Origin: Limnochorda sp. L945t
GTDB taxonomy: Bacteria > Bacillota > Limnochordia > Limnochordales > Geochordaceae
NCBI RefSeq assembly: GCF_035593305.1
Contig: NZ_CP141615.1
Coordinates: 2,387,722-2,451,721, forward strand
DNA length: 64,000 nucleotides
Reading direction: 5' to 3'
Position numbers and translations under genes: made by a program. Positions 1-64,000 of this stretch are shown one piece after another. The notes below the pieces were generated by a model. It did not search any database. It saw only the letters and a list, made by a program, of their open reading frames with translations, and was not told where the DNA came from. Positions within the stretch are counted from its first letter, which is position 1; each line of letters opens with the position of its first letter.

Positions 1-54
1 GAGGCCGAGGATGCGGCCGCCGTGGCCGTCGCTGCCAGCCTCAGGGGCGTTCCG

Positions 55-744
55 ATGAGGGAGGCCATGGTCGTGAGGGAGGCCGTGCAGTGGCAATGGT
101 TGGCCTCGGCATGGCCCGTGCGCGTCCTGGCGCTACTCGAGAAACACCCTGCCACGCCGCGAGAGCTGGCCAGCCAGCTCCAGGCGCCTGAACCGGTCGT
201 GGAACGCCAGCTGGCCGGGCTGGCCCGGGCCGGGCTGGTCGCAGCGAGCGGCCCGGGAGGAGCCTACCGTCTGGTCGCCCGCGACGTCCGGGTGACCCCC
301 GACGCGGTGGGCGGCCCGGAGGGCATGGAACGGATGATCGCCCGGTTCGTCCAGCCGGGAGTCGACCAGCTGCGGCAGATGATGCACGCCATCCCGCCGG
401 AGCTGAAGGGCCAGGCACTGGCCCGGTGGCTCGCCGACCACGGCTATCTGCTACGGTTTTCGGCCCAGGTCCTGTGCATGTCTCGCAAGCAGTGGGAGCG
501 GCTCTCCGAGCAGCTGGAACGGTCGCTCGTCGAGCTTTCCCGGCATGGCGGGGCAGGCGGGGACGATGCGGAAGACAAGGCTCCCGACGATCCAGAGGAG
601 GCGTTCGTCTTCACGCTCCTGAGCTTCCGCCTGCCCGACGAACGCCCGGCCGAGGAGGTCGCGCCGGAAGCCACCCGGGCCCGGACCGGCCGGCCCGAAC
701 CCGATCAGGCGCACCCGAGCCAGTCGCACAGGATGCCGGCGTAG
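55..744 (+). CDS. ArsR/MarR-like winged-helix transcriptional regulator
   Basis: A 229-residue protein with an N-terminal winged helix-turn-helix (about residues 10-75: helix, ATPRELA turn, recognition helix, then a GAYRL wing) followed by a helical region and an acidic, disordered C-terminus. It probably binds DNA as a dimer; no effector is evident. The ATG at 55 overlaps a TGA (56-58) that closes a frame entering from the window edge, giving an ATGA junction, and has AGGGG seven bases upstream. A GTG at 73 behind GAGGGAGG is an alternative start. The same frame is open to base 1. The last 40 bases overlap the convergent M20 peptidase gene. The family is clear from the fold pattern only, so the function is generic. 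Confidence 0.6.
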   Translation: MREAMVVREAVQWQWLASAWPVRVLALLEKHPATPRELASQLQAPEPVVERQLAGLARAGLVAASGPGGAYRLVARDVRVTPDAVGGPEGMERMIARFVQPGVDQLRQMMHAIPPELKGQALARWLADHGYLLRFSAQVLCMSRKQWERLSEQLERSLVELSRHGGAGGDDAEDKAPDDPEEAFVFTLLSFRLPDERPAEEVAPEATRARTGRPEPDQAHPSQSHRMPA

Positions 745-1901
745 AGCAGGGCCGCCTGCTCGAGCTCGGCGACGGCCACCGACTCGTCGACGGTGTGGGC
801 CTGGTCGAGCTGGCCGGGGCCGAGGATCACCGTGGGGATGCCTGCCTGGTTGACGAGGAAGCGGGCGTCCGTCGTGCCCGGCATCCCTGCGGGCGGCGCC
901 GGCTGCAGCCCGAGAAGGGCGCGGACGCGGGCCACTGCCTGTACGATGGGCTCGTCCGGGCCTACTTCGGATGGCTGCGCGTGGTGGAGCACCCGCACCC
1001 GGGCTTGGCAATCGGGATCCGACGCCTCGAGCGCCCGCAGCTCCTGCTCGATGGCGGCCAGGGCGCTCTCCGGTGACTCGCCGGGGACGAGTCGCCGGTC
1101 GAGGGTGATGGTGCAGCGGTCGGGCACCACGTTGGTCTTGCTGCCGCCTGCGATCGTGCCGACGCTCAACGTCGGCGAGCCGAGCAGCGGGTGACGGGCC
1201 GTGAATCGCAGGCCGTGCAGGCTCTGGATGACCGCCGCCATCTTCACGACGGCGTTGACCCCCAGGTGCGGCGTGGAGGCGTGGCAGCTGCGGCCGGTGG
1301 TCGTGATCTCCACCCACAAGAGGCCTCGGGCCGCCACGAACGGCCGCAGACCGGTGGGCTCGCCGCAGATGGCCGCATCCGCGCGCACGGGGAAGCGCTC
1401 CACGAGGTACTGGGTCCCGAAGGGGCCCAGCATCTCTTCGTCCGCGACCGCCTGCACGACGAGGCGCCCCGCCGGGCGCAGGCCGGCCCGGCGCAGGATG
1501 GCGACGGCCTCCAAGATGGCCGCCACGGCCCCTTTCATGTCGGCGCTACCCCGGCCCCACAGGCGGCCGCCGTCCACTACTCCCGCGAAAGGCGGGTAGC
1601 GCCACGCCGAGGCGTCACCCGCCGGCACGACATCGAGGTGGCCGTTCCAAAGAAGGCTCCGGGTCGCCCCCCAGCCGGGCGTCCCCCACTCGCCCACGAC
1701 GCTCGCCCGTCCCGGATGAGGCTCGACGAGCTGCACGTCACGAAAGCCCAGCTCGAGCATGCGCTCCCGCACCCAGCGAGCGGCCGGCGCCTCGTTGCCC
1801 GGAGGGTTGGTGGTGTCGATCCGGATGAGCGCGCGGGCCGCGTCGAGCAGTGCATCCCGATCGAGATGGGCTTTCAGGGCCTCCACGGGGACGTCTCCCA
1901 T
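705..1901 (-). CDS. M20 family metallopeptidase (ArgE/DapE/CPG2-type deacylase)
   Basis: A 398-residue cytoplasmic zinc hydrolase of the ArgE/DapE/carboxypeptidase G2 family, the usual family length. Metal and catalytic residues are visible: GHLDVV (His88, Asp90), the bridging Asp121 in GRGSADMKG, the catalytic Glu pair at 155-156 in ADEE, Glu181 in CGEPTG, and a late QAHTVDES His. The lid/dimerisation domain lies between, with GRSCHAS and NVVPD. Members remove acyl groups from amino acids or cleave dipeptides, and sequence alone does not settle acetylornithine versus succinyl-diaminopimelate. GGGAGGAA precedes the ATG. purA lies upstream on the same strand with a 52-base gap, so the two may be cotranscribed. 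Confidence 0.9.
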   Translation of the reverse strand: MGDVPVEALKAHLDRDALLDAARALIRIDTTNPPGNEAPAARWVRERMLELGFRDVQLVEPHPGRASVVGEWGTPGWGATRSLLWNGHLDVVPAGDASAWRYPPFAGVVDGGRLWGRGSADMKGAVAAILEAVAILRRAGLRPAGRLVVQAVADEEMLGPFGTQYLVERFPVRADAAICGEPTGLRPFVAARGLLWVEITTTGRSCHASTPHLGVNAVVKMAAVIQSLHGLRFTARHPLLGSPTLSVGTIAGGSKTNVVPDRCTITLDRRLVPGESPESALAAIEQELRALEASDPDCQARVRVLHHAQPSEVGPDEPIVQAVARVRALLGLQPAPPAGMPGTTDARFLVNQAGIPTVILGPGQLDQAHTVDESVAVAELEQAALLYAGILCDWLGCA

Positions 1902-1953
1902 GCTGCGCGGTTCCTCCCTTTGGGCCGAGCCCTTCCCCGTTCTGTGAGAAGGC

Positions 1954-3252
1954 TCACCGCACGGCCGCCACGAACGGATCGGCCCGCTCCACGGTCTGGG
2001 CGCTTTCCCTTCCCACCGAGACCAGGTGGACGGGCACGCCGGTGAGCGTCTCGATCCTCTCCAGGTAGCGCCGGGCGTTGGCCGGCAGCTCCTCGTAGCG
2101 ACGGCACTGCCCGACCTCCTCGCGCCACCCGGGGAGCGTCTCGTACTCGACCTCCGAGCGCTCGAGCACGTCCAGACGGGCCGGGAAGCGCTCGATCCGC
2201 TGCGTGCCGACGCGGTAGGCCACCCCGATCCGCACCTCGTCGAGCCCGGTCAGGACGTCCAGGAGCGTCACGGCAAGCCCCGTAAGCCCTCCGACCTCCA
2301 CCGCCCACCGCACGATGACGAGGTCGAGCCACCCGCAGCGCCTGGGCCGCCCCGTGGTGGTGCCGTACTCCCGGCCCCGCTCGCGCAGGTACTGGCCGAT
2401 CTCGTTGGGCTGCTCCGTCGGGAAAGGCCCGTGACCCACCCGGGTCGCGTAGGCCTTCATCACCCCGATGGAGCCCCGCACCCACCAGGGCGGGATGCCG
2501 AGCCCCCACGCCGCCCCGGCCGCCGTGGTGGCCGAAGACGTGACGAACGGATAGGTGCCGAAGTCCAGGTCGAGGAGGGTCCCCTGGGCCCCTTCCAGAA
2601 GGATCCGCCGGTCATCGGCCACACTCTGTCGCAGCACGGCCGCCACGTCGCCGACGTAAGGGCGCAGCCGCCTGCCGTAGTCGGCGTACTGCTCGACGAG
2701 CGCATCCAGCTGCAGAGGCTCGTGGTCGTAAAGCGCCTGGAGCAGCCGGTTTTTCCTCGGCAGCACCTCGGCCAGCCGGCGCGCCAGGGCGTCCGGATCG
2801 ACGAGCTCCGCGAGGCGGATCCCCTCCCTGGCCGCCTTGTCGGTGTACGCCGGGCCGATGCCCAGGCCGGTCGTGCCGATGGAAGCGCGGCCCCGCACCT
2901 GCTCCTCCAGCCGATCGAGCAGGTGATGGTAGGGCATCACCACGTGGGCTCGTTCGCTGAGGCGCAGCCGGTCGACGTCCACGCCCTGGGCCCGCAGCGC
3001 GTCCAGCTCCTCGAGCAGGCGCGGTGGGTCCACCACCGCGCCGTTGCCCACCAGCGGCAAGCATCCGGGGAACAGCACGCCCGAGGGCACCTGGTGCAAG
3101 CGGAACTCTCGCCCCTCGAGCACCACGGTGTGGCCTGCGTTGGCCCCGCCGCCGAACCTCGCCACCACATCGGCCCGGGCAGCCAGGTACCCGGCGATCT
3201 TGCCCTTGCCTTCGTCTCCCCACTGCGATCCGGTAACCGCCAGTACTGCCAC
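1954..3252 (-). CDS. purA: Adenylosuccinate synthase
   Basis: Catalyses GTP-dependent joining of IMP and aspartate to adenylosuccinate, the first committed step to AMP. The N-terminus carries the hallmark GSQWGDEGKGK loop, followed by GGANAGHTVV, GTTGLGIGPAYTDKAAR and, later, the GTTTGRPRRCGWLD region. Starting at GTG 3252 gives 432 residues, matching the family; the longer open frame would add 82 residues with no similarity to PurA. A sigma-A-like promoter lies at 3326-3353. It is not clustered with other purine genes here. Confidence 0.96.
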   Translation of the reverse strand: MAVLAVTGSQWGDEGKGKIAGYLAARADVVARFGGGANAGHTVVLEGREFRLHQVPSGVLFPGCLPLVGNGAVVDPPRLLEELDALRAQGVDVDRLRLSERAHVVMPYHHLLDRLEEQVRGRASIGTTGLGIGPAYTDKAAREGIRLAELVDPDALARRLAEVLPRKNRLLQALYDHEPLQLDALVEQYADYGRRLRPYVGDVAAVLRQSVADDRRILLEGAQGTLLDLDFGTYPFVTSSATTAAGAAWGLGIPPWWVRGSIGVMKAYATRVGHGPFPTEQPNEIGQYLRERGREYGTTTGRPRRCGWLDLVIVRWAVEVGGLTGLAVTLLDVLTGLDEVRIGVAYRVGTQRIERFPARLDVLERSEVEYETLPGWREEVGQCRRYEELPANARRYLERIETLTGVPVHLVSVGRESAQTVERADPFVAAVR

Positions 3253-3325
3253 GTTGCATCCCGCTCTTCCAGCCAGTAGCCTGTCCGGGCCACGCCGCGC
3301 GCGTTTATTTTCCCGGGTGCGGGTC

Positions 3326-3353
3326 ATCCTAGTGGGCGAGAGACACCGGTCAA
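3326..3353 (-). promoter_or_regulatory. Predicted sigma-A promoter of purA
   Basis: On the minus strand, TTGACC (3348-3353) is followed by a 16-base spacer and TAGGAT (3326-3331). It sits about 75 bases ahead of the chosen purA start, inside the only non-coding gap between purA and the gene at 3441-4478. Confidence 0.6.
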
Positions 3354-3440
3354 TGCCGAACGGACGTGACTCGCCTCGCCAGTTCGAGGCCAGCGCAGTC
3401 GCCTCGCCGGCCACAGCCGGCGACGCCCTGCGCAGGTTCA

Positions 3441-4478
3441 TCAAGAACCTGTTGCTCTCCCTTCGGCCTCTTGCCCGGTGTCTCTCCACCCCGTCCATGC
3501 CCTACAATACCGGGCCACCGGGCATCGGCTCAAGCAGGTCCCGATACTTCCTGCCCCGCACAGGGCGCGCCCCTGCGAGGAGAGGATCGTGCTGTCCCCT
3601 CCGAAGTGCCGGATCACCAGCGCTTTGAGGACGGGCGGCCTGGCTCGACCGTCGCCCAGCCCCAGGTTGTGGACCGCCCGGCGCAGATACGGATCCGGAT
3701 AGAAGGCCGCCACGTGCCGGTGGGCATCGGCCCACACCCCGAGCCGGCCCATCTCCCGGACGATCCAGGAGGCCATGCGGTCGATGCCGTCGAGGGACTG
3801 GCGCAGGAGCCGGACGGTCGCCTCGGGGCGCTGTCCTGCCTTTTCCCAGACGACCCCCGGGTCGCCGCCCCATTCCAGGCACACCGTGGATGCGGCAACG
3901 GTGAGTCTCTGGCGTTGGTGGTCGCGGCGTACCGGGCCCCGGTACGATCGGGCGAGGACATGATCGACCTCCTGCTGCCACGAGACCGTGGCCCGCGCCA
4001 CGTCGCCGACCTCCAGGAGGCCCTTCCGGCGAAGCGCGCAGAAGGTCTCCTCCACCCGCGCCCAGGGCACCGGAGCTGCGAGCAGCACCGCGAGCGCCAG
4101 GAGCTGCCAGCGCCCCTCGGGGCCGGTCACGTCCAGGGACTCGCCGTAGCGAGCGAGCACCCGTACCGGGGGCTGCGACCGCCAGTACTCGGTGAGCTGC
4201 TCCGCGATGGCCTGCAGGTCACCAGGAGCCTGGGACGAGGACGGAAGATCCGGGGCCGGCAGTGGCGCACGAGAGGCACGCCAGGCCTCCCCGGTGGCCA
4301 GTTCGTCTTGGAGCAACCGGGAGAGCTCTCCCAGGCGCGACGCAGGGTGCCCCGTTGACGGGGGCAACGGGTAGCCGGACGCCCGTAGCAGGCGCCCGGC
4401 CTCCTGCCCCACCTCTGCAGCGAGCGCGAGCACGATGAGCTCCGGCGGATAGCTGCCGGACGTGGCATGACTCGACAA
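3441..4478 (-). CDS. Hypothetical protein with HhH-GPD-like region and C-terminal four-Cys motif
   Basis: A 345-residue protein I do not firmly recognise. Near the C-terminus it has a helical stretch (LDGIDRMASWIVREM, then AHRHVAAFY) resembling the helix-hairpin-helix of the endonuclease III superfamily. It ends in four cysteines spaced C-x7-C-x3-C-x5-C (CLSRCPVARYC at the end), close to but not the same as the C-x6-C-x2-C-x5-C iron-sulfur loop of endonuclease III. A DNA-repair-like iron-sulfur protein is therefore possible, though unproven. The start is set at TTG 4478 because GGGAGG lies eight bases upstream; the in-frame GTG at 4508 has no ribosome-binding site. Confidence 0.6.
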   Translation of the reverse strand: MSSHATSGSYPPELIVLALAAEVGQEAGRLLRASGYPLPPSTGHPASRLGELSRLLQDELATGEAWRASRAPLPAPDLPSSSQAPGDLQAIAEQLTEYWRSQPPVRVLARYGESLDVTGPEGRWQLLALAVLLAAPVPWARVEETFCALRRKGLLEVGDVARATVSWQQEVDHVLARSYRGPVRRDHQRQRLTVAASTVCLEWGGDPGVVWEKAGQRPEATVRLLRQSLDGIDRMASWIVREMGRLGVWADAHRHVAAFYPDPYLRRAVHNLGLGDGRARPPVLKALVIRHFGGDSTILSSQGRALCGAGSIGTCLSRCPVARYCRAWTGWRDTGQEAEGRATGS

Positions 4479-4546
4479 TGCGGCGGCCTCCCATCGGGAA
4501 GTCCTCACCCGGGAAGCCGGCCTGGAGGGGTAGCACCGCTATCCTA

Positions 4547-4999
4547 TCACGCCTCCCGGTAAAACCGGAAGCGGTCGACGCCCGGGACCGGGACTTCCTG
4601 GAGATTGCGCGTCCAGGGCGGCGGTGCGATGCTCCTGTCATGGTACCAGTAGACCCCGGGGATGGGGTTGGCCCACGAGGGAGCCTCGAGCACGCCCCAG
4701 GCTACCTGAACGCACTGGTACCAAGCCTGTTGCTCCGTGACGTGCCCCATGGGGTCGAGCAGGCGCTCACGGTTGGGATCTCCCGGGTTCCACGCCGAGA
4801 ACTGGCGGGGCCGGGTACAGACCTCGGGAATCGAGTCTCCGAACCGCTGCTTCGGATCGTCGACGCGGTTTCTGATCACCCAGGCGACGGTCCGCTGGGT
4901 CTCCTCGTTTTCGCCCCGTGCCTCTCCGAAGACGGTCTTGGCCATGTACATCCAGTCGGTGAAGGTACGGGGCGTGATGAGCTGCAGCACGTCCGCCAT
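4547..4999 (-). CDS. SleB/CwlJ-family cell wall hydrolase
   Basis: A 150-residue protein that consists almost entirely of a Hydrolase_2 (SleB/CwlJ) domain. It has the signature FGEARGE with the catalytic Glu, then VAWVIRNRV, the QFSAWN motif and the GVYWYHD stretch. In spore formers this family attacks the muramic-lactam peptidoglycan of the spore cortex during germination, and some members act on vegetative walls. There is no signal peptide and no peptidoglycan-binding domain, unlike SleB itself, so it resembles CwlJ in architecture. It is divergent from the MFS gene across a 101-base gap. Confidence 0.85.
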   Translation of the reverse strand: MADVLQLITPRTFTDWMYMAKTVFGEARGENEETQRTVAWVIRNRVDDPKQRFGDSIPEVCTRPRQFSAWNPGDPNRERLLDPMGHVTEQQAWYQCVQVAWGVLEAPSWANPIPGVYWYHDRSIAPPPWTRNLQEVPVPGVDRFRFYREA

Positions 5000-5100
5000 C
5001 CCACCCGCCCCACGCTATGCGGGCCTGTACAGAGGGGTTACGGAAGGCCACCACGAAGGGAGTGGAGCACTACTCTCAGGCGTGAACGGGAGCCGGGCCA

Positions 5101-6570
5101 TTGTCGCGCCGCGGGGCGGTCGTGGGCTCACTGGTCGGGGGCGTGCGGGCCTATGCGGGGGCGCTGCGCGCCGCGTCGCCGGGCGCTCGCCTGTTTTTGT
5201 GGCATTCGGCCATCGGCAGCGTGGCCTACAGCATTTACGCGCTGTTGCTCAACTTGTACCTCTACAGTTTGGGATACCGGCAGGACTTCATGGGGCTCAT
5301 GGCCGCACTGCCGGCCGCCGTCACCCTCGTCCTGGGCCTGCCCGCCGGGGCGATGGCTGACCGGCACGGGTACCGGGCGTTGCTCCTGATGGGCGCCTCC
5401 CTGTTGGTCGTCTCCGGCTTCGGGATGGCGCTCGCCACCGACGCCCTGACGTTGCTCCTCTCCTCGACTCTGTCCGGCATCGGCGGCACGTTGACGTGGG
5501 TGCTCGGCAACCCGTATCTCGCCCAGCAGAGCACCGAACGGGAACGCATGGAGCTGCTCGCCGTCAACTTCGCCCTCACCACGGTGGCGGGCTTCGTGGG
5601 GAGCCTCCTGGCCGGCTGGGTCCCCGAGTGGGCCGCGGCGCAGCTTGGCGTGGACGCCATGAACCCGGGCCCGCTGCGCGCCGGCATGCTGGCGGCCGCC
5701 GGGCTCGGGGTGGCGGCGCTGGTGCCCCTCCTGCGGCTCCCTCCGGATCGCCCGGCCGCCCGGCCGCACGGTCTTGGGCGGTCGTGGCGGGCCGTGCTGC
5801 CGCGAGGCGCCGAGCTCGGCCTCTTCGCCCGGATCCTCGGGCCCAGCGCTCTCATCGGCTTCGGAGCGGGGATCATGGTCACGTTCTTCCAGATCTTCTT
5901 CCGCCTGCGCTTCGGGCTCGATCCGGGAGCGATCGGGGCCATCTTCGCCTTCACCTCGATCTTCAACGCGGCGGCATCCCTGCTGACGCCGCTGATGGCC
6001 CGGCGGCTGGGCAAGGTGCGTACGGTGGTGCTGACCCAGGGGCTCTCCATCCCGTTCCTGGTCGTGTTGACGTTCTCGTACGACTTGCGGTGGGCTACCG
6101 TGGCCTATTACGCTCGCTCTGCCCTGATGAACATGGGAGCGCCGGTCGTGATGGCCTTCGCCCTCGAGATGGTGGCGCCCCACCGGCGGGCGACCCTCTC
6201 CAGCCTCGAGGCCATGCTGGGCAGCCTCGGGCGCGGCGGGCTGGGGCCGCTGGTCAGCGGGTTTTTGCAGGTGCGGGGTGGCTTCGAGCCGGCCTTCAGC
6301 CTCACCACGGTCTCGTATGCGGCCGCGACCGTGATGTTCTGGCTCTTCTTCCGAGACGCCGAGCGGCGGGGCGCGCCCGCGCGGGCGGCCCGGCACGCTC
6401 CCGGCGCTCAGGCCGAGGGCGAGGGATCCACGGCGATGACGTCGACCTCGACGAGCGCGCCCTTGGGGAGCTCCGCGACCGCCACCGTGGACCGAGCAGG
6501 CGGGGGGTCGGGGAAGATCTGCGCCCAAACCCGGTTGACCTCGGGGAAGTCGGCCATCGAGCGAAGGTAA
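5101..6570 (+). CDS. MFS transporter
   Basis: A 489-residue major facilitator with about 12 hydrophobic segments. The loop between segments 2 and 3 carries the family signature GLPAGAMADRHGYRALL, with a repeat-like LMARRLGKVRTVV in the second half. Substrate cannot be read from sequence. The start is TTG 5101 with GGGAG eight bases upstream. The last membrane segment ends near MFWLFFRD, after which the frame continues about 70 residues as a Ser/Thr/Ala/Gly-rich tail that lies antisense to ridA for 163 bases. No earlier in-frame stop exists. Confidence 0.85.
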   Translation: MSRRGAVVGSLVGGVRAYAGALRAASPGARLFLWHSAIGSVAYSIYALLLNLYLYSLGYRQDFMGLMAALPAAVTLVLGLPAGAMADRHGYRALLLMGASLLVVSGFGMALATDALTLLLSSTLSGIGGTLTWVLGNPYLAQQSTERERMELLAVNFALTTVAGFVGSLLAGWVPEWAAAQLGVDAMNPGPLRAGMLAAAGLGVAALVPLLRLPPDRPAARPHGLGRSWRAVLPRGAELGLFARILGPSALIGFGAGIMVTFFQIFFRLRFGLDPGAIGAIFAFTSIFNAAASLLTPLMARRLGKVRTVVLTQGLSIPFLVVLTFSYDLRWATVAYYARSALMNMGAPVVMAFALEMVAPHRRATLSSLEAMLGSLGRGGLGPLVSGFLQVRGGFEPAFSLTTVSYAAATVMFWLFFRDAERRGAPARAARHAPGAQAEGEGSTAMTSTSTSAPLGSSATATVDRAGGGSGKICAQTRLTSGKSAIERR

Positions 6571-6800
6571 ATGGTGGCCTTCACCACGTGGGCCAAAGTG
6601 GCACCGCAGGCCCGAAGGACCGCCTCCACGTTGGCCAGCGCCCGCCGCACCTGCGCCTCGACGGGCCCCTGCACCAGCTCGCCGGTTGCGGGGTCGAGAG
6701 GGATCTGGCCGGAGACGAAGATCAGCCCTCCGGTGCGGATCGCCTGGGAGTACGGCCCTACCGCCGCGGGGGCCTGGTCCGAGCTGACCGGTCGCTTCAT
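6408..6800 (-). CDS. ridA: RidA family reactive enamine/imine deaminase
   Basis: A 130-residue RidA (YjgF/YER057c/UK114) protein. The family hydrolyses reactive 2-aminoacrylate and related enamines released by PLP enzymes. Diagnostic stretches are AVGPYSQAI at the N-terminus, FVSGQIPLDP, NVEAVLRACGATLAHVVK, and the C-terminal PPARSTVAV with the Arg that binds substrate carboxylate, followed by LPKGALVEVDVIA. The start is ATG 6800; AAGGAGG lies 14 bases upstream, a rather long spacing. It follows ctaB by 20 bases on the same strand, so the two are likely one transcript. Confidence 0.92.
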   Translation of the reverse strand: MKRPVSSDQAPAAVGPYSQAIRTGGLIFVSGQIPLDPATGELVQGPVEAQVRRALANVEAVLRACGATLAHVVKATIYLRSMADFPEVNRVWAQIFPDPPPARSTVAVAELPKGALVEVDVIAVDPSPSA

Positions 6801-6820
6801 GGGTACGCCAGGAGCCTCCT

Positions 6821-7738
6821 TCACGCCAGCCATCTCGCGGAGATCACCAGAGTCGTGTAGACGACGCTCAAGTAAAAGAGCGAATAGTGGAAAAGCGCCC
6901 GGTCCGCCTCCCGGATCGCCTGGCGCCAGGCCTGCACGGCCATGGCAACGTAGATGACGCCTGCCGCGCCGGCCACGGCCAGGTACAGCGGGCCGCCCAC
7001 GCCGGCCAGCGGCGGCAGCATCGCCACGGCGGCGAGCGCCACCGTATAAGCGACCACCCACCGGCGGGTGGCGGCGGCTCCCCGCACGTTGGGGAGCATC
7101 GGCACCCCGGCCCGCCGGTAGTCCTCCTCGGCCAGCAAGGCCAGCGACCAGAAATGGGGTGGCGTCCACAGGAAGATGATGGCGAACAACAACCACGGCG
7201 CCACGCCCAGCCCTTGCCCGGCGGCGGCCCAACCGATCACGGGCCCCATGGCTCCGGCCGCTCCGCCCAGCACGATGTTTTGGGGAGTCCGCCGCTTGAG
7301 CCAGAGGCTGTATACGCCCACGTAAATCGAAAACCCTACGAAGGTGAGCGCGGCCGGCAACTTGCCTACCCAGGCCAGCAAGATGGCGAGGCCCGCGCCG
7401 GTCAGCCCCAGCCCGTACAGGAGCGCCGCACCCGGCCGGATCCGACCGGCCGGGATGGCCCTGCGCGCCGTGCGACGCATCCGGGCGTCGATGTCACGGT
7501 CGATGTAGCAGTTGAGCACTCCGCCCCCGCCGGAGACGAGGCCCACCCCGGCGAGGGTCGCCAGCAACAGCGCCGGCGGCCCGTACGGCCCCGGCGCCAC
7601 GAGGAAGCCGGAAAGGGTCGTGATGAGGATGAGCGCCACGATCCCGGGTTTGGTCAGCTCGTAGTAATCCGAGACGGCCTGCCGGACCCGTTCCCACGGA
7701 CCGGAAGCAGCCCCGGCACTGAGCGCCGGAGCCCTCAC
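6821..7738 (-). CDS. ctaB: Protoheme IX farnesyltransferase (heme O synthase)
   Basis: An integral membrane UbiA-superfamily prenyltransferase that adds a farnesyl group to haem B to make haem O, the precursor of haem A used by haem-copper oxidases. The first Asp-rich motif NCYIDRDIDARM and the second-loop sequence YRRAGVPMLP are present. About eight membrane segments are visible. The product probably serves the ba3 oxidase at 37178-39546. Start GTG 7738 has GGGGGG nine bases upstream; an in-frame GTG at 7765 would add nine residues but has poor spacing. Confidence 0.92.
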   Translation of the reverse strand: MRAPALSAGAASGPWERVRQAVSDYYELTKPGIVALILITTLSGFLVAPGPYGPPALLLATLAGVGLVSGGGGVLNCYIDRDIDARMRRTARRAIPAGRIRPGAALLYGLGLTGAGLAILLAWVGKLPAALTFVGFSIYVGVYSLWLKRRTPQNIVLGGAAGAMGPVIGWAAAGQGLGVAPWLLFAIIFLWTPPHFWSLALLAEEDYRRAGVPMLPNVRGAAATRRWVVAYTVALAAVAMLPPLAGVGGPLYLAVAGAAGVIYVAMAVQAWRQAIREADRALFHYSLFYLSVVYTTLVISARWLA

Positions 7739-7882
7739 CGCAGGGTTCCCCCCATCGCCCCACACCCCTCGCCCCAGTGAATGAAACCGCCCGGGAAGCT
7801 ACGCTGATAGTGCCTACGGTTACCACAGCCAGTCTACCACAGGTGCCCGTGCCCTGTCTCACCGTCCCGTTGTGCCTTTCCC

Positions 7883-7911
7883 TTGACGTCTCAGGTAACA
7901 CAGGCTACCAT
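7883..7911 (+). promoter_or_regulatory. Sigma-A promoter of the arsR-ATPase operon
   Basis: TTGACG (7883-7888), a 17-base spacer and TACCAT (7906-7911) form a good sigma-A promoter 39 bases before the arsR start. The predicted transcription start falls in the inverted repeat that follows. Confidence 0.7.
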
Positions 7912-7913
7912 AG

Positions 7914-7929
7914 ATAAGCGCATACTTAT
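7914..7929. promoter_or_regulatory. Candidate ArsR/SmtB operator (inverted repeat)
   Basis: ATAAG (7914-7918) and CTTAT (7925-7929) form a perfect 5-base inverted repeat around a 6-base spacer. It begins three bases after the -10 box, so a bound repressor would cover the transcription start. AT-rich inverted repeats at this position are typical for ArsR/SmtB autoregulation. Confidence 0.55.
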
Positions 7930-7949
7930 ATGTGGAGGTATGGAGACGC

Positions 7950-8333
7950 ATGCTGGCCACTGCTGCCCGGAGCGTCCGCGAGGGCGAGGACGCTCATCGC
8001 TTTGCCGGGGGGCCGGCCTCCACTCCGGGCGTCGCCCTGGAGGCCGCCACGGCGCGGCGGATGGCCGACCTGTTCAAGGTGCTCGCCGACCCTGCCCGCC
8101 TGCGGGTCATGGCTTGCCTGGTGGGGGGCGAGGTGTGCGTGCACCGCCTCGTCGAGACGCTGGGGATGTCGCAGCCGGCCGTCTCCCACCACCTGCGGGT
8201 CTTGAGGTTCATGGGCCTGGTGAGTTACCGGCGGGAAGGGCGCCACGTCTTTTACCGGCTCGACGACCGGCACGTGCTCGACCTCTTCATGCAAGCACTG
8301 TCCCATGCCAGCCACTCCGGGTCGGCCACGTGA
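7950..8333 (+). CDS. ArsR/SmtB family metal-responsive repressor
   Basis: A 127-residue winged-helix repressor. The family motif appears as GEVCVHRLVETLGMSQPAVSHH: a Cys in the ELCV-type metal box, then the recognition helix with the invariant SQPAVSHHL, then a wing REGRHVFYRL. C-terminal His and Asp residues (DDRHVLDLF, SHASH) could form an alpha5 metal site of the SmtB/CzrA type, so Zn, Co or Ni sensing is plausible; the effector is inference. The GGAGG at 7935-7939 supports ATG 7950. It is followed 13 bases later by the P1B ATPase and is probably its repressor. Confidence 0.88.
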   Translation: MLATAARSVREGEDAHRFAGGPASTPGVALEAATARRMADLFKVLADPARLRVMACLVGGEVCVHRLVETLGMSQPAVSHHLRVLRFMGLVSYRREGRHVFYRLDDRHVLDLFMQALSHASHSGSAT

Positions 8334-8346
8334 GGACCGGGTAGCC

Positions 8347-10749
8347 ATGGCCACGCAAGAGCAGGAAGGATGTGCCGCCGCCGTGCAACCGTCGCTCTTG
8401 ACGTTTCCCCTGTCCGACGTGCTGCCCGGCGTCCCCGACCAAGACGCTTGCGTCGATCGGTTGCTCGAGGCCGCCCGGCGCATCCCCGGTGTGCGCTCGG
8501 CCCGGCGGACCGGCAGCGGGCCGGCCGCAGAGATCCGCCTGGAGATCGACGGCGAAGCCGCCGGCGCCCTCACGGTCGGGTCGGAGATCCGTGCGCACGC
8601 TCGCCGCATCCTGAGCCAGTACCGCCATGACCGCGTCAAGCTCAACGGTCTGGACTGCCAGGAATGCGCCAGGGCCGTCGAGCACGTGATGTCGCGCGTC
8701 AGCGGCGTCCACGCGGTGGCCGTCAGCTTCGACGAGTCTACGATGGCCATCGAGTACGAGGCGGGCCGGTTGCGCCGTCCGGATATCGTCCGAAGGGTGG
8801 AGGCGCTGGGCTACGAGGTCGAAGGCATCCGCTCCGTCCGGCAATGGGTCCGCCGGCACCACTCCCTGGTGAGGGCGCTGGCCGCCGGCGTGGTGGGTCT
8901 CGTTGCCTGGACGGTCGCCCGGCTCTCCGCCTCTCCCCCACCGGCGCCGGTCGTTCACTCGCCCCACCTCGCGTTCGCCTCGGGGCTCTTGTTCGCCTTC
9001 GCCTACGTCCTGGCGGGGTGGGAGACGGCTCGCCACGCACTACGGTCCCTGGCTCGAGGTCACGTGGATGTGGACCTGTTGATGCTGCTCGCGGCCGCCG
9101 GCGCCGCAGCCATCGGCCAGCTCGCGGAGGGCACGGTGCTGCTGGTGCTGTTCGCGATCGGGCACGCCCTGGAGCACGAGGCCACCGGGCGAGCTCGCTC
9201 CGCCATCCAGAGCCTTTCGCGCCTCGCCCCTCGTACGGCCCGCCTCGTTCGGGACGGGACGACCGCGGAGGTGGCCGTGCATGCTCTGGCCCGGGGCGAT
9301 CGCGTCCAGATCCGCCCGGGGGAGCGTATCCCCGTGGACGGCACCGTCGTGGCCGGCAAGGGAGCCGTCGACCAGGCCACGATTACCGGGGAGAGCGTTC
9401 CGGTGCCCAAGGCACCGGGGGATGCGGTCTACGCGGGGACGATCAACACCGACGGGATGCTCGAGGTCGAGGTGACCCGGCTCTCGTCGGAGTCCACGCT
9501 GGCCCGCATGGCCCGCCTGGTGGACCAGGCGCGCCGGGAGAGTTCCCCCCAAGAGCGCCTTTCCGGGCGCATGGCGCGCATCCTGGTGCCGGCCGTGCTG
9601 GTGGCCGACGTGCTGGTCGCAGCCGTGCCCCCCATGGCCGGCTGGCTGCCCTGGCGCGAGGCGGTGTACCGGGCGATGGCTTTACTGGTGGCCGCCTCTC
9701 CTTGCGCCCTGGCCGTCGGCGTCCCCATCGCCGGAGTCGCCGCCCTGGCCCGGGCTGCCCGCCAGGGCCTGTTGGTCAAAGGTCCGGCGTACCTGGAAGC
9801 GCTGGGCGCGGTCAAAGCGGTCGCGTTCGACAAGACGGGCACCCTGACCCTCGGGCGTCCGGCCGTCGAGGCCGTCGAGCCTGTGCCAGGAGTGAGCGCC
9901 GAGACCTTGTTGGCGATGGCAGCCGCCGCCGAAGCCCCTTCGACGCACCCCCTGGCCCGGGCCATCGTGGAGGCGGCCCGCACCCGTCACCTGCAGTGGC
10001 CCCAGGCAACGGACGTTCACCAGGTGCCGGGCCAGGGTATCGAGGCCACGGTCGAGGGGCGACGGATCCGGGCCGGGAGCGCCGCTTTCGTCCTGGGGGA
10101 GGCCGGCCTCCCGGGCGCAGCCCCCTGGCCCGCGCCGGCCGGGTCGAGCGCGGTCCACGTGGCCTGCGACGGGAAAGTCGTCGGAGTGGTACGCCTCACC
10201 GATCCCGTGCGCGAGGAGGCGGCCGAAGCTGTGCGCGCGATGCGGCTGCGGGGGGTCCGCCACGTCTCGCTCATCAGCGGAGACCGCGCCGAACTGGCCC
10301 GACACGTGGCGGAGCAGGTCGGCGCGGACGAGGCACTGGCGCCTCTGCTACCCGAGGAGAAACTGCAGGCCGTGCGCGCTCTGGTCGGCCGGTTCGGGGC
10401 CGTCGCCATGGTCGGCGACGGGGTCAACGACGGGCCCGCCCTGGCCGCAGCCACCGTCGGCGTCGCCATGGGCGCCGCCGGCTCGGACGTCGCCCTCGAA
10501 GCTGCGCCGGTAGCCTTGATGGGCAGCGATCTGCGCATGCTCTCCGACGCCATGGACCTCGGGCGCGCCACACGGCGCGTCATCGTCCAAAACCTCGCGA
10601 TAGCCCTGGGGGTCATCGGCGCGCTGGCCTTCGCCGCGGTCACCGGCGCCGTCGGCATCGGGGCCACCGTGGCCCTCCACGAGACCAGCACGCTGGCGGT
10701 CGCCCTCAACGGCCTGCGCCTGCTGCGCTGGCGCCCCACGCGCACGTGA
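8347..10749 (+). CDS. Heavy-metal translocating P1B-type ATPase (SPC motif)
   Basis: An 800-residue metal-efflux pump. It has an N-terminal heavy-metal-associated domain with an intact CxxC (Cys104, Cys107, in DCQEC), preceded by a degenerate copy without cysteines. TGES marks the actuator domain, the phosphorylated Asp495 lies in DKTGTLT, STHPLA marks the nucleotide domain, and GDGVNDGPAL is the hinge. The ion-site motif is Ser-Pro-Cys at 451-453, not Cys-Pro-Cys, and the last helix reads HETSTLAVALNGLRLL with His778. SPC plus a terminal HE-S/T motif is the pattern of the P1B-4 group (Co, Zn, Fe). The gene follows its likely ArsR repressor. Confidence 0.92.
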   Translation: MATQEQEGCAAAVQPSLLTFPLSDVLPGVPDQDACVDRLLEAARRIPGVRSARRTGSGPAAEIRLEIDGEAAGALTVGSEIRAHARRILSQYRHDRVKLNGLDCQECARAVEHVMSRVSGVHAVAVSFDESTMAIEYEAGRLRRPDIVRRVEALGYEVEGIRSVRQWVRRHHSLVRALAAGVVGLVAWTVARLSASPPPAPVVHSPHLAFASGLLFAFAYVLAGWETARHALRSLARGHVDVDLLMLLAAAGAAAIGQLAEGTVLLVLFAIGHALEHEATGRARSAIQSLSRLAPRTARLVRDGTTAEVAVHALARGDRVQIRPGERIPVDGTVVAGKGAVDQATITGESVPVPKAPGDAVYAGTINTDGMLEVEVTRLSSESTLARMARLVDQARRESSPQERLSGRMARILVPAVLVADVLVAAVPPMAGWLPWREAVYRAMALLVAASPCALAVGVPIAGVAALARAARQGLLVKGPAYLEALGAVKAVAFDKTGTLTLGRPAVEAVEPVPGVSAETLLAMAAAAEAPSTHPLARAIVEAARTRHLQWPQATDVHQVPGQGIEATVEGRRIRAGSAAFVLGEAGLPGAAPWPAPAGSSAVHVACDGKVVGVVRLTDPVREEAAEAVRAMRLRGVRHVSLISGDRAELARHVAEQVGADEALAPLLPEEKLQAVRALVGRFGAVAMVGDGVNDGPALAAATVGVAMGAAGSDVALEAAPVALMGSDLRMLSDAMDLGRATRRVIVQNLAIALGVIGALAFAAVTGAVGIGATVALHETSTLAVALNGLRLLRWRPTRT

Positions 10750-10762
10750 CACCGGGGCGCCC

Positions 10763-11740
10763 TCAGCGCATCCACGGCGCGATGGTGTCGAGGATGTGCC
10801 GGGCACGGTGGCGGTACGAGTGCTTGCTGCACGCCTCGAGCTGGCCTGCCCGGGCGACGCGCGCTCGCTCCTCGGGGTGGTCCAGGTAGTAGCGGGCAAG
10901 CTCCAGCGTCTGAACCGGGGAGTCCGATACCACGAGGTGCTCGCCCGGCCGGAAGAGGTGAAGGTGCGCCGGCGTCTCGTGGGTCAGGTAGAACGCCCCG
11001 CACCCCAGCGCCTCGAAGGTACGCATCGCCGTCTGCGTCGACGAGCTGGCGTCGCTGTGGATCCCGAGCACGATGCGGGCCGATGAGAAGACGACGGGTA
11101 GCTCCTCGTACGGGAGCAACCCCTTGAGCGCCCGGTCGAAGCGCCGGTGATCGACGGGGCTACCCGGAGCGTCCCAGCCCTGCCCGTAGACGTGGACGTC
11201 CAGGCCCGCCTCCAGCAGCGGGAGCAAGATCGTCCGCACTCCCTCGCGCCGCGTGGGAAACTGCCCGTACCAGTTGGCCACCAGCACGGCATCGCACACC
11301 CTGGCCGGGTCGGGCTCGACCTTGCGGTGCAAGCCGGGCCAGCACGCGAAAGGCAGCACCTCCGCTCGCAGGCCCAAGGCCCGGTAGCGGGGCACCGCCT
11401 CGGCGGCCGTCGTAAACGTGAAGTCGCACCGCTCGGCCACCCGCCGGGAGAGGTCCCACAGGGGCGGGTCCTCGATGGCCCAGTAGACGTGGAACACCTT
11501 CTCGCGGCGCAGCACGTCGCACACGAGTCCCAGATCGACCCCCGGGAACCCCTCGGTGATGGCCAGGTCCGGCCGCCACCCCCGGACGATGTCGAGCAGC
11601 CGCCGGCACTGCACGTCGGGCGGCATGCCGAAGAGCCGGTACTCTCCCTCGTGCACGAAGACCTCGTGGCCGAGGTCTTCGAAGCCCCGGGCGAGCCCGT
11701 ACTTGATGACCGGCGCGCAGTTGGTGAACAGCACCCGCAT
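10763..11740 (-). CDS. CgeB-like glycosyltransferase (first of three)
   Basis: A 325-residue protein of the CgeB/DUF3880 type, a GT-B-fold glycosyltransferase group named after the Bacillus subtilis spore maturation protein CgeB. Seen: an N-terminal MRVLFTNCAP strand, a TEGFPGVDLG loop, then a C-terminal Glyco_trans_1-like half with SSSTQTAMRTFEALGCGAF and PGEHLVV. The sugar and acceptor are unknown. The start is ATG 11740; the upstream part of the longer frame looks non-coding. It is divergent from the GT2 gene at 11808 across 67 bases and forms the left edge of the spore-surface glycosylation island. Confidence 0.78.
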   Translation of the reverse strand: MRVLFTNCAPVIKYGLARGFEDLGHEVFVHEGEYRLFGMPPDVQCRRLLDIVRGWRPDLAITEGFPGVDLGLVCDVLRREKVFHVYWAIEDPPLWDLSRRVAERCDFTFTTAAEAVPRYRALGLRAEVLPFACWPGLHRKVEPDPARVCDAVLVANWYGQFPTRREGVRTILLPLLEAGLDVHVYGQGWDAPGSPVDHRRFDRALKGLLPYEELPVVFSSARIVLGIHSDASSSTQTAMRTFEALGCGAFYLTHETPAHLHLFRPGEHLVVSDSPVQTLELARYYLDHPEERARVARAGQLEACSKHSYRHRARHILDTIAPWMR

Positions 11741-11807
11741 GCCCGAACCGCTGCCTCGGGGCCAGGGTATGCCGCCCGGCATATACCGGAACACCGGAGG
11801 ACCTGCC

Positions 11808-12599
11808 TTGCGGCACACATCGTCAGCTCGAACGGCCGGGGATGGCCCGAGGGCACCCGTCGACGTGGACCTGGTGATCGTCAGCTACGGGCGCCACGAC
11901 CTGCTCGAAGCGTGCGTGGCCAGCTTCACCCGTCACACGGCCGGCTACCGGTACCGGCTCATCGTGGTGGACAACACAGGCCCTGGCCCCATGGCCTCCC
12001 ATCTCGACCGGCTCGAGCGGCAGGGAGCCCTGGTCATTCGCAACGCGGCCAACGCAGGCTACGCCCGCGCCTGCAACCAGGGCATCGCAGCGGGCAACGG
12101 GAGGTACGTGGTCCTGCTCAACAACGACGTGCGGGCGACGCCGGGGTGGCTGCCGCCCCTGGTGCGCTGCATGGAGGAAGACCCGTCGGTGGCCGTGGCC
12201 GGCCCCCTCCTGGTGACGCCGGACGGCTACCTGGTCGGCGTACCCGTCACGGGCACCGACCTGGACCCTCACCAGCCCGGGCTGTGGCAGCACGAGAGTG
12301 TCTGGCCCCTTCCTCGCCGCCCGGTGGCGTGCCTGACCGTGAGCGGGGCCGCCTACATGATCCGGCGCGCCTGCCTGGCGCACGTCGGGCTCATGGACGA
12401 GGGATTTTTCCTCTACTTCGAGGACGCCGACTTCAGCCTGCGGGCCCGGCGGGCCGGCTACCGGGTCGTCTGGTGCCCCGGCAGCCGGTTGGTCCACCTC
12501 GTCTCCGCCACCGGGCGCGACCACCCGGCGCGCGACCGGGTGTACCAGGAGAGCGCCCGGCGCTTCTGGCGCAAGTGGGGAGGTTTGCCGGCCCGGTGA
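11808..12599 (+). CDS. GT2 family glycosyltransferase
   Basis: A 263-residue GT-A-fold glycosyltransferase of the rhamnosyltransferase-like GT2 group. Strand one reads VDLVIVSYGR and strand two IVVDNTGPG. The metal-binding motif is NND in VVLLNNDVRATPGW, and the acceptor half has GAAYMIRRACLAHVGLMDEGFFLYFEDADFSLRARR split over the ED-D acid pair. The enzyme would transfer a nucleotide sugar to a polysaccharide or protein acceptor in the cytoplasm or at the mother-cell membrane. The start is TTG 11808 with GGAGGA six bases upstream. Its stop overlaps the next start in a GTGA junction. Confidence 0.88.
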   Translation: MRHTSSARTAGDGPRAPVDVDLVIVSYGRHDLLEACVASFTRHTAGYRYRLIVVDNTGPGPMASHLDRLERQGALVIRNAANAGYARACNQGIAAGNGRYVVLLNNDVRATPGWLPPLVRCMEEDPSVAVAGPLLVTPDGYLVGVPVTGTDLDPHQPGLWQHESVWPLPRRPVACLTVSGAAYMIRRACLAHVGLMDEGFFLYFEDADFSLRARRAGYRVVWCPGSRLVHLVSATGRDHPARDRVYQESARRFWRKWGGLPAR

Positions 12600-13669
12600 C
12601 GCAGCTCAGGCTCACGGTCGTCTATCCCCCGACGCTGGACTGGGGGTGGATGACCCAGCGCCCCCAGCAGATATCCTTGCGCCTCGCCCGGCGGGGCATC
12701 GGCGTCGTCTACTGCAACCTCACCCAGCGCCCCGGACGGCCTCTCGAGCCCATTTCGCCCAATTTGTGGATCTGCCACGACTTCGAAGCACTCAAGCGCC
12801 AGCCCGTCCCGGGTGCGGTCGTCTGGGCCAGCTGGGGCCGGCACTGGCCTCTGTTCGGCCGGTGGAACGCGCTGCTCAACGTCTTCGACAACCTCGACGA
12901 CTTCGAGAGCTGGGAGAGGGACGACCGGGAAGCCGCCGCGCGGGCGGACCTGGTGCTCGCGACCTCTCGCCTGTTGTTCCAGCGCTGGGCGGCGCGCCGC
13001 CCGCACGTCTACCTGGTTCCCAATGCGTGCGACTTCGAGCACTTCCACCGAGCCGCCGTCTCTCCGCCGCTTCCGGAGCCGCCCGATCTCGCCGGCATCC
13101 CCCGCCCGCGGGTGCTCTACATGGGGGCGCTCGCCCCCTGGCTCGACGCCGCCGCCATCGAGGCCCTGGTGGCGACCTACCCCGGCACCGCCTTCGTCTT
13201 CATCGGCGCTTCCATGGGCTACGAGCCCCCCCGGCGCCCCAACGTCCACGTGCTGGGTCTCAAGCCGTACGAGGCCCTGCCTTCGTACCTGGCCCACTGT
13301 GACGCAGGGCTCATCCCTTTCCGGCCCGAGCGGGTCACGAAGGCCGCCAACCCGGTGAAGCTGTACGAGTACCTGGCTGCCGGCCTGCCCGTCCTCGCCT
13401 CCTGCCTCCCCGAGCTGGAGCCGTACGCGGGCGTCGTCCACCTGGCGGGCCAACCGCCGGAATGGGCCGCTCTGCTCCCCGCTGCGCTGGCAGACACCTC
13501 CGCGGCACGCCGTGAGCAGCGCGCCGCCGTAGCCCGGGCCAACACGTGGGACGACCGGGTGGACCAGATCGTCTCGCTGCTGCACAAAGCGATCGCCGTC
13601 AAGCAGGCCCGCGAGTCGGCCTCCGCGGTATGGCGGGTGCGCCCGCAGCCGTACGTGAAGCGCATGTAG
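12596..13669 (+). CDS. GT1-like (GT-B) glycosyltransferase
   Basis: A 357-residue GT-B glycosyltransferase. The N-terminal half begins VVYPPTLDWGWMTQRPQQI, a pattern shared with TuaH-like enzymes of Bacillus. The C-terminal Rossmann half has LYMGALAPWLD, CDAGLIPFRP and a donor-binding KLYEYLAAGLPVLAS motif. Donor and acceptor are unknown. The GTG start overlaps the preceding stop by four bases, so the two transferases are translationally coupled. It lies directly upstream of the five-SPOCS gene with a 48-base gap and is probably cotranscribed with it. Confidence 0.85.
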   Translation: MTQLRLTVVYPPTLDWGWMTQRPQQISLRLARRGIGVVYCNLTQRPGRPLEPISPNLWICHDFEALKRQPVPGAVVWASWGRHWPLFGRWNALLNVFDNLDDFESWERDDREAAARADLVLATSRLLFQRWAARRPHVYLVPNACDFEHFHRAAVSPPLPEPPDLAGIPRPRVLYMGALAPWLDAAAIEALVATYPGTAFVFIGASMGYEPPRRPNVHVLGLKPYEALPSYLAHCDAGLIPFRPERVTKAANPVKLYEYLAAGLPVLASCLPELEPYAGVVHLAGQPPEWAALLPAALADTSAARREQRAAVARANTWDDRVDQIVSLLHKAIAVKQARESASAVWRVRPQPYVKRM

Positions 13670-13717
13670 GCGCGGCTTCATAGGATGGCAAGCAGAGCAG
13701 GCGAGGAGGCGCGTGCG

Positions 13718-16027
13718 ATGGCCGTCTCCCGGGCCGCGAGTCCGCAGGGCGGGGGTCCGGCGATCAAAGTCAAGGAGATCCGGGCAGAGGCCCTCGTCCG
13801 GGAAGCCCTCGTGGTGCCCAATGCCGTAGTGGTGCAGGGGTCCGTGCACAAGCAGATCTTCTGGGTCGGCGTGGACGGCACAGTCCACCACACGCCGGAG
13901 ACGCTCCCGTTCACCCAGATGATCCCCGTGCCGGGTGCCCGCCCGGGGATGCTGGCCCAGGTGCAGAGCGCGGTCGAGCACGTGGCCTTCGTGCTCTCGC
14001 CCGACGGCACCACCGTCTTCCAGAAAGTGTTGGTGCGTTCGTCGGCGGTGGCAGCCGAGCTGCAAACCATCAGCATCCGGACGGGGACCGGCCCCCTGGT
14101 CCGGGTCGAGGAGTTCATCGGACAGGCGAGCGCCCAGCGGACCGTGGCCAGCCAGCACGCCCTGGCGAGCCCCGCCGTCAAGCTGACCGAGGTGCGGGCC
14201 ACCCTGGAGGCGGTGACCCCTTCCGCCGGCACCGACACGGTCACCGTGACGGGACTGCTCCACTACCAGATCTTCTACGTGGGCACCGACGGCCGCCAGC
14301 ACCATCAGAGCGCCCAGGCGCCCTTCGAAGTCGTGGCCGCCGTCCCCGGCTCACGGCCCGGCGATCACGCCACCGTCTCGCTCGCCATCGTCAACCTCGA
14401 GCCTACCCTGGTCGACCCCACGACGGTGGACGTCGCCTCCTTGCTGGGCGGCACCGTGGTCGTGAGCCGCCCCCGCGACGTCAGCGTCGTGGCCGGCGAG
14501 GGGCCCGTCCTCAAGCTCGCCCAGCTGGTCGGGGAAGCCCCGGTCACCGCCGGCGACACCGCCGACCTGGTACTCAGCCGCCAGCCGGCCGCCGTCACCG
14601 GGGTCGTCACCACCATCGGATCGGTGACCGCCCGGGTCCATCTCGGCCAGGTCTTCATCAGCGGCACCCTCGTCTACCGGGTCGACTACGTCGACGCCGG
14701 GACGGGCGAGATGCGGTCCGAGAGCTTCACGGAGCCCTTTTCCGTGGCCGTGGACGTGCCGGGCGCGGCCGCGGGCATGGATGCCTCGGTCCAGCTCGAC
14801 GTGACGGCCACCGTCTTCGAGCTCGTCGCGCCCAGCACCGTGCGCGTCACCGGCACCCTCTCGGGAAGCGTGGTGGTGACCCAGCTCGTCTTGCTTCCCG
14901 TCGAGCCGGGCACGGATCTGACCATCCTGGCCGAGGTCGTGGTCGGCACGGGCACGAGCCAGGTCCTCGTCGAGCGCCCCGTGCCCATCGTGCCCGTCGC
15001 CCCGGAGGTGCTCGAGCGGGTCATCCGGGTCGAGGAACTGGCCCCGGTGCGGGCGCAGAGCCTGGTCCAGGCTCTGGTGCCGCTGCCTCAGCCCGCCGTC
15101 AAGATCAAGGACGTGCGCGGGGAGGCCCGGTTGCTCGGCGTGGAACAGTTCGGCCCGCGGGCGCTCGGCGTGCGCGGGGTGCTCCACCTCGAGGTGTTCG
15201 TTGTCGGCACGGACGACATCATGCACCACGTGGCGTTCGATCAGCCGTTCCAGATCCTGGTCTCCGTGCCGGGGCCCGTCGGCCCCGACTTCCGGCTCGA
15301 GCTCAGCATCGAGAAGATCCTGCCGCGCCTCGCGCAGGACGGGCGTGCCGTGAGCGTGGTGGCCGTCGTCCGGGTCTCGGGCGGGACCGCCTCGTCCCGC
15401 CAGGTGCCCGTGGTGCTCGACATCCTCGGCGCCGACGTGACCATCGACCGGATCCGGGCCAGGGCCGACCTCGTCCAGGGCGAGGCCAGCCTGCAGCACG
15501 AGGTGCGAGGCACGGTCACGCTCTCGCCCCCGGCCGCCCCCTCGGTCCCCGTGCAAGTCGAGGCCCAGCCTGCGGGCTTCAGCGTCCAGGTCGGCAACGG
15601 GCAGGCGCTGGTCCTGGGAACGGTGCGAGCCGCCCTGACCTACTCGGCGGCCGACGGTACTCTCCACCGGGCCACCGCCGAACTCCCCGTCGAGCTGGCG
15701 GTGGCGCTGCCCGGCGTCCGGCCGGGCATGACGCCCTACCTGACCGTGACGGTGACCGGGGCCCGGGCGACGCCGGCGCCGGGCGGCGCGAGCGCCGAGG
15801 TCGCCGTCCAGCTCTCCCTGCTGGTCAAGGTCACGGAGCGGGTGGTGCTGGACCTCATCACCGACGTGCGCGGGCCCGCCGTCGTTAGCGTGGAGCGCCA
15901 GACCGTCCTGCTCGACGTGGTCGACGACGGCGTCCCCTACCCTGTGCCGGTGACCATCGTGACCCACGTCACGCTCGCCTCGGATCCCCTCGCCGTACCG
16001 CCCGCCGCGGCCGCCGGCCCAAGGTAG
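13718..16027 (+). CDS. Five-repeat SPOCS (DUF3794) protein
   Basis: A 769-residue protein built almost wholly of tandem SPOCS (DUF3794) domains. Core motifs, of the form V-x-G-x-(LV)-H-x-x-(IV)-F-(FWY)-V-G-x-D followed by HH and a PF...VPG.RP stretch, fall near residues 40, 180, 315, 487 and 634. Units 1 and 2 are best conserved (SVHKQIFWVG, LLHYQIFYVG); units 3 and 5 are divergent. The family is known from SipL, which binds the spore-coat ATPase SpoIVA, and from coat or morphogenetic proteins of spore formers. Here there is no LysM domain, signal peptide or membrane helix. The start is ATG 13718 because GAGGAGG lies eight bases upstream. Confidence 0.85.
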   Translation: MAVSRAASPQGGGPAIKVKEIRAEALVREALVVPNAVVVQGSVHKQIFWVGVDGTVHHTPETLPFTQMIPVPGARPGMLAQVQSAVEHVAFVLSPDGTTVFQKVLVRSSAVAAELQTISIRTGTGPLVRVEEFIGQASAQRTVASQHALASPAVKLTEVRATLEAVTPSAGTDTVTVTGLLHYQIFYVGTDGRQHHQSAQAPFEVVAAVPGSRPGDHATVSLAIVNLEPTLVDPTTVDVASLLGGTVVVSRPRDVSVVAGEGPVLKLAQLVGEAPVTAGDTADLVLSRQPAAVTGVVTTIGSVTARVHLGQVFISGTLVYRVDYVDAGTGEMRSESFTEPFSVAVDVPGAAAGMDASVQLDVTATVFELVAPSTVRVTGTLSGSVVVTQLVLLPVEPGTDLTILAEVVVGTGTSQVLVERPVPIVPVAPEVLERVIRVEELAPVRAQSLVQALVPLPQPAVKIKDVRGEARLLGVEQFGPRALGVRGVLHLEVFVVGTDDIMHHVAFDQPFQILVSVPGPVGPDFRLELSIEKILPRLAQDGRAVSVVAVVRVSGGTASSRQVPVVLDILGADVTIDRIRARADLVQGEASLQHEVRGTVTLSPPAAPSVPVQVEAQPAGFSVQVGNGQALVLGTVRAALTYSAADGTLHRATAELPVELAVALPGVRPGMTPYLTVTVTGARATPAPGGASAEVAVQLSLLVKVTERVVLDLITDVRGPAVVSVERQTVLLDVVDDGVPYPVPVTIVTHVTLASDPLAVPPAAAAGPR

Positions 16028-16177
16028 CAGTTAGGATTGGCGTCCCGTTTCCCACACCACCGTGCCCCCATAGCCTGGGCACCGAGCGGCGCATGTCCGG
16101 CAGGCCGCGCCGGGTCTCATCCCGGCAGGCAGCGATGAGCGCCAGGGGCGCAGCGGAAAGGGGGATGACGAAGAGCC

Positions 16178-18139
16178 GTGGCCCAGGAACACACCCTCTA
16201 CGCCATGGCCGCGCTCTTGCTGATCTTGCTGGTCGCAGGAGTGTGGTGGATCAGCTCGAGGCACCACGCCAGGCCCCGCGGCACGAGGCCACCGGTCCTG
16301 CCCGGATCCGGCAAGACCAGCCGGCGGATAGGCATTTCGCCGGCTGCATCGACGCCGGCAGGCGAGGTGCTGGCGGCAACGTTACCACTCGAGGCCGCCT
16401 TGCTCGTGGAGCCCTTGCCGGCCGACGACGCGACCGATGCGGCACCGTCTGCGCCATCCGGCGCGCAAGACGGCGGGGCACCGGAACGGCAGGAGCGGCC
16501 CGAGCCGTGGGGAGAGACCCCACAACAACCGGCACGACAGCAACAGGAAGAGGAGGTGGAAGAGAGTCCCGCCGGCCAGACGGAGGTAGCACCGCCGGTG
16601 GCGCCTGTGGACGAGACGAGCACGGATGAGCCCGAAGCGGGCGCGCCGGCACCCGTGGAAACCGTTGCCGGCGACGTTGCCGGCGACGCCGAGGCTACCA
16701 CGGCACCGGATCCGATGGGAGACGGCACCCCTGGTGATGCGGAGCCGCCGGAGTGGGAGCCCGATGCACCACCCCCGGCGTCCTCCACCGGAAGAGAGCC
16801 GCCAATCCGGTACGAAGGAGCGATGCTCACCGTGGGTGTCGACCCGTTGGTCAAAGCGGAGGTCGTGGTCGCAGAGAACAGCCGCCAGGTGCTGCAGGAG
16901 TGGCGTACTCCCCTGCCGGCCGGGACCATCAAAGTCCGGGACATCACCCACCGGATCGTGGACGTACGCTGTGAGCTCCTGGACGACAAAGTCATCGTCC
17001 AGCTGGTCCTTGAAAAGCAGGTCTTCTACGTGGGGCCCGACAACCTGGTGCACCACCTGGGCGAGCGGGTGCCCGTGAGCACGTTCGTGGACGTGCCGGG
17101 TACCCGTCCGGGCATGCACTGCCAGCCCACCGTCACGGTGGAGCGCATCCTCTTCCATCTCGAGGACTGCGTGCTGGTGCAAAAGATCATGCTCGACGTC
17201 TTCGTGAAGGTGACGCAGCGCGAGCACGTCAACCTGGTGGAGCAACCCGGTGGACTCCCGATCAAGGCGCTCGAGGTGGTGGCCGACGTCACCGGCCAGA
17301 TGGTGGAGGAGATCCCGGTCACGCTCAGCGTGCCCGCGATCAAGGTCGTCGAGGTGCGGGTCTCGATCCCGCCGGAGTTCCTGACCATCGAACCGATCAA
17401 CGACAAGGTGATCATCCAGGGGCTGCTCCACAAGCAGATCTTCTTCGTCGACGAGGCCAACGTCGAACGCCACCAGGCCGTCGACGTGCCCTTCAGCCAC
17501 TTCGTCGAGGCTCCCGGCACGCGGCCGGAGCACGTCGTCATCGTCGAGCCGGTGGTCGTCTTCACGGCGTTCGATCTCCTCTTCCCGGACGGCGCCAGCG
17601 CCACCACGCAGATGCTGGAGAAGGTCGTCGTCGACTTCCTGGTCAACGTGGCCCGCTTGCGCATCATGAGCGTGGTCGAGAACCCGGCAGGCGTGCTCAT
17701 CAAGGCCGAGGTGGTGCTCGGGCAGGGCACCAACCAGATCATGCTGGAGCGGGACGTCACGCTCAGCGTCGGAGCGCTCAAGATCAGCGACGTGCTGGCC
17801 CGGGTCGAGAACCTGCGCGCCATCTCCCTCCCCGGCAAAGTGCTGATACAGGGCACCGTGCACAAGCAGCTCTTCTTCGTCGGCCTCGACGACGGGCTCG
17901 AACACCACCAGGCCGAGACGATCCCGTTCAGCGCCGTGGTCGAGGTGGTGGGCTCGGCGCCCGATCTCCTCGTCCAGGTCACCCCGACCATCGAGCACAT
18001 CCAGACGGAGCTCCTGTCCCCCACGCTGGTGCATCAAAAGGTCATCCTGCGCTTCGACGTGGTCGTAGGGGAGGAGCGCCAGGTGAGGCTCCAGACGGCA
18101 CCCTATCCTTACCCGCTACCGGTCGTACCGGGCGCATAA
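16178..18139 (+). CDS. Membrane-anchored three-repeat SPOCS (DUF3794) protein
   Basis: A 653-residue protein with one N-terminal membrane helix (about residues 8-26, AALLLILLVAGVWW), a long Pro/Glu/Ala-rich linker to about residue 215, then three well-conserved SPOCS units. Core motifs lie near residues 275 (EKQVFYVG), 415 (LHKQIFFVD) and 558 (VHKQLFFVG), each with a following HH and PF or PV...VPGTRP-like stretch. The layout suggests a membrane tether displaying coat-type domains on a flexible spacer, which differs from SipL (SPOCS plus LysM). Which compartment it faces is not decided by sequence. The GTG 16178 start has GGGGGA 12 bases upstream. Confidence 0.83.
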   Translation: MAQEHTLYAMAALLLILLVAGVWWISSRHHARPRGTRPPVLPGSGKTSRRIGISPAASTPAGEVLAATLPLEAALLVEPLPADDATDAAPSAPSGAQDGGAPERQERPEPWGETPQQPARQQQEEEVEESPAGQTEVAPPVAPVDETSTDEPEAGAPAPVETVAGDVAGDAEATTAPDPMGDGTPGDAEPPEWEPDAPPPASSTGREPPIRYEGAMLTVGVDPLVKAEVVVAENSRQVLQEWRTPLPAGTIKVRDITHRIVDVRCELLDDKVIVQLVLEKQVFYVGPDNLVHHLGERVPVSTFVDVPGTRPGMHCQPTVTVERILFHLEDCVLVQKIMLDVFVKVTQREHVNLVEQPGGLPIKALEVVADVTGQMVEEIPVTLSVPAIKVVEVRVSIPPEFLTIEPINDKVIIQGLLHKQIFFVDEANVERHQAVDVPFSHFVEAPGTRPEHVVIVEPVVVFTAFDLLFPDGASATTQMLEKVVVDFLVNVARLRIMSVVENPAGVLIKAEVVLGQGTNQIMLERDVTLSVGALKISDVLARVENLRAISLPGKVLIQGTVHKQLFFVGLDDGLEHHQAETIPFSAVVEVVGSAPDLLVQVTPTIEHIQTELLSPTLVHQKVILRFDVVVGEERQVRLQTAPYPYPLPVVPGA

Positions 18140-18164
18140 GGCGTACCGGAGCGCCTGGCCCATT

Positions 18165-18213
18165 CCGGCAGCGCCGGTGCCTGCCGCCTCACGGCGGGTG
18201 CCGGCGCTGCCGG
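18165..18213. terminator. Strong hairpin after the SPOCS genes
   Basis: CCGGCAGCGCCGG (18165-18177) is perfectly complementary to CCGGCGCTGCCGG (18201-18213). Inside, CCGCC (18184-18188) and GGCGG (18193-18197) pair around a TCAC loop. There is no T-run, so it may be an attenuator or processing hairpin instead of a true intrinsic terminator. Confidence 0.5.
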
Positions 18214-18237
18214 TGTCATGGAATGGCGAGGTGTGTC

Positions 18238-18942
18238 TTGCGATCCATGGGAAACAAGCTAACGGCGGTCATGATCGCCCATAACGAGGCCAACCGCTAT
18301 CTGGGCATGGTCCTCGAGGACCTGGTCAGCTACTGCGACGAGGTCGTGGTGCTCGACAGCGGTTCGACGGATGGGACGGCGTCCCTCGCCCGGTCGTTTC
18401 CCCGTGTACGGGTCTACCGCAACGAGCGGGATCTGTTCTGGGAAGACGAGTCGGCGCTGCGCCAGCAAGCCTGGGAACTGGCCCTCGCCACCCATCCGGA
18501 GTGGATCCTGGCCATCGACGCCGACGAGATGCTCGAGCGAAAGTTCAAGAAGATGCGCTTCCAGCTCTTGAGCCAGAAGGGGTATCACCTGCTGGGGTTC
18601 CAGAGGTTCCACATGTGGAACGGCATGAACACCTACCGCGTCGACAAGGGATGGGACAATCGCTGGGTCTACACGCCCATGATCGCCCGGGTGTTCCCGG
18701 GCAAGACGTACCGGTTCCGCCCCCAGAAGCTCCACGGAGGCAGGCTCCCCGAAAACGTGGACGGGCCGATGCTGGCGACGGGCCTGCGCTACCGCGACTT
18801 CGGGTACGTGCGCAAGGAGGACCAGGTCCGCAAGTACCTCGAGTACATGGCGCACGACCCCACCGGATGCGGAGGTGTCCTGCTTGACCACTACCGGAGC
18901 ATCCTCGACCCCGACCCGGTTCTCCTTCCCTGGACGGAGTAG
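18238..18942 (+). CDS. GT2 family glycosyltransferase
   Basis: A GT-A-fold transferase of about 234 residues with the classical opening TAVMIAHNEANRYLG, VVVLDSGSTDGT, and the metal-binding DAD in ILAIDADEMLE. The second half (RFHMWNGMNTYRVDKGWDNRW) matches GT2 enzymes that glycosylate surface polymers. TTG 18238 is preferred because GCGAGG precedes it; the ATG at 18250 (MGNKL) is the alternative. It follows the hairpin after the SPOCS genes, and the next transferase begins inside its 3-prime end. Confidence 0.87.
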   Translation: MRSMGNKLTAVMIAHNEANRYLGMVLEDLVSYCDEVVVLDSGSTDGTASLARSFPRVRVYRNERDLFWEDESALRQQAWELALATHPEWILAIDADEMLERKFKKMRFQLLSQKGYHLLGFQRFHMWNGMNTYRVDKGWDNRWVYTPMIARVFPGKTYRFRPQKLHGGRLPENVDGPMLATGLRYRDFGYVRKEDQVRKYLEYMAHDPTGCGGVLLDHYRSILDPDPVLLPWTE

Positions 18943-19741
18943 GCCTGCGGCCGCAGCACCCTCCCAGGTTACGACCGGCCTCGCGCGGGGGGTCGCGGAC
19001 ATCGTGGTGGTGAGCTACGAGGAACTGGAGCACCTGCAGGCGTGTGTCGAGAGCGTCCGGCGGCACACGCCCGGTCCCCATACCCTGACCGTGGTGGACA
19101 ACGGGAGCGGGGAGCCGATCCGGGCCTACCTGCGCTCGCTCCAGGACGCCCGGGTGCTGTGGAACGAGAGCAACCGTGGGTATGCCTCGGCGTGCAACCA
19201 GGGAGCGCAGGCGGGCAACGGCGAGTACGTCGTGTTCCTCAACAACGACGTGGAAGTGACGCCCGGGTGGCTGGACGCCCTGGTGCGGGGGATGGGGTCG
19301 GACCCGCGGATCGCCGTCATCGGGCCCAAACTGCTCACCCCCGACGGGCACATCGCCTTCGCGGGGGCCGGGGTGATGGGGACCAACCGCCACCACGTGG
19401 CGCGAGGCACGGGCCTGCCCGACGGCCCCGACGTCTTCGCACAGCCCGTCGACTGCCTCGGGCTCGTCGGCGCCTGCTTCATGATCCGGCGCAGCCTCGT
19501 GCCGGTACTGGGGTGGTTCGACGAAGGCTACTTCTTCTACTGGGAGGACATGGACTACTGCCTCAATGCCCGGCTTCACGGCTACCGGGTCGTATACTGG
19601 CCCGAAAGCCGCGTCGTCCACCACAGTTCGGTCAGCACGGCCAAGGTCGGCTCCGCTTCGGCGACCTGGTTCCAACTCGGCCGCCAGCGGTTCGAGTCGA
19701 AGTGGCAGCACGTGCTGGACGACCCCACCGAGTACCGCTGA
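18884..19741 (+). CDS. GT2 family glycosyltransferase
   Basis: A 285-residue GT2 enzyme closely resembling the one at 11808: VADIVVVSYEELEHL, TVVDNGSG, then VVFLNNDVEVTPGW with the NND metal motif, and GACFMIRR followed by FFYWEDMDYCLNARLHGYRV. The predicted start is TTG 18884, which has GGAGG eight bases upstream. This makes a 59-base same-strand overlap with the preceding gene in another frame, giving an atypical Thr/Ser/Pro-rich N-terminus of about 40 residues. No good start with a ribosome-binding site exists between 18942 and the first conserved strand. Confidence 0.85.
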   Translation: MTTTGASSTPTRFSFPGRSRPAAAAPSQVTTGLARGVADIVVVSYEELEHLQACVESVRRHTPGPHTLTVVDNGSGEPIRAYLRSLQDARVLWNESNRGYASACNQGAQAGNGEYVVFLNNDVEVTPGWLDALVRGMGSDPRIAVIGPKLLTPDGHIAFAGAGVMGTNRHHVARGTGLPDGPDVFAQPVDCLGLVGACFMIRRSLVPVLGWFDEGYFFYWEDMDYCLNARLHGYRVVYWPESRVVHHSSVSTAKVGSASATWFQLGRQRFESKWQHVLDDPTEYR

Positions 19742-19742
19742 A

Positions 19743-19760
19743 CGCCGGAGGCCTCCGGCG
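19743..19760. repeat. Perfect 18-base palindrome after GT2 gene
   Basis: CGCCGGAGGCCTCCGGCG directly follows the TGA at 19739-19741 and can fold into a 7-base stem with a GGCC loop. There is no T-run. It may be a pause or partial terminator between the GT2 gene and rfbF. Confidence 0.4.
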
Positions 19761-19835
19761 TCGTGCGCGGGCCACGCAAATGCCCCGCCCGTCCCATGGC
19801 GGAGAGCGTCGCCGGCCCATAGTCTGGATTCCACC

Positions 19836-20600
19836 ATGGTTCCAGTCGTCATCTTGTGCGGCGGGCGCGGCCTGCGCATGGCCTCGCGGTCGGGGAGCAG
19901 GCCCAAGCCCCTGGTGCCCATCGGGGGCCGGCCGATCCTGTGGCACCTGATGCAGCACTTCGCCACGTACGGCCATCGTGACTTCGTCCTGGCGCTGGGG
20001 TACGGGGCAGCGGCCATCAAGCGGTACTTCTTCGAACAGCTCTACCTGGCGGGCAGCCTGACCCTTCGCATGGACGACCAGCTCATCCGGCGCCACGGCG
20101 CCCGCCCTCCATGGCACGTCACGATGGTGGAGACCGGGCTCGATACCCCCACCGGGGAGAGGTTGTTACTCCTGGCCCCCTACCTCGACGCTCCCACCTT
20201 CTTCGTCACCTACGCCGACGGCCTCGCCGACCTCGACCTCGGCTCGCTGCTGGCCTACCACCGGCGCATGGGGCTGCTTGCGACCGTGACGGCCGTCCGG
20301 CGGGAGGTGCCCTTCGGCGTCCTGGAGGTCGAGGAGGGCAAGGCCCGCAGCTTCCAGGAGAAGCCGCGGCTCGACGTATGGGTCAACGGGGGGTACTTCG
20401 TCTTCGAGCGCCGGGTGCTCGACGTCCTCGCGCCGGGCGAGATGCTCGAACAAGGGCCGCTCCAGCGCCTGGCGGCGCAGGGGGAGCTGGCGGTCTTCCA
20501 TCACCACGGTTTTTGGGCGTGCATGGATACCCCCAAGGACGCGGCCGCGCTCAACCGCGCGTGGAGGCAGGGTGCACCGTGGAAAGTCTGGACGGATTGA
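19836..20600 (+). CDS. rfbF: Glucose-1-phosphate cytidylyltransferase
   Basis: A 254-residue nucleotidyltransferase that makes CDP-glucose from CTP and glucose 1-phosphate. The nucleotide-binding opening is VVILCGGRGLRM, followed by KPLVPIGGRPILWHLM. RfbF-type features are YFFEQLYLAGS, ETGLDTPTGERL, FFVTYADGLADLDL and the sugar-binding EKPRLDVWVNGGYFVF. The length matches the family. It overlaps rfbG by 22 bases, and the two supply CDP-4-keto-6-deoxyglucose. Bacillus subtilis has the equivalent pair (yfnH, yfnG) in a spore-crust glycosylation operon. The ATG 19836 start lacks a strong ribosome-binding site. Confidence 0.92.
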   Translation: MVPVVILCGGRGLRMASRSGSRPKPLVPIGGRPILWHLMQHFATYGHRDFVLALGYGAAAIKRYFFEQLYLAGSLTLRMDDQLIRRHGARPPWHVTMVETGLDTPTGERLLLLAPYLDAPTFFVTYADGLADLDLGSLLAYHRRMGLLATVTAVRREVPFGVLEVEEGKARSFQEKPRLDVWVNGGYFVFERRVLDVLAPGEMLEQGPLQRLAAQGELAVFHHHGFWACMDTPKDAAALNRAWRQGAPWKVWTD

Positions 20601-21601
20601 GCGTCCCGGCCGGCCCACCGTGGGCCGGCCGGCCCGTCATGGTGACGGGCGCTTCGGGGTTCGTCGGCGGGTGGCTCGCAAAGGCGCTGGCGGAGCGCGG
20701 CGCACCGGTGGTCGCACTCGTGCGCGACGAGACGCGGCTGCTCCGGTACTGGCGCGGCGTCTGGCCCGACCTCGTGAGCGAGGCCAGGGCGGACGTCACC
20801 GACCTGGCGGCCGTGGAACGGGTGCTGGCCGAGTACGCGGTGGAAGTCGTCTTCCATCTGGCCGCCCAGTCCCAGGTCACCGTGGGCCGGTCGGGCCCCG
20901 TGGCCACGCTCGAGACCAACGTCCGGGGTACCTGGATCGTGCTGGAGGCCGCCCGCCGCACCCCCACGGTCAAGGGCGTGGTGGTCGCCTCTTCCGACAA
21001 GGCGTACGGCGACTCCAGCGGTCTCCCGTACCGGGAGGAGGCCCCGATGGCCGGCCGCTACCCCTACGACGTCTCCAAGAGCTGCGCGGACCTCGTGGCC
21101 CGCAGCTACTTCCACACTTTCGGCCTGCCCGTCTACGTCGCCCGCTGCGCCAACATCTTCGGCGGAGCCGACCTCAACTTGGGCCGGCTGGTGCCCCACG
21201 TCGCCGTCTCGGCCCTGCAGGGCATCCCGCCGCGCCTGCGGGGCACCGGCGAGGAGAAGCGAGACTGGCTGTACGTGGAAGATGCTTGCAGCGCTTACCT
21301 CGCCCTCGGAGAACGCGCGCTCGACGGGAAGCTCGCGGGTGAGGCGTTCAACTTCGGCAGCGGGCGGCCGTACCGGGTGCTGGACGTGGTCCACGCCATC
21401 CTGGAGCTGGCAGGGCGGCCCGATCTCAGGCCGCACGTCCTGGGCCAGGCCAGGGCCGAGATCCGGGAGCAGTGGCTCGATCCGAGCAAAGCCCAGAAGC
21501 TGCTCGGCTGGTCGGCGCGGTGGGAGCTGCGAGCGGCCCTGGAGGCCACTATGGGCTGGTATCGCCGCTGGCTCGAGTCGGGCCGCTCGCCGGCTGCATG
21601 A
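20579..21601 (+). CDS. rfbG: CDP-glucose 4,6-dehydratase
   Basis: A 340-residue extended short-chain dehydrogenase that converts CDP-glucose to CDP-4-keto-6-deoxyglucose. The NAD-binding motif is MVTGASGFVGGWL, the catalytic set is SSDKAYG with YPYDVSKSCAD (the Tyr-x-x-x-Lys pair), and the N-terminal FHLAAQSQV and C-terminal NFGSGRPYRVLDVV are typical of RfbG. GTG 20579, inside rfbF, has GGAGG 11 bases upstream. RfbH or another downstream CDP-sugar enzyme is not in the window, so the final sugar is unknown. Its last 53 bases overlap the convergent CgeB-like gene. Confidence 0.92.
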   Translation: MESLDGLSVPAGPPWAGRPVMVTGASGFVGGWLAKALAERGAPVVALVRDETRLLRYWRGVWPDLVSEARADVTDLAAVERVLAEYAVEVVFHLAAQSQVTVGRSGPVATLETNVRGTWIVLEAARRTPTVKGVVVASSDKAYGDSSGLPYREEAPMAGRYPYDVSKSCADLVARSYFHTFGLPVYVARCANIFGGADLNLGRLVPHVAVSALQGIPPRLRGTGEEKRDWLYVEDACSAYLALGERALDGKLAGEAFNFGSGRPYRVLDVVHAILELAGRPDLRPHVLGQARAEIREQWLDPSKAQKLLGWSARWELRAALEATMGWYRRWLESGRSPAA

Positions 21602-22571
21602 GCGAGCGCACGATCACCGCCAGGCGGTGGCGGAACGTATGCTCCCAGAGCGTCCTGCGGCGGGCAGCCTCGGCGATCCTCCGGCGCTCGTCGGGGTGGG
21701 CGAGGTAATACTCGATCTTCTCGGCCAGGTCTCGGGCGTCGTGGAACAGCACGACCTCCTCGCCCTCCCGGTAGAGCCGCCGGATGTCCGGCCGGGAATC
21801 GTCCACCAGCTGGAACGCTCCGCACGCCGCGATGTCGAACAGCCGGTTGTTGGGGCTCCTGGCCGGCACCCGGCGGCTGTTGCGGTTGTTGGGCATGGTC
21901 TCCGGCATGGGGTCCCGGTGGATGTTGAGGTTGATGGCTGCTCCGCAGAAGTAGCGCGCCACTTCCCCTGCGTCGTAGACCCCGGGGCGTACGAAGCGCT
22001 TGAGCCGCGGGGCCAGGGCGTCGCCCCAGCCGGTCCAGTCGCCGATCAGTTTGACGTGGAGCCGCTCGAGCGCCGGAGCTATGGCGTTGAGCAGCGCCAT
22101 GCGGTTGGGGAATCCCTGCCCCACCAGGCAGACGTCGCTCCTGTAGTCGGTCGAGACCGAGGACGGGCGGTAGACGCGCGGGTTGGTGCACCAGGGCAGG
22201 TAGGTCACGTTGCGGACGGCCTCCCGGTAGACCTCCACCGACGCGCTGTCGTTGGTGAAGACGTGATCCCACGGCTCGAGCCACCGCGGCGTGTGGAGAT
22301 CGATCTCGTAGGGAGCCTCCGTGATCCAGACGGCGGTCCGTATACCGCGCCGCTTCGCCCGCCAGACCAGATCCGGGTCGACGGAGCCGCCGTGCAGGGC
22401 GAGCATGAACGCCCACCGGCCCGACTCGACCAGCTCCGCGGTCAGCTGGGAGGGGAGCACCTGCGTCACACGGGCGGCGAAGCCGGCTTCCAGGGCCTCG
22501 CGGATGTGGGAGGCGAGCCCCGGGAAGCCGAACGCCGGCACGTGCGCCACCAGCAGGAACTCCGGGGTCAT
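21549..22571 (-). CDS. CgeB-like glycosyltransferase (second of three)
   Basis: A 340-residue CgeB/DUF3880-type GT-B transferase. Seen: VWITEAPYEIDLHTP, HVFTNDSASVEVYRE, LPWCTNPRVYRP and a C-terminal half with SPNNRLFDIAACGAFQLVDD, YREGEEVVLF and YYLAHPDERR. It is clearly paralogous to the gene at 24037-25122, with near-identical core motifs, and more distant from that at 10763. It starts at ATG 22571 in an ATGA overlap with the GT2 gene upstream on the minus strand. It likely modifies the spore surface glycan; donor unknown. Confidence 0.82.
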   Translation of the reverse strand: MTPEFLLVAHVPAFGFPGLASHIREALEAGFAARVTQVLPSQLTAELVESGRWAFMLALHGGSVDPDLVWRAKRRGIRTAVWITEAPYEIDLHTPRWLEPWDHVFTNDSASVEVYREAVRNVTYLPWCTNPRVYRPSSVSTDYRSDVCLVGQGFPNRMALLNAIAPALERLHVKLIGDWTGWGDALAPRLKRFVRPGVYDAGEVARYFCGAAINLNIHRDPMPETMPNNRNSRRVPARSPNNRLFDIAACGAFQLVDDSRPDIRRLYREGEEVVLFHDARDLAEKIEYYLAHPDERRRIAEAARRRTLWEHTFRHRLAVIVRSLMQPASGPTRASGDTSP

Positions 22572-23395
22572 GGCCGGGCCGGCCGGTGAACGATGCGGCG
22601 GTATCGCGGCCGGTCCAGTTCCACCTCGTCTTCGAACAGGCGCGGCCAGCCGATCTGGCCGACGAGCGTTGCCCAGCGCTCGGTGAAGCGTTGCCACGAG
22701 AGCTGTTCCCATTCGGAGGCCAGAGCGCCCGCCTGCCGGGTCGAGGTGCCCTTGCGGTGTTCCACGAAGACGTCCTCGGCCACCAGGAGGTCGAAGCCGG
22801 CCAGCCTCGCCCGCAGGCTCCAGTCGAAGTCGTCCGCCCCCAGGAGCATGCTCGCGTCGAGGCCTCCCACCGCCGAGCGCGCCGCCGGCGTGATCAACAG
22901 GCAGCACCCGATGAGGAACTTGACCGTGCGAAAATGCCCCCGGCAGGCCCGGTAAAGCCGCTCGACAAACTGGTCGAGCTCCTGGGTGCCCTGCGGGGAG
23001 GCAAAGGGCGCGGCCCCGTAGAGGCCGTACTCCTGGGGGCCCCCGATGAGGGAGCCAAGGGGGCCGACCGCCCCCACCTGCTCCGTATCGGCCATGTGGG
23101 CCGCCAGCCGCACGTCCCAGTGCGGGCCCACCAGCACGTCCGGGTTGAGCAGGATCGCCGGCGCGTCCGCCGGCACCCGCGCGAGCGCCTGGTTGGCGCC
23201 CTCCGAGTAGCCCAGGTTGGTGGCATTGACGATGAGCTCGATGCGGTGCGCGGCCGAGGCCCGGATCCGCTCGAGGTGCCGGCCGGTGCCGTCGGTCGAG
23301 CCGTTGTCCACCACGACCATGGCGGTGTCCGGAGCGCAGTGGCGGTCGAGCCGTTCGAGCACCGCGGGGAGCGTGGCCATGCTGTTGTACGTCAC
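22568..23395 (-). CDS. GT2 family glycosyltransferase
   Basis: A GT2 transferase of at least 275 residues: VTYNSMATLPAVL, VVVDNGSTDGTGRHL, NLGYSEGANQAL, LLNPDVLVGPHW (a D-x-D-like metal site reading NPD), and GADDFDWSLRARLAGFDL. GTG 23395 is the first conventional start, but the in-frame codons before it encode Ile-Tyr-Val-Cys-Leu, which complete the first beta strand. A CTG at 23425 preceded by GAGGG is a possible true start. It sits 31 bases after the methyltransferase gene and is coupled to the CgeB-like gene downstream by a 4-base overlap. Confidence 0.82.
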   Translation of the reverse strand: MTYNSMATLPAVLERLDRHCAPDTAMVVVDNGSTDGTGRHLERIRASAAHRIELIVNATNLGYSEGANQALARVPADAPAILLNPDVLVGPHWDVRLAAHMADTEQVGAVGPLGSLIGGPQEYGLYGAAPFASPQGTQELDQFVERLYRACRGHFRTVKFLIGCCLLITPAARSAVGGLDASMLLGADDFDWSLRARLAGFDLLVAEDVFVEHRKGTSTRQAGALASEWEQLSWQRFTERWATLVGQIGWPRLFEDEVELDRPRYRRIVHRPARP

Positions 23396-23426
23396 CAGGC
23401 AGACGTAGATGCCGGACCGGCTCAGC

Positions 23427-24098
23427 TCAGCTTCCCTCCCCGTCCGCCACGGGGTAAGCCACCACGTAGTAGACCCAGTGGGTGGCCTCGTCCCTCACCC
23501 GATCCGCGTCGAACCCCGCCGAGCGCAGCCCTTCCAGGATCACGGCGGGGACCTCCCCGCAGATCGGGCTTACCATCGGAGCCATCTGCTGGATGCGATA
23601 CCCGCTCGATTCGAACAGCCGCACGATCCCGCGCCGGGTGAAGAAACGCAGGTGCGTGGCGTCCAGCAGCCCCTGCGGCTGGTAGACCCAGTCGCCCTCG
23701 AGCAACCCCTTGAGGACGCACCAGTGAGCGACGTTGGGTACGCTCGCCACGACGTACCCCCCATGGGCCAGGCAACGGCGCAGCGCCCGCAGCACCCGCC
23801 AGGGGTCCCGCAAGTGCTCCAGGACGTCTGCCGCCAGGATGCAATCGTAGGCGCGGGCCGGCAGGGCGTCCACCAGCTGCTCGATGTCGCCGGCGATCAC
23901 CTCGTCGATGCGCCGGCGGGCCTCCTCGGCCGCCTCCCGGTTGATCTCCACGCCCGTGACCCGGCACGGCCGGGACCGTTTCAATGCTTCTCCGACCAGC
24001 CCCGGGCCGCACCCCAGGTCCAGGATGGTACGGCAGCTATCGCGGACCAGCCCTCGCACGTCCGGCCGGTCCGTGTAGTAGCTCCAGTCGATCGGCAT
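23427..24098 (-). CDS. Class I SAM-dependent methyltransferase
   Basis: A 223-residue Methyltransf_11/23-type enzyme. The SAM-binding motif I is ILDLGCGPGLVGEAL, the acidic residue ending strand two is in VTGVEINREAAE, and the post-motif DCILAADVLEHLRDPW is typical of sugar or lipid O-methyltransferases. In this setting it probably methylates a sugar of the surface glycan; that is inference from neighbours. The start is ATG 24098 behind GGGAGGGGGCGGAG. It begins inside the 3-prime end of the upstream CgeB-like gene (62-base overlap). Confidence 0.85.
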   Translation of the reverse strand: MPIDWSYYTDRPDVRGLVRDSCRTILDLGCGPGLVGEALKRSRPCRVTGVEINREAAEEARRRIDEVIAGDIEQLVDALPARAYDCILAADVLEHLRDPWRVLRALRRCLAHGGYVVASVPNVAHWCVLKGLLEGDWVYQPQGLLDATHLRFFTRRGIVRLFESSGYRIQQMAPMVSPICGEVPAVILEGLRSAGFDADRVRDEATHWVYYVVAYPVADGEGS

Positions 24099-25122
24099 GC
24101 TCCGCCCCCTCCCTTCCCCGCGCCCCGAGGGAGGCGACGATGTGCAGCATCCGGCGGATGCGGTGGTCGTACGTGTGCTCGGCGAGGACGCGCCGGCGGG
24201 CGCGCTGGGCCATGGCGCGGCGCAGTTGGGGGCGGCCCAGGTAATGGCGGAGCTTGGCAGCGAGATCCTCGGGGCCACGGAAGACCTCAATCTCTTCCCC
24301 CGGGCGGAAGTAGCGTGGAAGGTCGGCCCGGGTATCGTCCACGAGCTGGAAGGCGCCGCACGCCGCCACGTCGAAGGTGCGGTTGTTGGGGGAGACCGCC
24401 CCCACGTGGGAGGCGTTGAGGTTCTCGGGCAGGTCGTGAGGGCCGGGCAGGCGGTGCACGTTGAGGGTAATGGCTGCCCTCGAGTAGAGGCGAGCTTCCG
24501 CCTCGGGCCGGCCCGTGGGCGGCCGCACGAACCTTCGAAGGCGCGGATCCAGCGCCACGTCCCACCGGTCCCACGGGCCCACGAGCTCTACCCGTAAAGT
24601 CGCGAGCAGGTCCGCCATGGCGTTGAGCAGCCGTACCCGGTGCGGAAAGCCGCTTCCCACGAAGACCACGTCCAGCTCCTCGGGAGGGCCGACCCGCTCG
24701 GGGCGGTAGGTCTGTGGGTCGGTGCACCACGGCAGGTGAACGCCCCGGCCCGGCCCGTAGCGATCGACCGCCATTCTCTCGTTGGTGAAGACCACGTCGA
24801 ACGCACCGGCCCACGCTTCGGGGCGGCGGTCGATGGTGTACGGGTCCTCCGTCACCCACGCCGCCACGACCCGCCCCAGCCGGCGCAGGGAACGGGCCGT
24901 GGCAGCGTCGAGCCGTTCGCCGCCCAGCACCAGCACCAGATCCCAGGGAGCCGGCGCGTCCCACCCATCTCGAGCCGCAAGGCCGTCGAGCAGGATCGCC
25001 GTCGAGGCGCGGGCAGTCATCACGCCCGCCCGGCGCAGTGCCGCCAGCACGGCCCGCTCGAACCCGGCAAACCAGCCGCCGAATCCCGTTCCGATGACGA
25101 GCGCGCGGGGAATGGTTGTCAC
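24037..25122 (-). CDS. CgeB-like glycosyltransferase (third of three)
   Basis: A 361-residue CgeB/DUF3880-type transferase: ALVIGTGFGGWFAGFE, AAWVTEDPYTIDRR, VVFTNERMAVDRYG, LPWCTDPQTYRP, then SPNNRTFDVAACGAFQLVDD and FRPGEEIEVF. It is a paralogue of the gene at 21549-22571. Start GTG 25122 is set by where similarity begins; no strong ribosome-binding site is seen, and the frame stays open to 25293, so the N-terminus is uncertain. Its last 62 bases overlap the methyltransferase gene. It heads a four-gene minus-strand operon. Confidence 0.8.
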   Translation of the reverse strand: MTTIPRALVIGTGFGGWFAGFERAVLAALRRAGVMTARASTAILLDGLAARDGWDAPAPWDLVLVLGGERLDAATARSLRRLGRVVAAWVTEDPYTIDRRPEAWAGAFDVVFTNERMAVDRYGPGRGVHLPWCTDPQTYRPERVGPPEELDVVFVGSGFPHRVRLLNAMADLLATLRVELVGPWDRWDVALDPRLRRFVRPPTGRPEAEARLYSRAAITLNVHRLPGPHDLPENLNASHVGAVSPNNRTFDVAACGAFQLVDDTRADLPRYFRPGEEIEVFRGPEDLAAKLRHYLGRPQLRRAMAQRARRRVLAEHTYDHRIRRMLHIVASLGARGREGAEHADRLELLHGPAGRARAGPR

Positions 25123-25325
25123 CCCGTGCAGGATACGGGGAAGCCGCCAGAGGGGTGCCAGCACCGGAGGGCTGCTCCACGGGAGGCCGGCCGGCGGGTG
25201 CACTGCCAGCGATCTACCCCTGCCGTAGCGCTGGAGGACCGGGATAATCGAACGAGGAACGGGACGTTTCCAATCCGATACCACCCGGCCCACGGGAGGG
25301 GCAACGGAAAGGGGCCCTTCCCGTC

Positions 25326-26057
25326 ATGCGCATGCGCCTTCCCGTGGCGCTCGGCCGGCCGCCGGGCGTCCTCTTGCTGGCAGCCGCCGTATGCCTCGTG
25401 CTCACGGCTCCGGCGCTCGCCGCTACGTGGTCGTCCTCGGGTTCCGGCACGTGGCGTTCCGCGCCCGTGACCTCCTGGCAGCCGTGGAGCTCGTGGTCGT
25501 CGAGCCCTTCCGGCACCTACACGTGGCGGCCCGGCACCGGCTCCGGCTGGTGGACGAGCCGTCCCGGCACCGCCAATCCGGGGACCTGGTATCCCGCTCC
25601 GCAGCCCCCTTCGACCCAGCCGCAGCCCCCTCAGCCGCAACCGCCCCGGCCTCCTGAGTCGTCTCCGGTCGTCGACCCGGCATCGGAAGAGACCCTCGCG
25701 AGCCTGGTCAACCAGGCCCGGGCTGCGAGCGGCCTGGCCCCACTGTCGGTGGATCCCACCCTGCGGGAGCTGGCACGGCGCAAGAGCCTCGACATGATCC
25801 AGCGCAACTACTTCGGCCACGATTCCCCCACCTGGGGCGGGCTCGCGCAGCTGCTCGCCATGGGTAACGTCCACTACATTTACGCAGGCGAGAACCTGGC
25901 CGGAGCGCCCAGCGCCCAGTCGGCTCACCAGAGCCTCATGAACAGCCCCGCCCACCGGGCCAACATCCTCAACGTCCACTACACCCACATGGGCATCGGG
26001 GTCGTCCGTGGAGGCCCGTACGGGCTGATGGTGACCGAACTGTTCGTCGGTCGCTGA
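25326..26057 (+). CDS. Secreted CAP/SCP-domain protein (YkwD-like)
   Basis: A 243-residue exported protein. A signal peptide (residues 1-33, with the hydrophobic core VLLLAAAVCLVLTAPALA) precedes a Ser/Trp/Thr/Pro/Gln-rich low-complexity stretch (34-115) and a C-terminal CAP domain (118-243). CAP hallmarks are LVNQARAASGLAPLSVDPTLRELA, the His in YFGHDSP, the Glu in YAGENLAG, and the HRANILN motif. Similar proteins in Bacilli are associated with spores or the cell envelope; no enzymatic role is established for the family. GAAAGGGG precedes the start. It is divergent from the CgeB-like operon. Confidence 0.88.
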   Translation: MRMRLPVALGRPPGVLLLAAAVCLVLTAPALAATWSSSGSGTWRSAPVTSWQPWSSWSSSPSGTYTWRPGTGSGWWTSRPGTANPGTWYPAPQPPSTQPQPPQPQPPRPPESSPVVDPASEETLASLVNQARAASGLAPLSVDPTLRELARRKSLDMIQRNYFGHDSPTWGGLAQLLAMGNVHYIYAGENLAGAPSAQSAHQSLMNSPAHRANILNVHYTHMGIGVVRGGPYGLMVTELFVGR

Positions 26058-26157
26058 ACATGCGCCGGCCGAAGGAACGATCGAGAAGCCGGCCGCTGCC
26101 CGGTGGAGGAGTCGGTCGGCGCCGGGGAGAACCAACGCCACCGGGGCGGATGACATC

Positions 26158-27057
26158 ATGAAAAGGATGCAGGCCCCGGTCGCCACCTTCTCCATCGTGG
26201 CCGCGGATCCCGGGACGGGCAGCCTGGGGGTCGCGGTGGCCTCCAAGTTCCTGGCCGTGGGGGCCGTGGTGCCATGGGCCAAAGCGGGGGTAGGGGCCAT
26301 CGCCACCCAGGCGTGGGCCAATACCAGCTACGGCCCGGCGGGGCTCGAGCTCCTCGCCGCGGGTCACGACGTGGCCTCGGTCGCCCGGCAGTTGACGGCG
26401 AGCGACGAGGGCCGCGAGCACCGGCAGTTCGGGATCGTGGACGCCCAGGGCCACGCTTTCGCGTACACGGGAGCGCAGTGCCTGGAGTGGGCAGGCGACG
26501 TGACGGGCCCCTACTTCTCCTGCCAGGGTAATATCCTGGCCGGGCCGCAGGTGGTCGAGGCCATGGCCGAGGCGTTCCAGTCGTCGGGTGGCCGGGACCT
26601 GGCCGCCCGGCTGGTGGCGGCGCTATCGGCAGGGCAGCGGGCCGGGGGCGACCGGCGGGGCCGCCAGTCGGCCGCCATCCTCGTGGTGCGGGAGAAGGGC
26701 GGGTACGGCGGCTACACCGACCGGTACATGGACCTCCGGGTCGACGACCACCCGGATCCGGTCGCGGAGCTCGAGCGGCTCGTCCGCCTTTTCCGTCTCT
26801 ACTTCGAGAAGGAAGAGAGGCCGCAGCACGTCGCGCTGGAGGGGGCCGTGCTCCTGGAGGCGCAGCAGGCCCTGGTGCGACTCGGGTGGCTCGGCCAGGC
26901 CACCGGTCGGCTCGACGACGCCACCCGGGAGGCGCTGCGGCAGTTCCACGCGGTGGAAAACTTCGAGGAGCGCGAGGCGCCGCCAGGGCTCATCGACCGG
27001 GTGGTATTGGAGTTCTTGAAGGAGAAGGCCGCAACGGCTCGCACCGGGCAAGCCTGA
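26158..27057 (+). CDS. DUF1028 protein with C-terminal peptidoglycan-binding-like domain
   Basis: A 299-residue protein. Residues 8-215 match DUF1028, an Ntn-hydrolase-like family: ATFSIVAADPGTGSLGVAVASKF, VGAVVPWAKAGVGAIATQA, GYTDRYMDLRVDDHPDPV. Residues about 225-299 resemble the putative peptidoglycan-binding domain often fused to DUF1028 (LLEAQQALVRLGWL, DDATREALRQFHAVENFEER). The conserved Thr near residue 10 is the residue expected as the Ntn nucleophile if the protein is processed, which is not shown. No signal peptide is seen. The biological role is unknown. Confidence 0.85.
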   Translation: MKRMQAPVATFSIVAADPGTGSLGVAVASKFLAVGAVVPWAKAGVGAIATQAWANTSYGPAGLELLAAGHDVASVARQLTASDEGREHRQFGIVDAQGHAFAYTGAQCLEWAGDVTGPYFSCQGNILAGPQVVEAMAEAFQSSGGRDLAARLVAALSAGQRAGGDRRGRQSAAILVVREKGGYGGYTDRYMDLRVDDHPDPVAELERLVRLFRLYFEKEERPQHVALEGAVLLEAQQALVRLGWLGQATGRLDDATREALRQFHAVENFEEREAPPGLIDRVVLEFLKEKAATARTGQA

Positions 27058-27081
27058 AGCCCCGATGCTCCGCAGGCGGTC

Positions 27082-29586
27082 TCAGCTCGCTTGCACGGCC
27101 TGCGCCGGGAAGGCAGGATCTCCTTCACCGGGCTGGCCTGCGTGCAGCAGCAGTACCTGCACGCAAGCCCCGGCCGGAGACGAGAGCATGGCAAGTTGAC
27201 CCGCTTGCTCGACGGCCACGCGGTGGACCTCTTCGGGAGTGCTTTCGGGCTCGACCAGGACCAGGGGCAGCCACGTGGCGCCTCTCGGGGCGAGACGCAC
27301 GGCCACCAGGCCCACCGCCAACGCCGCCGCCAGGCGGCGGCACGAAGCAGTGTCGCGCCAGGCAGGAGGGAAACGCTCCTCGATGCGGCGGATCTCGTCC
27401 GCCACCATCGACCGGACGCTCCGGCTCAGCCCGCCGGCCGCCCTCTGGAGCCAGTCGACCGCCAGGCGGTGAGCCTCGGTTTCCCGGCGAAGCCCTGCGA
27501 GGCGGTCTCGCAAGAAGGCGGCCTCTTCCATGGCCCCGGCCACGCTCCAGACGGGTGACCCGGGCTCGCGCAGCGCGGTTGCCTGTTGGAGAGCCTGGCG
27601 GCGCAGCCGCCAGCGGCGGGCCGACCGCCGTGCCGCATCCCAAAAGCGCGGCCCGGCGGTCTCGAGCCAGCGGGCCAGGCTGGCCGGATCCTGGGCCTGC
27701 TGCACGGACAGGGGTACCGGGCTCAGAGGAGCTGCGGCGAGCACCCACTCCACGAGTTCGTCGGCGACCACGAGCCGGCGTCGCTGCTCCTCCAGCACGG
27801 GCTCGAGGCGCTGGAGCCGGTCGCGGCAGGCGCGCCAGCGGCGGTAAGCTCTGGGCACCTCCTCGTCGTCCATCGACTCCAGCACCGGCGCCAGCCGGCC
27901 GCGAAGCACCGCGAGCTCCTCGTCCACGGCCTGCAGTTCCTGCCGGAGAGCGTCCAGATGGCCGGCGGTGATCCCCTCCGACTCCAGCGCGGCGCGCTCG
28001 CCCTCCAGGCGCTCGAAGGTGGCCAGACCGGCGCGAGCCTCGTCGTAGAGCGTCGAAAGGGCTTGCTCGTCGAGGGCCGGGAGAAGGGTCCGGGCGGCAT
28101 CCTCCAGCTCCTGGATTTCCTGCCGCAGGGATCGGGCATGTACGCGATCCCTGCGAAGCCTGCGCTGCAAGGCCCGTCGCTTCGTCCAGGCCACTCCCGC
28201 CAGAGCGAGAGGCGCGACCGGCGCGAGGAGCGCCGGAGGGCCCGTCCAACCCGCCGGCCCCAACCCGGCCAGGGTCGCGGCCCCCGCCAGAGCCAGCCCG
28301 CCCGAAAAGGAGAGCAGCCCGGCCCAGGCGGTCGAGATCCACCGTATCCGGCGCACCAGGCGGGCGCACGACAGCTCCTGCTCGGCCAGCTCCCGCACGA
28401 GGCCCGAGCGGCGTCGTGCCCGTTGCAGGTGCTCGGCCAGCCGGCCTGCGACCTGCCCCAGATCCATCAGGCGCCACGCGCGCTGCAGCTCCAGCACCTG
28501 CCGGTACCGCTCCTGTGCCTGCCGGAGCTGCTCGACGTACCGGGCCATCCGCAACTCAGCCGGTTGCCGGCGGGCCAGCAGCGCCTCGCGGCGGCGCAAC
28601 AGGCGCTCGCGAAGTTCGCCCCACTGCGCTGCCAGGTGCTGTTCCGAGAGGCCCAGGGCTTCGAAGGCGGCGAACCGGCCGGTCAGGGTCTCGGCCAGCC
28701 GGCGGACAGCCGCTTCGAGCGCGGCCAGTCGCCGGTAGCCCTCCATGAGGCGCCGGCTTTCTTGCAGGAGGCGTTCCACCGCCGCTTCGGGATCGGCTTT
28801 CCAGGGAGACCAGTCCACCTCGGGCAGAGGGGGCGTCGCTGCCTCGTCGGCCGCCAGCTGTTCCCGCAGGGCGGCCTCGACGGACTCTTGCTCCCGGACG
28901 AGCCGCAGCCGCTCTTCGATCGCGGCAAGCCGCCGCGACAGCTGGTACTGCCGGGTCTCCAGCTCTTTCAACCGATCCGAGAGGCGCGCAGCCGCCTCCA
29001 GAAGCCCGTGCCGCCCGGCCCACTCCTGCAGAGCGCGCAGGACGGAGGCCGGGGGGCGAACGTCGCCGCCTTCCCGGGAGGAAAGGGTGGCCATCAAGCG
29101 CCACCACGCTTCGGGCACGCGTACCCCGAGATAGCGCTCCGCGAGCTGCGCCGGCCGCGAGCTCCCTGCCCGCCTGCCTGTGCCCTCGTGACCGGCAAAC
29201 ACCCACTCCCAGCCGTCATCGCCCATGCGGGGGCGCGCACGGGGCGGCCACGGCGGGAAATCGAGCCATTGCACCGGAGGATCGGGGACCCGGGGCCGCC
29301 GCCGGAGGGCCACCGTCCCGCGGGAGAGCTCCCGGTACACCTGGTAGCACCACGAGCCGCTCTCGACAAGCAACAGCGCGGCCGGGGCCGGCCCTCCGCT
29401 CAGGAGCCGTCGTGCACCGGGAACGGGCACCGGGCCGGCCAGGGCCGACGCCACCCCTTCGGCGATGGCGTGGGCTGTCCGGGCCGACCCGCACGCCACC
29501 ACGTTGAGGCCCGCTTCGAGAGCCAGGCGTACGTCGTCCAGCGGACCGAAGCCGCGCAGCCGGAGCGCGCGCACGCAGAAGGTCAT
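27082..29586 (-). CDS. YhaN/SbcC-like coiled-coil protein with degenerate ATPase motifs
   Basis: An 834-residue protein with the architecture of YhaN: an N-terminal ATPase-like head (LRLRGFGPLDDVRL...GLNVV), long coiled coils, two central hydrophobic segments (about residues 416-467) and a C-terminal head. Partner position supports this, since an SbcD/YhaO-like phosphoesterase lies directly upstream with an ATGA overlap. The Walker A loop expected after GLNVV reads ACGSARTAHA (31-40), without GKS/T. The expected Walker B near residue 772 reads LPLVLVEPE, with Val in place of the Mg-binding Asp. No LSGG-like signature is visible. It is probably a non-ATPase or very divergent member. Confidence 0.78.
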   Translation of the reverse strand: MTFCVRALRLRGFGPLDDVRLALEAGLNVVACGSARTAHAIAEGVASALAGPVPVPGARRLLSGGPAPAALLLVESGSWCYQVYRELSRGTVALRRRPRVPDPPVQWLDFPPWPPRARPRMGDDGWEWVFAGHEGTGRRAGSSRPAQLAERYLGVRVPEAWWRLMATLSSREGGDVRPPASVLRALQEWAGRHGLLEAAARLSDRLKELETRQYQLSRRLAAIEERLRLVREQESVEAALREQLAADEAATPPLPEVDWSPWKADPEAAVERLLQESRRLMEGYRRLAALEAAVRRLAETLTGRFAAFEALGLSEQHLAAQWGELRERLLRRREALLARRQPAELRMARYVEQLRQAQERYRQVLELQRAWRLMDLGQVAGRLAEHLQRARRRSGLVRELAEQELSCARLVRRIRWISTAWAGLLSFSGGLALAGAATLAGLGPAGWTGPPALLAPVAPLALAGVAWTKRRALQRRLRRDRVHARSLRQEIQELEDAARTLLPALDEQALSTLYDEARAGLATFERLEGERAALESEGITAGHLDALRQELQAVDEELAVLRGRLAPVLESMDDEEVPRAYRRWRACRDRLQRLEPVLEEQRRRLVVADELVEWVLAAAPLSPVPLSVQQAQDPASLARWLETAGPRFWDAARRSARRWRLRRQALQQATALREPGSPVWSVAGAMEEAAFLRDRLAGLRRETEAHRLAVDWLQRAAGGLSRSVRSMVADEIRRIEERFPPAWRDTASCRRLAAALAVGLVAVRLAPRGATWLPLVLVEPESTPEEVHRVAVEQAGQLAMLSSPAGACVQVLLLHAGQPGEGDPAFPAQAVQAS

Positions 29587-30761
29587 GGGAGCGCGTCTTC
29601 CAGTGCGCCTGCGGCCAGGCGCCAGGCGTCCTGTAGGACGGGGAGGCGATCGGCCGACCCCTTCTCTCGCCACGTCTCCAGAGCGGACGCCGCCAGCCGT
29701 CCCAAGGCGTCCTCCCGGGAGGCGAGCGACGCGAGCCGGCGCTCGTCGACCGGGCAGGTACGATCCTCGATCTCGAGGTAAAAGCAGGCGGGAGCCAGGA
29801 GGGCCTTCAGTTCGCCGGCGTCCAGCGCGGCGCCCACCTCTCCGTCCCCCGTCAGCACGAGGCGCAACACCGGGCGCACGGCTCCGAGCCGGGCCTGCAG
29901 GTGGCTTGCGATGGTTCGTGCAGACGAAAGACCCTGCACCCCTGCCCGGATCGAGACGGAGAGGAGCGGGCGCACGGGGACCGCTTCGCGGCGAAGCCGC
30001 GGGGGCTCGCCCTCCTGCAGGTCGACGACGACGTAGTGCCCGGTGCCGGGATCGTCGAAGGACCGGCCGTCGACCGGGCCCGGGTAGACGGCGAGCGTGC
30101 GCCCGAGGGAGATGGTGAGGTACCGGTGTACGCAGCCCAGGGCCACGTAATCGTAGCCTGCGCCGGCCAGCGCGGCCCCGTCGATCCAGAGAGCGCGGTC
30201 TGAGGCCGGCCCTGCCTCGGGCATGCCCGCCGAAAGGCCGGTGAGCCGTGCGTGGAAGAGCCCCACGTGGATCCCTTCTCTGGCCGAGCGGGGCGGAAGT
30301 TGGGTAATCGGCCGGGATGCGGGCCGCCAGCCTCCCGTGAACGCGGCGCCGTACAGGTACACCTTCTCGCCGCCGACCAGCAGCGGGCCGAAGGCCGAAG
30401 GGTCCGGCTCACGGATCAGGAGCCCGGGCCACTCGCAGCCGTAGCGTCGATAGACGCTCGAGGGGTCGGTCCACTCGTCGTGGCCCCCGGAAACGGTCAC
30501 CACCGCGAGCCCGGCGTCGACGAGGCGACGCAAAGCCGCCATCGTGCGCCACGCCAGGGCCGGCTCGGGATCGGGGCGGTCGAACAGGTCTCCCGCCACC
30601 ACTACGAGGTCCGGACGGCGGGGCTGCTGCAAGGCCCAGCCGACCGCGTGCTCGAGCCTCCGGTCGCGCTCCTCCCGCCAGGCCCCCGCCAGGGAAGCCG
30701 GCAGGAAAGGCGCCGCGTAGCCGAGATGGAGGTCCGCCAGATGCAGCATCCGCACGGGCAT
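29583..30761 (-). CDS. YhaO/SbcD-like metallophosphoesterase with altered metal motifs
   Basis: A 392-residue calcineurin-fold phosphoesterase resembling YhaO and SbcD/Mre11. It keeps ADLHLG (Asp10, His12), AGDLFDRP (57-63) and a His at 170 in GLFHARL. The GNHD motif reads GGHD (92-95), and the usual GHxH motif reads GCVH (209-212), so one metal-binding Asn and one His are missing. In the family, such pairs process DNA ends or branched structures with an ATPase partner. Start ATG 30761 gives the normal length. It is transcribed divergently from the secreted protein at 30897. Confidence 0.82.
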   Translation of the reverse strand: MPVRMLHLADLHLGYAAPFLPASLAGAWREERDRRLEHAVGWALQQPRRPDLVVVAGDLFDRPDPEPALAWRTMAALRRLVDAGLAVVTVSGGHDEWTDPSSVYRRYGCEWPGLLIREPDPSAFGPLLVGGEKVYLYGAAFTGGWRPASRPITQLPPRSAREGIHVGLFHARLTGLSAGMPEAGPASDRALWIDGAALAGAGYDYVALGCVHRYLTISLGRTLAVYPGPVDGRSFDDPGTGHYVVVDLQEGEPPRLRREAVPVRPLLSVSIRAGVQGLSSARTIASHLQARLGAVRPVLRLVLTGDGEVGAALDAGELKALLAPACFYLEIEDRTCPVDERRLASLASREDALGRLAASALETWREKGSADRLPVLQDAWRLAAGALEDALP

Positions 30762-30842
30762 GGCGCTCCACGCCCTTCTCCGGGCGCTTTGCCGGGCAGC
30801 AGCGTAATTGCGCGCGACGGCGACGATTCCTCCCGGACGCTG

Positions 30843-30848
30843 TATAAT
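30843..30848 (+). promoter_or_regulatory. Consensus -10 element upstream of secreted protein gene
   Basis: A perfect TATAAT lies 48 bases before the ATG at 30897. No good -35 hexamer is found 16-18 bases upstream, so it may need an activator or an unusual -35. Confidence 0.45.
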
Positions 30849-30896
30849 GCGGCAGCAAACCACACGGCGGGTAGACCATTCGGGGGCTCGGGACCC

Positions 30897-31586
30897 ATGC
30901 CAGGCGCCGGCGGACGGCGGCAAGGCGCGAAGGGGATGGCCGCGAGATTGCTCGTGCTCGCGCTCACGGGCACGACATGGCTGCTTGCCGTTCCCGGTGC
31001 TCGTGCGGCCGCGGCCTCAGCAGACGACAATGCCCTGGCCGGGCGCCCGGCCGAACCGCCACCCTCCCTGGAAGCCATCATGGACCAGGTGCGCCGGACC
31101 ACCCGCCTCATCGACGCACCTAGCCGCGTCCGCCAGCTGTACCGGGCCCAAGCCTTCGGCCGGACATGGGATTTCGAGGCCTTCGTCACCAAGGAATCCG
31201 ACCGCGTGGTCGTGCAGAGCGAGGATGCTCCCTGGTTCTTGCCGCGCCGCCTCCAGCTGGACGTCGTCCAGGTCGTGGACCTCCTCGACGGGTATCACTT
31301 GCGGCTGGTCCCCGAGCAACCGGTATCCGGCAGTGCGGACCGGTGGGTCATCGAGGGGGTGCCCGCAGCAGGCCGCTCCGGGGCACGGTACGTGCGCTTC
31401 TGGGTCGAACGGGCGACCGGCCTGGTCACCCACCTGGACCTCGCCTACTGGTGGGGCCGACTCATCATCGACCAGGGGTACCAGCGAGTCGGAGCGTACA
31501 CGGTGCTCGATTGGCAGAACGTACGGATCGAGCCGCTGCATGTGCAGGTGTACGTGCGCTACCGGGAGTACCGGTTCGGCTCTTGA
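30897..31586 (+). CDS. Secreted protein, possibly LolA-like fold
   Basis: A 229-residue protein with a signal peptide (core LLVLALTGTTWLLAVPGARA, about residues 18-38) and a mature region rich in beta strands. SLEAIMDQVRRTTRL, FVTKESDRVVVQ, VVDLLDGYHLRLVPE and the closing RVGAYTVLDWQNVRI stretch recall outer-membrane-lipoprotein-sorting (LolA-like) folds, which Gram-positive bacteria use in sigma-regulatory and lipid-binding proteins. I would not assign a function. ATG 30897 has GGGGG ten bases upstream; ATG 30936 (MAARLL) would give a shorter, equally plausible signal peptide. Confidence 0.6.
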   Translation: MPGAGGRRQGAKGMAARLLVLALTGTTWLLAVPGARAAAASADDNALAGRPAEPPPSLEAIMDQVRRTTRLIDAPSRVRQLYRAQAFGRTWDFEAFVTKESDRVVVQSEDAPWFLPRRLQLDVVQVVDLLDGYHLRLVPEQPVSGSADRWVIEGVPAAGRSGARYVRFWVERATGLVTHLDLAYWWGRLIIDQGYQRVGAYTVLDWQNVRIEPLHVQVYVRYREYRFGS

Positions 31587-31637
31587 GGCGGGCGATGGCG
31601 ACGCTCTCCTGCAGGGTGGGGTGGCAACCTCGTTGAA

Positions 31638-31677
31638 ACCCCTTTCGTGGGAGCGGGCCGGCAGGCCGGAAAGGGGT
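31638..31677 (+). promoter_or_regulatory. Leader hairpin masking the ribosome-binding site of the PFK-like gene
   Basis: ACCCCTTTC (31638-31646) is perfectly complementary to GAAAGGGGT (31669-31677). Inside the 22-base loop a second GGCC/GGCC pair (31656-31659, 31664-31667) can form. The 3-prime arm contains the purine-rich ribosome-binding site of the gene starting at 31686, so folding would hide it. Confidence 0.45.
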
Positions 31678-31685
31678 CTATCGGG

Positions 31686-32669
31686 ATGAGCAGGCGGATC
31701 GGTGTCATCGTCGGCGGAGGCGAGTCGAGCGGAGTTCACCCGTTCCTCTGGGGGCTCGCTCTCCACCTGCGTGGCTTGGGGGACGAACTCTGGGGAGTCG
31801 ACGGGGGCTGGGAGGGCCTGGCGGAGGGCGCGCTGCGTCCCCTGTCCGAGGAAGAGATGGCTCCCCGCCTTTTCCAGGGAGGCTCCATGCTCCGTTCCGG
31901 CCGCGCCGCGCCGGTCCCGGAGGCGGTGCTCGACCAGGGTCTGCGTCGCCTCGACGAAGCGCGCATCGACGCGCTCGTGGTCGCGGGAGACCATGCCAGC
32001 ATGGCGGCGGCCTCCAGGATGGCCCGCATGGGGATCCGCGTAGTCGGCGTGCCCCAGACCATCGCCAACGACGTGCCGGGCTCCGAGTCCTCGATCGGCT
32101 ACCCCAGCGCCGTCCAGCGTGGCGTGGAGGTCGCCGGGCCCCTGGCGCTCGAGGCGTGGAGCGAGGGCCGCACCGTCGTCATCGGCACGCCGGCGGTGTC
32201 GACCGGATGGCTACCCTTGGCCATCGCGCTGGACACCTTTGCCGATGCCGTCGTCATCCCCGAGGCGCCCGTCGACCTCGACGTCCTGGCCGCCGCCATG
32301 AAGAGGCGCGCCCCGTCCAGCAGGCGGGGCGTGACGGTGGTGGCAGCGGAAGGGGCGGTGCCCGGTGGGGTGCGGAGGCTGGCCCGAGGTCTCGAGGAGC
32401 GCCTCGGGCGGGAAACCGCCGTCCACGTCCTGGACGATGCCCTGACGCAAGCGGCCCCCTCGGAGCGCGAGTTAATGCACGCGCATCTCATGGCCAGGCG
32501 TACCGCCGAGGTCATCGGGGCCGGACGGTGCGGTGTCGTGGTAGGCTTGCTGGGAGGCCGGCTCGTGGAGGTTCCCCTGGAGCGGGCAGCCCGGGCGCCG
32601 CGGTCCGTCACGCCGGAGTGGCTCCAATTCGCCACACAGAGCGGGCTCGTCCTTCCACAGGCAGCCTGA
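31686..32669 (+). CDS. Phosphofructokinase-family protein with altered active site
   Basis: A 327-residue member of the ATP/PPi-dependent 6-phosphofructokinase fold. Recognisable blocks are IGVIVGGGESSGVHPF (canonical GGDAPGMN), VVAGDHAS (canonical GGDGS), PQTIANDV (canonical PKTIDND), SIGYPSAV, and VIPEAP. The catalytic Asp of TIDND is Ala, the GGDGS Mg/ATP loop has lost its pattern, and the MGR sugar-phosphate motif reads IGTPAVSTGW. The protein probably lacks phosphofructokinase activity or acts on another ligand. The normal pfkA is not in the window. AAAGGGG precedes ATG 31686 and sits in a leader hairpin. Confidence 0.78.
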   Translation: MSRRIGVIVGGGESSGVHPFLWGLALHLRGLGDELWGVDGGWEGLAEGALRPLSEEEMAPRLFQGGSMLRSGRAAPVPEAVLDQGLRRLDEARIDALVVAGDHASMAAASRMARMGIRVVGVPQTIANDVPGSESSIGYPSAVQRGVEVAGPLALEAWSEGRTVVIGTPAVSTGWLPLAIALDTFADAVVIPEAPVDLDVLAAAMKRRAPSSRRGVTVVAAEGAVPGGVRRLARGLEERLGRETAVHVLDDALTQAAPSERELMHAHLMARRTAEVIGAGRCGVVVGLLGGRLVEVPLERAARAPRSVTPEWLQFATQSGLVLPQAA

Positions 32670-32729
32670 GCGCGCCCCGCAGGAATGGCCGGTCACCGTG
32701 CGAAGTAGCTCCGGCAGGGAGATGCCGTC

Positions 32730-33587
32730 GTGCCGTCGCAGCAATCTGTCTCGGGGCCCGTGGAGGCCATCATCTTCGACATCGGAGACACGCTGTTGGG
32801 GTTTCCCGTGGCGTCCTGGGACGAGGTGGACCGTGCGAGCATCGACGCCCTGCGATCGGCCATGGAGCAGAGCCCTCAGCGCGCCGGGGCGATCGGAGCC
32901 GCGCGGGACGGCCTACCCCCGGATGAAACGCTGCTCGCCCTCTATCGCGAAGTCGTGGAGGCGCTCAACCGGGCAGCCCTGCCGGAGCTCAAGGAGGTGC
33001 CGGCTCGCCGCGTTCTGGAGCAGATGCTGCGCCGCCTCGGGATCACGGCGGGCGACGCCGAGCTCGATCGCCTGGAGCGGGCATGGGCCGCTCCACGGCT
33101 GACCATCCGGCGGCTCTACCCGGAGGTGCCCCGGGTGCTCGCCGGGCTGCGTCGGCACGGGGTCCGCCTCGGCGTCATCTCCAACATCTGGCTGAGCGGC
33201 GGCATCGTCCGCGAGCACCTGGATTCCTTGGGGCTGATGGAGCCTTTCGAGGCGGTGGTGCTCTCTTCGGAGGTCGGCTACGTCAAGCCCCATCCCGTGC
33301 TTTTCTCCATGGCGCTGGAGCAGATGGGCGTGAAGCCGGCTGCCAGCTGGTACGTGGGGGACAACCCCCACGCAGACGTGGCCGGGGCCAAAGCGGTCGG
33401 TATGCGCGCGGCCCTGGTAAAGCGACCGCCGCAACTCCGTTTCCACCCGTCGCCCCCGCCCGACGACCGTCCCTACACCGGGCCTTCGCCGGACCTGGTT
33501 CTTTCGGATCTCACCGGGCTGCTCTCGCTCGTCGAGGGAAGCCGGCCCCTTTCCGAGCGGGCGCCGGGCGTACCGCACGCCGGCTGA
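32730..33587 (+). CDS. HAD superfamily hydrolase
   Basis: A 285-residue haloacid dehalogenase-like phosphatase. Motif I is FDIGDTLLG with the nucleophile Asp, motif II is GVISNIW, motif III is the Lys in EVGYVKPHP, and motif IV is YVGDNPHADVAGAKAVGM. The long helical insert between motifs I and II is a C1-type cap. The family dephosphorylates small metabolites; the substrate is not predictable. Start GTG 32730 has GGGAG eight bases upstream. It follows the PFK-like gene by 60 bases and may share its transcript. Confidence 0.88.
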   Translation: MPSQQSVSGPVEAIIFDIGDTLLGFPVASWDEVDRASIDALRSAMEQSPQRAGAIGAARDGLPPDETLLALYREVVEALNRAALPELKEVPARRVLEQMLRRLGITAGDAELDRLERAWAAPRLTIRRLYPEVPRVLAGLRRHGVRLGVISNIWLSGGIVREHLDSLGLMEPFEAVVLSSEVGYVKPHPVLFSMALEQMGVKPAASWYVGDNPHADVAGAKAVGMRAALVKRPPQLRFHPSPPPDDRPYTGPSPDLVLSDLTGLLSLVEGSRPLSERAPGVPHAG

Positions 33588-33588
33588 C

Positions 33589-33620
33589 GCCGCGGTCCGT
33601 TGACCCCCGGAGACCGCGGC
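33589..33620. terminator. Hairpin after HAD gene, overlapping the kinase promoter
   Basis: GCCGCGGTC (33589-33597) and GACCGCGGC (33612-33620) form a perfect 9-base stem directly after the TGA at 33585-33587. The TTGACC of the next promoter lies in the loop. There is no T-run, so this may end transcription weakly or act as an operator. Confidence 0.4.
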
Positions 33621-33629
33621 CGGTTAAAT
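33600..33629 (+). promoter_or_regulatory. Predicted promoter of the two-component operon
   Basis: TTGACC (33600-33605), an 18-base spacer and TTAAAT (33624-33629) lie about 70 bases before the kinase start. Confidence 0.5.
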
Positions 33630-33700
33630 GAAGATGGGGCCGCGGGCTTCGCGAGTAACGCGGCCCGGTCGTCCAGCAGACCGCGGGGAGCATCGGTCGG

Positions 33701-35656
33701 TTGGCAAGAGCGGGGGCGACGCTCACCGCAAGCGAAGTGGCGTCCAGGCAGGGCCAGCGGGCGCATCGGGCGGAACCGGTGGTGGACCGGCTCCAGCGAC
33801 AGCTTCGCGACTTCTTCTGGGCGCTTCCCCTGGTCGTGACGGGCCTGGCGGCGCTGCACCAGGCGTGGCTGTACGCGGTGCTGCGGAGCCTCGCACCCCG
33901 CTGGCACCCCTGGGCCCAGCTCGCCATCTATGGTCTCACCGGAGTGGTGGTCGCCTGGGTCGGGATGCGTTGGCTGGTCGACGCCGTGGAGCGGCGCGAC
34001 CGGGCAGAGGCTGAGCTGCGCCGGGCGTACGCCGATCTGCAGGTGACACACAGGCAGCTGCTGGCCTTGCACGAGCTCGGCAAGCGCACCGCGTCGGCGG
34101 TCGACGTCCAGGAAGTCCTGACCCTGGCGGCTCGCGTGCCGGTAGAAACCCTGGATGCCAGGGGAACGGCCGTCGTCTACTTCGACCCGGCCCAGTCCCG
34201 AGCCAACCTGGAAGTCACATGGAACTTGAGCGACGCCGCTTCGGCCCGCCTGCGCCGGGTCGTCGACGCCGGGCTCGCGTCGGAGGCCTGCCGGCAGTGC
34301 CAGGCGCTCACCGCCAACATCAACGACCGCTGCCCGTTGCTCGATCCCTTGCGCCCTATCGCGGCAGAGGAAGACATCGGGGGGGTCATCTGCCTGCCCC
34401 TGAGCGTCGGCCAGGATCGGGTCGGGGTGCTGGCGACTTATCTCCGGGCAGGGGAGGCGCCGGACGTCGACAGGGTCCGGATGCTCAACATCCTGGCCAC
34501 CGAACTGGCTCCGGCGCTGGAGGGGGCGCGCCTGCGGTCGCGCCTGGTCGCCTCGGTCAACTCGGCGCGCCAGACCGCCGATACGCCCCAGGACCTCTAC
34601 GGCGTGTTGGATCGCGCCCTGAGCATCATGATGGAGGGGTGGAATGCGGACGCCGGCGCCATCCTCTTGAGCGCCGGAGAGCCGCCGGCGTGGGACGCGC
34701 GCACCCAGCGCAACTTCGGGGAACTGGGTGGTGAGCGCTTCGCCCTGGCTTTGCGCTTGGCCGGACTCGCCCGGGAGCGCCGGGCTCCCGTGGTCATCCC
34801 CCGCATGCGGGCACCGCATGGACTGCGCTCCATCGCCGCCATTCCCCTGGAGGCCGAGGGCCAGGTGCTCGGAGTCGCCGTGATGGCCTCCGAGGTGGAT
34901 GGGCAGTTCGCGCTCCACCAGACCGACGTGCTGGAGGCGCTGGGCGCCAACCTGGCGCTCGTCATCCGCAACGCCCAGCTCTACCACCGGTTGAGGGAGA
35001 TGGCGGTGCTCGAGGAGCGGTATCGGATTTCCCGGGAAATCCACGACGGGCTCGCCCAGACGTTGGGCTACCTCGGGCTCCAGGTGGACCGGGTCCGAAG
35101 CTTGCTCCAGAGGGGCCAGTACCACGACGCCGCCCAGGAGGTGGGCGCACTCCACGAGGTGATCCGTGAGGCGTACCTGGACGTGAGGGAGACGATCGAT
35201 CACCTCCGGGTCAGCGCCGAGGGAGAAGGAGGCATCGTGGGAGCTCTCGAGCGCCTGGCCCGGGACTTCACCCAACGCTCCGGCATCACGGTGCGGACCC
35301 GGCTGGAGGCCAAAGACGCCTCCCTTGCTCCCGAGGTCGAGCTGCACCTGCTGCGGATCGCCCAGGAGGCCCTCACCAACGTCCGCAAGCACTCAGGGGC
35401 ACGGCACGTCGAGATGGGCCTCACCCGCGACGAGCGCTTTGTCGAGCTCAGCATCGCCGACGCAGGCCGCGGCTTCGACCCGGCGGCCCTGCCTCCTTCT
35501 CACCATCACGGCCTTGCTTCCATGCGAGAGCGCGCGGCCATCTGCGGCGGGCAGCTCAGCATCGTGACCGGACCCGGCAAGGGGACGCGCGTCGTCGTCC
35601 GCATGCCGACGATGGGAGGCCACAGCGATGGCAGTACGCGTGCTCGTCGCGGATGA
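33701..35656 (+). CDS. NarL-type sensor histidine kinase with two GAF domains
   Basis: A 651-residue membrane sensor. Two membrane helices (about 38-60 and 69-92) are followed by a short coiled coil, GAF domain one (about 125-265, with a CRQCQALTANINDRC cluster of Cys residues) and GAF domain two (about 285-440). A HisKA_3 dimerisation helix with the phospho-acceptor His in SREIHDGLAQTLGYL and an HATPase_c domain (EALTNVRKHSGARHVE, then DAGRGFD and HHGLASMRERA) complete it. The three cysteines of the first GAF (C-x2-C-x8-C) could bind haem or an iron-sulfur cluster. TTG 33701 has GGGGAG ten bases upstream. It overlaps its response regulator by 29 bases. Confidence 0.9.
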   Translation: MARAGATLTASEVASRQGQRAHRAEPVVDRLQRQLRDFFWALPLVVTGLAALHQAWLYAVLRSLAPRWHPWAQLAIYGLTGVVVAWVGMRWLVDAVERRDRAEAELRRAYADLQVTHRQLLALHELGKRTASAVDVQEVLTLAARVPVETLDARGTAVVYFDPAQSRANLEVTWNLSDAASARLRRVVDAGLASEACRQCQALTANINDRCPLLDPLRPIAAEEDIGGVICLPLSVGQDRVGVLATYLRAGEAPDVDRVRMLNILATELAPALEGARLRSRLVASVNSARQTADTPQDLYGVLDRALSIMMEGWNADAGAILLSAGEPPAWDARTQRNFGELGGERFALALRLAGLARERRAPVVIPRMRAPHGLRSIAAIPLEAEGQVLGVAVMASEVDGQFALHQTDVLEALGANLALVIRNAQLYHRLREMAVLEERYRISREIHDGLAQTLGYLGLQVDRVRSLLQRGQYHDAAQEVGALHEVIREAYLDVRETIDHLRVSAEGEGGIVGALERLARDFTQRSGITVRTRLEAKDASLAPEVELHLLRIAQEALTNVRKHSGARHVEMGLTRDERFVELSIADAGRGFDPAALPPSHHHGLASMRERAAICGGQLSIVTGPGKGTRVVVRMPTMGGHSDGSTRARRG

Positions 35657-36296
35657 CCATGCCCTTTTCCGCGAGGGCCTGCGCCGCATCCTGGCGAGCT
35701 ACCCCGATATCGAGGTCGTAGCCACCGCCGCCAACGGCCGCGAGGCGGTGGAGATGGCCGGCCGCTTGCGCCCGGACGTCGTGTTGATGGACGTCCGCAT
35801 GCCAGAGATGGGGGGGGTCCAGGCCACCGCCTCGATCCGGACGGCGCTCCCGGACAGCCAGGTGATCGTCCTCACCGTCTCCGACCAGGACGAGGACCTG
35901 TTCGGCGCCATCCGTGCGGGGGCTCGAGGGTATCTGCTGAAGAACGTGGGGGAAGAGGAACTGGTCGAGGCGATCCGCCGTGTGAGCCAGGGAGAGGCGA
36001 TGCTCTCCCCCTCCCTGGCGGTCCGCCTCCTGGACGAGATGGCAGGGCGCAGGGAATCCGGCCCTGAAGACGCGCAAGGGCTCACGCAGCGGGAGTCCGA
36101 GATCCTCGCCCTGGCCAGTCAAGGGCTCACCAACCGGGAGATCGCGGATCGCCTCCACCTTTCCATCCACACCGTGAAGACCCACGTCCGTCACATTCTG
36201 GACAAGCTCCACGTGCGCAACCGCGCCCAGGCCGCCGCCCTGGCATCCGGTGGAGCGCCGCCTCCGCGTCCCGACAGGCGTAATCCATCCGGGTGA
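35628..36296 (+). CDS. NarL/FixJ-type response regulator
   Basis: A 222-residue regulator with an N-terminal receiver domain (VLVADDHALFREG acid pair, the phospho-Asp in VVLMDVRMPEMGG, and the Lys in GYLLKN) and a C-terminal LuxR-type helix-turn-helix (LTQRESEILALASQGLTNREIA and the HTVKTHVRHILDKL recognition helix). It is partnered with the overlapping kinase. Its position just before the cytochrome oxidase genes suggests it may control respiration in response to oxygen or redox state, which is inference. Confidence 0.93.
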   Translation: MAVRVLVADDHALFREGLRRILASYPDIEVVATAANGREAVEMAGRLRPDVVLMDVRMPEMGGVQATASIRTALPDSQVIVLTVSDQDEDLFGAIRAGARGYLLKNVGEEELVEAIRRVSQGEAMLSPSLAVRLLDEMAGRRESGPEDAQGLTQRESEILALASQGLTNREIADRLHLSIHTVKTHVRHILDKLHVRNRAQAAALASGGAPPPRPDRRNPSG

Positions 36297-36460
36297 TGCC
36301 GGCCCGCTCGCCCGCTCTCTTGACGCTCGCCCCTCCGTATGAGTCTGGCAGATGGCCAAATGGCCCGAACGCGTGATGGCGCCTCGGGTCGATGCGCTGC
36401 TTTAATCGGTAGTAGACAATGGGAGCGATTACGAGCAGCGTCGCCGGGCGAGGACGACAC

Positions 36461-37117
36461 GTGCCGTGGTATGCATGGCCCCCCGGCTTGGTACTGGCGG
36501 GGCTGGCCTGGTTCGCGCTGGCCCGGCCGTTGACGGTGGCGCCCCGTCTGGGGGTGGCGCCCGTGTTCGAACTGATCGACCAGCAGGGCCGTACGGTCAC
36601 CCACCGGGCTTTCGAGGGCCGGCCGGTGCTCTACTCCTTCTTCCCCGCCTCGGCGGAAGACGCCACGGCCGTCACGATGGCGAGGCAACTGCAGGCCCTG
36701 CAGCGCCGGCTCTCGCAGGATGCGGATCGGCGGGAGCGGCTCCGCCTCGTCACGGTGAGCGTGCGTCCGGAGCACGACGACCCGGCCAGGCTTGCCGCGT
36801 TCGCCCGGCGGCTCGATGCGGACCCGTCCATCTGGCAGTTCCTGACCGGCCCGGGCCTGGCGGTCAAGCTCATGGTCGGCACGGGATTCGGGGTTTACTA
36901 CGACGCCCGCGCGCAGGCGCCCGCCGGGGTGGTCTACGACCCGCGCTACGTCCTGGTCGACGGGCAGGGGCTCATCCGCGGTATCTACTCCGGGCCCCGG
37001 CTCGACGCCGAGAGGCTCCTGCGCGACCTCGACCTGGTGCTGCAAGAGGCTCGGGCAGAGGGAGCAGCCCGGCTCGCATACGAGGCTGCCCACCTCTTCC
37101 TCTGCTACCCGCGCTGA
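36461..37117 (+). CDS. Sco1/SenC-like protein lacking the copper-binding cysteines
   Basis: A 218-residue membrane-anchored thioredoxin-fold protein, first in the ba3 oxidase operon where Sco copper chaperones usually lie. After an N-terminal helix (PGLVLAGLAWFALA) it has FELIDQQGRTVTHRAFEGRPVLYSFF, the start of the fold, then LRLVTVSVRPEHDDP and VLVDGQGLIRGIYSG. The CxxxC copper motif expected after SFF reads PASAED, and the later copper His is absent. The only Cys is four residues from the C-terminus. It is therefore unlikely to load CuA by the standard mechanism. GTG 36461 has GAGGA six bases upstream; ATG 36419 lacks one. Confidence 0.75.
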   Translation: MPWYAWPPGLVLAGLAWFALARPLTVAPRLGVAPVFELIDQQGRTVTHRAFEGRPVLYSFFPASAEDATAVTMARQLQALQRRLSQDADRRERLRLVTVSVRPEHDDPARLAAFARRLDADPSIWQFLTGPGLAVKLMVGTGFGVYYDARAQAPAGVVYDPRYVLVDGQGLIRGIYSGPRLDAERLLRDLDLVLQEARAEGAARLAYEAAHLFLCYPR

Positions 37118-37177
37118 TGGCGGGGCGCACGCCCGGTGAGCCCCGGCGTGCGACAACTGAAGGGGGGCGAACGCACG

Positions 37178-37378
37178 ATGGCAGCGACCACTCCGAAGCA
37201 CGACGCCGCCCAAGAACCGGCCGCTGCTGCGGCGACCGAGGTAAGGCAGCGGCCGGCGGCGCCGGAGGAGGTCGTCGAGGAACACCCCAGGGGAGCCATG
37301 TTGGCCACCCTCCTCTACCTGCTGGCAATCGTGGGTGCCTGGGCGTACATGTACGCGAATCTGCTGAGCCGGGGGTGA
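37178..37378 (+). CDS. Cytochrome c oxidase subunit IIa-like single-helix protein
   Basis: A 66-residue protein with an Ala/Glu/Pro-rich N-terminus and one C-terminal membrane helix, PRGAMLATLLYLLAIVGAWAYMYANLL, ending SRG. This matches the small subunit IIa (CoxIIa) of ba3-type oxidases, which supplies the helix missing from the shortened subunit II. It lies nine bases before subunit II. A strong GGGGGG ribosome-binding site precedes ATG 37178. Confidence 0.82.
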   Translation: MAATTPKHDAAQEPAAAAATEVRQRPAAPEEVVEEHPRGAMLATLLYLLAIVGAWAYMYANLLSRG

Positions 37379-37387
37379 AAGCAGGCC

Positions 37388-37855
37388 ATGTACATCGAGC
37401 TGTACGAGAAGCGCTGGATGGTCCTGACGGGGGTCGCGCTGGCCGTCATGTTCCTGGCCATCGTAGGATCGGTCTTCGGGGCGGGCATCCAGGTGCCCGG
37501 CGTTTACGGCCAGGTCAACCCTGCCCGGCTTCCCAACACCCCTCCCTTCGATCAGCCGGGCGTGCGCCAGCTTGGCCCGGGACGCTACGAAGCCACCGTC
37601 ATCGCGCACATCTGGGCTTACTCCCCCAATGAGATCCGGGTACCCGCCGGTGCCACGGTCACCTTCAACCTGACGAGCCGGGACGTCATCCACGGCTTCC
37701 GCATCGAGGGCACCAACGTCAATACCATGGTGATCCCCGGCCAGATCGCCCGGGTGACCCATACCTTCAAGAAGCCCGGGACGTACCTCTTCTTGTGCCA
37801 CGAGTACTGCGGCGTCGGGCACCAGAACATGTTCGGGCGGGTCATCGTCGAGTGA
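37388..37855 (+). CDS. cbaB: ba3-type cytochrome c oxidase subunit II
   Basis: A 155-residue subunit with a single N-terminal membrane helix ([20 protein letters not shown]) and a cupredoxin domain carrying the binuclear CuA site: a first His in DVIHGF and the cluster [12 protein letters not shown] with both Cys, the His and the Met. The single helix, not two, is diagnostic of the ba3 (type B) haem-copper oxidases. It accepts electrons from cytochrome c on the outer face. It is followed by subunit I. Confidence 0.93.
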
Positions 37856-37914
37856 GAGGGTTTGGTACAGAGACGGGCAGAGCGCTTGCTGCCCGGGAAC
37901 GGAGGTCGACGGTC

Positions 37915-39546
37915 GTGTCACAACCGGAGCGCCGCCTCGTGGCCTGGTTCCTGTACGTGGCCATGCTGGCGCTGTCCATCGGGGCCACGCTGGGGCCCTT
38001 CCAGGCGCTGGAGCACGCGGGCATCAACCTGTACCCGTACCTCGCCCCCTTCATCCGCTCCTACTACCAGGGGCTGAGCATCCACGGGGTCTTCAACGTG
38101 CTCGTGTGGACCACGTTCTTCATCAGCGGCTTCCTCACGTTCGCCACGATGAGCGGCCTCAAGCACCCCCTTTACAGCCTCAAGCTGGGTTGGATCACGT
38201 TCTGGATCATGATCGCCGGCATCGGCCTCACCGGGTGGGCCCTTTTCAGCGATAACGCGACGGTCATGTTCACGAGCTACCCGCCTCTCAAAGCTCACCC
38301 TGCCTACTACCTCGGGTTGACGCTGGTCGTCGTGGGCACGTGGCTGGTCTCGGCCAACATCTTCCTCACCTACCGGGCCTGGCGCCGTGATCACCCCACG
38401 GAGCGCACGCCGCTTGCGACCTTCGGAGCCCTCGCCACGTTCGTCATGTGGGACATCGCGAGCCTCGGGATCGCAGCCGAGTTCCTGACACTGCTCATCC
38501 CCGCCTCGTTCGGGATCACGCAAGGTACCGACCCGCTGCTGGCACGGGCCTTCTTCTGGTTCACCGGGCACCCCATCGTCTACTTCTGGCTCCTGCCGGC
38601 CTACGTCTCCTGGTACGCCATGGTGCCCAAGCAGGCAGGCGGTAAGCTGTTCAGCGATCCGCTGGCCAGGCTGGCGCTGGTCTTGTTCATCCCCTTCTCC
38701 ATACCGGTAGGGCTGCATCACCAGTTCACCGACCCCGGCATCTCCGAGGCCTGGAAGATGGTACACGCGGCCCTGACCTTCGTGGTCTTCTTCCCGAGCG
38801 CCCTCACCGCGTTCACCCTGCTGGCCTCCCTCGAAAACGCCGGCCGCGCCCGGGGAGGGCGAGGCTGGTTCGGGTGGTTCTTCAAGCTGCGCTGGGACGA
38901 CCCGGCAGTGGCGGCGCAGGTGCTGGCCATGCTGCTGTTCGCCGCAGGGGGCGTGAGCGGGATCATCAACGCCTCCTACGACCTCAACCTGATGGTGCAC
39001 AACACGGCGTGGGTGCCCGGGCACTTCCACCTGACGGTGGGATCGGGCGTCACCCTTACGTTCATGGGGATCTCCTACTGGCTCATCCCGTATCTCACCG
39101 GCCGCAAGCTGTGGAGCCGGCGGGTGGCGCTGTGGCAGGCCTGGACGTGGTTCGCCGGGATGCTGTTGTTGGGGCGAGGGCTTCACTGGCTGGGCCTGCT
39201 CGGGGCGCCCCGGCGGACCATGCTGGGAGCCGCGGCCTATCGGGCGCTCAACCCCGAGTGGGGGCTGCCGTCGCTGCTGGTGGGTGTCGGCGGCGGCATC
39301 CTGGCGGTGAGCCTCTACCTCTATCTGGTCGAGATGGCGGCCACGATCTGGTTCTCCAGGGAGCCGGCCGACATCGAGGTACCGGAGGCGGAGGCCGTCT
39401 CCGGACCCGAGCACGCGCCCTTCCTGCTCGAGCGCTGGCGGGTCTGGATCGGCGCCGCCGTCGTCCTTACGGCCATCGGCTACGTGCCGACGGTGGTCCA
39501 GCTCCTCGCCCACTTCAACCCGGTGGCATCGCTCCGGGTCTGGTAG
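37915..39546 (+). CDS. cbaA: ba3-type cytochrome c oxidase subunit I
   Basis: The 543-residue catalytic subunit of a B-type haem-copper oxidase, which reduces O2 to water and pumps protons. Haem and CuB ligands are visible: the low-spin His in [24 protein letters not shown] with the CuB His and cross-linked Tyr, the GLHHQF pair on CuB, and the [16 protein letters not shown] haem pair. About 13-14 membrane helices are present. GTG 37915 with GGAGG nine bases upstream is chosen. No subunit III is present, as expected for this type. Confidence 0.95.
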
Positions 39547-39573
39547 GTCCCGGGCAGCCGGAGCCCGGGTGGT

Positions 39574-39613
39574 GGCCATGCCGGCCCGCCGTCTGCAGCG
39601 GGCCGGCATGGCC
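39574..39613. terminator. Bidirectional 16-base-pair hairpin between convergent genes
   Basis: Bases 39574-39589 are perfectly complementary to 39598-39613 around an 8-base loop. It lies between the convergent stops of oxidase subunit I and the HD-GYP gene, so it can serve both transcripts. No long T-run flanks it. Confidence 0.65.
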
Positions 39614-39617
39614 GCCC

Positions 39618-41405
39618 TCACGTGCCGCTGGCAGGGCCTGGGAGATGGCGATGGTCGCCCATGCCGGCCTGCCCGGCCTGGATCACCCGCAAGAACGCCT
39701 GGACGACCTCGGGGTCGAACTGCGACCCCGAGTTGCGCACGATCTCCTCGACGGCCTGGTCCGCCGGGATGGGGGGCCGGTAAGGCCTCCAGGAGGTCAT
39801 CGCGTCGTAGGCGTCCGCCACGGCGAAGATGCGAGCGATGATGGGAATGCGCTCTGCCTGCAGGCCCATGGGGTAGCCGCGCCCGTCGTAGCGCTCGTGA
39901 TGGTGCAGCACCACGGTGGCGCCGTCTCTCAGGAACTGGATCCCCTCCAGCACGCGGAAGCCCAGCAAAGGATGCTGCCGCATGATCTCCCACTCCCGGT
40001 CGTCGAGCGGGCCCCTCTTGTGGAGGATGTTGTCCGGGATCCCGATCTTCCCGATGTCGTGGAGAAGCCCTCCCCGGTAAAGCGCCTGCAGGGCGTAGGT
40101 GGGCAGCCCCATCTCGCGGGCGATCGCAAGCGCGAGCGCGGCCACCCTGCGCGAGTGGCCCTCGGTATCCCGATCCCGCACGTCGAGAGCCGCGGTGAGC
40201 GCCTCGAGCGTGTCGTCGTACGCCCGCTCCAGGGCCGCGAAGAGCCTCGCGTTGCGAATGGCGGCGGTCGACTGCTGGGCCAGCGCCACCAACCAGTCGA
40301 CGGCGCCCCGATCCAGCAGGCCGGGCTCCTTGCGCCAGACCACCAGGCCCCCGACCATCTCCTCGCCGGAGGCCATGGGCACCGCCAGAATCGAGCGGAA
40401 GCCCTGAGGCCGGGTGAGGTGCAAGAAGGCGTAGCCCGGCTCGCTCTCCACGTCGGCGACCTGTACGGGCCGCCGCTCGGCCACCGCACGGCCGATGGCC
40501 CCGTCGCCGGGGCGCACGCGGGCCCGCCGGATACCCTCGACGAAGGCGTCCTCGACCCCGTGGCTGGCCGTGACGGCCAGCACCCCCTCCTGGGGATCGT
40601 ATTCGAAGACGGCGCCGGCATCCGACCCGGTCAGTTCGGCGGCGTACCGGGCCACGGTGCGCAATACCTGGGCAGGGTCGAGGCTGGAGGCGATCTCCAT
40701 GCCGATCTCCTGAAAGGCCTTGAGCTGCCGATACGCGACGGACACGCGGTCGTACATCTGCTGGAGCTCCTCTGCTCGCCGGCGGGTTTCGTCGAACAGG
40801 CGCGCCCCTCCGAGCGCCAGGCTCGCCTGATACGAGAACGCGGTCAACGCCCGCACCTCCCAGGTGCGGTACCGGCGGACCCGCCGGTGGTATACGGCCA
40901 GTACGGCTACGGTGCGGCCATCGAGCACCATCGGAAACAGCCCGATGGTACGGATCCCCTCCGCCCGGGCGAGCTCCGCCAGGCGCGGCCACCGTTCGAG
41001 GCGCCTCGCATCGAGGATCACCGCCGGCCGCCCCGTGCGCACCACCCGGCCGCCCGGCACGAGGTGGCTCACCCGGCTGACCGCGGCGGTGTACGTGTCC
41101 GAAACCCCCTCCGACCAGGCGCACCGGATGGTGCCGCCTTCATCGACGGTGAAGACGGCCGCCCCGTCGGCACCCAAGAGCGAGATCGCCTGGCTCGTCA
41201 GCAGCCGGTGGGTAGCGGGCTCATCCCGGATGGTATCGATTCCACGGACGGCGTCGAGCAGACGCTTCCATGCGCGTGAAGCGGGGAGGTCGGCGACCCG
41301 GCGGGCGGCGCCCGGCTTTGCAGCGCGCTGGGACACGGAAGCAGGCTCCGCCGCCGGCCGCAGGCGCCGGGGCGGCTTCGGAGGCTGCGGCTGTTGTGAG
41401 TCCAT
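39618..41405 (-). CDS. Tandem-GAF HD-GYP phosphodiesterase
   Basis: A 595-residue protein with two GAF sensor domains (about 60-200 and 235-385) and a C-terminal HD-GYP domain (about 400-570). The catalytic set is complete: GHSRRVAAL, HDIGKIGIPD and HHERYDGRGYP. HD-GYP enzymes hydrolyse cyclic di-GMP or related dinucleotides, so this probably lowers second-messenger levels in response to a ligand bound by the GAF domains. It follows the MurE-like gene by 30 bases on the same strand. Confidence 0.92.
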   Translation of the reverse strand: MDSQQPQPPKPPRRLRPAAEPASVSQRAAKPGAARRVADLPASRAWKRLLDAVRGIDTIRDEPATHRLLTSQAISLLGADGAAVFTVDEGGTIRCAWSEGVSDTYTAAVSRVSHLVPGGRVVRTGRPAVILDARRLERWPRLAELARAEGIRTIGLFPMVLDGRTVAVLAVYHRRVRRYRTWEVRALTAFSYQASLALGGARLFDETRRRAEELQQMYDRVSVAYRQLKAFQEIGMEIASSLDPAQVLRTVARYAAELTGSDAGAVFEYDPQEGVLAVTASHGVEDAFVEGIRRARVRPGDGAIGRAVAERRPVQVADVESEPGYAFLHLTRPQGFRSILAVPMASGEEMVGGLVVWRKEPGLLDRGAVDWLVALAQQSTAAIRNARLFAALERAYDDTLEALTAALDVRDRDTEGHSRRVAALALAIAREMGLPTYALQALYRGGLLHDIGKIGIPDNILHKRGPLDDREWEIMRQHPLLGFRVLEGIQFLRDGATVVLHHHERYDGRGYPMGLQAERIPIIARIFAVADAYDAMTSWRPYRPPIPADQAVEEIVRNSGSQFDPEVVQAFLRVIQAGQAGMGDHRHLPGPASGT

Positions 41406-41435
41406 AGTTCCCGTCCCCTGCAGCGATTGGAGGCT

Positions 41436-43073
41436 CTATCTGCTGCATCGGCACGTGCTGCTGGAGGCTTGTGACCCTGGAAGATGTTGGCCGCGCAGGC
41501 GCGAGTTCCTCTCGTGGAGCCAGAAGAGCGAGGCGGCCTGGTTGAGGGCCTGGGCCCCGGCGAAGACCAGCAGGTCGCCCGGGCGTACGATGTCGAGAGC
41601 CGTGCGCATGGCCTGTTCGAGGGTGCGCCGGTGCTCCACGATCCGTACCCTGACGTCCTGCAGCGCACCCAGCAATGCGTCTCGCTCTCGCGGCTCGACC
41701 CGGTCGCCGGGGCCCACCGCATCCTCGCTCTCCGTCGTCACGATGGCCGCCACGGGGAGCCGCCGCGCCCAGGCGGCGATGACGCGTCCGTTGCGGGCGT
41801 TGATGTCGGCGCCCCGGCTGCCCCGTACTCCGACGAGAAGGACGATCCGAGGCGCCCCGATGGCCTCGAGCGTCTGGAACAGGTGCTCGAAGCTGGCGGG
41901 ATGGCCCGTCGTGTCGTCGATGACGGTGAACTCGCCGCGGTGGATGGGGTTCATGCGCCGGGGCAGCGGCCGAAGACGGCCCATCCCCTCGACGACCCGT
42001 TCGAAGGAAAGGCCCGAGGCGAGCGCCGCCGCAGCCGCGCCCAGCACGTTGTGCACGGCGTGGGCACCCAGCAGGTGGAGCGAGACGACTGCATCCGTGT
42101 CCTTCCGGCCCGGAGCGCGCCAGCGCACGTGCACGCGGGTCCCGTCGAGCGAGGCCCCCTCGATCCGCCCCACCACCGACCAGGCCGCATCCTCGACGGC
42201 GCCCTCCTCTCCCAGAGCGAAGGCTACTCGCCGCGGCCGGGGCCACAACTCCGCCATCGCCCGGGTGTGAGGGCTGTGGGCGCTGTACGCGAGGAACGCG
42301 TCCGGCCGCAGCAACTTCAGGAAGCGGCGCTTGGTGGCGAGGTAGTGCTCGAAGCTCGGATGGGCCTCGGCGTGTTCGAAGGGCAAGATCTCCGTGATCA
42401 CGCCCCCGGCCAACCGGATCGCCTCGACCCGGTGCTGCATGAGGCCGTGGGAGGAGACCTCGATGACGGCCTGCGACAGCCCCTCCTGCACCATCTCGTG
42501 TAGCGCCCGCTGCAACGTGATGGGATCGGGCGTGGTCAGGGGAGAGGGCTCGTGTCCCCGCTCTTTGAAGATACCCAGGGAACCGACGGCGCCCGCCCGC
42601 CTCCCCGCTGCCTGCAACAGTCCCCTCAGGTAGAGCGAGACGGACGTCTTGCCCACGGTGCCCGTCACGCCGACCACGTCGAGCGTGCGCGCCGGGTGCC
42701 CGTAAAAGGAGGCGGCGGCCCACGCCAGCGCCACCGAGGTATCCGCGACCCGCACCACCCACGGCGCCCGGGGCCCTCGGAGCCGCCCATCTCGCAGCTC
42801 CGACAAGACGCCGGGCCTGTCCACCATGAGGGCACGGGCGCCCCGCTCCAGCGCCTGCCCGATGTAACGGTGGCCATCGGTGTTCGTGCCGCGCACCGCC
42901 ACGAACAAGTAGCCGGGAAGCACGCGCCCCGAGTGCGCGCTGATGCCGGTCACCACCGGCCCTGCCTGCGGGCCCGGGAAGGGGTCCGTGTCCCCGGCGA
43001 TCACTTCGACGACGCCGGGGACGTCTTGCACGATGGCGCCGAGGGCGCGCCCGAGCCCGTTGCTGCCGGCCAC
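41436..43073 (-). CDS. Divergent MurE-like Mur ligase
   Basis: A 545-residue Mur-ligase family protein. It has a MurE-type N-terminal UDP-MurNAc-binding domain (VVTGISAHSGRVLPGYLFVAVRG is the usual D/S-R-x-V-x-PGxLFVA block), an altered P-loop GVTGTVGKTS (136-144), the central EVSSHGL and a C-terminal DDTTGHPASFE where MurE has DYAHTPDS. The DNPR motif that selects meso-diaminopimelate is absent. It may add a different amino acid, or act on a non-peptidoglycan substrate. The gene stands apart from any division and cell-wall cluster. The start GTG 43073 is weakly supported. Confidence 0.75.
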   Translation of the reverse strand: MAGSNGLGRALGAIVQDVPGVVEVIAGDTDPFPGPQAGPVVTGISAHSGRVLPGYLFVAVRGTNTDGHRYIGQALERGARALMVDRPGVLSELRDGRLRGPRAPWVVRVADTSVALAWAAASFYGHPARTLDVVGVTGTVGKTSVSLYLRGLLQAAGRRAGAVGSLGIFKERGHEPSPLTTPDPITLQRALHEMVQEGLSQAVIEVSSHGLMQHRVEAIRLAGGVITEILPFEHAEAHPSFEHYLATKRRFLKLLRPDAFLAYSAHSPHTRAMAELWPRPRRVAFALGEEGAVEDAAWSVVGRIEGASLDGTRVHVRWRAPGRKDTDAVVSLHLLGAHAVHNVLGAAAAALASGLSFERVVEGMGRLRPLPRRMNPIHRGEFTVIDDTTGHPASFEHLFQTLEAIGAPRIVLLVGVRGSRGADINARNGRVIAAWARRLPVAAIVTTESEDAVGPGDRVEPRERDALLGALQDVRVRIVEHRRTLEQAMRTALDIVRPGDLLVFAGAQALNQAASLFWLHERNSRLRGQHLPGSQASSSTCRCSR

Positions 43074-43083
43074 CCCCGGACCC

Positions 43084-43115
43084 GGCGGGCGGCTCCCATC
43101 CGAAAGCCGCCCGCC
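43084..43115. terminator. 11-base-pair hairpin between metQ and the MurE-like gene
   Basis: GGCGGGCGGCT (43084-43094) pairs perfectly with AGCCGCCCGCC (43105-43115). On the minus strand it follows metQ and lies about ten bases before the MurE-like start. It lacks a T-run, so it may be an incomplete terminator. Confidence 0.45.
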
Positions 43116-43228
43116 TTCGCCGGCCTTTTGGTGGCCTTGCGCGTCGTCCAGCGCAATCCCGCCTTTCGAGGCGCCGGAGCCCCGCGCCGGCCCTTACGGG
43201 CTACGGGCCGTGGCGCCCGCCCGACCCC

Positions 43229-44080
43229 TCAGAACGCCGGCACTACGGCTCCCTTGTAGCGCTCCTGGAGGAATGTGCGGACGTCGTCCGACGTCAGTAC
43301 CCGCGCGACCTCCCGGAGCACCGGATCATCCTTATCTTTCGTCCGCACCGCCAGAACATTGGCGAGCGGGCTTACGTGCGGAGCTTTGACGTCCTCGATG
43401 AAAATAGCATCGCGCACCGGGGCCAATCCAGCCTCCAGGGCGTAGTTGCCATTGATGACCGCTGCGTCCACGTCCGGCAGGGCCCTCGGCAGCTGCGCCG
43501 CCTCGAGCTCCCGGATCGCCAGCTTCTTCGGGTTGGCCGTGATGTCGAGCACCGTCGCGCTGAGCCCCAGGTTCGGCTTGAGCTCGATGAGCCCGGCCTC
43601 CGCCAGCAGCTGAAGCGCCCTCCCGCCGTTGGTGGGATCGTTGGGGATCGCCACTACCGCTCCCTGCCGAAGCTCAGACGGTTTTTTCACCTTGCGCGAG
43701 TAGAGCCCCATCGGCTCGATGTGGACACGGGCAATGTAGGTGAGGTCGAGGCCGTGATCCCTGGAGAACGTCTCCAGGTACGGGATGTGCTGGAAGTAGT
43801 TCGCGTCCAGCTCGCCCTCGGCGAGCGCAAGGTTGGGCCGCACGTAGTCGGTGAACTCGATGATCCGCAGCTCGATGCCCTCCCGGGCCAGGATGGGCTT
43901 CACGAACTGCAAGACCTCGGCGTGGGGCACCGGGGTCGCCCCGATCCGCACCACTTTGGGCGCGCCGCCGCTCCCCGCGAACGTCGCCGCCGGCGTCGCC
44001 AGCGTCAACCCTACCGCCAGGAGCAAGACGGCCGCCAGCGCCGCCGATGCCTCGTAGACTCGAAACAGCCTGCTGCGCAT
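43229..44080 (-). CDS. metQ: MetQ/NlpA-family methionine-binding protein
   Basis: A 283-residue periplasmic-type binding protein for D/L-methionine or related compounds. It begins with a signal peptide (about 1-35), and the mature region starts KVVRIGATPVPHAEVL, the NlpA/MetQ hallmark, with ANYFQHIPYLE, VAIPNDPTNGGRAL and DAAVINGNYAL following. The signal peptide lacks a lipobox Cys, whereas Gram-positive MetQ is normally a lipoprotein. It is the last gene of the riboswitch-controlled metNIQ operon. Confidence 0.9.
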   Translation of the reverse strand: MRSRLFRVYEASAALAAVLLLAVGLTLATPAATFAGSGGAPKVVRIGATPVPHAEVLQFVKPILAREGIELRIIEFTDYVRPNLALAEGELDANYFQHIPYLETFSRDHGLDLTYIARVHIEPMGLYSRKVKKPSELRQGAVVAIPNDPTNGGRALQLLAEAGLIELKPNLGLSATVLDITANPKKLAIRELEAAQLPRALPDVDAAVINGNYALEAGLAPVRDAIFIEDVKAPHVSPLANVLAVRTKDKDDPVLREVARVLTSDDVRTFLQERYKGAVVPAF

Positions 44081-44113
44081 CCTGGTGTGACCTCCTTCAG
44101 CGGGGTTCAGGGT

Positions 44114-44761
44114 CTAGCGCCGCCGCCCGATCCGCCGGGCGGCCGCGTCTCCCAGCGCCTGCATGCCCTGGACGAGCACGACGAGGAGTATGACCGTCTG
44201 GGCCATGATGTCCGTGCGGAACCGCTGGTACCCGTAGCGAACGGCCAGGTCGCCCAGTCCCCCTCCCCCCACCGCGCCGGCCATGGCCGAGTAGCCCACC
44301 ACGCTGATCGCCGTGATGGCCGCTCCCAGCGCCAGGCCCGGCAAAGCCTCGGGCAACAGCACGCGGGTGACGATCTGCCACGGGGTCGCCCCCATGGCCT
44401 GGGCCGCCTCCACGACGCCCGGGTCGACCTCGCGCAGCGCCGCCTCGACCAGGCGCGCGACGAACGGGATGGCCGCCACCGTCAGGGGCACCATGGCCGC
44501 CGTGGTGCCGATGGAAGTGCCCACCACCCAGCGGGTGAACGGAATGATCGCGACCAGCAAGATGATGAACGGGATGGACCGCCCGACGTTGACCACGCCT
44601 GCCAGCACTTCGTGCAGGGCGCGCTGCTCGAGCACGTGCCCGCGGTCCGTCACCACCAGCAAAACGCCCAGCGGCACGCCGGCCACGTGCGCCAGCACCG
44701 TGGCGACGCCGGTCATGTACAGGGTCTCGAGCAGGGCCTGCCAGAGAACCGACGTCATCAT
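44114..44761 (-). CDS. metI: Methionine ABC transporter permease
   Basis: A 215-residue permease with five to six membrane helices. The cytoplasmic EAA loop that docks the ATPase reads EAAQAMGATPWQIVTRVLLPEALPG, and the GRSIPFIILLVAIIPFTRWVVGTSIG segment is typical of MetI. The ATG at 44761 overlaps the metN stop in an ATGA junction, so translation is coupled. MetI dimers form the translocation path for methionine. Confidence 0.93.
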   Translation of the reverse strand: MMTSVLWQALLETLYMTGVATVLAHVAGVPLGVLLVVTDRGHVLEQRALHEVLAGVVNVGRSIPFIILLVAIIPFTRWVVGTSIGTTAAMVPLTVAAIPFVARLVEAALREVDPGVVEAAQAMGATPWQIVTRVLLPEALPGLALGAAITAISVVGYSAMAGAVGGGGLGDLAVRYGYQRFRTDIMAQTVILLVVLVQGMQALGDAAARRIGRRR

Positions 44762-45867
44762 GCGCTCCACTCGACCACCTCGACGCCTTGCTCTCGCAGC
44801 CACTGCGCGGCGGCATCTACCGCCTCGGGCCGCCCGTCCATGGCCACCACCAGCACCCCGAAGGGCACCGCACCGATGCGGTCGATGCTGCCATGGATGA
44901 TGTTGACCATCACGTCGAACTCTCTCACCACCCGCGAGATCACCGGCTGTTCCGCTGCCGGCCCCAGGAACGCCAGGCGGAACAGCTTCCCAGCCGGGGT
45001 ATCGGGAGCGCCGGGCGCGGCGCCGTCCAGCCGCGACCGCAGGGCGGCCAGGGCGCGTTCGGCGGCCGCTCCCACCAGCCGTCTCCCGGCCTGGGACCGG
45101 GGCCGCGTGATGATCGAGGCGGTGTCCCCCACCTCCTGCACGCGCGCGTCGGCCATGACCGCCACGCGGTGGCAGATGGCCTGGACGACCGGGAGTTCGT
45201 GGGTGATGAGCAGGACGGTGATGCCCAACGTCCGGTTGATGTCCCGCAGGAGTTCCAGGATCGAGGTGGTCGTCTCGGCGTCGAGCGCCGACGTCGGCTC
45301 GTCGCAGAGCAGGACCTTGGGCTCGGGGGCGAGGGCCCGAGCGATGCCGACCCGCTGGCGCTGGCCGCCGCTGAGTTCGGAAGGGTACGCGTCTGCCCGG
45401 TCGGCGAGGCCCACCAGCTCCAGGAGCTCCATGACCCGCCGGCGGATCTGGGCGCGGGGCACACCGGCGATCTCCAGAGGAAAGGCGACGTTGCCCATGA
45501 CCGAGCGCGAGCGCAGGAGGTGGAAGTGCTGGAACACCATGCCGATGCGGCGACGAGCGGCACGCAGCGCTCGGGCGTCGAGGCTGGTCATCTCGAGCCC
45601 GTCGACCTCGATCCTTCCCCGGTCCGGCCGCTCCAGGAGGTTGATGCACCGGACGAGCGTGCTCTTGCCCGCGCCCGAAAGGCCGATGATGCCGAAGATC
45701 TCTCCGGCCCGGACGGACAGGTGCACGTCGTCCAGCGCCACGACCTCCCGGCCCCCCTGCCGGAAGACCTTGGTGAGCCCTTCGATGAGGACCATCGGAC
45801 GGCCCGGGGCCGGGTGCTCCCCCAAACCGGTGCGCCCCGGCTCGCGCTGTACCGTGAGTGCTTGCAC
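44758..45867 (-). CDS. metN: Methionine ABC transporter ATP-binding protein
   Basis: A 369-residue ATPase with Walker A GLSGAGKST, signature LSGGQRQRVGIARAL, Walker B VLLCDEPTSALD and the switch His in LLITHEL. A C-terminal NIL domain (about 290-365, LAFLGPAAEQPVIS, MVNIIHGSIDRI) binds methionine and gives feedback inhibition in this family. Start GTG 45867 is chosen because GGAGGAAGG lies just upstream; ATG 45795 (MVLIEG) would be the classical start and has no such site. Confidence 0.93.
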   Translation of the reverse strand: MQALTVQREPGRTGLGEHPAPGRPMVLIEGLTKVFRQGGREVVALDDVHLSVRAGEIFGIIGLSGAGKSTLVRCINLLERPDRGRIEVDGLEMTSLDARALRAARRRIGMVFQHFHLLRSRSVMGNVAFPLEIAGVPRAQIRRRVMELLELVGLADRADAYPSELSGGQRQRVGIARALAPEPKVLLCDEPTSALDAETTTSILELLRDINRTLGITVLLITHELPVVQAICHRVAVMADARVQEVGDTASIITRPRSQAGRRLVGAAAERALAALRSRLDGAAPGAPDTPAGKLFRLAFLGPAAEQPVISRVVREFDVMVNIIHGSIDRIGAVPFGVLVVAMDGRPEAVDAAAQWLREQGVEVVEWSA

Positions 45868-45922
45868 GAGCCCATCCTTCCTCCATGCCGCGACGCCTGC
45901 CCGGCACGGCCGGCCCCACCGC

Positions 45923-45953
45923 AAAAAAAGAACCTCTCCCACCCGGAAGAGGT
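45923..45953 (-). terminator. Intrinsic terminator of the SAM riboswitch
   Basis: On the minus strand ACCTCT (45948-45953) and AGAGGT (45932-45937) form the stem of a hairpin with a C/G-rich loop, followed by a run of seven T (45923-45929). It lies between the aptamer and metN and is the expected expression platform. Confidence 0.85.
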
Positions 45954-45989
45954 CACGCACCTGCAAGCCCCGTCACAGCCGGGGCGGCG

Positions 45990-46100
45990 CCTCGTATCTC
46001 TCCGGGCCTGGAGCCGGCAGGATTTGGCACCACTGCGACACGCGGTCGCCGGTTGCCGGGCTTCATCGGGCCAGTCCCTCCGCCACTCTCGATACCAGGT
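45990..46100 (-). ncRNA. SAM-I (S-box) riboswitch aptamer
   Basis: The minus strand carries the conserved S-box core: P1 strand GTATCGAGAG, then GGAGGGACTGGCCC, GATGAAGCCCGGCAACC and, after P3, GTGGTGCCAAATCC, closing with GAGAGATACGAG. The flanking GTATC/GATAC pair closes P1. It controls metNIQ: when S-adenosylmethionine binds, the downstream terminator forms and transporter synthesis stops. Confidence 0.95.
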
Positions 46101-46124
46101 CTGCCGCGCTATGGATTTGGCGAG

Positions 46125-46153
46125 ATCATACCTGCCCTGCCCGGGCGTGTCAA
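46125..46153 (-). promoter_or_regulatory. Consensus sigma-A promoter of the metNIQ operon
   Basis: On the minus strand TTGACA (46148-46153) and TATGAT (46125-46130) are separated by exactly 17 bases, about 25 bases ahead of the riboswitch. This is the strongest promoter in the window. Confidence 0.85.
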
Positions 46154-46231
46154 TCGGCCGGGCCCACGGCAGGTTTCGGGCGAGCAAGAGCTTATTATGT
46201 GTGGTAGGGGGCCGGTAGAGGTGGTGAGGTA

Positions 46232-46471
46232 GTGAAAACGGTTACTATCGCGATCGACGAAGCCCGGTGCAAGGCGTGCGAGCTGTGCATGGCCTTCTGT
46301 CCCCAGGAGGTGCTCCGGCTGGCGTCGGGGAGGTTCAACGCGCTGGGCTACCCGCCGGCGGAGGTCCTTCACCCCGAGGCCTGCACGGGATGCGGCCACT
46401 GCGCCCGCATGTGTCCCGAGGCCGCGATCACCGTCACCATCACCCGCCTCGCGAGGGCAGGGGCCGTTTGA
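46232..46471 (+). CDS. 4Fe-4S ferredoxin-type delta subunit of 2-oxoacid oxidoreductase
   Basis: A 79-residue protein with two 4Fe-4S cluster motifs: CKACELCMAFCP and CTGCGHCARMCP. It is the usual small delta subunit preceding alpha, beta and gamma in 2-oxoglutarate or branched-chain ketoacid ferredoxin oxidoreductases, passing electrons from the catalytic core to soluble ferredoxin. The GTG 46232 start is preceded by GGTGGTGAGG. It heads a four-gene operon divergent from metNIQ. Confidence 0.93.
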   Translation: MKTVTIAIDEARCKACELCMAFCPQEVLRLASGRFNALGYPPAEVLHPEACTGCGHCARMCPEAAITVTITRLARAGAV

Positions 46472-46484
46472 GGAGGGACGGACG

Positions 46485-47573
46485 TTGGGCGACAGTCAGG
46501 CACCCCGGGTACTGATGAAGGGCCTCGAAGCCATGGGGGAAGCGGCTATCCGAGCAGGATGCCGCTATTTTTTTGGCTACCCTATCACGCCCCAGTCCGA
46601 GCTCCCGGAGTACATGGCCCGCCGCTTGCCGGAGGTCGGCGGGGTCTTCTTGCAGGCCGAGAGCGAGGTGGCGGCCATCAACATGGTCTTCGGCGCCGCC
46701 GGCGCCGGCGGCCGGGTGATGACCTCCTCCTCGAGTCCCGGCATCAGCCTCAAGCAAGAGGGCATCTCCTACATCGCCGGAGCCGAACTCCCTTGCGTCA
46801 TCGTCAACATGATGCGGGGAGGCCCGGGCCTGGGGGGCATCCATCCCTCCCAGTCCGACTACTTCCAGGCGACCAAGGGAGGGGGCCACGGCGACTACCG
46901 GCTGCTGGTGCTGGCTCCCGCCTCGGTCCAGGAGCTGGCCGACCTCATGTTCGAGGCGTTCGAGCTTTCCGAGCGCTACCGCAATCCCGTCCTGGTGCTC
47001 GGAGACGGCCTGTTGGGGCAGATGATGGAGCCCGTACGGCTGCCGCCGGAGCAGGCCGTGGCGCCCCCCAATCGCCCCTGGGCCACCACGGGTGCCAGGG
47101 GTCGCGCCCCCAACCTCGTGAGCTCGTTCCACATCGACCCGGCCGAGCTCGAAGCCCTCAACCTCCGCCTCCAGGAAAAGTACCGCACCATCCGGGCCGA
47201 GCAGACGCGGTTCGCCGTCGAGGATCCGGAGGGCGACGCGCGGCTCTTCCTGGTCGCCTACGGTACGGCGGCCCGGGTGTGCCGGGCGGCCATGCGCCGC
47301 GCCCGAGCCGAGGGCATCCCGACCGGGCTCATCCGGCCTATCTCGCTCTGGCCTTTCCCGGACGCTGCCTTCGAGCAGGTCATGGAGAGGGCGCTCGGCT
47401 TTCTCACGGTCGAGCTCAGCCTCGGGCAGATGGTGGAGGACGTACGCCTGGCCGTGGCGGGACGGCGGCCCGTGGAGTTCTACGGCCGTACGGGGGGCAT
47501 GCTCCCCGACCCGGAGGCCATCGTCGAGCGGCTTCACCTTCTCTGGGAAAAGGTGGGTGTGCGGCATGGCTAA
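46485..47573 (+). CDS. 2-oxoacid:ferredoxin oxidoreductase alpha subunit
   Basis: A 362-residue subunit with the pyrimidine-binding domain of thiamine pyrophosphate enzymes. It starts [34 protein letters not shown], followed by [25 protein letters not shown]-like [13 protein letters not shown], and [15 protein letters not shown]. The TTG start is supported by AGGAGGGA. The closest family is KorA/VorB-type alpha; exact substrate (2-oxoglutarate or a branched-chain keto acid) is not settled by sequence. Confidence 0.92.
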
Positions 47574-48348
47574 AGTCGTCGAGACGGCCCAGGACCGCCG
47601 CGTCCAGGTGCTCGGGGGCAGGCCCCGGTCGATGAGCGACAAGGTCCTCCACTATTGTCCCGGCTGTACCCACGGCCTGGCCCACCGGCTGGTCGCTGAG
47701 GTCATCGACGAGCTGGGGATCCTGGAGCGCACCATCGGGGTAGCTTCGGTGGGGTGCTCGGTCTTCGCCTACGACTATTTCCGGTGCGACTTCCAGCAGG
47801 CGGCTCACGGCCGGGCCCCGGCGGTCGCCACGGGCATCAAGCGGGTGCACCCCGAGGCGGTGGTCTTTACGTACCAGGGCGACGGGGACCTGGCCGCCAT
47901 CGGCACGGCCGAGATCGTCCATGCGGCCGCCCGCGGCGAGCAGATCACCGTCATCTTCATCAACAACGCCATCTACGGCATGACCGGCGGGCAGATGGCG
48001 CCCACCACGCTGGTGGGCCAGGCCACCACCACCACTCCGCAGGGGCGGGCGCCAGAGCGTGCCGGCTACCCCGTCCGGATGAGCGAGATCCTGGCCACCC
48101 TCGACGGAGCCGCCTACATCGCCCGCATGTCTCTCCACGACCCCCTGCACGTCGGGCGGGCCAGGCGGGCCATTCGCAAGGCCTTCGAGGTGCAGCTCAA
48201 AGGCCTCGGCTTCAGCATGGTCGAGCTTCTGTCGAGCTGCCCCGTCAACTGGGGCCTCAAGCCCATCGAGGCCCTCCACTGGATCGAGCAACGCATGATC
48301 CCGTCCTTCCCGCTCGGAGAGCTGAAGAACACGGCGGGGGTGGTGTGA
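47566..48348 (+). CDS. 2-oxoacid:ferredoxin oxidoreductase beta subunit
   Basis: A 260-residue thiamine-pyrophosphate subunit. [10 protein letters not shown] supplies cluster-binding Cys, and [11 protein letters not shown] with [17 protein letters not shown] is the TPP and Mg motif of the family. ATG 47566 overlaps the alpha stop by eight bases. With alpha, gamma and delta it oxidatively decarboxylates a 2-oxoacid to acyl-CoA and reduces ferredoxin, and in reverse can fix CO2. Confidence 0.93.
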
Positions 48349-48926
48349 GGGTGGAACGCCAGATCCTCATCGCGGGCTTCGGCGGCCAGGGCGTCATGCT
48401 GGCCGGCATCCTCCTGGCGGAGGCCGCCATGGCCGAAGGCTACGAGGTCTCCTGGGCGCCGTCGTACGGGCCGGAAATGCGGGGCGGCACGGCCCACTGC
48501 TCCGTGGTGATCGCCGACGAGCCGGTGAGCTCCCCGGTGGTGACCCGTCCGGACGGGCTCATCGTCCTCAACGGGCCGTCTCTGGAGCGCTTCGAAGAGA
48601 GCGTGGTGCCGGGCGGTGTGCTGGTGGCCAACGCGTCCTTGCTGGGCCGGCCTCCGCGGCGCACGGACCTTCGCGTCCTGCTGGTCCAGGCGACCGAGTG
48701 GGCCACCGCTCAAGGAGCGCCCGCCGTCGCCAATATGGTAGCCCTCGGGGCGCTCGCCGCGGCCATGGGCCTCGTGCAGCTATCGAGCCTCCAGCAGGCG
48801 GTCCACCGCACGGTGCATGCCCGCCGGCGCCACCTCATCCCGCTGAATGAAAGAGCTCTCGAGGAGGGCTTCCGGTTGGGCTCACGGCTCCTCGCCCCCC
48901 AGGGGCAGCATTCAGGGCCAGCGTGA
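48345..48926 (+). CDS. 2-oxoacid:ferredoxin oxidoreductase gamma subunit
   Basis: A 193-residue subunit of the OFOR gamma family, with the hallmark [46 protein letters not shown], and [15 protein letters not shown]. It starts at GTG 48345 in a GTGA overlap with beta. The last 92 bases overlap a convergent gene. Confidence 0.92.
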
Positions 48927-49440
48927 CGGGCAACAGCCGCCCCTGGTGGGCGACCCACCGGTGGTACCTCTCAGCCACCGCATCGGCTTGCCAGGCGTCG
49001 ACGCAGGCCAGGTCGTAGACGCAAAGCACCCTGGCCAGTCCGGCGGCGGCGACCCGATCGAGGGCGGACTCCGCTGATTCGGCCGACAAACGCCCGGAGG
49101 GCGGGTCGCCGGCGCCGGACTCGTCTCCTTCGCTACCCACGACGTGAATCATCCAGCTGCCCGAAGGCCATGGACCGACGGTCTGCTCGGCCAACGACTC
49201 CTGCCCGCCGCGCGACTCGATCTCCTCGAGAAGGCGGGAAGGCAAGGAGGAGACGCGTCGAAGGGCTTGCAGGTAGGAAGGAGGAGCCACCACCCGCAGG
49301 GGCTGCCCGTGTCCATGGATCTCGGAGAGGACCGGCGCCAGAGCGTAAGCGAAATGTTCGGGCCCGGCACAGAACCACACTGCATGGACGGGCACCGGAT
49401 GAGCCTGCAGAGCCGAGAACAAAGTGTGGCGGCCAGCCAT
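48835..49440 (-). CDS. Hypothetical protein with MEDS-like features
   Basis: A 201-residue protein without a firm match. The arrangement HAVWFCAGPEHFAYALAPVLSEIHGHGQPLRVVAPP, a Ser-rich middle and LARVLCVYDLACVDAW resembles the MEDS (DcmR-type sensory) domain, whose usual pattern is an N-terminal His plus F-x-D/E stretch and a C-terminal CxYD. MEDS proteins are signal-sensing regulators. No DNA-binding domain is seen. The 3-prime end overlaps the oxidoreductase gamma gene by 92 bases, antisense. Confidence 0.5.
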   Translation of the reverse strand: MAGRHTLFSALQAHPVPVHAVWFCAGPEHFAYALAPVLSEIHGHGQPLRVVAPPSYLQALRRVSSLPSRLLEEIESRGGQESLAEQTVGPWPSGSWMIHVVGSEGDESGAGDPPSGRLSAESAESALDRVAAAGLARVLCVYDLACVDAWQADAVAERYHRWVAHQGRLLPVTLALNAAPGGRGAVSPTGSPPRELFHSAG

Positions 49441-49573
49441 GCCTGTTCACCCCCGACACGGGACGACTTGGGTGCGACAGAACACGCTACTCCACTGGCC
49501 GCGCTCGTATTCACTCCAGCGGCAGGAGAGTCCTCCACGAATTTGCTATTGTTTATCACCAAAGGCGGTGCCG

Positions 49574-49876
49574 TCAGCCGAAGAGCGCCTGAAAGAGCGG
49601 GTGCCGGTCCCAGATGCCGCTCCCGCCCCAGAGAAGCAACGCGGCCCACGCGCTGCACAGCCCCACCCAGGCCAGCAGCCACCCGCACGCCTGCAACAGC
49701 GGCAAAGATTGCGCCCGTGCCACCGCACGAATCCCACCCGAGCCCGCCCAGGCGCTCGTCGCCCGGCACCGCCGGAGGGCGGACGTGGCCAGCGGCCAGA
49801 GCTCCCGGGCACTGAAGCAAGCTCCGTAGAGGGCCACCAGCGACCAGCTGATCCATAGCCACGCCTCGCGTGTCAT
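49574..49876 (-). CDS. Small hypothetical membrane protein
   Basis: A 100-residue protein with two hydrophobic stretches (about 6-26 and 60-86) and a short basic loop between. GGGAGGGGG lies upstream of the ATG at 49876. It is in line with the next small membrane gene, 30 bases away. I do not recognise a family. Confidence 0.5.
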   Translation of the reverse strand: MTREAWLWISWSLVALYGACFSARELWPLATSALRRCRATSAWAGSGGIRAVARAQSLPLLQACGWLLAWVGLCSAWAALLLWGGSGIWDRHPLFQALFG

Positions 49877-49906
49877 CCCGCCCCAGCCCCCTCCCGGGTC
49901 TCCTCG

Positions 49907-50161
49907 TCAAACCCTCAGGATCACCCCGGCCGCCACCAGACAGAGGGCAAGAGCGTAGGCGCCCACGGCGGCCCCTGCGGTGCCCAGCACCCATCCCCCG
50001 GCCATCAGACAGGCTCCAAGCAGGATGAAGCCTGCAGCCGCCCCTACCTGCATCGGATGGGCAAGGGGGCGGCGGATCGTGTGCGGTAACCCCTTCCACG
50101 AGACCGGCACCCGGCGGCCACGGCGTGGCCGAGAGCGGCAGGCGATCGACGACGGCTGCAT
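49907..50161 (-). CDS. Small hypothetical membrane protein
   Basis: An 84-residue protein with a basic N-terminus (about 36 residues) and two closely spaced membrane helices (about 38-57 and 60-82) rich in Gly, Ala and Leu. ATG 50161 is preceded by GGGGG. It lies between the NarL regulator and the other small membrane gene on the same strand and may be cotranscribed. No family is recognised. Confidence 0.45.
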   Translation of the reverse strand: MQPSSIACRSRPRRGRRVPVSWKGLPHTIRRPLAHPMQVGAAAGFILLGACLMAGGWVLGTAGAAVGAYALALCLVAAGVILRV

Positions 50162-50288
50162 ACGGCAACCCCCGATTGCACCTTACCGCCCGGGGCGCCG
50201 GCCGGGTATCGGAGGAGGAGGGTAACTCCTACAGGGGTGCTGACCCGATCTCGTCGTCGGAGAGGACCGGAGTGCCAGGGAGACCGGG

Positions 50289-50969
50289 CTACGGTTCGAT
50301 GAGGCCGGTGCGGATCGCGAACCGGACGAGCTGGACCCGGTCGCTGATGTTGAGCTTCTGCATGATGTTGGCCCGGTGCGTCTCCACCGTCTTGAGGCTG
50401 ATATGGAGCTGGTTGGCGATCTCCCGGTTCTTGTAGCCTTCCGCGATGAGGCGCACGATCTCCCGCTCCCGCTCCGTCAGGACGGGCTCCTCCTGGCCTT
50501 GCTCCAGCCGGTGCAGGTAGTCGCTCAAGACGACCTTGACGATGCTCGGATGCAGGTATGATTCGCCCCGCATGACCGCCCGGATGGCGCCCAGGAGCTC
50601 CTGGGCGGCGGCACGTTTGACCACGTACCCATGGACGCCCGCCCGGAGCACGTGGACGATGTAGTCCTCGGACTCGTGAATGGTGAGCGCCAGGATCTTG
50701 ACGTGAGGGAAGTCCCGCCGGATCTGCCGGATCGCCTCCAGCCCGGACAGCCCGGGCATGGAGATGTCCATCAACACGACATCCGGTTGCAGCTGCCGCG
50801 TCGCCGCGATGGCCTGCTCCCCGTCGGCCGCCTCTCCTACCACCTCGACGTCGGGGGCCGACTTCAGCACCATCACGATGCCCTCGCGAACCAGCGTGTG
50901 ATCGTCCGCCACCAGCACGCGGACCTTCCGGGCGTGGTCCCGGTCGGGCTCTTGTGGGTGCGAGACCAC
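50289..50969 (-). CDS. NarL/FixJ-type response regulator (orphan)
   Basis: A 226-residue receiver plus LuxR-type regulator: VRVLVADDHTLVREG, the phospho-Asp in VVLMDISMPGLSG, HGYVVKR, then LTEREREIVRLIAEGYKNREIA and the recognition helix LKTVETHRANIMQKL. There is no kinase next to it, so it is an orphan; the pair at 33701-36296 is separate. It is the last gene of the multihaem cytochrome operon and may regulate it. GTG 50969, preceded by GAGG, is chosen. Confidence 0.9.
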   Translation of the reverse strand: MVSHPQEPDRDHARKVRVLVADDHTLVREGIVMVLKSAPDVEVVGEAADGEQAIAATRQLQPDVVLMDISMPGLSGLEAIRQIRRDFPHVKILALTIHESEDYIVHVLRAGVHGYVVKRAAAQELLGAIRAVMRGESYLHPSIVKVVLSDYLHRLEQGQEEPVLTEREREIVRLIAEGYKNREIANQLHISLKTVETHRANIMQKLNISDRVQLVRFAIRTGLIEP

Positions 50970-50977
50970 GGCCTGCC

Positions 50978-51430
50978 TCAACGCCCTTCCTGTCCGTCCG
51001 GTGCCGCCTCGTAGCGAGAGGGGCACGTCACGAGCAACTGGGTAGCAGAGAGTTCGCCGCCGGGGGACAGGCGGCCCTCCACGATCACCTGCTGGCCTTC
51101 CTCGAGATTGTCCGGGCGAGCGCCGTGGTACGTCACGTGCAGAGACTGCGAGGCAGCGGCAGCAGCCTGCACCGCAGGCCCGCCGTCCCCAGGGGCTTGC
51201 TCGAGCTGGAAGCGCACCACCAGGCCGACCGGATCGACCTCAAGGGTGCCCTCTCGCACCTGTCCCCGGATGCGCACCGGGATAGGTTCGCCGCTCGACT
51301 GGACGGAAGCGATCGCCTCTCCTACCGAGAGGTAGTACGTGGCGGTCTGGCGAAAGCCGGTCACCATCAGGTAGAGGGTGGCGGCCAGCATGACCGCTGC
51401 GCCTACCCAGATTCGTGTGCGCCCCTTCAA
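50978..51430 (-). CDS. ccmE: CcmE-like haem chaperone with CXXXY motif
   Basis: A 150-residue membrane-anchored OB-fold protein of the CcmE family, which holds haem during cytochrome c maturation. Seen: an N-terminal helix (VGAAVMLAATLYLMVTGF), VRIRGQVREGTLEV, VTYHGARPDNLEEGQQVIVEG and the C-terminal haem-binding site. That site reads CPSRY (136-140), so the covalent His of HxxxY is replaced by Cys. CXXXY-type CcmE proteins are known from archaea and some bacteria as a System I variant. TTG 51430 is chosen over the longer open frame. It sits in the multihaem operon, where it is functionally expected. Confidence 0.85.
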   Translation of the reverse strand: MKGRTRIWVGAAVMLAATLYLMVTGFRQTATYYLSVGEAIASVQSSGEPIPVRIRGQVREGTLEVDPVGLVVRFQLEQAPGDGGPAVQAAAAASQSLHVTYHGARPDNLEEGQQVIVEGRLSPGGELSATQLLVTCPSRYEAAPDGQEGR

Positions 51431-51516
51431 AGCCTCTCGTCCCCTGTCTTTGCCGGAGTCGGAAGGGGCGAGGGGGGCCCACCTCGCCCGCGCTTTTTTC
51501 TCGCGATCCTGCGAGC

Positions 51517-51951
51517 TTATAACCCCTTGACGGAAATGCTGCCGGTCTTGGGGTCCAATTGATGGCAGTTCATGCACTGTCCCTGATAGTTGGAGATGAA
51601 GTGGTTCTCCGCCCCGCCCGTCAGATGGGCCTTGTGCATGACCTGGGCGAACGGATGCTTGCTGTCCGGCTTGTGGCAGGTCAGGCACTGCTTGGGCAGA
51701 TCCTTCATCATCCGCTCCGATACCTTGGGATGGGTACCGGCCTTGACCATGTTGGCGATTTCCGTCGGCAGGGAATAGTCTTTGTCGGGACTCACCTTAC
51801 GATGGCAATCCGTGCAGCCGTTGGGATGGGTATCCTCCGCCGTGATCCCCGGGATCGCCGGCACCTTCGGCTGCTCTGCCGCCATGGCGGCGACCACCGA
51901 GGTGAGCAACACCCCGATGACGATCACCGCCAACACCGCGCGGCTGCGCAT
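51517..51951 (-). CDS. Triheme cytochrome c
   Basis: A 144-residue exported protein with a signal peptide (1-24, MAA cleavage region) and three CxxCH haem-binding motifs: CTDCH (46-50), CLTCH (89-93) and CMNCH (126-130). Extra His residues (THP, KHP, MHKAH, ENH) could give bis-His ligation. The layout resembles the small triheme subunit of periplasmic nitrate reductases (NapB) only in haem number and His-rich spacing, so it is called by haem content. GGGGGGAGGTGT precedes the ATG. Confidence 0.85.
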   Translation of the reverse strand: MRSRAVLAVIVIGVLLTSVVAAMAAEQPKVPAIPGITAEDTHPNGCTDCHRKVSPDKDYSLPTEIANMVKAGTHPKVSERMMKDLPKQCLTCHKPDSKHPFAQVMHKAHLTGGAENHFISNYQGQCMNCHQLDPKTGSISVKGL

Positions 51952-52046
51952 GGTACACCTCCCCCCACGCACCATCCATCCAGGGGTTTCATGGGCCCCC
52001 TCCCCTTCCGGCCGTTGGTCGTCCTCGCGACTTGCGAGCGCGGGCT

Positions 52047-52880
52047 TCACCGGCGCGCCCGGCTTCTCTCCAAGGGCGCTACCGTAGCTCCGTCGACGGA
52101 GCCTCCTTCCCCGTCGACCGAGATGCCAGGCTCCAGGCGCTCGATCGCCGGGGTCTCGATGGCGGTACCCGCGAAGCTGCGGAGCTCCAGGGGGTGCTCC
52201 TCCTCCATCCGCCACATCGGCAACCGCCCCGTGAAGATGACCGGATCCATGGGGAAGACCTCCCGCCGCAGGTGGGCGTTGTACATGTGCCAGATGAGGA
52301 TGGCGAGCACGGCCAGCACCGCCTCGCCGCCGTGCGCCGCCCGTGCCGCAGGTACGGCGACCCCCGGCAGATACCGGGTGGTGATCTCGGGATACATGAG
52401 CATGAGGCCGGTGAGCCCCATCACCACCGTACCCCAGACCACCGCCCAGTACTCGAACTTCTCCTTGTAGGAATACCGCCCGAAAGCCGGCGGCTTCTGC
52501 TCGAGTCCCATGAAGTAGCGGAGCATGTGTAAGAGGTCCCTGAGGTCCTGGACACGGGGCCACATCTCCGTCCGCGGGCCGTACCGGAGCGCTCGGATGC
52601 TGACGGAGAAGAGGTGCACCACCCCCAGTCCCATGAGCACGAACCCGAGGACGTGATGCACCGCCCGCACCCGCTCGATCCCCCCGGCCGCGCCGATGAA
52701 CCACCGGGAGAGCCCGAGCGACGCGTATTTCTGCGCCAGCCCCGTCAAGGCGAGGCCCGTGAAGCTCACCATGAGCACCGCGTGCTCCAGCACCTGCCAC
52801 GGCGTGAAGCGCCGGTACCACTCCTCGGCCCGCGTACCCTGCGCCCGAGCCTCGCGGCTTTGCCGTGCCACCGTCGTCAC
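52047..52880 (-). CDS. Cytochrome b/b6-type membrane subunit
   Basis: A 277-residue protein with about four membrane helices and paired His residues (His33, His75 and His76, His89, His183, His198) able to bind two b haems. It resembles the gamma subunits of formate dehydrogenase or related quinol-interacting cytochromes b (WQVLEHAVLM, AVHHVLGFVLMGLGVVH, AILIWHMYNAHLRR). It probably links the quinone pool to the multihaem cytochromes c encoded beside it. It lies five bases downstream of the heptahaem gene. Confidence 0.85.
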   Translation of the reverse strand: MTTVARQSREARAQGTRAEEWYRRFTPWQVLEHAVLMVSFTGLALTGLAQKYASLGLSRWFIGAAGGIERVRAVHHVLGFVLMGLGVVHLFSVSIRALRYGPRTEMWPRVQDLRDLLHMLRYFMGLEQKPPAFGRYSYKEKFEYWAVVWGTVVMGLTGLMLMYPEITTRYLPGVAVPAARAAHGGEAVLAVLAILIWHMYNAHLRREVFPMDPVIFTGRLPMWRMEEEHPLELRSFAGTAIETPAIERLEPGISVDGEGGSVDGATVAPLERSRARR

Positions 52881-52884
52881 CGTC

Positions 52885-53826
52885 TCATCGCCCGCCCCTT
52901 CCCTGGGCCCGTCCTCGCGCCAGCTCCAGGCCGATGTAGCCGAAGAACCCGGCCACCGCCACTCCCGTCACGATCCGGTAGAACCAGGCGATGGCCCGCA
53001 CGAGCGGGTGCGACTCCGGCGACCGGTGCATAGTCCAGGCCGCCGCGAACGCTTCAGTGGCCTGCGGGTGGCACTTGCGGCAAGTGGCGACCAGGTTGGT
53101 CACGTAGACCGACGAGTGAGGGTCGTCGGCGGGTAAGATCCGATGGGCCCCGTGGCAGTCGGAACAGACCGCGACGGGGATGGAGGCGGCTTTCTCCTCC
53201 TCGAGCAGCGAGGCCGTCAAACCGTGGAACTCTGCGAGATAGCTGGACACCGTCCCCGTCATCACGCCGTGCTTTCGCATCAGCTCGTCGCTGCCGTGGC
53301 ATCGAGCACAGGTGTCCACGATCCCGGCCCGGAACTGGGCGTTCGCGACCGGCGCGATGGCGTGGGCGTCCCCGTGGCACGTCGTGCACGACGGCACGTA
53401 CGGGTCTCCACGGGTGAGAGCTCTCCCGTGAGCCCCGAGGTCGAAATCCTCTCCCTCGGAATGACACCAGGCACACGTCTGCTGCTGTTCGAGGCGCCAC
53501 ACCGGCAGGCTCTTGGAAGGAGCCGGATGCGGGTACTCTCCCGCGTCGGCATGACAGGCGTCGCACTCCAGGCCGGCCCGCCCGTGCACCGAGGATGCGA
53601 AGGTCTTCGGGTCCACGTGCACGTCGAGCTCCTGCCCGTCGGCGAAAACGGCCGTCATGCCCTCGCTCTCGTGACAGCTCAGGCACTCCTGGGAACTCTC
53701 GCCCAGGGCTCCGCCCGCTCCCGGGTCTGCCGCTGCCGCCGGCGCGGCGAGCAGCAAGGCGGTCACGAGAGCCCCGAGCACCGTCGAGACCGCGCGCGCC
53801 AACCCCGTGACCGTGCGCTCCATCAC
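52885..53826 (-). CDS. Heptaheme cytochrome c with C-terminal membrane anchor
   Basis: A 313-residue exported cytochrome. A signal peptide (1-33) is followed by seven CxxCH motifs at 48-52, 88-92, 118-122, 147-151, 173-177, 221-225 and 249-253, and a C-terminal helix (284-302, FYRIVTGVAVAGFFGYIGL) anchors it outside the membrane. No nitrite-reductase CxxCK haem is seen. It probably conducts electrons between quinol-linked cytochrome b and an unidentified acceptor. It is the first gene of the operon, downstream of a CRP/FNR-type box. Confidence 0.9.
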   Translation of the reverse strand: MMERTVTGLARAVSTVLGALVTALLLAAPAAAADPGAGGALGESSQECLSCHESEGMTAVFADGQELDVHVDPKTFASSVHGRAGLECDACHADAGEYPHPAPSKSLPVWRLEQQQTCAWCHSEGEDFDLGAHGRALTRGDPYVPSCTTCHGDAHAIAPVANAQFRAGIVDTCARCHGSDELMRKHGVMTGTVSSYLAEFHGLTASLLEEEKAASIPVAVCSDCHGAHRILPADDPHSSVYVTNLVATCRKCHPQATEAFAAAWTMHRSPESHPLVRAIAWFYRIVTGVAVAGFFGYIGLELARGRAQGRGGR

Positions 53827-53963
53827 TATTCGTCGCGCCCCCCGTGCCGGTAGCCGGAGCTACCAGGGTGGAGTCTAGCGGTCCCGTCCGGAGCTGGCCA
53901 TCCGGTCGTCCACGCAGCCCTTTGCCATCACGACCCGACCCGCTCCGCGGTTTTTCCGCTCTC

Positions 53964-54007
53964 ATTGTAAAGCCGTGCTATATCGCCGCTGGAGTGACGA
54001 ATGTCAC
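53964..54007 (-). promoter_or_regulatory. CRP/FNR-type box and -10 of the multihaem cytochrome operon
   Basis: GTGAC (53994-53998), four bases, GTCAC (54003-54007) is a perfect palindrome of the CRP/FNR half-site type. On the minus strand a TACAAT (53964-53969) follows, with no -35 hexamer. The palindrome centre is about 42-44 bases upstream of the predicted start, the class II activator position. The rest of the 308-base gap holds the feo promoter and no gene. Confidence 0.6.
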
Positions 54008-54030
54008 GAGGCCCGCCGACCATCGTACCC

Positions 54031-54059
54031 TTGACGTTCTGGGACGAGGGAGGTAGCCT
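54031..54059 (+). promoter_or_regulatory. Predicted promoter of the feoABC operon
   Basis: TTGACG (54031-54036), a 17-base spacer and TAGCCT (54054-54059). It is followed by TGAGA...TCTCA (54066-54086), a candidate iron-repressor palindrome spanning the expected transcription start. Confidence 0.45.
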
Positions 54060-54134
54060 TGGGCTGAGAGCGATTTTCAGTCTCACGCGGGCGTTAGTGC
54101 GAATAACTCCTCATTAGAGGCTGAGAGAGGTTCG

Positions 54135-54404
54135 ATGAACCCACGCATGCTGCGAGATACTGCCGCTCCGGCCCGCCAGCCCTTGCCGCTGGCAGACCTC
54201 GGACCCGGGGCAACGGGCACCCTGGAGCACATCGAGGCGGGATGCGGCCTGACGCGGCGCCTTGCCGCTCTGGGGTTGACCCCCGGCGTCCGCCTGACGG
54301 TGGTGGCACATTTCGGGGGACCCTCCATCGTCTCCGTGCGGGGCATGCGCCTGGCTCTCGGCCACCAGATGGCCCGGCGCATCTGGGTGGTGCCGGACAG
54401 GTGA
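54135..54404 (+). CDS. feoA: Ferrous iron transport protein A
   Basis: An 89-residue SH3-like cytoplasmic protein required for FeoB function. PLADLGPGATGTLEHIEAGCGLTRRLAALGLTPGVRLTVV is the full FeoA pattern, with a DNQ-free C-terminal LGHQMARRIWV. The ATG follows GAGAGG. Its stop overlaps feoB in a GTGA junction, so the two are coupled. Confidence 0.92.
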   Translation: MNPRMLRDTAAPARQPLPLADLGPGATGTLEHIEAGCGLTRRLAALGLTPGVRLTVVAHFGGPSIVSVRGMRLALGHQMARRIWVVPDR

Positions 54405-56467
54405 AGAGCTGCTGCACCCAAGCAGGGCCCGGGATCGTCGACACCCCCGCCCGCCCTTTTCGGATCGCGCTGGTGGGCAACCCCAACGTCGGCAAGAGCA
54501 GCCTGTTCAACCTGCTCACCGGCATGCACCAGCACGTGGGCAACTGGCCCGGCAAGACCGTCGAGCGGCGGGACGGGCTCGTCATGGTCGACGGCCGAAG
54601 CGCCGTCGTCACCGACCTGCCCGGAGTCTACTCCCTGACGCCCTACACCCTGGAGGAGTCGGTCGCGCGGGCTTTCCTGCTCCGAGAGGTGCCGGATCTG
54701 ATCATCGATGCCGTCGACAGCACTCACCTCGAGCGCAACCTCTACCTCACCCTCGAGCTCCTGGAGCTGGGTCTGCCCGTGGTGATCGCGCTGACCATGT
54801 CCGACGTGGCCCGGCACGCCGGGGTCCGGGTCGATGCCGGGGCCATGGAGCGGTTGCTCGGAGTGCCGGTCGTGCCCATCGCGGTCCCGACCGGGGAAGG
54901 CATCGCGACCCTCCTCGACTGGATCGCCCGGGCGGCCCGGGGTGAGGTGGCCGCTCCCCCTCCGGGTAGCGTACGGTACTCGCCCGAGCTGGAAGCGGCG
55001 ATCGAAGAGGTCGAGGGCCGGATGCCCGCCGGCGAGGGGAGACCCCGGCGATGGCTTGCTCTCAAGGTGCTGGAGGAGGACCCGGAGATCCGCGAGGGGT
55101 GGTTGCCGCAACGGTCAGGGCCATGGGACGAGGGGCTCCCGGCGCTACCGGGAGGAGCGCTGGCGGTGGCCGACGCCCGTTATCTCTGGATCCAGCAGCA
55201 CCTTCCTCGGCTTCTCTCTCGAGGCCGCGCCAGGTCGGCCCCCGATCCGTCGGCGGTGGCAGACCGCATCGATCGGTGGGTAACCCACCGGGTGCTCGGC
55301 CTTCCGATCACGCTCGGCCTTCTCGCTCTTTCCATCTGGGGAGCTTTCCGGGTCGCAACCCCGCTCCAGGAGTGGATCGAGGCCGGTTTTGCATGGCTCG
55401 GCGCGGAGCTTGCCGGGGCGGCGGGCTTGCTGGGAGCGCCGGCGTGGGTGACCCCTCTCGTCACCAACGGGATCGTGGGCGGGCTCGCCACGGTGGCGGC
55501 CTTTGCTCCCCTGGTCGCCGTCTTCTTCCTCTTTTCCGGCCTCCTCGAAGACTCCGGGTATCTGGCCCGGGCGGCCTTCGTCCTCGACCGGCTGCTGGGA
55601 CGCTTTGGGCTGCAGGGGCGTGCCGGGATCGGGCTCTTGATCGGCTACGGGTGCAACGTGCCATCGGTCATGGCGGCACGCACCGCGTCGTCGCAGCGGG
55701 TGCGCCTCTTGAGCATCCTCGTCGCGCCGCTCGTCATCTGCTCGGCGCGCCTGGTCGTCATCAGCTTCATCGCTTCGGCCTTCTTCCCGGGAGGCAGGGC
55801 GGCCTGGGTCGTCGTGGGCATCTACGGCCTGGGAGCAGCTCTCGTCGTGCTGGCGGCCCGTATTTTACACGGTAGCGTGCTGCGCGGCGAAGAGGAGCCA
55901 TTTTTCATCGAGCTTCCTCCCTACCGGCTGCCCCGCGTGCGCAACGTGGCTCTGTACGCGTGGCAACAGAGCGTTCACTTCCTGAGCCGTGCCTTGACCA
56001 TCATCGCCCCGATGACGCTGGTCGTCTGGGCGCTTTCGTATTTCCCGTCAGGCTCCGTGGAGACCAGCGTCCTGGGACGGCTGGGTCAGTGGCTGGCTCC
56101 GGCCGGGCGCCAGCTGGGGCTCGACTGGCAGATGGTGGTGGCTCTCTTCACCGGCTTTCTCGCCAAGGAAGGGACGCTCTCGAGCCTGTCGGTCCTCTAC
56201 GCCCATGACGGCGCCCCGACGGGCCTGGCGACCGCCTTGCGGGCGGCGATGAGCATCCCGCAGGCGCTTTCGTTCCTGCTCTTCTTCGCCTTCTACACCC
56301 CGTGCCTCGCCACCACCACGACCATCTACCAGGAGACTCGCTCGGTGCGCTGGACGGCGGTCGCGATGTTATATCCTCTGGCTCTTGCCGCTCTGCTCGC
56401 AGGCGCCGCCTATCGCATCGCGTCGATTCCCGGGGTCCGCGCGCTGCTCGCGGCGAGGGTGGGGTGA
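54401..56467 (+). CDS. feoB: Ferrous iron transporter B
   Basis: A 688-residue Fe(II) transporter with an N-terminal G domain and C-terminal membrane domain. G1 is GNPNVGKSS (27-35), G3 is DLPG (72-75), and the G4 base-recognition motif reads TMSD (132-135) where NxxD is usual. The gate helices carry GYGCNVPSVMAART and CSARLVVISFI, and the second half has FLAKEGTLSSL and FYTPCLATTTTIYQE. It imports ferrous iron, so the neighbourhood is adapted to low-oxygen growth. GTG 54401 overlaps feoA. Confidence 0.95.
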   Translation: MKSCCTQAGPGIVDTPARPFRIALVGNPNVGKSSLFNLLTGMHQHVGNWPGKTVERRDGLVMVDGRSAVVTDLPGVYSLTPYTLEESVARAFLLREVPDLIIDAVDSTHLERNLYLTLELLELGLPVVIALTMSDVARHAGVRVDAGAMERLLGVPVVPIAVPTGEGIATLLDWIARAARGEVAAPPPGSVRYSPELEAAIEEVEGRMPAGEGRPRRWLALKVLEEDPEIREGWLPQRSGPWDEGLPALPGGALAVADARYLWIQQHLPRLLSRGRARSAPDPSAVADRIDRWVTHRVLGLPITLGLLALSIWGAFRVATPLQEWIEAGFAWLGAELAGAAGLLGAPAWVTPLVTNGIVGGLATVAAFAPLVAVFFLFSGLLEDSGYLARAAFVLDRLLGRFGLQGRAGIGLLIGYGCNVPSVMAARTASSQRVRLLSILVAPLVICSARLVVISFIASAFFPGGRAAWVVVGIYGLGAALVVLAARILHGSVLRGEEEPFFIELPPYRLPRVRNVALYAWQQSVHFLSRALTIIAPMTLVVWALSYFPSGSVETSVLGRLGQWLAPAGRQLGLDWQMVVALFTGFLAKEGTLSSLSVLYAHDGAPTGLATALRAAMSIPQALSFLLFFAFYTPCLATTTTIYQETRSVRWTAVAMLYPLALAALLAGAAYRIASIPGVRALLAARVG

Positions 56468-56477
56468 GCACCCCGCG

Positions 56478-56858
56478 ATGGGCCCCCTGTTGCATCTCCT
56501 CCGGCTGGCTTCACGGGAAGCAAGGCCCCTCACCCTTCGGGAGATGGCCGGGCGGCTCTCCGTGAGCCCCGAAAGTCTCGTGCCCATGCTGCGCCATCTC
56601 GAGCGGGCGGGGGCCCTGCAGGCAATCTCATACGGCGGTGGCCGGGATCAGGCTGCCGACCCGTGCCGGGGTTGCCCCCTCTCGAGCCGTGCCCTGTGCC
56701 CCGCACGGGAAGTTTGCGCACCGGCTGCGGCGCCGGCCGGCCCCACCCTTACCGCCTGGATCGTCACCGCCCGCGGTCGGGAGCTCGCCCGCCGCCTGGA
56801 GCCGGACGCGCCGGGAGGGCCTGCGGCGGCACCGGCACGACCCGCGTCCGCTCGATGA
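56478..56858 (+). CDS. feoC: FeoC-like winged-helix protein with four-Cys cluster motif
   Basis: A 126-residue protein with an N-terminal winged helix (LLHLLRLASREARPLTLREMAGRLSVSPESLVPML) and a loop with four Cys spaced C-x2-C-x7-C-x5-C, typical of the iron-sulfur wing of FeoC although the spacing differs from the classical one. FeoC tunes FeoB and may sense iron or oxygen. The C-terminus is Pro/Ala-rich. It follows feoB by ten bases, and its last 95 bases are antisense to the solute-binding protein. Confidence 0.8.
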   Translation: MGPLLHLLRLASREARPLTLREMAGRLSVSPESLVPMLRHLERAGALQAISYGGGRDQAADPCRGCPLSSRALCPAREVCAPAAAPAGPTLTAWIVTARGRELARRLEPDAPGGPAAAPARPASAR

Positions 56859-58353
56859 ACTCGACGAGAGACTCCTCCCCGGCGGCCAGCTTGCGCACTC
56901 TCTCCGCCACCACCTGGAGTTCCTGCATCCGGTCGGTCCACTCCTGAGCCCCCATGCCCGGCGGTTCGACCTGCCCCATCGCTTGCTGGCCCTTGCGTTC
57001 CACGGGGGACGGGGTCGTCAGGATGGTGCGAGTGCCGGGCGGGAAGGCCGTTGAGGCCCACCAGGGGGGTGGCGGCGGTTGTTCGTCCCCGCCGGCGCGC
57101 TCGGGGGGTGCTTGCCGGGCGACCTGTTCAGGATCCCCACCGGCCCGCCAGACCGGGACGACCCCCTCGTGGCCCGCGATGGCCTGCGAGGTCCACCTCG
57201 CCAGGTGCACCGCCAGCTCGAAGGCGAGTTGTACCCGCGGGCTGTCCGACTGCGGGCCGGCCAGGACCGCGTAGCTGCTTGCCGCGAGCAGGGGCCCCGG
57301 CAGCCGGATCCGGCCCTCCTTGCCCCCGTCGTCCTCGCCGGGCGCCGGGGTGAAGGTCCCTCCCTGGCCGCTCCCGCCCTGGGGCCACCAGCCGAGGCGA
57401 TACAGCAGCCGGCCGCTGACCGGGCCGGCCGTCCCGGCCGTGCCGTCGAAGAGCGCTTCCAGCAAGCTCCGGTCGCCGCGCCGCCGGGGAAGCCCGTCCT
57501 GCGTCGCGTTCCGCCCTCCTGCCGCCTCCTGCAGCCATCGCGCCGCCGCTTGCAGCCGAGCTTCCTGCCACACCGCGGCAGGCGGCGCCACAGCCTTCTC
57601 CCCCGCCCGGGTTGCGAGGGGCGTGCTGCCCGCCTGCCGACCGGGCAGGGTGAGGGCCAGGTAGCGCCATGTCAACGGACTGCCGATATCCGTCGAGATA
57701 CCCCCTACGTCCCGGTCGGTGCGGCGAATCCACCCCATCCACTCCATCCACCTGGGGATCCCCCACAGGTGGCCTTGCGACGACGCCAGGCGCAGGGCGC
57801 CGGGGAGCACGGCCTCCTCAGGGGAGCGTTTGAGCTGGCGGCGCCAGTACTGCTGCCAGTAGAGTTCGAGCGGGACGTGGCGCGCCGGGTCGAAGTGGAA
57901 GGTGGCATCGGGAGTGCCCAGGACATCAGGGAGAGGCCCCCCCTGCGCCGCCTTCGTCATTGCCTCGTCCCACTCATTCCAGCCGAGCACCCGGATCTCG
58001 ACCTCGACGCCAGGATAGCGCCGGCGGAAGGCGGCGACGCCCTGCTCGAGCACCTGCGCCCATCCCCCCGAGCGCTTCAGGGTGGGCTGCTCCACGTCCC
58101 ACAGCACGAGGCGCACGGGTGTGCCGGGTCTTACCCGTATCCCCGGCCTCAGCTCCTTGTCGCCCACGCGGACCCGGGGGCCCCACCACGGCCACGACGG
58201 CAGGGAAAGAGAGAAGCCGAGCACGGGTTGCTCTCCCCGTTCCGCCCGGCGCACTCCCCACGGGCCGGCCACCAACAGGAGGGCGGCGACCAGCACGGCC
58301 ACACCTGCCGCCCGTGCCCGCCCCGGCATGAACGACCGCATCACAGGCCGCAC
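56764..58353 (-). CDS. Extracellular solute-binding protein (family 1-like)
   Basis: A 529-residue exported protein with an N-terminal hydrophobic segment (AGVAVLVAALLLVAGPW) and features of ABC-transporter family 1 binding proteins: VRLVLWDVEQPTLKRSGGWAQVLEQGVAAFRRRYPGVEVEI, LPDVLGTPDA, and a later ARWTSQAIAGHEGVVPVWRA. Long Pro/Gly-rich inserts separate the lobes. No permease or ATPase gene accompanies it. No lipobox Cys is seen. GTG 58353 has GGAGG nine bases upstream, inside the upstream stop region. Confidence 0.78.
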   Translation of the reverse strand: MRPVMRSFMPGRARAAGVAVLVAALLLVAGPWGVRRAERGEQPVLGFSLSLPSWPWWGPRVRVGDKELRPGIRVRPGTPVRLVLWDVEQPTLKRSGGWAQVLEQGVAAFRRRYPGVEVEIRVLGWNEWDEAMTKAAQGGPLPDVLGTPDATFHFDPARHVPLELYWQQYWRRQLKRSPEEAVLPGALRLASSQGHLWGIPRWMEWMGWIRRTDRDVGGISTDIGSPLTWRYLALTLPGRQAGSTPLATRAGEKAVAPPAAVWQEARLQAAARWLQEAAGGRNATQDGLPRRRGDRSLLEALFDGTAGTAGPVSGRLLYRLGWWPQGGSGQGGTFTPAPGEDDGGKEGRIRLPGPLLAASSYAVLAGPQSDSPRVQLAFELAVHLARWTSQAIAGHEGVVPVWRAGGDPEQVARQAPPERAGGDEQPPPPPWWASTAFPPGTRTILTTPSPVERKGQQAMGQVEPPGMGAQEWTDRMQELQVVAERVRKLAAGEESLVEFIERTRVVPVPPQALPARPAPGGGRAPDRGR

Positions 58354-58359
58354 CGACCG

Positions 58360-59418
58360 TTACCTCCTCAGCTGTAGCGCTCGGAACAGGTCGACCGTGG
58401 CCGCCGGCTCCGGCGGTAGCCCCAGCTGCCTCTGGGCCTCCGCCACGCCCCGCATGGTTTCGGGTCCCATCTTCCCGTCGGCCCGGCCGACCGGGAAACC
58501 GTGGTCCCGCAGCGCCCACTGCAGGACCGGGACGTTCCAGCCGTCGCTGCCGGCCTCGATCGGCGTATCCCACGACGCCTCGGGCAAGACGCCTACGATG
58601 GTGACGGGCGTTCCCCTGGGCACCATCTCCCACAGTTTCTCCACGTCTTCGTTGAACATCCGGATGCAGCCGCCGCTGGCCCGCGTGCCGATCGACCACG
58701 GCTTGTTGGTACCGTGGATCCCGTAGATGCCCCACGGCACGTCGATCCGCATCCACCGGGTGCCGAACCCCCCGCCCCAGTCCCGGTCCTTGTGGGAGAT
58801 GCGCCACTCCCCTACCGGTGTGAGGGTCGAGGGTTTGCCGACGGCAACGGGCCAGCGCCCGACCACGTCATGCCCCTTGTAGAGGGTGAGCTGGAGGTGG
58901 TGGGTGTCGATGATGATCCAGTATCCGTCCGGCTCGAGGTCGGGCCGCCGGGGTACGTGCTCGGGCGGCGGCGCCGACTGGGCCGCCCCCCGCTGGGCCT
59001 GCACCACGCTGGCCGCCTCCTCCTGGTACGCCCGGGCCAGCGCATCCCAGGTGGCCGGCCCCGCCACGCCGTCGGCGGGCAGCCCGTGCAGCCGCTGGAA
59101 CTCGCGCACCGCCTCCCGCGTGCGGAGGTCGTAGACGCCATCCACGGGATAGCGGAACTCCCCCAGGAGGCGCAGGCCGAGCTGGAGCTCTCGCACAGCG
59201 TCGGGGTCGCTCGGCTCTCCGGGTTTTCCCACCGTACCGACCTCGCCGCACGCGCCCGGCGGTGGCCCCGCGGCAAGGGCGCCAGCGCTGGCTACCACCG
59301 CCGCCCAGCCCGCGAGGGCCGCCGCCACGGCCCCCAGGGTGACGATGCCCCCGAGCCTGCGCGTGGCCCGCCCCCGGCGGCGCGCCGGGCGCCCCACGTC
59401 TCGCCACGACCGAGCCAT
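58360..59418 (-). CDS. L,D-transpeptidase with peptidoglycan-binding domain
   Basis: A 352-residue exported YkuD-family enzyme. After an N-terminal membrane segment (about 23-50), a PG_binding_1 domain (about 73-128, RELQLGLRLLGEF) precedes the catalytic domain (about 165-280) with HGTNKPWS and the Cys251 motif SGGCIRM, and a second peptidoglycan-binding-like stretch closes the protein. It forms 3-3 cross-links or attaches proteins to peptidoglycan; in spore formers YkuD enzymes also act on the spore wall. It is cotranscribed with the solute-binding gene, separated by six bases. Confidence 0.92.
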   Translation of the reverse strand: MARSWRDVGRPARRRGRATRRLGGIVTLGAVAAALAGWAAVVASAGALAAGPPPGACGEVGTVGKPGEPSDPDAVRELQLGLRLLGEFRYPVDGVYDLRTREAVREFQRLHGLPADGVAGPATWDALARAYQEEAASVVQAQRGAAQSAPPPEHVPRRPDLEPDGYWIIIDTHHLQLTLYKGHDVVGRWPVAVGKPSTLTPVGEWRISHKDRDWGGGFGTRWMRIDVPWGIYGIHGTNKPWSIGTRASGGCIRMFNEDVEKLWEMVPRGTPVTIVGVLPEASWDTPIEAGSDGWNVPVLQWALRDHGFPVGRADGKMGPETMRGVAEAQRQLGLPPEPAATVDLFRALQLRR

Positions 59419-59541
59419 CGGACCCGACCCTCTCTCGTGAGCCCCGCCCGGCCTCCACCCTCCTTGTTGCTATTCCCGGAGGGACAGGCTTATGCAGGGG
59501 AACGCTGGCTGGGTCGGCTCGGACGGCCCTGCAGCGAAAGA

Positions 59542-59575
59542 GCAGGACGGCCCTCCATCTCGGGGACCGCCCTGC
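59542..59575 (-). terminator. Terminator-like hairpin after korB
   Basis: On the minus strand, bases 59564-59575 and 59542-59553 pair over 12 positions with two G-U wobbles, followed by TCTTTC. It lies in the gap between korB and the transpeptidase. Nothing else notable is seen in 59419-59640. Confidence 0.55.
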
Positions 59576-59640
59576 CCTCTCGATCGCGTGCGGCGGCGCT
59601 TGCCCCTACCGCAGCAAGCGCCGTGGACCTGCCGTGGAGT

Positions 59641-60513
59641 TCAGCGGAACTCGGCCAGCAGCTGCTCTGCCTCGTGGTCGGGCAGCGGCAAGAGCGGCCT
59701 GGTGGCGACCGGCCCATCCTTCAGGGCCGGAACCTGTTCCTCGTAGCTCGGCTGGTCGGTCGTCTCGTAGAGCACGCCCAGCGGGATGCGGTCGTGCCAC
59801 TCGTGGGCCTTCTCCCACGCCGCCTCGAAGTGGGACGGGTCGTACCCGGGCTCGTCGTCGAGGAGGTAGACCCGCTCCCTGTACCAGTCGTACGTGTTGA
59901 CCCGGTTGAAGATCACGCAGGGCTGCAGCACGTCGACCAGGGCGTAGCCCTTGTGCCGGATGGCCCGGGCGATGATCTTGGCCAGGTGCTTCGGGTTGCC
60001 CGAGAAGCCCCGGGCCACGAAGGTCGCCCCGCCCGCCAGCGCCAGCGCCAGCGGGTTGACGGCCCGTTCGATGGAGCCGTCCGGGGTCGTCGTGCTCACC
60101 CAGCCCTTGGGTGACGTCGGCGAGGTCTGGCCCTTGGTCAGGCCGTAGACCATGTTGTCCTCGACGATGTGGGTGATGTCGGGATTGCGCCGCAGCGCGT
60201 GCAGGAAGTGGTTGCCGCCGATGCCGTAGCCGTCACCGTCGCCCGTGACCGCGATCACGTGAAGCGACGGGTTGGCCAGCTTGATCCCCTGCGCCACCGG
60301 CAGCGCTCGGCCGTGCAGCGTCGTGAACCCGTTGGCGTGGATGTAGTCGGGGAGTTTGCTCCCGCACCCGATGCCGGAGACGAAGACCACTTCGTGGGGC
60401 CAGATCTCCAGCTCGGCGAGCGCCTGCTTGACCGCGTTGAGGATCCCGAAGTCGCCGCATCCCGGGCACCATGTCGGCCTTACCGGGCTGTTATACAGCT
60501 TCACGTCCAGCAT
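59641..60513 (-). CDS. korB: 2-oxoacid:ferredoxin oxidoreductase beta subunit
   Basis: A 290-residue subunit of the two-subunit, 2-oxoglutarate-type ferredoxin oxidoreductase. It has WCPGCGDFGIL with cluster-binding Cys, GIGCGSKLPDYI, TGDGDGYGIGGNHFLHALRRN (the TPP and Mg motif) and DNMVYGLTKGQTSPTSP. Its start overlaps the alpha stop by 23 bases. It resembles korB more than porB because of the DGDGYGIG core and the fused partner. Confidence 0.92.
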   Translation of the reverse strand: MLDVKLYNSPVRPTWCPGCGDFGILNAVKQALAELEIWPHEVVFVSGIGCGSKLPDYIHANGFTTLHGRALPVAQGIKLANPSLHVIAVTGDGDGYGIGGNHFLHALRRNPDITHIVEDNMVYGLTKGQTSPTSPKGWVSTTTPDGSIERAVNPLALALAGGATFVARGFSGNPKHLAKIIARAIRHKGYALVDVLQPCVIFNRVNTYDWYRERVYLLDDEPGYDPSHFEAAWEKAHEWHDRIPLGVLYETTDQPSYEEQVPALKDGPVATRPLLPLPDHEAEQLLAEFR

Positions 60514-62278
60514 GGACCTTCAGTCCCTCCAGCCGGGTCAGGATGTAGCCGGGCGTAATGGGCCGCCCGTCGTCCCGGGTGATGACCTCGTCGGCCTTGC
60601 GCCCGGTCTCCGCCCGGATGAGCCGGGCGAACTGGCCCGTCAGGTTGCCCTCCACGACGACCAGGTAGCGGGCCCGCTGCACCGCTTCGACCGCAGCCGC
60701 AGCGAAGGGCCAGACGTCCACGAAGTGCAAGGCGTTGGCCCGCACGCCTTCGGCCGCCAGCACGTCGACGGCCTCCTGGATGGCACCTCGCGACGAGCCC
60801 CAGCCCACCAGCGTCAGCTCGGCATCATCGGGGCCGTACCGCTCCGGCGGGCGCATCTCGGCCCGGGCGCTTTCCAGCTTGCGCATGCGCTTGGCTGCCT
60901 GCTCCTTGCGGTTGTCGGGATCCTCGTCCTCGAAGTGGCCCAGTTCCGTGTGCTCGTCCGAGGAGGCGAGGTGGACGCTCCAGGGAAGCCCCGGCAGCGC
61001 CCTGGGCGAGATGCCTGACGGCGTGACCTTGTAGCGGGCGTAAGGGCCGTCGAGCTTTGCCCCGTCCTCGCTCTGCAGCGTCTCGCCCCGGTCGATGACC
61101 ACCCGGGTGGGGGCGAAAGCTGCTTCCGGCGACGTCTTGTACGAGTTGGCCAGGAAGCCGTCCGTCAACACGATGACCGGGCATTGGTACTTCTCGGCCA
61201 GGTTGAACGCCCGCGCCCCCACCTCGAAGCACTCTTCCTGGGACCCGGGCGCCAGCACGATCCGTGGGAACTCCCCTTGTGAAGCATGGATGGCGAAGAG
61301 CAGGTCGCCCTGGCCCGTTCGGGTCGGCATCCCGGTAGAAGGGCCGGGCCGCTGGGCGTCGACGATCACGACCGGCACCTCGGCCATGCCTGCCAGGCCC
61401 AGGGCCTCCACCATCAAGGAGAAACCGCCGCCCGAGGTGGAGGTCATGGCCCTGGCCCCCGCGTACGAGGCGCCGATGGCCATCAAGATGGCCGCAATCT
61501 CGTCTTCGGCCTGCTTGGAGACCAGCCCGTGGCGATCCGCGTGCGCGGTCAGCCACTCGTACAGCGACGAGGCCGGGGTCATGGGATAGGCGGCGATGAA
61601 CCGGCAGCCGCCCGCCAGCGCCCCCAGGCCGAGGGCCTGGTTGCCGTTGATGAGGATCGCCTTGCGGCCGTTACGGGCCGCCGGGCCGATCTTCCAGGGA
61701 AACTGGCCGCCCCACGTGGCTTGTGCGTACTCGAAGCCGGCCCGGGCGACCTTGACGTTGGCGTCGGCGACGGCGCCGCCTTTCTTGCTGCCGAAGTTCT
61801 CCCGGATGACCTCTTCGATGGTCTCGAGTCCGACCCCCATCAAAGCAGCGGCCATGCCGAGCGCCACGGTGTTGGCCATCACCTTGCTGCCGCCCGCCTC
61901 TTCGGCCAGGCGGCTGAACGGCGCAAGCCAGACGCGCGCCCCGCTCCCGCTGCGCTCTGCCCGCTCGGCCGCACGGGCCAGAGGCTCGTCCAGCAGAACG
62001 GCGCCGCTCGGATCCATCTCCGCCGTGTGCTCGTCGATGCTGGCCTCGTCAAAGGCCAGCAAGAGCTGTACCCGGTCGGACGGCGCCGCCACCGGATGCT
62101 CACGGCTCACCCGGATGGCGAACGCATTGTGCCCCCCACGGATCCGGGACATGTAGTCGGACCACGTGAACACGTGCAGGCCGGCCCGATGCAGCGCCCG
62201 GGCAAAGCCCGCACCACTCGATTCCACACCCTGACCGGCCTCACCGGCCAGCTTCAGGGTCAGCTCGCTCGTGCCCAC
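60491..62278 (-). CDS. korA: 2-oxoacid:ferredoxin oxidoreductase, fused gamma-alpha subunit
   Basis: A 595-residue subunit with a gamma domain (about 1-185, LTLKLAGEAGQGVESSG, DYMSRIRGGHNAFAIR) fused to a TPP-pyrimidine alpha domain (about 200-595, NQALGLGALAGGCRFIAAYPMTPASSLYEW, TSTSGGGFSLMVEALGLAGM, QRPGPSTGMPTRTGQGDL). Together with korB it interconverts a 2-oxoacid plus CoA and acyl-CoA plus CO2 using ferredoxin. GTG 62278 has GGGGGGAG six bases upstream. Confidence 0.93.
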   Translation of the reverse strand: MGTSELTLKLAGEAGQGVESSGAGFARALHRAGLHVFTWSDYMSRIRGGHNAFAIRVSREHPVAAPSDRVQLLLAFDEASIDEHTAEMDPSGAVLLDEPLARAAERAERSGSGARVWLAPFSRLAEEAGGSKVMANTVALGMAAALMGVGLETIEEVIRENFGSKKGGAVADANVKVARAGFEYAQATWGGQFPWKIGPAARNGRKAILINGNQALGLGALAGGCRFIAAYPMTPASSLYEWLTAHADRHGLVSKQAEDEIAAILMAIGASYAGARAMTSTSGGGFSLMVEALGLAGMAEVPVVIVDAQRPGPSTGMPTRTGQGDLLFAIHASQGEFPRIVLAPGSQEECFEVGARAFNLAEKYQCPVIVLTDGFLANSYKTSPEAAFAPTRVVIDRGETLQSEDGAKLDGPYARYKVTPSGISPRALPGLPWSVHLASSDEHTELGHFEDEDPDNRKEQAAKRMRKLESARAEMRPPERYGPDDAELTLVGWGSSRGAIQEAVDVLAAEGVRANALHFVDVWPFAAAAVEAVQRARYLVVVEGNLTGQFARLIRAETGRKADEVITRDDGRPITPGYILTRLEGLKVHAGREAV

Positions 62279-62337
62279 CAGGCACTCCCCCCGTGAACGA
62301 CTGTCGCGCGTTTATACCCCTGTCATCGTTCCGTCGC

Positions 62338-62366
62338 ATTATACCATCGCTTCGCTGCCAGCGAAA
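62338..62366 (-). promoter_or_regulatory. Extended -10 promoter of korAB
   Basis: On the minus strand a TGG directly precedes a perfect TATAAT (62338-62343), an extended -10 pattern, with a weak TTTCGC -35 17 bases upstream (62361-62366). It lies 60 bases before korA. Confidence 0.6.
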
Positions 62367-62497
62367 GCCGAGAAGCCGGCCCCGGGCGCATGTATACTGC
62401 ATGGATGACGCTCGCAGCGAAGGAGGACGCGCCCCCGGAGCGGGGAGAAGGAGATCCGGAGCTGCCGTCCCAACCGTAAGATGTGGAAGAGACGATC

Positions 62498-63187
62498 GTG
62501 AAGACCAGGGTTGGGGCCGCGAAGGCGGTACCCCCGCAGGAGGGTCGCGAGGACCGGGCGCTCTCGTCGCCCGACGGTGGACTCCTCCGTCGCATCGCGG
62601 CCGGCGACCAGCAGGCGTTTGCGGTCCTCTACGACCGCTACGCCCCGGCGGTGCTCGGAGTGGCGCGACGCCTGCTCCGAGAAAGGGAGCAGCAGGAGGA
62701 GGTCCTTCAGGAGACCTTCCTGACGGTGTGGCGCAAGGCAGCCACGTACGACGGCCGGCGCGGGCGCCTCTCGAGCTGGGTGCTGGCCATTACGCACCAC
62801 AAGGCCATCGACCTGCTGCGGCGCGAGCGACACGGACGGCCTGTCCCCTTGCAGGAGGAGCCCCGGCAGGCCGACGGCCGGGCTACCGGCGACGGCGCGC
62901 TCGATCCTGATCGCGCAGGGCCGGGCGACCAGGGATCCGATCCGACCGCGCAGGCCGCTCAAGGCCTCGAGGCCCGGGACCAAATCGAACAGGCCCTGGC
63001 GCTATTGACCCTCGAGCAGCGGCAGGTCGTCTGGCTCGCCTACTTCGCGGGGCTGACCCACCGGGAGATTGCCGCGCGCTACGGCATCCCGCTGGGCACC
63101 GTCAAGAGCCGTCTGCGAAGCGCGGTCGAACGGCTCCGGGATGTCCTGCAGGCCGAGGGCGCCGGGGGGTGGTGGGATCGGGTGTGA
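62498..63187 (+). CDS. ECF-type RNA polymerase sigma factor
   Basis: A 229-residue sigma-70 family factor with region 2 (LLRRIAAGDQQAFAVLYDRYAPAVLGVARRLL, ETFLTVWRKA, TYDGRRGRLSSWVLAITHHKAIDLLRRER) and region 4 (LEQRQVVWLAYFAGLTHREIAARYGIPLGTVKSRLRSAVERL). A 50-residue Gly/Asp/Ala-rich linker separates them, and region 3 is absent, as in ECF factors. GTG 62498 has GGAAGAG upstream; GTG 62483 is an alternative. It is coupled to the anti-sigma gene by GTGA. Confidence 0.92.
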   Translation: MKTRVGAAKAVPPQEGREDRALSSPDGGLLRRIAAGDQQAFAVLYDRYAPAVLGVARRLLREREQQEEVLQETFLTVWRKAATYDGRRGRLSSWVLAITHHKAIDLLRRERHGRPVPLQEEPRQADGRATGDGALDPDRAGPGDQGSDPTAQAAQGLEARDQIEQALALLTLEQRQVVWLAYFAGLTHREIAARYGIPLGTVKSRLRSAVERLRDVLQAEGAGGWWDRV

Positions 63188-64000
63188 CCTGCTCGCAGGT
63201 GAGGGAGATGGCAGGGGCCTACGTGCTCAACGCGTTGACCCGACATGACCGCCAGCGCGTCGACCATCACCTGGACCGGTGCGCGCGCTGCCGCAAGGAG
63301 GTGGGCGAGTTGGCCGACGCTGCTGCGCTCCTTTCGTTCTCGTTGTCACCGGCCGAACCGCCTGAGGCGGTACGGGCACGGCTTTTCGGCTGCCTGGCCG
63401 CGCCGGCTCCGGCCGCGCCGAGCGCGCACCCGCAGGCGGCTCGCCCCGGCCGGATATCCCGGCGCGAGCTATTCCGTCCGGGCGTCCTGCGGGTCGCCGT
63501 GGTTGCGGCGGCGTTGTTCGCGCTCGGCCTTGCGGGCGGTGCGTGGCTGCACGGCCGGTCGTTCGAGGCAGGCACCCGCGCGCAGCTGGCCCTGGCACGG
63601 GCGGAAAGCGAACTCTGGAGAGGCCTCGCCCGCCGTCCTTCGGCCATGGTCCAGCTGGAGCCCGCTCCGTCGCTGCGCCACGCGGTGGCCCTGGCCGCCG
63701 TCGAGGGTCTCGGCAACGCGTGCTCCATCCGCCTCGTGGGAGCGGGTCTACCCGCGCCCCATGCCGGCGCGCGCTACCGCGTGCAACTCGAGCTCACCGA
63801 CGACTCGTCATGGGAGGTGGGCGAGCTCACGCCGACACAGACCGGGTTGTGGACGCTCACCGCAAGGGTGCCGGTGCCGCCCCACCGGATTCGCGTGGTG
63901 AGAGTCGACCTCGAGGAGCGGGCACCCTCCGCCCGGGGCGAGCCGTCCATCCTGCTGCGGGGCAGCTTGCAGCGCGCCGGCCCTCAGGCCTCCGGGGAGC
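63184..64000 (+). CDS. Zinc anti-sigma factor, cut by window end
   Basis: At least 272 residues, still open at the window edge. The N-terminal zinc anti-sigma (ZAS) domain reads TCSQVREMAGAYVLNALTR, then HLDRCARC, which gives the H-x3-C-x2-C zinc site. One membrane helix (about 99-120, VLRVAVVAAALFALGLAGGAWL) places the C-terminal part outside the cell. The anti-sigma domain binds and restrains the adjacent sigma factor until a signal at the membrane releases it. The GTG start overlaps the sigma stop by four bases. Confidence 0.88.
   Translation, partial: MTCSQVREMAGAYVLNALTRHDRQRVDHHLDRCARCRKEVGELADAAALLSFSLSPAEPPEAVRARLFGCLAAPAPAAPSAHPQAARPGRISRRELFRPGVLRVAVVAAALFALGLAGGAWLHGRSFEAGTRAQLALARAESELWRGLARRPSAMVQLEPAPSLRHAVALAAVEGLGNACSIRLVGAGLPAPHAGARYRVQLELTDDSSWEVGELTPTQTGLWTLTARVPVPPHRIRVVRVDLEERAPSARGEPSILLRGSLQRAGPQASGE

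Follow-up and report, generated by a model that had tools for sequence, protein, structure and literature searches.

A YhaN/YhaO-like gene pair with degenerate active-site motifs in both subunits is retained under purifying selection in Carboxydochorda

Gene content of the locus

Carboxydochorda is a heat-loving bacterium of the deep subsurface. We analyzed a stretch of 64,000 nucleotides (the window; G000:C1:2387722-2451721) from a 3.31 Mb Carboxydochorda genome that is a single contig. The window carries a yhaO-like phosphoesterase gene directly followed by a yhaN-like gene, and we refer to this pair as copy B (Table 1). An intact pair, copy A, is present in the same genome at G000:C1:589.7-594.2k. 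The first-pass annotation had reported the yhaN open reading frame and quoted two peptides from it, and both the frame and the peptides proved exact. A scan for sigma-70 promoters and terminators gave no match.

The MAG Limnochordaceae bacterium Bu05 and Carboxydochorda subterranea L945T are members of one species (PMC11456536). It is an independent assembly from another sample; its contig is 97.9% identical to the window and has the same losses in YhaN-B and YhaO-B that we describe below. Comparison of 18.5 kb around the pair (window 19086-37566) with L049 showed that the two assemblies are collinear, with only four indels, and that yhaN ranks among the most densely substituted genes of this segment.

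Table 1. Features of copy B and its neighbors (window coordinates)
Feature	Position	Strand	Remarks
yhaN-like gene, copy B	27082..29586	-	ATG at 29586; 834 aa; degenerate ATPase head, central coiled coil and membrane hairpin
yhaO-like (SbcD/Mre11-like) phosphoesterase gene, copy B	29583..30761	-	392 aa; stop overlaps yhaN ATG (ATGA)
Walker A position, yhaN-B	29467..29496	-	residues 31-40, ACGSARTAHA; relatives APNExGKS/T
Walker B position, yhaN-B	27244..27270	-	residues 773-781, LPLVLVEPE; relatives LPFIFDDPF; positional alignment only
Central membrane hairpin, yhaN-B	28177..28341	-	residues 416-470, between two coiled-coil arms; from hydropathy and alignment
yhaN-B stretch without amino-acid change against Bu05	28150..28464	-	residues 375-479; 7 synonymous changes
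YhaO-B motif III	30477..30488	-	GGHD; GNHD in 37/37 relatives; metal-ligand Asn lost
YhaO-B motif V	30126..30137	-	GCVH; His at the Cys position in 37/37 relatives; metal-ligand His lost
DUF1028-like flanking gene (family by eye)	26158..27057	+	76% identical to neighbor of intact orthologous pair; synteny marker
pfk-like, HAD-like and histidine kinase genes (names by eye)	31647..35656	+	order as beside the orthologous pair in G002

YhaN-B lacks the nucleotide-site motifs of its relatives

The first-pass annotation had noted that YhaN-B lacks Walker A and Walker B residues. We aligned the protein with 11 intact relatives, and each of these has an intact P-loop at the site of ACGSARTA in the window: RPNEWGKS in the syntenic orthologue and APNExGKS in the others. 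The columns for the LSQGAQDQ signature and for LPFIFDDPF are likewise lost, the D-loop column is also changed, and a BLAST alignment places Ser at the probable Q-loop Gln. The absence of the Walker B Asp was borne out as a lost alignment column. YhaN-B was not matched by a profile built on intact C-terminal heads, so the Walker B assignment itself is positional only. The switch position is occupied by His in the window protein and by Arg in that of Bu05. None of the motifs expected of a YhaN-like or AAA_27 SMC-like ATPase (Walker A GxxxxGKS/T, the LSxGxxDQ signature and the Walker B acidic pair) is present.

Other parts of the protein are recognizable. The N-terminal head profile matches residues 5-51 only, and the full YhaN family profile matches residues 196-719, including the central coil and membrane part, with an E-value of about 1e-18 (also given as 6e-20). 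Hydropathy analysis of YhaN-B shows one peak at residues 422-442 and a second, weaker stretch at about 452-467. The first-pass annotation had noted coiled coils and two central membrane segments; the membrane segments are weak in the window protein, but a central hydrophobic hairpin is a feature of the family. YhaN-B is about 410 aa shorter than its 1244-aa orthologue, and the alignment places most of the missing part in coiled-coil sequence. We dropped the idea that its two arms were shortened symmetrically, since they lack about 184 and 224 aa when measured on the orthologue but 70 and 190 on copy A. Synteny, the family profile and hydropathy support YhaN descent and a coiled-coil/membrane core, and at this level YhaN-B is a shortened orthologue of a YhaN/Rad50-like protein.

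Searches against wider collections separated YhaN-B from its intact relatives. The orthologue and copy A pass the cut-offs of both Pfam AAA_23 and AAA_27, and YhaN-B matches neither. By sequence, the orthologue matches the Rad50 structures 3aux and 5f3w, whereas a PDB sequence search with YhaN-B returned chance matches only, mostly to coiled coils, with no significant match to Rad50. PADLOC assigned the pair to no defence system; its one hit, a weak one, was between YhaN and LeoBC across the coiled coil. For YhaN-B and YhaO-B we built AlphaFold models from a two-sequence alignment, but their mean pLDDT was about 40 and they were not used. The loss of ATPase function in YhaN-B is well supported as a prediction, since none of the nucleotide-site motifs survives and an independently assembled genome has the same loss.

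An intact orthologue and the turnover of yhaO-yhaN copies

The draft genome G002, from the same family as the window genome, contains a locus that we assign, from gene order and sequence, as orthologous to copy B. This locus spans two contigs with a break inside yhaO, and its order is DUF1028-like, yhaN, yhaO, LolA-like, pfk-like, HAD-like and histidine kinase; flanking genes are 49-76% identical between the window and G002. The G002 yhaN-B codes for 1244 aa with intact RPNEWGKST, LSQGARDQ and LPFIMDDPF, and the available part of its yhaO-B contains GNHD and GHIH. Nine further yhaO-yhaN pairs from the phylum are also intact. The first-pass annotation had raised the question of whether relatives have the loss seen in YhaN-B: the 11 aligned relatives, including the syntenic orthologue, are intact, and Bu05, of the same species, has it. 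The annotation had also considered that intact close relatives might expose a local frameshift. The intact orthologue exists, in another genus, but the window contains no frameshift, and the YhaN-B head has been remodelled through substitution and in-frame deletion.

In a YhaO tree, YhaO-B of the window species groups with the G002 orthologue with support of 99/99. Its branch is 1.83 changes per site long, about 5.5 times the 0.33 of the orthologue, and the sequences indicate that change was rapid once the two had separated and that ordinary constraint has applied since.

The family differs in which copies it holds. The window species has an intact A, a B without catalytic motifs and a small third fragment. 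G002 has an intact B and a broken yhaO of type A, and no A-type yhaN was found in this 800-contig draft. G001, a second genome of the family, has an intact A, no B and one fragment. From these states, copies of yhaO-yhaN seem to come and go, with different lineages retaining different copies. The third copy in the window genome (G000:C1:1570581-1570870, minus strand; L036:6582-6871) is decayed, with the first ~75 aa of yhaO and a 22-aa piece of yhaN in another frame; motif I of its yhaO has already changed from DLH to ALH. We considered this site (G000:C1:1570.6k) as a true SbcD and rejected it as a decayed fragment of the YhaO family. The broken type-A yhaO of G002 (L040:2069-2851; G002:C132) has an internal deletion and a frameshift, and the G001 fragment (L038:6260-6676) covers ~50 aa of a type-A yhaO. 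Broken type-A copies suggest repeated duplication and loss of the pair in the family.

No SbcD above the TIGR00619 cut-off was found in the window genome, where YhaO copies A and B were the sole matches. Copy A thus seems to be the only complete complex of the YhaO-YhaN kind predicted in this genome.

Selection on copy B

We estimated dN/dS for copy B from one genome pair, the window and Bu05, with 74 changed codons in yhaN. These comprise 38 nonsynonymous and 36 synonymous changes and no stop (omega about 0.40). The nonsynonymous share of 51% compares with 71% expected under the local mutation spectrum, and none of 2000 neutral simulations gave a share as low. The other two frames of yhaN-B gave omega values of 1.1 and 3.0. 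yhaO-B has 8 nonsynonymous and 10 synonymous changes (omega 0.30, P=0.01 by neutral simulation). In the same genome comparison, the intact pair A gives 16/21 for yhaN and 10/11 for yhaO (omega 0.29 and 0.34). Because these values are comparable, copy B appears to be under about as much constraint as the working copy A. In Bu05 the copy A yhaN (L086, G453:C7:189645-192917) has a one-base insertion and a one-base deletion ~610 codons apart, which are likely errors of the MAG assembly.

Constraint is uneven along yhaN-B. Residues 375-479, around the membrane hairpin, have 0 nonsynonymous against 7 synonymous changes (P=0.005; the limits of this stretch were set in part with the data in view). A run-length test found the longest change-free stretch at residues 531-669 (P 0.03; P 0.002 for the two longest together). 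The heads have 18 nonsynonymous against 9 synonymous changes, with an omega of about 0.75 that is close to neutral.

The chief rival to a retained function is slow decay: copy B would be a redundant paralogue under relaxed selection, because copy A covers its function, and its frames would simply not be broken yet. We regard this as possible and give it about one chance in three. The intact copy A, the near-neutral YhaN-B heads, the long YhaO-B branch and the true remnants elsewhere in the family (the third copy, the broken copy A of G002 and the G001 fragment) all fit such decay. The omega of pair B, however, is similar to the value for intact pair A, and a value of 1 is excluded. YhaO-B has also taken ~1.8 amino-acid changes per site without a stop or frameshift, and many would be expected at ~2% stops per neutral change. 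GC3 at copy B (0.84-0.86) is normal for the region. With frames open in two genomes and dN/dS of 0.40 and 0.30 near those of the intact second pair, copy B is, by these estimates, not a neutral pseudogene.

YhaO-B has lost two metal ligands

The YhaO-B protein has a calcineurin-like phosphoesterase domain (PF00149, E 2.7e-8, above the cut-off) and matches the Mre11/SbcD structures 2q8u and 1ii7 by sequence. It scores 43.9 bits against SbcD TIGR00619, where copy A YhaO scores 55.3 and the curated NCBIfam cut-off is 77.65. Two of the seven metal ligands expected of a YhaO/SbcD/Mre11-like nuclease are changed, N93G (GNHD to GGHD) and H210C (GHIH to GCVH), and five, including His94, are kept. All seven are kept in each of 37 distinct YhaO relatives, drawn from our first set and a phylum-wide sample. 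In this comparison YhaO-B differs from the relatives at 14 of the 64 near-invariant sites. An intact Walker A lies directly downstream of yhaO in 35 of the 37; the exceptions are G002, where the contig breaks and yhaN is intact on another contig, and G082, which lacks such a motif there. Asn93 and His210 correspond to Asn84 and His206 of Pyrococcus Mre11, both ligands of the second metal; the four first-metal ligands are all kept. Alignment to the Thermotoga enzyme places the changes at the same positions. YhaO-B is probably dead or altered too.

A changed activity would mean that YhaO-B uses a single metal or takes Cys210 as a ligand and that YhaN-B acts as an ATP-independent clamp. The five remaining ligands, with all four of the first metal among them, would allow this, but both altered positions are invariant in the 37 relatives and joint loss in the two subunits points to lost catalysis rather than tuning. 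We consider it improbable. An assembly error, misjudged frame or chimera has next to no chance of explaining the loss and found no support: Bu05, from another sample, carries the same sequence (95% protein identity, a single in-frame 6-base indel), and the annotated yhaN frame is the one under selection.

Discussion

Copy B shares with the YhaN/YhaO-like pairs of Bacillota, copy A included, its gene order, adjoining genes and the start of the N-terminal lobe. It also has in common with such pairs the coiled coils with a central hydrophobic hairpin, and phosphoesterase motifs I, II and parts of III-V. In contrast to these pairs, the window YhaN is without Walker A, the probable Q-loop Gln, the signature, the Walker B Asp, the D-loop and a recognizable C-terminal head, and its YhaO is without two metal ligands. 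Relative to Mre11-Rad50 and SbcD-SbcC, a membrane hairpin, as judged from hydropathy, would replace the zinc hook, and both active sites of the window pair are degenerate. A search of open-access papers gave nothing useful on YhaN/YhaO function.

We favor, at a probability of roughly 0.55, the reading that copy B is a paralogous Mre11-Rad50-like pair turned double pseudoenzyme, a non-catalytic membrane-tethered complex with the dead phosphoesterase as a binding module. Somewhat more tentatively, ATPase and nuclease may have been lost together and the complex co-opted, either as a scaffold anchored in the membrane or to regulate the intact copy A. We infer loss of activity, complex formation and a scaffold or regulatory role for copy B; for the putative YhaN-YhaO complex, gene overlap and co-conservation of yhaN and yhaO were observed. 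The first-pass annotation had proposed a scaffold that lost ATPase function. The ATPase loss stands, with the motifs gone here and in Bu05, and a retained structural role is supported by purifying selection, which is strongest around the hairpin; a scaffold as such would be a proposed role.

From motifs and hydropathy, the intact pair would be a membrane-tethered Mre11-Rad50-like nuclease in which ATP joins the heads, the phosphoesterase sits at the heads and the coil ends in a membrane hairpin. In the Carboxydochorda lineage, the YhaN-B head has lost its nucleotide site and YhaO-B two ligands of one metal site, and copy A would keep the enzymatic work in the same genome. Copy B would then have no ATP cycle by any known route, and its nuclease site is incomplete. 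Constraint remains on the body of YhaO and, most strongly, on the membrane hairpin and central coil. For this reason copy B most likely serves as a static platform for binding, held at the membrane, or modifies the action of copy A.

Partial parallels exist. The B-subunits of eukaryotic replicative DNA polymerases use a calcineurin-like phosphoesterase fold as a non-catalytic scaffold. VPS29 of retromer has a metallophosphatase fold that serves as a rigid scaffold without activity (PMC3101248). These belong to unrelated complexes, whereas the inactivated subunit of the window adjoins an equally inactivated ATPase. In Lamassu, LmuB is Rad50-like, and its Walker B motif is naturally altered in a way proposed to reduce ATP hydrolysis (PMC10586767). 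LmuB is a distant model match to intact relatives of YhaN-B, and YhaN-B itself has no LmuB match; only the Walker B glutamate is changed in LmuB, but YhaN-B is left without any of the motifs.

Single metallophosphatases and single ATPases are already known to have given rise to pseudoenzymes. If our reading is true, copy B would be a two-gene nuclease machine without both activities and with both genes under selection, in effect a separation-of-function mutant made by nature. Such a pair would reveal which part of YhaN-YhaO (membrane hairpin, coil or phosphoesterase surface) acts apart from DNA cutting and ATP hydrolysis. Such a role is hard to probe in catalytic versions, and the intact copy in the same genome would provide a built-in comparison.
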